From: Myxococcota bacterium | Lineage (GTDB): Bacteria; Myxococcota_C; UBA6777 | Length of the DNA: 17,439 nucleotides | Reading direction: 5' to 3' | NCBI GenBank assembly: GCA_023150835.1 | Contig: JAKLKB010000138.1 | Span: 1-17,439 of the forward strand | Part shown: positions 1-17,439 of the stretch, one piece after another | Position numbering within the stretch: position 1 is the stretch's first letter | Layout of the letters: the number at the start of each line of letters is the position of its first letter | Notes under the pieces: generated by a model | The model's input: the letters and a program-made list of their open reading frames with translations, nothing else | Databases searched by the model: none | Told to the model about the DNA's origin: nothing | Made by a program: the position numbers and the translations under genes

Positions 1-246
1 TATGGCAGGTTGCCGGACGGATAAGGCGAGGGCTGTGTTGTGTTGGGCGAGGTTGAAGCCACCTCGTCTGCTATGGCGGACGACAGCAAGACATCGGCTT
101 GTTTTCCGACCGCCATGTTGAAGTAAGTCAGGCAGGCAATCGCTGACCGTTCAGGGCATGGAACGCTATACTTGGGAATCCCCCACCACAACCTTTGAGA
201 CCTTGCGCAAGCAAGTCTCTTGGTTTGGTGGAGGGAGGATGTCAAA
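1..246. other. Left-edge region with no assignable gene
   Basis: These bases lie upstream of the point where acyl-CoA synthetase homology begins. The plus frame leading into the synthetase has stops at about 22, 130 and 195, and no frame gives the missing N-terminal domain. On the minus strand a frame stays open from about 240 to the left edge and has an ATG at 116; it reads M-A-V-G-K-Q-A-D-V-L-L-S-S and then becomes Ser/Thr/Pro-rich. I do not recognise it. It could be the 5' part of a gene running off the window or chance. The 11-mer cccaccacaac occurs here (182-192) and again inside the synthetase (284-294). Confidence 0.3.
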
Positions 247-1335
247 TCGGGTACAACGGGCTTTCCGAAAGCCGTCGTGCTAACCCACCACAACATCCTC
301 AACAACGGCTATTTTATCGGACAGGCGATGCGTTTCACCGACAAAGATCGTCTTTGTGTGCCGGTCCCCTTTTATCATTGTTTTGGGATGGTGGTTTCCA
401 ACTTGGCTTGTTTGACGCATGGTGCGGCGATCGTGGTTCCAGCGGATCACTTTGAAGCGGGCGCAACCCTCCATGCCATCGAGGTGGAACGCTGCACAGC
501 GGTTCACGGCGTGCCGACGATGTTTATTGCGGAGTTGGAAGAACTACAGAAAAAGCCTTATGATCTATCAAGCCTACGGACGGGGATTATGGCGGGTGCG
601 CCCTGTCCCGAAGTGATCGTGCGCCGTGTGATGGAAGAGATGGGCTGCCGCGAGATCTTGATCGCCTACGGCCAGACCGAAGCCTCGCCCGTCACCCACA
701 TCACATTGCCCGAAGATACGGTATCACGGCGTGCTGAGACGGTCGGAAGCAATATGCCGCACACCGAAGCCAAAGTCGTCGACACTCAAACAGGCGCGAT
801 CTTGCGTGTAGGAGAGACAGGCGAGATCTGTTTTCGCGGCTACCATGTGATGCGCGGTTATTTCCATCAGCCCGAAGCCACCGAAAAAACCATCGACGAA
901 GCAGGCTGGCTTCATTCGGGGGATCTCGGAGTGATGGATGGATCAGGTTATGTGCGGATCACAGGCCGCCTCAAAGATATGATCATCCGAGGTGGCGAAA
1001 ACATCTATCCTGCGGAGATCGAAGCGTTTTATCACAAACATCCCGACGTGGTCGATATCGCGGTGTTTGGTGTTCCTGACGAAAGGATGGGCGAAGAAGT
1101 CGGAGCGTGGGTGCGCGTCAAAGAAGAGGCTGCGGTCGATCCCGTGTGGTTGCGGGATTACGCCAAGGAGAAGATTGCGCACTTCAAGATCCCTCGGTAT
1201 ATCTGGTTTGTTCAAACCTATCCGATGACCGTCACAGGCAAGATCCAAAAGTACCGTATGCGCGAGATCACCCAAGGATGGTTTCAAACAGGCACGCAAC
1301 ACCAACCCGATAAACGAGGCGAGGCATGCAATTAG
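220..1335 (+). CDS. Fatty-acyl-CoA synthetase (AMP-binding enzyme), N-terminally truncated, possible pseudogene
   Basis: Acyl-CoA synthetases of the ANL superfamily activate a fatty acid with ATP to an acyl-adenylate and transfer it to CoA. All C-terminal core motifs are visible: the P-loop SGTTGFPKAV starting at 247, AYGQTEASP, LHSGDLG, GYVRITGRLKDMIIRGGENI and the A10 motif PMTVTGKIQKYRMRE, whose Lys is catalytic for adenylation. Full-length relatives are about 540-560 residues. Here homology begins abruptly at the P-loop, so roughly the first 170-190 residues are missing. The only start in the open frame is a TTG at 220 followed by nine unrelated residues and without a clear Shine-Dalgarno. 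Without its N-terminal subdomain the enzyme is unlikely to work. This could be a real 5' deletion or rearrangement, or an assembly join. It overlaps the next gene by 10 bases, which suggests an original operon. Confidence 0.85.
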   Translation: MVWWREDVKSGTTGFPKAVVLTHHNILNNGYFIGQAMRFTDKDRLCVPVPFYHCFGMVVSNLACLTHGAAIVVPADHFEAGATLHAIEVERCTAVHGVPTMFIAELEELQKKPYDLSSLRTGIMAGAPCPEVIVRRVMEEMGCREILIAYGQTEASPVTHITLPEDTVSRRAETVGSNMPHTEAKVVDTQTGAILRVGETGEICFRGYHVMRGYFHQPEATEKTIDEAGWLHSGDLGVMDGSGYVRITGRLKDMIIRGGENIYPAEIEAFYHKHPDVVDIAVFGVPDERMGEEVGAWVRVKEEAAVDPVWLRDYAKEKIAHFKIPRYIWFVQTYPMTVTGKIQKYRMREITQGWFQTGTQHQPDKRGEACN

Positions 1336-2114
1336 AAGGCTTTGTTGAGCAAGAGATGACTTTTTTGGGCGAGTCCCGCAGCGTCTTTGTTGGTGGAAAA
1401 GGCCCTGCGGTCATCGTGATCCACGAAGTACCCGGGATCCATCCCGGTGTTGCGGCGTTTGGACGGCGCGTGATCGAAACAGGATTCACGGTGTATATGC
1501 CCTCTTTGCTCGGAACACCCGGCAAAACCTTCGGTGCGTTGTACAGCTTGCAGTCGCTCACACGCGCTTGCATCTCCAAAGAGTTCACCGTCTGGGCCAC
1601 TCGTCAAAATAGTCCGATTACCGACTGGCTGCGTCAGTTGGCCAAACACGCCCACGAGCAATGTGGCGGAAAAGGGGTGGGGGCGGTGGGGATGTGCTTA
1701 ACAGGCGGTTTTGCCCTTGCGATGATGGTCGATGATATCTTGTTGGCCCCTGTTTTGAGCCAGCCTTCGCTGCCTTTCCCCATCACTTCGGCACAAAAGC
1801 GCGATCTGGGGATCGACGACAAGACGTTGGCGCGGATCAAAGAGCGCGTCAAGGAAGAAGATATCTGCGTGATGGGCTTGCGCTTCACCTCCGATCCGCT
1901 CGTACCCACCGCACGCTTTCAACGCCTGCGCGATGAACTCGGCGACAACTTTATCGGTGTAGAGATCGATTCTTCGGTCCAAAATCCCCACGGCATCAAA
2001 CGCACCGCACACTCCGTCCTCACGCTCGATCTCGTCGATCAGCCCGGACATCCCACCCACGACGCACTCCACCGCGTCCTCGAATTCTTTCAAGATCGCC
2101 TTCAATCCGCTTAA
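1326..2114 (+). CDS. Dienelactone hydrolase family protein (alpha/beta hydrolase)
   Basis: A 262-residue alpha/beta hydrolase of the dienelactone hydrolase type. Members hydrolyse lactones or esters with a Cys-Asp-His triad. The nucleophile elbow is G-M-C-L-T-G-G with Cys124. The likely acid is Asp190 in T-S-D-P-L-V-P, and the base is His229 in T-A-H-S-V-L-T, or less likely His222 in N-P-H-G. The N-terminal strand VIVIHEVPGIHPGV carries the Glu typical of this family's active site. No signal peptide is seen, so it is probably cytoplasmic. The ATG overlaps the end of the acyl-CoA synthetase by 10 bases, with GAGG-type purines just upstream, so translation is probably coupled. The stop lies 9 bases from the stop of the convergent cytidine deaminase gene, leaving no room for a separate terminator. 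The substrate cannot be predicted. Confidence 0.88.
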   Translation: MQLEGFVEQEMTFLGESRSVFVGGKGPAVIVIHEVPGIHPGVAAFGRRVIETGFTVYMPSLLGTPGKTFGALYSLQSLTRACISKEFTVWATRQNSPITDWLRQLAKHAHEQCGGKGVGAVGMCLTGGFALAMMVDDILLAPVLSQPSLPFPITSAQKRDLGIDDKTLARIKERVKEEDICVMGLRFTSDPLVPTARFQRLRDELGDNFIGVEIDSSVQNPHGIKRTAHSVLTLDLVDQPGHPTHDALHRVLEFFQDRLQSA

Positions 2115-2123
2115 AACTTCCTC

Positions 2124-2567
2124 TCAACGAACAGGAAAAGACGGATCCAACAGCTTAAAGGGGATGGGAAGTAGATCTGCGATGCGCACAGCACGCCCTA
2201 AACCGTTGGTGACGACCCATGCGTCGGGCGCGAGTTCAGCGATCCATTGCAAACATCCACCGCAAGGCATGGTATAGCCAACCAAAGGGCGGCCTGTTTC
2301 GTCGCGCAGCGCGTCAAGGCAGAAGATCGCGATACCGTCGATGTGTTGGACTCCGTGCATCTTGGCGTGTGATAGCGCAACCCGCTCGGCACAGATCCCG
2401 AGATTACTCGAAGCGTTCTCCACGTTGGCCCCGTGATAGATCTGGCCATTTGCGTACACGGCAGCCCCTACCCGATACTGCGAATACGGCGAGTACGAAC
2501 ATTCTTCTGCGGCTTTTTTTGCAGCTTCTAACAATTGCTCTTGAATCGGCTCCATCGTATGCTCCAT
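2124..2567 (-). CDS. cdd: Cytidine deaminase
   Basis: A pyrimidine salvage enzyme converting cytidine and deoxycytidine to uridine and deoxyuridine. The zinc-site signatures are intact: C-A-E (Cys59 ligand, Glu61 proton shuttle) and P-C-G-G-C (Cys102 and Cys105 ligands). The N-terminal stretch S-P-Y-S-Q-Y-R-V-G-A-A-V is typical of small homotetrameric CDAs, and 147 residues is normal for the family. The open frame continues upstream to 2666, but that part overlaps a candidate promoter and has no family similarity. I chose ATG at 2567, which has GGGAG six bases upstream; ATG at 2555 also has a GGAG six bases upstream and would give 143 residues. The gene follows parE on the same strand after a 311-base gap, so it is probably transcribed separately. 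Confidence 0.92.
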   Translation of the reverse strand: MEHTMEPIQEQLLEAAKKAAEECSYSPYSQYRVGAAVYANGQIYHGANVENASSNLGICAERVALSHAKMHGVQHIDGIAIFCLDALRDETGRPLVGYTMPCGGCLQWIAELAPDAWVVTNGLGRAVRIADLLPIPFKLLDPSFPVR

Positions 2568-2656
2568 CCAACACTCCCACAACGGCGACTCTCCCACACG
2601 GATCCATCGCACCGCCAAGGCAGACCACCCCCTCCACGAAGGGGAAAAGGGGACGT

Positions 2657-2685
2657 AGCATACCACACGCTTTTTTCAGACCCAA
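2657..2685 (-). promoter_or_regulatory. Candidate sigma70-type promoter of cdd
   Basis: On the minus strand a TTGGGT box (2680-2685) is separated by exactly 17 bases from TATGCT (2657-2662), which is preceded by TGG, an extended -10 element. Transcription would begin about 80 bases before the cdd start. The -35 box matches consensus only in TTG, so this is a candidate by pattern only. Confidence 0.35.
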
Positions 2686-2783
2686 GAAGAATAGGATGGA
2701 CCGCTCCATAAAAACCCCCGTGTTCGCGGCATTTCAAGCGGCAGAGTCGTCTGTTTGAAAACGCCTGATCACTCCGCCGATAC

Positions 2784-2819
2784 GGGGTCAAGGGGTCCGC
2801 GACCCCTTGCAGGGCGTGG
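2784..2819 (+). repeat. Intergenic palindromic repeat, copy 1 (REP-like)
   Basis: The core is a perfect hairpin, CAAGGGGTC-cgc-GACCCCTTG (2789-2809), flanked by GGGGT on the left and CAGGGCGTGG on the right. A second copy at 7335-7370 on the opposite strand matches at 29 of 36 positions. No T-run follows the stem on either strand, so it is unlikely to be a simple intrinsic terminator. Confidence 0.65.
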
Positions 2820-2878
2820 TACCTCGCCCCACAAAACCAACCCCAAACAAGTAATTCCTGTCCAGAGAAAACAGGGCG

Positions 2879-4792
2879 CTAGATCGCCACGTCCACTTCG
2901 TCGATCTCATAGGCGCGTTCTTTGATGAATTCGCCGCGAAAGCGGGCATCTTTACCCATCAGGTTTTCAAACAAGGCGTTGGTTTGGAGTTCGTCATCGA
3001 CAGAGACGCGAAGTAGCGTGCGTCTTCGCGGATCGAGCGTGGTTTGGCGAAGGATCTCGGGCATCATCTCTCCGAGGCCCTTAAAGCGTTGGATATCGAT
3101 CTTGGCATCGGGCGGGGCTTGCGACACCAGCCAGTCGCGTTGAGCGTCATCCAGCACCCAATGCACTTGCTTGTTGATCTCGATCCGATAGAGCGGAGGC
3201 TGGGCGATATACACATGGCCTTGATGCAGCAGTGTGGTCATGTGCCGATAAAAGAACGTCAGCAACAAAGTTGCGATGTGATGGCCGTCTGCGTCTGCAT
3301 CCATCAGCAAGATCACTTTGTGATACCGCAGATCTTCGAGACGAAAATGCTGGCCGACCCCGCATCCAAGGGCTTGCACGATATCGTTGAGTTCCTTGTT
3401 TTCGATCACCTTCTTCAGATCGGCATTTTCGGTGTTCATCACTTTTCCACGCAAGGGCAGGATGGCTTGGGTTTTGCGGTCGCGGCCCATCTTTGCGGAA
3501 CCACCGGCGGAATCGCCCTCAACGATAAAAAGCTCGCACTTGCTTGGATCGGACTCGGCGCAATCCGCGAGTTTTCCGGGCAGACTCAGCCGACGGGTGG
3601 GGCTTTGACGGCGAACCATCTGCGAGGCGGTGCGGGTGGCTTCACGGGCGCGTGCAGCCATCGAGATCCGCGCCACGATAGCGCGTGCGCTGGTGCTGTT
3701 TTCATTCAACCACTGCTCAAATGCCGAACGGGCGATGCCTTCGACAAGGGGTTGAATATCGACGTTGTTCAGGCGTTCTTTGGTTTGCCCTTGGAACTGT
3801 GGATCGGAGATATAGACGCTCAGCAAAGCGACCAAGCCTTCGCGGATATCTTCGGGGGTAAAGTTCGTCCCCTTGGGTTGGAGCTTGTGGAGGTTGACAT
3901 ATTGGCGGATCGCCTTGACAAGGGCGTTTTTGAGTCCGTTTTCATGCGTACCGCCTTGTTTGGTGGGGATGCCGTTGACAAAGCTGTGGAATTGCTCGTC
4001 CGTCCCTTCGGTCCAACACAGCGCGATCTCCATACGAAGCTCGCCGTCTCCTCGATAAGCAAAGATCCCTTCGTGCGAAGGTTTGCGCTCTTTTCGACCG
4101 ATCAAATGTTGCAAAAAGTCTTCGATCCCGCCCTCATGATGGAAGCGCTGTTCTTCGCCAGAAGCTTTATCGTGCCACAAGATCACCAAGCCGCGATGGA
4201 GATACGAGCGGATATTCAAGCGTTCGCGGATCAACAACGGATCCATCACAACGCCATCGTGAAAGATCTCAGGATCCGCATGAAAGGTAACTTCTGTGCC
4301 TGTCCCACGTAGATTTTTCTCGACCACCCGCAGATCGCCCTGCGCCAAGCCACGCGAAAAATGCTGTTCGTGCATCTTTCCATCGCGCTTGACACGCACA
4401 CACATCTTGTCCGAAAGCGCGTTGACCACCGAGATCCCAACGCCATGCAATCCCCCCGAATGGATGTAGTTTTGGCTACCAAACTTTCCGCCCGAGTGAA
4501 GGGTGCAAAGGATTAATTCGAGTGCAGGTTTTTTGTATTGTGGATGGATATCCACGGGGATACCGCGCCCGTTGTCTTGAACGGAGATCGTCTCACCATC
4601 GGTATGTAGCGTCACCTCGATGCGATCGGCGTGTCCATTGATCGCTTCATCCACCGCGTTGTCGACGATCTCCCAAAGCAGGTGGTGTAGGCCCGTTTTG
4701 TGTACGCCGCCGATGTACATACTCGGTCGCTTGCGTACAGCCTCCAAACCTTCGAGAACGACGATATCTTTTGCGCTATACGAGCTGCTCAT
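2879..4792 (-). CDS. parE: Type IIA DNA topoisomerase subunit B, probably topoisomerase IV ParE
   Basis: ATPase subunit of an A2B2 type II topoisomerase that decatenates or relaxes DNA. GHKL ATPase motifs are [17 protein letters not shown] and G-G-L-H-G-V-G, with the Q-T-K lysine loop in the transducer domain. TOPRIM motifs are E-G-D-S-A-G-G, P-L-R-G-K and D-A-D-A-D-G-H-H, and K-G-L-G-E-M lies near the C-terminus. At 637 residues it is of the short type, without the large TOPRIM insertion of many proteobacterial GyrB proteins. The start chosen is ATG at 4792, whose ATGA overlaps the TGA of the upstream subunit A gene and which has GGAG nine bases upstream; an in-frame GTG at 4807 would add five residues. 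The overlap implies coupled translation and matched subunit levels. GyrB is the alternative, disfavoured by the features of its partner. Confidence 0.85.
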
Positions 4793-7272
4793 ACTTTTTC
4801 TCTCCACGCCCCATCAAACAACGCATGGTTTGCCGAGGAAGCCGACGAAGCGGGGGCAAGAAGATCTTCGGCAAAGGCATCGTGGCTTTGTTCGCGGCCA
4901 AACGAAGGCACCACCAAAGGCGGCGGGATCACGCGGGTCCATCCTTTGACGCGCTCTTTGATGCCGCGCCCATCGCGTTTTGCGATCAGATCAGGGATCG
5001 GTGTCAAAAAGGCTTCTTTGCCGCCTTGGATCTCCAAACGCAAGCCTTCGTCGGGGCGACGGCTGACTTCGCATGCAAACAACAGATCTCCCTCGTCCAT
5101 CCGCAACAAACGAACGCCCTTGCCCGCCGCGCCAAGGAACTTGACCTCTTCGAGAGGGAACATCAGGATGCGGGCTTGTTCAGATACCAAGATCAAGATC
5201 CCTTCGTTGCGCACAAGTCGCACCGCCAAGACCTGATCACCGCGTTCGAGGCGCGTATAACGCCGCCCATTTTTGTTTGAGGGTTCCACAAAAGGCTCCA
5301 AACTCAAACGCGAACCCTGCCCTTGTTGTGTGACGACCAACAGATGACTGTCGGGCATCGCCTCTTCGCCTTTGTGGGCGGGAGTGCGGATATCTCCGCA
5401 AAAGCGGGGATCAAGTGCGACGGCTCCGACCACGCGCTCGCCATCTTTGAACTTAAAGAGGCTTTGCAGCGGGGTTCCATAACCCGTCGTGGCTTGGACA
5501 TCCCAGATCCGCAGCGTGTAAGCCGTTCCATAGTTCGTAAAGAAACAGATGGATTCTTTCGTACTACCCGGGAAGATGCCCGATATCTCGTCGCTTTCAC
5601 GGACACGGATCGTTGCGATATCATTGATGGTGCGGATGCGCTTGATCCAACCGTCGCGGCTGAGGATCACGTGGCTGTCTTCATCTTGGATAAAGGCGTC
5701 GGGATCATACTCGACGCTCTTGTCTTCGCCGACGATACGGGTCTTTCGCTTGTCAGCGATGCGTTCACGGACAGCGACCATCTCTTCGCGCATGGTGGCG
5801 ATCATGCGTTCGCGGCTTGCGAGGATGGCTTCGATCTCAGCTGCTTTTTCGGCAAGTTGGCGGAGTTCATCGAGGATGGTGTTGATCTCAAGGCGCGAGA
5901 TCCGATACAGGCGGGTTTCAAGGATGGCTTCGGTTTGTTCGTCGCTGAGGCGAAAGTGTTTTTGAAGCTGATAACCTGCATCACGCCGCCCGTCTGCGTC
6001 GCGGATGATCTTAATAGCTCGATCGAGGTCGTTGAAGACGATCCGAAAACCGTCGAGGATGTGGATGCGCCGTTGGAGGCGTTCAAGCTCGCAACGCAGC
6101 CGTCGTTCGAGGACTTCGAGACGAAAAGCCATGAATTGTTCGAGCATCTCGCGCAAGGACAAGCGAGCAGGGGCGCAGACAAGGGGGTTGGGCGTGGGGA
6201 CGAGGACGGTCATGTTGACAGCGAAACGCTGCGAAAGTGGCGTATGTTTGTAGAGGTACGCCATGATCATCTCGGGATCTTGTTTGGCTTTGATCTCCAA
6301 GACGATGCGGATATCGACGGTGGATTCGTCACGGATATCGAGCAACATCGGGAGTTTTTTAGAGACGATCACGTCTGCGATCTTTTCAACGATCAAGGAT
6401 TTGTCGACGTTGTAGGGGATCGATGTGATGATGATGTGATCGATCTTCTTGTTTTCTTCGACTTCTTCGCGTTTCCATTCACCGCGCACGATCAGATTGC
6501 CGCTACCTTCTTGGTAGATCGCTTCCATCTCTTCGCGGGTGATGAGGATCTCACCGCCTGTGGGAAAGTCTGGGCCTTTGATCTTTTTCATCAGGTGACG
6601 GACGGTGCAATCAGGGTGATCGATCAGATGCAGCAAAGCATCGAGGACTTCGGTGGGGTTGTGGGGGGGGATGTTGGTGGCCATCCCGACGGCGATCCCC
6701 GAACAGCCGTTGACAAGAAGCTGAGGAAAACGCGCAGGCAAGACGACGGGTTCTTCTTGGGTTCCGTCGAAGTTGGGGCGCATCGTCACGGTTTCGAGCT
6801 TGAGTTCGTCCAAAAGCTCCAATGCAGCGGCCTGAAGGCGTGCTTCGGAATAACGCATCGCTGCGGCGCGATCCCCATCGATCGAACCAAAGTTGCCGTA
6901 TCCATCGACCAAAGGAACGCGCAGAACAAACGATTGGGCCATCCGCACCATCGCATCATAGATCGCGGTGTCACCGTGTGGATGGTACTTTCCCATCACG
7001 CTTCCAACGATGGTTGCGGACTTTCGGAACTTGGTGGAAGGAAGCAGCTTGAGATCATGGAACATCGAGAACAAGATGCGCCGTTGCACAGGCTTCAAAC
7101 CATCGCGAACATCGGGCAAGGCGCGGCTTGTCACAACACTCAACGCATAATTCAAATAGCGTTTCGACGTTTCTTCTTGGAGGGAAACGACTTTTACGCT
7201 GGGTTGCTCATATTCCATATCGAGCGCTAGGGCATCACCCGAAGGCGCCGATCTTCGACGCTTTGCAGTCAA
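4789..7272 (-). CDS. parC: Type IIA DNA topoisomerase subunit A, probably topoisomerase IV ParC (TTG start)
   Basis: DNA-cleaving subunit of topoisomerase IV or gyrase, 827 residues. The winged-helix region carries the catalytic Tyr141 preceded by Arg140 ([10 protein letters not shown]). The quinolone-determining region reads [12 protein letters not shown], with Thr102 and Asp106 at the positions of E. coli GyrA Ser83 and Asp87. Tower and coiled-coil segments follow ([10 protein letters not shown] region), then a degenerate C-terminal beta-pinwheel. The GyrA box (QRRGGKG-like) that gyrase needs for wrapping is absent: the corresponding site near residues 545-557 reads I-N-D-I-A-T-I-R-V. This and the adjacent subunit B favour ParC over GyrA. 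Translation appears to start at TTG (7272), four bases after a perfect AAAGGAGG; the first in-frame ATG (7218) has no Shine-Dalgarno. The gene is co-directional with ung, after a 150-base gap. Confidence 0.86.
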
Positions 7273-7276
7273 GAGA

Positions 7277-7284
7277 CCTCCTTT
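7277..7284 (-). promoter_or_regulatory. Perfect Shine-Dalgarno fixing the TTG start of parC
   Basis: The minus strand reads AAAGGAGG, complementary to the 3' end of 16S rRNA, followed by tctc and then TTG. The match decides in favour of TTG at 7272 over the ATG 54 bases downstream, which lacks any purine-rich site. Confidence 0.7.
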
Positions 7285-7334
7285 GGATCACGATAAAATG
7301 GGCGAATTGGGTTCTGTTTTGTGGGATTGGAACC

Positions 7335-7370
7335 CCACACCCCGCAAGGGATCTCGGCTCCCTTGGCCCC
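7335..7370 (-). repeat. Intergenic palindromic repeat, copy 2 (REP-like)
   Basis: On the minus strand the core is CAAGGGAGC-cga-GATCCCTTG, flanked by GGGGC and CGGGGTGTGG. Relative to copy 1 (2784-2819), one G-C pair of the stem has become A-T, a compensatory change, while one further stem pair is lost. It lies between ung and parC, in the presumed parC leader or promoter region. Confidence 0.6.
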
Positions 7371-7422
7371 GTATTTGGCGAAGAGAGAACAGGTCTTTCA
7401 ACTATTCGATCAGCACAGGGGT

Positions 7423-8106
7423 TTAGAGGTTGGGGATCTGCCAATCGATCGGGGTTTTTCCAGCGTCTCGGAGAGCATGGTTGATCGTCGAGAAGGGCTT
7501 GCTTCCGAAGAAGCCGTTGCTTGCGGACAAAGGCGACGGGTGGACGCCCTCAATCACGGTATGTTGGGGCGAGGTCACAAGAGCGGCTTTTTTCTTGGCG
7601 TATCCGCCCCACAGCAAAAAGACCACGCGGTCGGCCTTTTGATTGACTTTGTCGATCACGGCATCCAAAAACTTTTCCCATCCTTTGGACTTGTGCGAGT
7701 TGGGTTCGCTATCGCGGACGGTCAGGACGGCGTTGAGCATCAAGACGCCCTGTTGGGCCCAAGGCATCAAGTAGCCGTTGTTGGGGACATGACAACCGAG
7801 ATCGTCTTGGAGTTCTTTGTAGATATTTTTCAAAGAGGGAGGGGGTGTGATGCCGGGAGAGACGGAGAAACAAAGACCGTGTGCTTGCTTGGGTTGGTGG
7901 TAGGGATCTTGGCCGAGCAAAAAGACTTTGATGTTGTTGTAGGGCGTGGCATCGAGGGCAGCAAAGATCTGTTCGCGTGGAGGGTAGATGGTCTGGGTGT
8001 TGTATTCTTCTTCGACAAAGGCTTCAAGCGGCTTCCAGTACTTTTTGGAGAACTCATCAGCGAGAAGTGCGCGCCAATCGGCAGGGATCAAGTCTTGTAG
8101 GCTCAT
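7423..8106 (-). CDS. ung: Uracil-DNA glycosylase, family 1
   Basis: Excises uracil from DNA to start base excision repair. Family 1 hallmarks are present: G-Q-D-P-Y-H at 65-70 with the water-activating Asp67, the uracil-pocket region H-G-L-C-F-S-V, L-L-N-A-V-L-T-V-type strand (L-M-L-N-A-V-L-T-V), and the minor-groove-intercalating loop H-P-S-P-L-S-A with its catalytic His. The length of 227 residues matches the family. Three starts are possible (8136, 8118, 8106). I chose ATG at 8106 because GGAG lies six bases upstream and the product then starts at the conserved N-terminus; the upstream ones lack a Shine-Dalgarno. It is transcribed divergently from the ADP-ribosylglycohydrolase gene and lies upstream of parC on the same strand. 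With cdd nearby it forms a loose uracil/pyrimidine-handling neighbourhood, though not obviously an operon. Confidence 0.95.
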   Translation of the reverse strand: MSLQDLIPADWRALLADEFSKKYWKPLEAFVEEEYNTQTIYPPREQIFAALDATPYNNIKVFLLGQDPYHQPKQAHGLCFSVSPGITPPPSLKNIYKELQDDLGCHVPNNGYLMPWAQQGVLMLNAVLTVRDSEPNSHKSKGWEKFLDAVIDKVNQKADRVVFLLWGGYAKKKAALVTSPQHTVIEGVHPSPLSASNGFFGSKPFSTINHALRDAGKTPIDWQIPNL

Positions 8107-8240
8107 ATCGATCTCCATCGTCAGGATTTGGTTCACAAAAGAAGCCGAGATAGCGTAGCATGGTCAAATGCCAGATCGCGGCACGATCCTACAGCGCAGA
8201 TCAACGGACGATCCACACCTGCAAAAAAAAGGAGCCTCGA

Positions 8241-9293
8241 ATGTCTTTCACAGTCAACCAAGAAACACAAGACCGCGCCCTTGGGGCATTGCTTGGTGCT
8301 TGCGTGGGTGACGCAGCAGGAGCCGTCTTAGAGTTTTTAGGCCACAAACCAACCCACGCCGAAGTCCAACACGCGCTGACGATGCCGGGCGGAGGCGTGT
8401 GGGGCGTGAGTACTGGGCAGATCACTGACGACGGGGAGTTGATGCTCTGCCTCGCCCAAGCCTTGGAACAAGCACCGCATTTTTCGTTGGACACCATCGC
8501 GCAGATGTACGTGCGGTGGTACGAATCAAAGCCCTTTGATATCGGCAACACAACCAGCGCAGCGTTGGGGGCTTTGCGTCATCCACACTTTGCGAGCGTC
8601 GCGCAAGAACAAGGGATCGCTGCGGCGATCAGCGAATCTGCGGCCTCACAAAGCATGGGTTCCAAAGCCAACGGTGGCTTGATGCGTTGTATGCCGCTTG
8701 GGGTGTGGGGGTATGCGCTCGAAGAAAACACTTTGGCGAACTGCGCCGTCCAAGACACCGCACTGACGCACCCTCACCCCACATGCCAGTTCGCAACGGC
8801 GGTGTACTGTATCGCCTTGGCGCATCTTGTCCGAACACCCGACGATACAGAAGGCGCTTTTGCTTCTGCCGCCTCTTGGCTAAGCCAACAAGAACCCAGC
8901 CCCGAGATCCCAGCCTTGTACCGCGAAGCCCAACAAGAAGTCATGCGTTGGATGTATGAAGCCGCCGAAGGCAAGCTACCCGCCTTTCAGCCGATGGATG
9001 GGTTTGTGCGGATCGCTTGGACACACGCCTTCTACCACTTGCAACAACGCACCCCCTACGAAGAAGCCCTATACACGGTGCTTTTGGGCGGCGGAGATAC
9101 CGACACCAACGCTTGTATCACAGGCGGGCTTTTGGGAGCAGCCTACGGCGCACAAGCCTTACCTGTGTCCATGAAACAAGCTGTGCTGCAAAGTCCCGTC
9201 AATCCGCGTTATCCGCGTCCTGACTTCCTTCACCCTCGTCATGTCCCGCGTTATGTCGACGCGCTCTTGGCCCACGCCCCCACCTCTGTCTAA
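8241..9293 (+). CDS. ADP-ribosylglycohydrolase family protein (DraG/ARH-like)
   Basis: Enzymes of this all-helical, dinuclear-magnesium family remove ADP-ribose from proteins or hydrolyse related ADP-ribosyl compounds. The metal-binding signatures are at both ends as expected: G-D-A-A-G-A (23-28), T-D-D-G-E (62-66), and G-G-D-T-D-T-N-A (284-291, Asp286 and Asp288), followed by G-G-L-L-G-A-A-Y-G. The 350-residue length is normal. I chose ATG at 8241 because AAGGAG ends six bases before it. The longer open frame from 8160 adds 27 residues with no family similarity, across the ung-side promoter region. No signal peptide is seen, so it is cytoplasmic. No ADP-ribosyltransferase such as DraT is in the window, so the target is unknown. 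It converges on the first VWA gene, 162 bases away, with a GC-rich inverted repeat (GGGCAGCCTGCCC, 9348-9360) in the gap. Confidence 0.92.
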   Translation: MSFTVNQETQDRALGALLGACVGDAAGAVLEFLGHKPTHAEVQHALTMPGGGVWGVSTGQITDDGELMLCLAQALEQAPHFSLDTIAQMYVRWYESKPFDIGNTTSAALGALRHPHFASVAQEQGIAAAISESAASQSMGSKANGGLMRCMPLGVWGYALEENTLANCAVQDTALTHPHPTCQFATAVYCIALAHLVRTPDDTEGAFASAASWLSQQEPSPEIPALYREAQQEVMRWMYEAAEGKLPAFQPMDGFVRIAWTHAFYHLQQRTPYEEALYTVLLGGGDTDTNACITGGLLGAAYGAQALPVSMKQAVLQSPVNPRYPRPDFLHPRHVPRYVDALLAHAPTSV

Positions 9294-9455
9294 TACGATA
9301 TCCGAGTGATGTGTGATCGAAGAGTCCTGCGTAGACGCCCTGTTATCGGGCAGCCTGCCCCTACGCCTTTACGATCAGGATTTCGTACCACCCCACTTCT
9401 CTCTCGTCCCACGTCCCCCTCGCATCTCTTTGTCCACGCCCTTACATCGCCTTTG

Positions 9456-12107
9456 TTAGGCGACCTTGCGGCGGCGTGTGACCCACAACAGCGCAAACAA
9501 CGTGAGCAACCACAACGGTGCTGTTTGCAAGGGCGAAGTCCCCTGACAACCGCAATCACCGACACCATAACGGTCGGGAAGTGTACCGCTGGCTTCGGTG
9601 TTTCCACCGACTTCTTTTTGACCGTTTTCGCCGTCGTTTTGGCTGGCGTTGTTTTCTATGTCGGTGTCCATGATGACGGGTTCAGAAGATCCGCCGTCGG
9701 GGTTGTTGCCTTCGGGTTGGATCTCATCCCAGTTTGGATTTTCGGGCGGAGGCGTGGTTCCGCCGTAGCACTGGCCTTCTTTGCAGACGTTGCCTTCTGG
9801 GCAAACGATATTGATACAGGGATCACCCACGCATTTTCCGTCTTCGCAATAGCGACCGCTATCGCACTTGACGCCAGCACAGGGATGTTGGGAGGGAGGA
9901 ATGCACTTTCCATCTTTGCAAAGCTCGCCATCCGCGCAAGTGACGGCTTCACAGCCGCTTGGTGTGACGCACTTTCCGTCTTTGCAAGAGTCGCCTTTGG
10001 GGCAAGTGATGTTGGCGCATGTATCGACGCATTGGCCTTCTTTGCAGTACTGGGTGCCTTGACATTTTACATCTTTACAGGGATCGGCGACACATTGACC
10101 ATTTCGGCAGCTTTGACCTGCGGGGCAGCCAAGCTGATAACAGTCTTTGGTGCCTTTGTCTTCGCACTTGCCTTTGACGCAGACTTGATCGGCCTTGCAG
10201 GTGACGTTGGTGCAAGCGTCGAAGCATTGGCCATCTTTGCAATACTGATCGTTGCCGCACTTGACACGAGAGCACGGATTTTCGCGACAGACACCGTCTT
10301 GGCAGTAATACCCTCCCGGACATTCTGTCGTGCATTTCTTGTAGCAGATGCCTTGGATGCAGACATCGCATTGGGCGGTGGGTGTGTAGTTGTCCACCAC
10401 ACCGTCGCAATCGTCGTCTTTGTTGTTGCAGACTTCGGTTTGAGGCTGTTGAGCGTTGCAAGCGCCCCATTGACCGTTGCTACAGGTCTCGATGCCTGAG
10501 CCGCACTTGCTTTGACAAGCACGCGTCACGCCGTTGTCGATCATCCCGTCGCAATCGTTGTCTTTGCCATCACACACTTCGGTGGTCGGTTTTGCAGCGT
10601 TGCAATTCACCCATTGTCCGGCGCTACAGGTTTCTTCGCCCTCACCGCAAGCCGTTAAACACTTGCGTTTGAGACCTTCGTCGATTTGACCGTTGCAATC
10701 GTTGTCTTTGTTGTCGCAGGTTTCGGGCTGTGGTTGTTGAGCGTTGCAGTTCTCCCATTTACCGGCATTACAGACCTCTTCGCCTGAGCCACAAGCACTT
10801 CGACAAGCACGCTTCAAACCGTTGTCGATCTTGCCATCGCAATCTTCGTCTTTGTTGTCGCAGGTTTCGGGCTTGGGTTGGGGAGCGTTGCAATTCACCC
10901 ATTGTCCGGCACTACAGGTCTCAACGCCTGCCCCGCAGGCCGAATTGCAATTTCGGCTGAGGCCGTCATCGATCTGACCGTTGCAGTCGTCATCTTTGTT
11001 GTTGCAGGTTTCAGGTTGGGGTTGTTGGGCGTTGCAATTTCCCCATTGGCCGGCACTACAGGCTTGAGTCCCCGGGCCGCAAGGCCCCGCACAAGAACGA
11101 CTCAGGCCGTCGTCGATCTTGCCGTTGCAATCGTTGTCTTTGTTGTCGCAGGTTTCGGGCTTGGGTTGAGGAGCGGTGCAGTTCACCCATTGTCCGGCGC
11201 TACAAGTCTCGATACCTGCCCCGCAGGCGGTGTTGCAATTTCGGCTGAGGCCATTGTCGATCTGACCGTTGCAATCATCGTCTTTGTTGTTGCAGATCTC
11301 GGGTTGGGGTTGTTGGGCCGCAGAGCAAGCGCCCCATTGACCGGCAGAACAGACCTGCGTCCCTGTACCGCAAGGCCCCGTACAAGAACGACTGAGGCCG
11401 TTGTCGATCCTGCCGTCACAATCGTCGTCGAGGTTGTTGCAAACTTCGGCAGATGCGGCGTTTGCGATGGCAGCCATCGCAGCGTTCAGTTCGCTAGAGT
11501 TGTCGGCTTGGTAATACTTGCGCGTCCCGGTCAATGCGGTACCGCCGCTGGTCGCCATGTTGTTGAGGCAAGTCGCATCGACGCCTGTCCCAAAGCCGAT
11601 CACATAGGTCAAGATGCCTTTGGCATTGAGCGAGGCGACCTGTGTTTGTGCGCAAGAGGCCGTTCCGTCCGTAAGAAACATCACAGCGCGCTTGCGTGTT
11701 TTCACGGGATCGCTTGCGGCAACGGTAGTCAGATGTTGATCCGCCGTTGTGATCGCAGCGATCAAGTTGGTGCCACCGCTTGGGGAGAGCGCCGCCAGCG
11801 AAGCGCGCAATTGTGAGCCACAGTTTGCGCCGTCAGCGACGCATTGCGGGATGCCATAACGGACGGTTGCGGTACTATCGAAGGTTTCGAGTCCAAAACG
11901 CAGCTTGCCGCTGTATTGTGTGGTGATGGTGTTCACGGCATTGACCGCTGCTGTCCAGTTGGCTCCGCCCATACTGCACGAACGATCCACCACGATCAAC
12001 AGATCGGGGGTTTCGCAAGCCGCGTGCGCTTGGGCAGATAGCATACACCAGAGAAACAGGGACAGCCCAACCGCCCCCAAGAGATGAATCCGTCTTTTGT
12101 GTTCCAT
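9456..12107 (-). CDS. Secreted VWA-domain protein with eight MopE-type metal-binding repeats, Cys-rich repeats and a MYXO-CTERM-like tail
   Basis: An 883-residue exported protein. Residues 1-30 form a signal peptide (K-R-R, hydrophobic core, A-H-A cleavage). A von Willebrand factor A domain (about 34-215) has a complete MIDAS: D-R-S-C-S (41-45), Thr113 and Asp147 in L-T-D-G. From 221 there are eight tandem units of about 48 residues whose core, D-D-D-C-D-G-x-I-D, resembles an EF-hand-type loop plus Cys and matches the putative metal-binding motif of MopE-like proteins. Then come about eight Cys-rich units (pattern C-x4-C-x5-C-x-x-G-x-C), an acidic Asn/Gly/Glu linker, and the tail C-G-C (852-854), hydrophobic helix, R-R-R-K. 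That tail resembles the MYXO-CTERM surface-sorting signal. ATG at 12107 has GGAGG five bases upstream, unlike the alternative starts at 12116 and 12128. The likely role is a surface adhesin or metal-binding structural protein; the ligand is unknown. Confidence 0.88.
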   Translation of the reverse strand: MEHKRRIHLLGAVGLSLFLWCMLSAQAHAACETPDLLIVVDRSCSMGGANWTAAVNAVNTITTQYSGKLRFGLETFDSTATVRYGIPQCVADGANCGSQLRASLAALSPSGGTNLIAAITTADQHLTTVAASDPVKTRKRAVMFLTDGTASCAQTQVASLNAKGILTYVIGFGTGVDATCLNNMATSGGTALTGTRKYYQADNSSELNAAMAAIANAASAEVCNNLDDDCDGRIDNGLSRSCTGPCGTGTQVCSAGQWGACSAAQQPQPEICNNKDDDCNGQIDNGLSRNCNTACGAGIETCSAGQWVNCTAPQPKPETCDNKDNDCNGKIDDGLSRSCAGPCGPGTQACSAGQWGNCNAQQPQPETCNNKDDDCNGQIDDGLSRNCNSACGAGVETCSAGQWVNCNAPQPKPETCDNKDEDCDGKIDNGLKRACRSACGSGEEVCNAGKWENCNAQQPQPETCDNKDNDCNGQIDEGLKRKCLTACGEGEETCSAGQWVNCNAAKPTTEVCDGKDNDCDGMIDNGVTRACQSKCGSGIETCSNGQWGACNAQQPQTEVCNNKDDDCDGVVDNYTPTAQCDVCIQGICYKKCTTECPGGYYCQDGVCRENPCSRVKCGNDQYCKDGQCFDACTNVTCKADQVCVKGKCEDKGTKDCYQLGCPAGQSCRNGQCVADPCKDVKCQGTQYCKEGQCVDTCANITCPKGDSCKDGKCVTPSGCEAVTCADGELCKDGKCIPPSQHPCAGVKCDSGRYCEDGKCVGDPCINIVCPEGNVCKEGQCYGGTTPPPENPNWDEIQPEGNNPDGGSSEPVIMDTDIENNASQNDGENGQKEVGGNTEASGTLPDRYGVGDCGCQGTSPLQTAPLWLLTLFALLWVTRRRKVA
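10437..11447 (-). repeat. Seven full tandem units encoding the MopE-type repeat, with alternating A/B higher-order order
   Basis: Units are 147, then 6 x 144 bases; an eighth, shortened unit follows (below 10437). Units 1 and 3 share G-P-C-G-x-G-T-Q and S-A-G-Q-W-G (type A). Units 2 and 4 share A-C-G-A-G-[IV]-E-T-C and Q-W-V-N-C (type B). Units 1-4 therefore look like a duplicated 2-unit (about 288-base) block, also visible at DNA level. Units 5-7 are more diverged. Confidence 0.85.
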
Positions 12108-12262
12108 GATCGCCTCCATGATCAACATTTTTTGATAGACACCTTATGACTATACGACAAAGCACTTTTCACCCGATATAAAAATTTCGATCCGCACACA
12201 AAAAAGTGACCGTTCCACAGTACCTTGCGGTTGTGGAGAGCACAGACAAAAGCGCAACCAGC
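12108..12262 (-). promoter_or_regulatory. AT-rich upstream region of the first VWA gene
   Basis: Between the terminator of the preceding gene and the start codon lie about 155 AT-rich bases that must carry the promoter if the terminator is efficient. A TATAGT box (minus strand, 12149-12154) matches the -10 consensus at five of six positions, but no convincing -35 box is at the right distance. The region is called from context, not from a defined promoter. Confidence 0.35.
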
Positions 12263-12300
12263 AAAAAAAAGCCCCACCACAAAAAGCTCGGGGGTGGGGC
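12263..12300 (-). terminator. Intrinsic terminator after the second VWA gene
   Basis: On the minus strand the stem GCCCCACC (12300-12293) pairs perfectly with GGTGGGGC (12278-12271) and is followed directly by eight T (12270-12263). It lies about 97 bases past the stop of the upstream VWA gene, so the two paralogous genes are probably not one operon. Confidence 0.88.
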
Positions 12301-12330
12301 TGGATGACGAAGATCTCCAAAGCAAGCAGG

Positions 12331-12389
12331 CCATCGGCATCGAGCGATGATCACGCGGACCATCAGCATCAAGCGACGATCACAGGGGA
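12331..12389. repeat. Two imperfect 29-base tandem units downstream of the second VWA gene
   Basis: The units begin ccatcggcatcgagcga (12331) and ccatcagcatcaagcga (12360) and both continue into gatcac; over the first 24 bases they differ at three positions. They lie between the stop codon at 12397 and the terminator, so they fall in the 3' untranslated part of the transcript. Confidence 0.6.
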
Positions 12390-12396
12390 GCGTCGA

Positions 12397-14394
12397 CTAG
12401 GCTTGTTGGCGACGACGCACCAAGACGGGCCACAACAAGAAGAGCAACAGCAGCGAAAGCGGAAGCGTTGTATTGTCGTGGCTAGAACACACACAACCCG
12501 TTCCACCACGGCGGTTGTTGTTGTTCGGATCGTCTGCGTTGTTCGGGTCATCCGAATTGTTCGGATTGTTGGGGTCGTCAGGGTTTTTGGGATTGTTGGG
12601 ATCATCGGGATTCGGGTTATTCGGATCATCGGGATTCGGATTGGGTCCGCCATCACCGGGATTTGGCGTGCCGTCGGGTTTGGGGATGTTGGAGCCATAG
12701 CAGTTTCCGTTAAAGCAGGTCTGTCCTTGAGGACAGTCGGCCTTAAAGCAAGGATCATCGAGGCATTGGCCGATTTCGCACTTTTGACCCGAAGGACAAC
12801 CGCCTGCGGGACACGCCGCAGGAACTTGGCAAGCTCCAGCGCTACAGGCCTGTCCTTGGGGACATTGAACGCCCGCGCAAGGATCTTTGATACACGTTCC
12901 GTTTTCGCAGTATTCGCCGTTTGCGCATTGGACACCTTCGCAAGAGTGATGGCACTTGTTGTCGTAAGGTCGGCAGAACTGGCCCGAAGCGCATTGGATG
13001 TTGGGGCAAAGGTTGCGCTGGCAAACACCATTGCGGCAGATCTCATCGGCGGCACAATAGGCACCTTGCAAGGTGCAGTTGTTGGGAACGCAAGAGCCGT
13101 TCAAGCAACGTTCGCTTTCTTTGCAAGGTGTCGCACATTCACGCGGCTCACAGAAGCCGTTGTTGCAAACATATCCGCCTGCGCATTCGGTGGTGCAAGT
13201 TTTCACGCATTTTCCGTTGAGACAGACGCCATTTTGACAGACGGCTCCGTCATCGATCTTGCCGTTGCAGTTGTTGTCGAGACCGTCGCAGACTTCGGGT
13301 TGGGGCTGCGGCGCAGAGCAAGTGGTCCAGTCGCCGCGAATACACGCTTGAACGCCTTCGCCGCATGGCGTATTGCACTTGCGAGAAAGGCCCTCGTCGA
13401 TCTGACCATCGCAGTCGTCGTCTTTGCCGTTACATTCTTCGGGCTTTGCGCTGGGCGCGGTACATCCGCTCCATTTTCCAGCAACGCAAGTCTCGACACC
13501 TGCACCGCAAGCGGTCGAGCAGTTGCGCGTTAAGCCATCGTCGATCTTGCCGTTGCAATCGTTGTCTTGGTTATCGCAAACTTCGGGACCTGTAGGAACA
13601 TCCGTCGAACACTTGCTCCATTGCCCCGCAACGCACTTGCGTTTGCCTGCTCCGCACTGTCCTTGGCAGGTGTCTTCAAAGTTATCGATCACACCGTCGC
13701 AATCGTTGTCTTTGCCATCGCAGATCTCGCGGCTTGCGCCGTTTGCGATATCGTTAAGTGCTTTGAACAGGTCGTTTTGGTTGTCAGCGCGATAAAATTG
13801 TCCCGTACCACCCGCGACCGCCATCGATTGCAGCGTCCCCGCACCAACACCCGAGCCAAAACCGATCACGTAGGTCTTGACGTTGAGTTGGCTCAGCAAG
13901 TTTCGGATCGGAGGTGTAACGTCTGTACCGCAAGTGTTGGGTTCACCGTCCGTCATCAACACGACGAAACGACGGCGATCTTTGACGGGGTCAGCGGGGA
14001 TGACAGCGCTGCTGTAATGCTGGTAAGCGATATCGAGAGCGCATCGCATCGCGGTGGTTCCGGCGGGGCCAAGCGAGTTCAACACGCTGAGGCACTGCTG
14101 TGCGGTGTTTGAAGCAAGCGGCACGCGCAAAGTGGCGGCAGATTCAAAGGTAATCAGGCCAAAGCGCAGCTTTCCTGCGTACTGAGTGAGGAGGGTGCGA
14201 TACGCGCCTTGGGTTGCTGCCCAACGTGTCTGGCCGTTGGAGGTGGAGGATTGCATACTTCCTGAGTTATCGACAACAAGCAAAACGTCCGATGGTAGGC
14301 AGTTTGCGGGTTGTGCAGCAGCATGATTTGGTAGAAACAAGCTGCAACACAAACTGAAGACCCCGATCAAGGGCAACAACACTTTGCGGATCAT
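12397..14394 (-). CDS. Secreted VWA-domain protein with four MopE-type repeats, Cys-rich region, DDPNN linker and a MYXO-CTERM-like tail
   Basis: A 665-residue paralogue of the next gene downstream. The signal peptide ends near A-A-A-Q (27/28). The VWA domain (about 36-220) has a full MIDAS: D-N-S-G-S (42-46), Thr113/114 and Asp149 in M-T-D-G. Three complete 48-residue MopE-type units occupy 223-366, with a shortened fourth beginning at 367 (core D-N-N-C-N-G-K-I-D). A Cys-rich region follows to about 566, then a Pro/Asn/Asp linker (567-632) with five D-D-P-N-N units, and the tail G-C-V-C, hydrophobic helix, R-R-R-Q. The open frame extends upstream to 14574, but ATG at 14394 directly precedes the signal peptide and has cgAGGTG upstream, so I chose it. 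Export is clear; retention at the cell surface through the tail is inferred by analogy with MYXO-CTERM proteins. Confidence 0.88.
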   Translation of the reverse strand: MIRKVLLPLIGVFSLCCSLFLPNHAAAQPANCLPSDVLLVVDNSGSMQSSTSNGQTRWAATQGAYRTLLTQYAGKLRFGLITFESAATLRVPLASNTAQQCLSVLNSLGPAGTTAMRCALDIAYQHYSSAVIPADPVKDRRRFVVLMTDGEPNTCGTDVTPPIRNLLSQLNVKTYVIGFGSGVGAGTLQSMAVAGGTGQFYRADNQNDLFKALNDIANGASREICDGKDNDCDGVIDNFEDTCQGQCGAGKRKCVAGQWSKCSTDVPTGPEVCDNQDNDCNGKIDDGLTRNCSTACGAGVETCVAGKWSGCTAPSAKPEECNGKDDDCDGQIDEGLSRKCNTPCGEGVQACIRGDWTTCSAPQPQPEVCDGLDNNCNGKIDDGAVCQNGVCLNGKCVKTCTTECAGGYVCNNGFCEPRECATPCKESERCLNGSCVPNNCTLQGAYCAADEICRNGVCQRNLCPNIQCASGQFCRPYDNKCHHSCEGVQCANGEYCENGTCIKDPCAGVQCPQGQACSAGACQVPAACPAGGCPSGQKCEIGQCLDDPCFKADCPQGQTCFNGNCYGSNIPKPDGTPNPGDGGPNPNPDDPNNPNPDDPNNPKNPDDPNNPNNSDDPNNADDPNNNNRRGGTGCVCSSHDNTTLPLSLLLLFLLWPVLVRRRQQA
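12499..12696 (-). repeat. Low-complexity tandem repeat encoding the DDPNN linker
   Basis: The DNA encodes five D-D-P-N-N units separated by short variable spacers (P-N-P, P-K-N-P, P-N-N-S, A) at the end of the second VWA protein. It is a likely flexible spacer between the folded part and the membrane or sorting tail, and a likely site of length variation by slippage. Confidence 0.75.
13297..13728 (-). repeat. Three full tandem units encoding MopE-type repeats in the second VWA gene
   Basis: Three 144-base units encode residues 223-366, each starting E-[IVE]-C-[DN] and containing D-[ND]-D-C-[DN]-G-x-I-D. A fourth unit is cut short just after G-K-I-D-D-G. The period equals that in the neighbouring paralogue, but the alternating A/B pattern is not evident. 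Confidence 0.85.
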
Positions 14395-14849
14395 GAAACA
14401 CCTCGTACGGCTAAAGGATGGCGATCTTCGCGAAGATCTTTTTGGGAGAAGGGGGCGTTCCCCTGATTTCTTGACGACAGTTGAGACGCAGGCAGGATGT
14501 TGTACACAGTTGCAACGAAACAAGAACAGTGCGAAGACATCGGTTGTGTTGTGCGAGAGTAAAGACAGAGACATCTATCGCGTTGTTTGGATCAGGCCGA
14601 AAGCAAGGTCATATTCGTCAAAAACGACGTGCCTCGCCAGAATGGATCCGAACCTTAACAAAGTGCATCCTGATGGTCAAGGCAGAAAACACTTGTGAAC
14701 AAGACACATCACCGCGTTGCGGTGTGCCACAAAAAAGCAACTCTTACCTCTCCATGCGAGATCGTGGTAAGCTCCATCTTTCCAGACTCACCAAGGTTCG
14801 GATCTGTCCCGAAGAAAATCGCGATCGTCACCTCACAAAGAGCAAAAAA
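14395..14849. other. 455-base divergent intergenic region
   Basis: This region separates the second VWA gene (minus) from the MXAN_5187-like gene (plus) and should hold promoters for both. Visible structure: the perfect palindrome at 14423-14438, and a perfect 6-base hairpin CACCGC-gtt-GCGGTG (14710-14724) with no T-run on either side. An open plus frame from 14481 reads into the downstream gene, but its N-terminal 123 codons show no protein-like features. No promoter pair met my standard. Confidence 0.5.
14423..14438. promoter_or_regulatory. Perfect 16-base palindrome upstream of the second VWA gene
   Basis: The sequence GATCTTCGCGAAGATC is its own reverse complement and lies 29-44 bases before the VWA start codon. 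It could be a dimeric regulator's operator or a leader hairpin. On the plus strand it is followed by five T (partly shared with the motif), but a terminator has no obvious plus-strand gene to serve. Confidence 0.4.
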
Positions 14850-15530
14850 ATGAGCAAAGAGTTAGAAAAAGAAAAAGAATCCAAGCAACAACTCGATCGG
14901 CTCGAAAAAAACATCGAGGAGTGCCATCGGTTGTATGAACTGTACTTCATGGGCATCGAAAAGCGCGAACCTGCGCAGCTACGAGAAGTTGTGAAGCGCG
15001 AGATCGCCTTGTTGCGTACCAGCCGCAACAACCAAGCCACCTTTCGCTTCCGATTGACGAGCCTTTCCAACCGCCTCCAATCGCTGTCTCGTTATTGGGA
15101 TCGCGTCAATTATGAGCGAGAACAAGGCACCTTTCACAAGGATCGCAAACGCACCTTGCGGCGCGTCTTCAACCAAAGCGACGCCGAGCCTTCGTCTGCA
15201 GCACTCGAAGCACTCAAGCAACCCTCCCCCCAAGACAACGAAGCCACCCCACCCGACGGGGTTCCAGCCTATCCCGGAACATCACAACGCCCCGATCCAT
15301 CGCTAATCCAACAACCTCGCCTCCCCGAACAACGCATGCGCCAGATCTACGACTCTTACCTCGAAGCGCGCAGCCAATGCGGCGAAAGCACCCGCGTCAA
15401 CTACGAGGCTCTTGTCAAAACCATCGAAAGCCAGATCCCGCGCCTACAAGCCAAAGGCTACAAAGAAGTCGACTTCCAAGTCATCGTCAAAGACGGCAAA
15501 GCCGCCCTTAAACCCGTCGGAAAAACGTGA
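14850..15530 (+). CDS. MXAN_5187 C-terminal-family-like protein (coiled-coil, function unknown)
   Basis: A 226-residue, highly charged, cytoplasmic-looking protein with no signal peptide. The N-terminal half is helical and probably coiled coil (E-L-E-K-E-K-E-S-K-Q-Q-L start). It contains L-Y-F-M-G-I-E-K-R-E-P and F-R-F-R-L-T-S-L then R-Y-W-D-R-V, which I recall from the myxobacterial MXAN_5187 C-terminal domain family. A Pro-rich linker (about 115-150) separates a second conserved part: Y-L-E-A-R-S-Q-C-G-E-S-T-R and, at the end, V-D-F-Q-V-I-V-K-D-G-K-A. The start is ATG at 14850, where protein-like sequence begins, although the Shine-Dalgarno is weak (aaagag). The frame is open far upstream, so a longer form is possible. 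It is followed within 2 bases by a small secreted protein gene, so the two are probably co-transcribed. No biochemical role is known to me. Confidence 0.72.
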   Translation: MSKELEKEKESKQQLDRLEKNIEECHRLYELYFMGIEKREPAQLREVVKREIALLRTSRNNQATFRFRLTSLSNRLQSLSRYWDRVNYEREQGTFHKDRKRTLRRVFNQSDAEPSSAALEALKQPSPQDNEATPPDGVPAYPGTSQRPDPSLIQQPRLPEQRMRQIYDSYLEARSQCGESTRVNYEALVKTIESQIPRLQAKGYKEVDFQVIVKDGKAALKPVGKT

Positions 15531-15532
15531 TC

Positions 15533-16084
15533 ATGCTCACCCCGACTCTGCTTCTTCGCCGCTGCACTCGATCCCTCCGATGGTTGCACACCACTCGATT
15601 CATCGTTGCGTTGACTTTTTTTGCAGTCACTGCAAGTCCCCCTCCGATGGCTCGACTGTTTGGAGCCGCTGCAAACGCCCAACCCACCGCCCAACCCACC
15701 GCCCCTCTTCCTGAGCAACCCACGCTCGAACTGCCCAAACGCCTTCGCGGAGGAACCTGTTGGACAACCCTCCAATCTGTTCGCGAGGATCTCAAGCGTT
15801 ACCGCACCCTTAGCCCACGCCTTCAAAGCTACCAATGCGACGAAGAAGCCGAACGATGGAGCCGTTGCAAACACAACCAAACCCAAGAAGAGTGTCAAAA
15901 GGAACTCCACCAAAAGCGTTGGACGGCGTGCTTTCGCATACGGCGCAGGATGCGCATCCTCACAACACGCCTCGAAAGTTATCGCGCCATCCAAAAAAAA
16001 CAGCGATGTGGTTGGAAACTAAAACTCCCGAAAGAACGGTTTCTCCGTCAGCTTTTTGCTGCGCCCTCACCCGCCCAACGTTAA
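15533..16084 (+). CDS. Hypothetical secreted Cys-containing protein
   Basis: I do not recognise this protein of about 183 residues. It has a basic N-terminus (R-R-C-T-R, R-W-L-H-T-T-R), a hydrophobic segment F-I-V-A-L-T-F-F-A-V-T-A, and a small-residue stretch around A-A-A-N-A-Q suggesting a signal peptide with a long N-region. A Pro/Thr/Gln-rich spacer follows (repeated A-Q-P-T), then a helical basic domain with six Cys (in G-T-C-W, Y-Q-C-D, S-R-C-K, E-E-C-Q, T-A-C-F, Q-R-C-G) that could form disulfides in the periplasm. ATG at 15533 lies 2 bases after the TGA of the upstream gene; GTG at 15527 is an alternative overlapping that stop. Tight spacing implies translational coupling. A short tandem duplication (ccctcaccc...caacgtt, 16064-16082 and 16085-16099) straddles the stop codon. 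Confidence 0.65.
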   Translation: MLTPTLLLRRCTRSLRWLHTTRFIVALTFFAVTASPPPMARLFGAAANAQPTAQPTAPLPEQPTLELPKRLRGGTCWTTLQSVREDLKRYRTLSPRLQSYQCDEEAERWSRCKHNQTQEECQKELHQKRWTACFRIRRRMRILTTRLESYRAIQKKQRCGWKLKLPKERFLRQLFAAPSPAQR

Positions 16085-16135
16085 CCCTCACCCAACGTTT
16101 TCCCTTACCCCACACATTTTTTTGCCCCGACGGTA

Positions 16136-16693
16136 TCAGACGCCAAGGCGCTTTTTGAGATACTCTGCGGTATATTCGCCAAGTTTGCGCACCGTCTCGC
16201 GGATGCGCTTTTGCAGATCGGCGAAGTCGCCGTCGGGCTTGGTTTCAGCCGTCACTTCGATGATATCGCGGGTTGCGTTGCCTTGCAGCAAGCGCACAGA
16301 CAACAAGATCTTACAAGGTTTTCCAGCACCCCCCGGGGTCATCTCTTTGATTTGGGGGCGGATGATGAACATATCTGCGGTTTCTTGGGAGACATAGATG
16401 TTGACAGCCGGAGCCGCCGCCTTCATAGCATCGCGGTAAATCTTCGCCAAAAACTCTTTCTCTGTTTCCCACTTGGCCTTAAAATCGGGGCCTTGGCTGG
16501 TCACAAAGTCCGCCTCAAAACCGTTGTCCACTTTCATCTCGCTAAAGATCAGCTTTTTCGCCATCAAACGCGTGCTTGCCGTAAAGGGGTTCGGATTGGT
16601 TTGGCTCACCACTTTGACCGCAGAACCACAACCCGTCGCCGTCAACAGCAAGCCTGCAAGCCACAAAAGATTCCAAAACTTCTGCATACGCAT
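16136..16693 (-). CDS. Putative lipoprotein, DUF4410-like
   Basis: A 185-residue protein with a lipoprotein signal peptide: M-R-M-Q-K-F, hydrophobic stretch L-L-W-L-A-G-L-L-L, and lipobox T-A-T-G-C with Cys at about 22. The mature part has about 160 residues with a mixed alpha/beta look, including D-M-F-I-I-R-P and the strand I-L-L-S-V-R-L-L-Q-G-N-A, and ends in an amphipathic helix. It resembles DUF4410-type lipoproteins in overall layout, but I am not sure of the family. ATG at 16693 has GGAG seven bases upstream; GTG at 16696 and ATG at 16687 are less well placed. It converges on the small secreted protein gene, 51 bases away, with no terminator seen between them. It should be anchored in the inner or outer membrane facing the periplasm. 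Confidence 0.75.
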   Translation of the reverse strand: MRMQKFWNLLWLAGLLLTATGCGSAVKVVSQTNPNPFTASTRLMAKKLIFSEMKVDNGFEADFVTSQGPDFKAKWETEKEFLAKIYRDAMKAAAPAVNIYVSQETADMFIIRPQIKEMTPGGAGKPCKILLSVRLLQGNATRDIIEVTAETKPDGDFADLQKRIRETVRKLGEYTAEYLKKRLGV

Positions 16694-16711
16694 CACTTTT
16701 CTCCTACGCTT

Positions 16712-16733
16712 GAATAAAGGCGGGACACCCGCC
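16712..16733 (-). terminator. Terminator-like hairpin in the leader of the lipoprotein gene
   Basis: On the minus strand GGCGGG-tgt-CCCGCC (16733-16719) is followed by TTTATTC. The hairpin ends about 25 bases before the lipoprotein start codon on the same strand. It could terminate transcription from the right, act as an attenuator, or be a leader stem-loop. The T-run is short and interrupted. Confidence 0.4.
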
Positions 16734-16926
16734 AGCCAGACCCGAAAACACAGGCCAACTTCATCACATAAAGCAAGGCAGCGCTCTTGGCAAAAAAGAT
16801 GCCGAGTGCCCCCTCAAAACAACCGCACGTCTTGTAGCCCAAATCCCCCCCTCTCCACAAGCGCGGCACACCAAGATATTCTTCTTCAAAGGCTGATACA
16901 GCGCAAAGATCGAGTGTGTTGCGCGT

Positions 16927-17020
16927 CGCCGAGCCTCCCTCGTCGCAGAGCCTCCCCTGTCGCCGAGCCTCCCTCGTCGCAGAGCCTCCCCTGTCGCCGA
17001 GCCTCCCCCGTCGCAGAAAC
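16927..17020. repeat. 17-base minisatellite, alternating two unit types
   Basis: Units at 16927, 16944, 16961, 16978 and 16995, with a partial one at 17012. Odd units are cgccgagcctccctcgt (the last has cccgt) and even units are cgcagagcctcccctgt, so the higher-order unit is 34 bases. Neither 17 nor 34 is a multiple of three, arguing against a coding repeat. Confidence 0.9.
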
Positions 17021-17049
17021 AATTCGCGATTCTCTCAAAATGAGAAGGA

Positions 17050-17439
17050 TTATTCGCGACTCACTCGGCAATAACGTTTCATCTCGCAAGTGTATTGCGT
17101 GACTTTACCGCGATATACACAAACAGAAGTTTTCCATCGTTTGTTGTTGCCCCAGATAAAGACGATGGGGTGTCGTCCTGCGGGCAAGCTCTTGGCTTCG
17201 CTGAGGTTGGGGACTTCAAAAGAGTCCGTTGGATCGGCTGCGGGATAAGCTTGTCCTTTTTCGGGGGTGTCAAGGATCAACTTTCCGCGCCCACCGCGAG
17301 GGCAACCATTGTTTCGCGCAACGGGGCGAGGTGTCGGTCGTTTTGTAGAGCGAACCGTTGGACGGGGGCGAACAGGCTCAGTTCTTCTTTCGATGGTAGG
17401 TGGCGTGGTGGGGGGCTGTGTGCGCGGCTCTTCGGGCCG
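17050..17439 (-). CDS. C-terminal part of a Pro/Arg-rich protein, PEGA-like end (partial, runs off the right edge)
   Basis: The frame is open from the right edge to a TAA at 17050, giving 129 residues of a larger protein. The first 45 or so residues are a linker rich in Pro, Arg and Thr (P-P-T-T-P-P-T, R-P-R-P-T-V-R). A small domain follows: G-C-P-R-G-G-R-G-K-L-I-L-D-T-P, then L-P-A-G-R-H-P-I-V-F-I-W and V-C-V-Y-R-G-K-V-T-Q-Y-T-C. That order, a beta strand with Pro followed by a 'LPAG-x-H' turn and two strands, resembles PEGA-type domains that end many myxobacterial Ser/Thr kinases, but the match is loose. Four Cys (one in G-C-P-R, then C-V-Y, Y-T-C and R-Y-C) could form disulfides. The N-terminal function is outside the window. 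Confidence 0.6.
   Translation of the reverse strand, partial: RPEEPRTQPPTTPPTIERRTEPVRPRPTVRSTKRPTPRPVARNNGCPRGGRGKLILDTPEKGQAYPAADPTDSFEVPNLSEAKSLPAGRHPIVFIWGNNKRWKTSVCVYRGKVTQYTCEMKRYCRVSRE

Follow-up and report, generated by a model that had tools for sequence, protein, structure and literature searches.

Two adjoining genes in this DNA encode large proteins with the same unusual order of domains, and the question they raise is what such proteins do and whether their pairing carries a meaning of its own. The window, which is the whole stretch of DNA analysed here, comprises bases 1-17439 of a 35-kb contig from a genome of 7.56 Mb (G000). On its minus strand genes A and B follow each other head to tail, and each product runs from a signal peptide through a VWA domain, MopE units, an array of Cys-rich units and a spacer to a tail of Cys, hydrophobic and Arg residues. 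This common order, reported in an initial annotation of the locus, is borne out by the open reading frames together with Pfam and motif evidence, as follows.

9456-12128, minus strand: gene A, the long member (ORF call, 890 aa from the first ATG)
12021-12107, minus strand: signal peptide of A, MEHKRRIHLLGAVGLSLFLWCMLSAQAHA (by eye from the translation)
11484-12005, minus strand: VWA domain of A, MIDAS DRSCS (PF00092, residues 42-215, E 3.6e-15)
10359-11453, minus strand: eight MopE-type units of A, about 48 residues each, with a DxDxDGxxD loop and a CGxG..C..GxW..C half
9762-10358, minus strand: Cys-rich array of A, mostly C-x4-C-x5-C-x4-C units
9561-9761, minus strand: acidic low-complexity spacer of A (dN/dS 0.40)
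9468-9560, minus strand: MYXO-CTERM tail of A, CGCQ...LLTLFALLWVTRRRKVA (TIGR03901, 24.4 bits, cut-off 20)
12262-12300, minus strand: terminator-like hairpin followed by T8 between B and A (read in the sequence; folds to -18.3 kcal/mol)
12397-14394, minus strand: gene B, the short member (ORF call, 665 aa)
14314-14394, minus strand: signal peptide of B, MIRKVLLPLIGVFSLCCSLFLPNHAAA (by eye from the translation)
13768-14289, minus strand: VWA domain of B, MIDAS DNSGS (PF00092, residues 36-209, E 1.1e-18)
13195-13734, minus strand: four MopE-type units of B at 48-residue spacing
12694-13194, minus strand: Cys-rich array of B
12499-12693, minus strand: PNPDDPNN-type low-complexity spacer of B (low model confidence, pLDDT about 30-42)
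12409-12498, minus strand: MYXO-CTERM-like tail of B, CVCSS...LLLLFLLWPVLVRRRQQA (TIGR03901, 17.8 bits, cut-off 20)

The likelier start of A is position 12107 (residue 8), with GGAGG read by eye just upstream; both signal peptides were assigned by eye only.

We conclude, with a probability of roughly 0.55, that A and B are surface adhesins exported by a type II secretion system (T2SS) and processed by MrtP, with a VWA head on a stalk stabilised by Ca2+ and disulfides. The two paralogues would be exported by Sec and kept in the inner membrane by the MYXO-CTERM tail. MrtP, a glutamic intramembrane protease, would cut the tail, presumably once the tail Cys has been lipidated, and the type II system would then carry the proteins to the surface of the cell, where the VWA head with its MIDAS metal site would be displayed at the tip of a long stalk, built of disulfide-linked Cys units next to the membrane and of 48-residue MopE units further out, whose DxDxDGxxD loops would bind Ca2+, stiffening the rod. 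The probable target of the head is a conserved ligand, which may be a polysaccharide, a matrix protein or the surface of prey or a partner, and a function in adhesion or matrix is plausible from the sequence.

The VWA domains of both proteins match PF00092 and have the MIDAS residues in place, as had been claimed. Of the MIDAS residues (DxSxS, T, D), the D, S, S and later D do not vary among 17 aligned relatives, and the T is conserved in at least 90% of them. Both the profile and the predicted fold assign the domain to the VWA class (structure comparison Z about 20-23), and among solved structures the best match is the vWFA of the LapA adhesin (PDB 9no5; sequence E 1.3e-9, fold E 8.5e-13 with Foldseek), which supports an adhesin-type VWA. 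Good structural scores were also obtained against TRAP, TEM8, SpaC, Mfa5 and other adhesion VWAs, and BatB, TFIIH and other VWAs score well too. Non-adhesive roles are also known for VWA domains. The last VWA helix leads directly into the first MopE unit, and the VWA profile boundary and the MopE loop are one residue apart in the relatives examined. In the AF2 model of B (mean pLDDT 77.7) the VWA domain is confident (pLDDT about 85-97 per block) and the repeats are moderately confident, the alignments behind the structure predictions being shallow (17-18 rows). Both A and B are under strong purifying selection: between G000 and G001, dN/dS is 0.085 for A, 0.047 for B (computed without its tail) and 0.047 for a third paralogue, C, and for the VWA heads it is 0.058, 0.025 and 0.024, respectively.

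The MIDAS loop of A, DRSCS (window 11973-11987, minus strand; residues 48-52), contains a Cys that is common to six A-clade rows from three genera and is replaced by Gly in one G004 member. Since a single Cys in the VWA domain matters for Pseudomonas aeruginosa PilY1 (PMC13190605), this residue beside the metal site may, by analogy, have a redox or disulfide function.

That A and B form a dedicated two-member system is one possible reading of their pairing. The family compared here consists of G000 and four other genomes (G001-G004) from three genera; these five are the only genomes in their phylum group, so that the taxonomy used sets the host genome apart from the phylum of Polyangium. In a tree of VWA domains the relatives of A (8 rows, 100/99) and of B (9 rows, 98/92) form separate clades, each with all three genera, and C forms another with a relative from G002 (3 rows, 100/99). 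A and B adjoin in four of the five genomes, namely G000, G002, G004 and, across a contig break, G001, in which one contig ends inside B and another begins with the B tail followed by A. In G003, B keeps its neighbours and the relatives of A lie elsewhere. A long and a short member have thus stayed next to each other within the family, where homologues that are never adjacent could have been found. As a general rule the combination of long and short member was rejected, because it applies to this family only and tandem pairs elsewhere have other length ratios. Tandem VWA-MopE clusters occur in other myxobacterial genomes as well, and separate tandem pairs were seen in the metagenome-assembled genomes HKST-UBA02, ACE_MYX3 and SRR2107183_bin.94, the latter two of which share a conserved pair of their own. 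In G003 (L026:10846-14813) one A relative stands beside a truncated fragment ending in the same 30-odd tail residues, which suggests that the tail was recently duplicated or copied by gene conversion.

By our own arithmetic, random placement of seven such genes over 7.56 Mb predicts about 0.02 pairs lying within 3 kb, so the tandem placement is not due to chance. Tandem duplication followed by retention explains the placement without a functional partnership, and we regard it as an even bet that the pair is an old tandem duplication kept by low rearrangement in which each protein acts alone, a reading compatible with the adhesin interpretation. It is favoured by the terminator-like hairpin between the two genes, which makes co-transcription of B and A doubtful from the sequence, and which a simple promoter and terminator scan missed because of its long loop (the same scan found no promoter). 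It is also favoured by paralogue C (888 aa; G000:C79:23124-25790, beyond the window), about 9 kb from B, by the synteny of the flanking genes and by the separate location of the A relatives in G003. However, the adjacency is kept in four of five genomes and two genera even though A and B belong to separate clades, and separate tandem clusters exist in other genomes. The claim of a system with a long and a short member therefore holds as regards adjacency within the family, and is weak as regards a self-contained system of two, given the hairpin, the nearby C and the many VWA-MopE junctions in each genome.

The neighbouring genes do not point to adhesion. One side carries genes for an AMP-binding protein, dienelactone hydrolase, cytidine deaminase, gyrB, gyrA, uracil-DNA glycosylase and ADP-ribosylglycohydrolase, and the other a protein with an MXAN_5187_C domain, two small proteins, a Ser/Thr kinase and a TPR protein, then a Kelch/FGE protein whose start resembles that of a lipoprotein, followed by paralogue C and a BMP-type protein. 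The open reading frame with the MXAN_5187 C-terminal domain (14481-15530, plus strand) keeps its syntenic place next to B in each of the five family genomes.

A and B are members of a family with about 5-18 VWA-MopE proteins in each genome: at a profile E of 1e-40 or better, a hand count gave approximately 7, 5, 13, 15 and 18 junctions in G000, G001, G002, G003 and G004. In the Polyangium phylum such junctions were found in 9 of 140 sampled genomes, with at most three in each, although fewer candidates per genome were scored in that run and the contrast is therefore indicative. The MopE repeats as such are frequent in both groups, and a MopE expansion special to the lineage of the host genome was rejected, as equal numbers are reached in some other genomes of the Polyangium phylum. 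With 150 of its 456 candidates scored, G000 has, by hand count, at least about 70 open frames that match PF11617 at E 0.001 or better, and each of 18 sampled genomes, partly picked for having hits, gave between 16 and 150 or more matches. A record titled Candidatus Peregrinibacteria (L063) also has a MopE-repeat match, for which binning error or transfer is possible.

The Cys-rich units described in the initial annotation are present in both proteins, and in 21 copies taken from A, B and C their four Cys never vary. Pfam returned only DUF7107 for these arrays, below its cut-off, and profile comparison a weak match to PDB 9pgb (E 5.6e-4). Their spacing is mostly 4-5-4, compared with C-X4-C-X5-C-X8-C in the CREMP modules of the eggshell membrane and C-X4-C-X5-C-X6-10-C in the spore-coat protein SP75 of Dictyostelium (PMC3068167). 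This resemblance, together with the match to 9pgb and the many MopE proteins per genome, would suit structural coat or matrix proteins whose disulfide-rich stalk works as a cross-linked layer, with the VWA domain doing no more than docking to neighbours. We consider this unlikely, at around one chance in several, since the Cys matches are short and weak and a simple pattern finds the MIDAS residues kept in 46 of 64 VWA domains (the misses are mostly partial hits to the domain), which indicates that a binding head is under selection.

Modelled alone, the repeat stalk (349 residues) is predicted to consist of beta hairpins, with a mean pLDDT of 83.3, no residue below 50 and a pTM of 0.53. Fold searches with this model retrieved no PDB structure with an E of 0.001 or lower, nothing in VIA that reached a Z of 2 among 350 chains, and three weak viral matches; for a predicted structure, the absence of a solved relative does not show a new fold. 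A bolder scheme, which we think improbable, would make A and B an obligate hetero-pair in which two heads on unequal stalks, of a fold lacking a solved relative, form one calcium-dependent contact organelle that is ancient here and was rebuilt independently elsewhere.

The adhesin interpretation draws further on the tails and on the sorting genes. In the six-frame search that gave the scores listed above, the tail of A exceeds the TIGR03901 cut-off (18.1 bits in the whole-protein hmmscan) and that of B falls just under the curated value, while the near-identical tail of the B orthologue in G001 reaches 21.0 bits. By hand count, the host genome has 30 MYXO-CTERM tails over the cut-off. It also encodes MrtP (NF040674, 268 bits against a cut-off of 250; Mrt_core, 131 against 100) with the motifs EEFFYR (EE...R) and HAASN (H...N). 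MrtP is over the cut-off in four of the five family genomes, the host included, and was not found at that level in G001, which is 86% complete. The type II secretin GspD (TIGR02517), the one subunit from which the presence of a T2SS was judged, is over the cut-off in all five. About 4 kb downstream of the MrtP gene, a 1231-aa open frame carries a MYXO-CTERM tail (G000:C16:10834-11829 and 15716-15802). These genes and the many tails support the secretion and surface sorting that had been proposed. The pathway was demonstrated experimentally for MrtX and TraA of Myxococcus xanthus, and no enzyme is known that lipidates the tail Cys (PMC11980579); by analogy we infer that A and B are sorted by MrtP and the T2SS. 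Polymorphic kin-recognition receptors in the manner of TraA would likewise be surface-anchored, as predicted here, with MYXO-CTERM tails and multiple paralogues, but we hold this to be very improbable because the VWA heads are strongly conserved rather than diversified between two genomes of the genus (dN/dS 0.06, 0.025 and 0.024).

The tandem 48-residue units also stand as annotated. Both proteins exceed the PF11617 (Cu-binding_MopE) cut-off of 27 bits (107 for A, 43.7 for B), with eight DxDxDGxxD loops in A at spacings of 49, 48, 48, 48, 48, 48 and 48 and four in B at 48, 48 and 48. The unit consensus is PExC[DN][GN]xD[DN]DC[DN]GxIDxGLxRxCxxxCGxGxxxCxxGxWxxC, with 13 invariant positions over 15 units. 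A PDB profile search with these units returned only xanthusin-1 (E 0.66), which is of no use. Although the repeats match a family named after MopE, a copper- or other transition-metal-binding surface protein of that kind is the least probable reading of all and copper binding was rejected as unsupported, since the repeat regions of A and B contain no His, the high-affinity site of MopE consists of His132, His203 and kynurenine-130 (PMC3423442), and the loop is of the Dx[DN]xDG calcium type that occurs in many folds (PMC3123361). Calcium, which stabilised MopE during purification (PMC3423442), is judged from the motif the likelier ligand.

Myxosortase-sorted VWA proteins are a known kind; the version with a MopE and Cys-rich stalk, and its conserved pairing, appear to be undescribed, and a literature search for VWA plus MopE found nothing relevant. 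A and B offer concrete cargo, outside the model organism, for the recently described myxosortase pathway in its MrtP type, and a case in which VWA adhesins on Ca2+/disulfide stalks can be tested. The name of PF11617 refers to copper, but A and B suggest that the motif repeated in such stalks is a calcium element, a reading that would affect the annotation of very many proteins.

Several known systems share parts of this design. LapA-type adhesins (PDB 9no5) have a VWA head with a MIDAS in a large surface adhesin plan, as does, by its description, CglB, a VWA adhesin of M. xanthus gliding (as cited in PMC13104615); the stalk and sorting of A and B are unlike those of LapA, and a Pfam scan of both proteins at E 0.1 detected no RTX or other LapA parts. 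PilY1 likewise combines a VWA domain with a Dx[DN]xDGxxD Ca2+ loop (PMC13190605), whereas A and B carry many tandem loops in a stalk and the Pfam scan found no PilY1 beta-propeller in them. With MopE of Methylococcus capsulatus they share an acidic DxDxDG-type motif and, as predicted here, a secreted or surface location, but they lack the copper-site His and have the motif as a tandem, disulfide-rich unit. CREMP and SP75 are extracellular proteins with tandem arrays that begin C-x4-C-x5-C, while the final spacing in A and B is mostly 4 rather than 6-10, and homology is unproven. In the TraA/MrtX system (PMC11980579), as here, an N-terminal signal peptide is combined with a Cys/TM/Arg tail, and the genome encodes a CPBP myxosortase and GspD. 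The enzyme in G000 is of the MrtP rather than the MrtX type, the cargo is of the VWA-MopE-Cys form, and the host belongs, in the taxonomy used, to a phylum group of five genomes apart from that of Polyangium.
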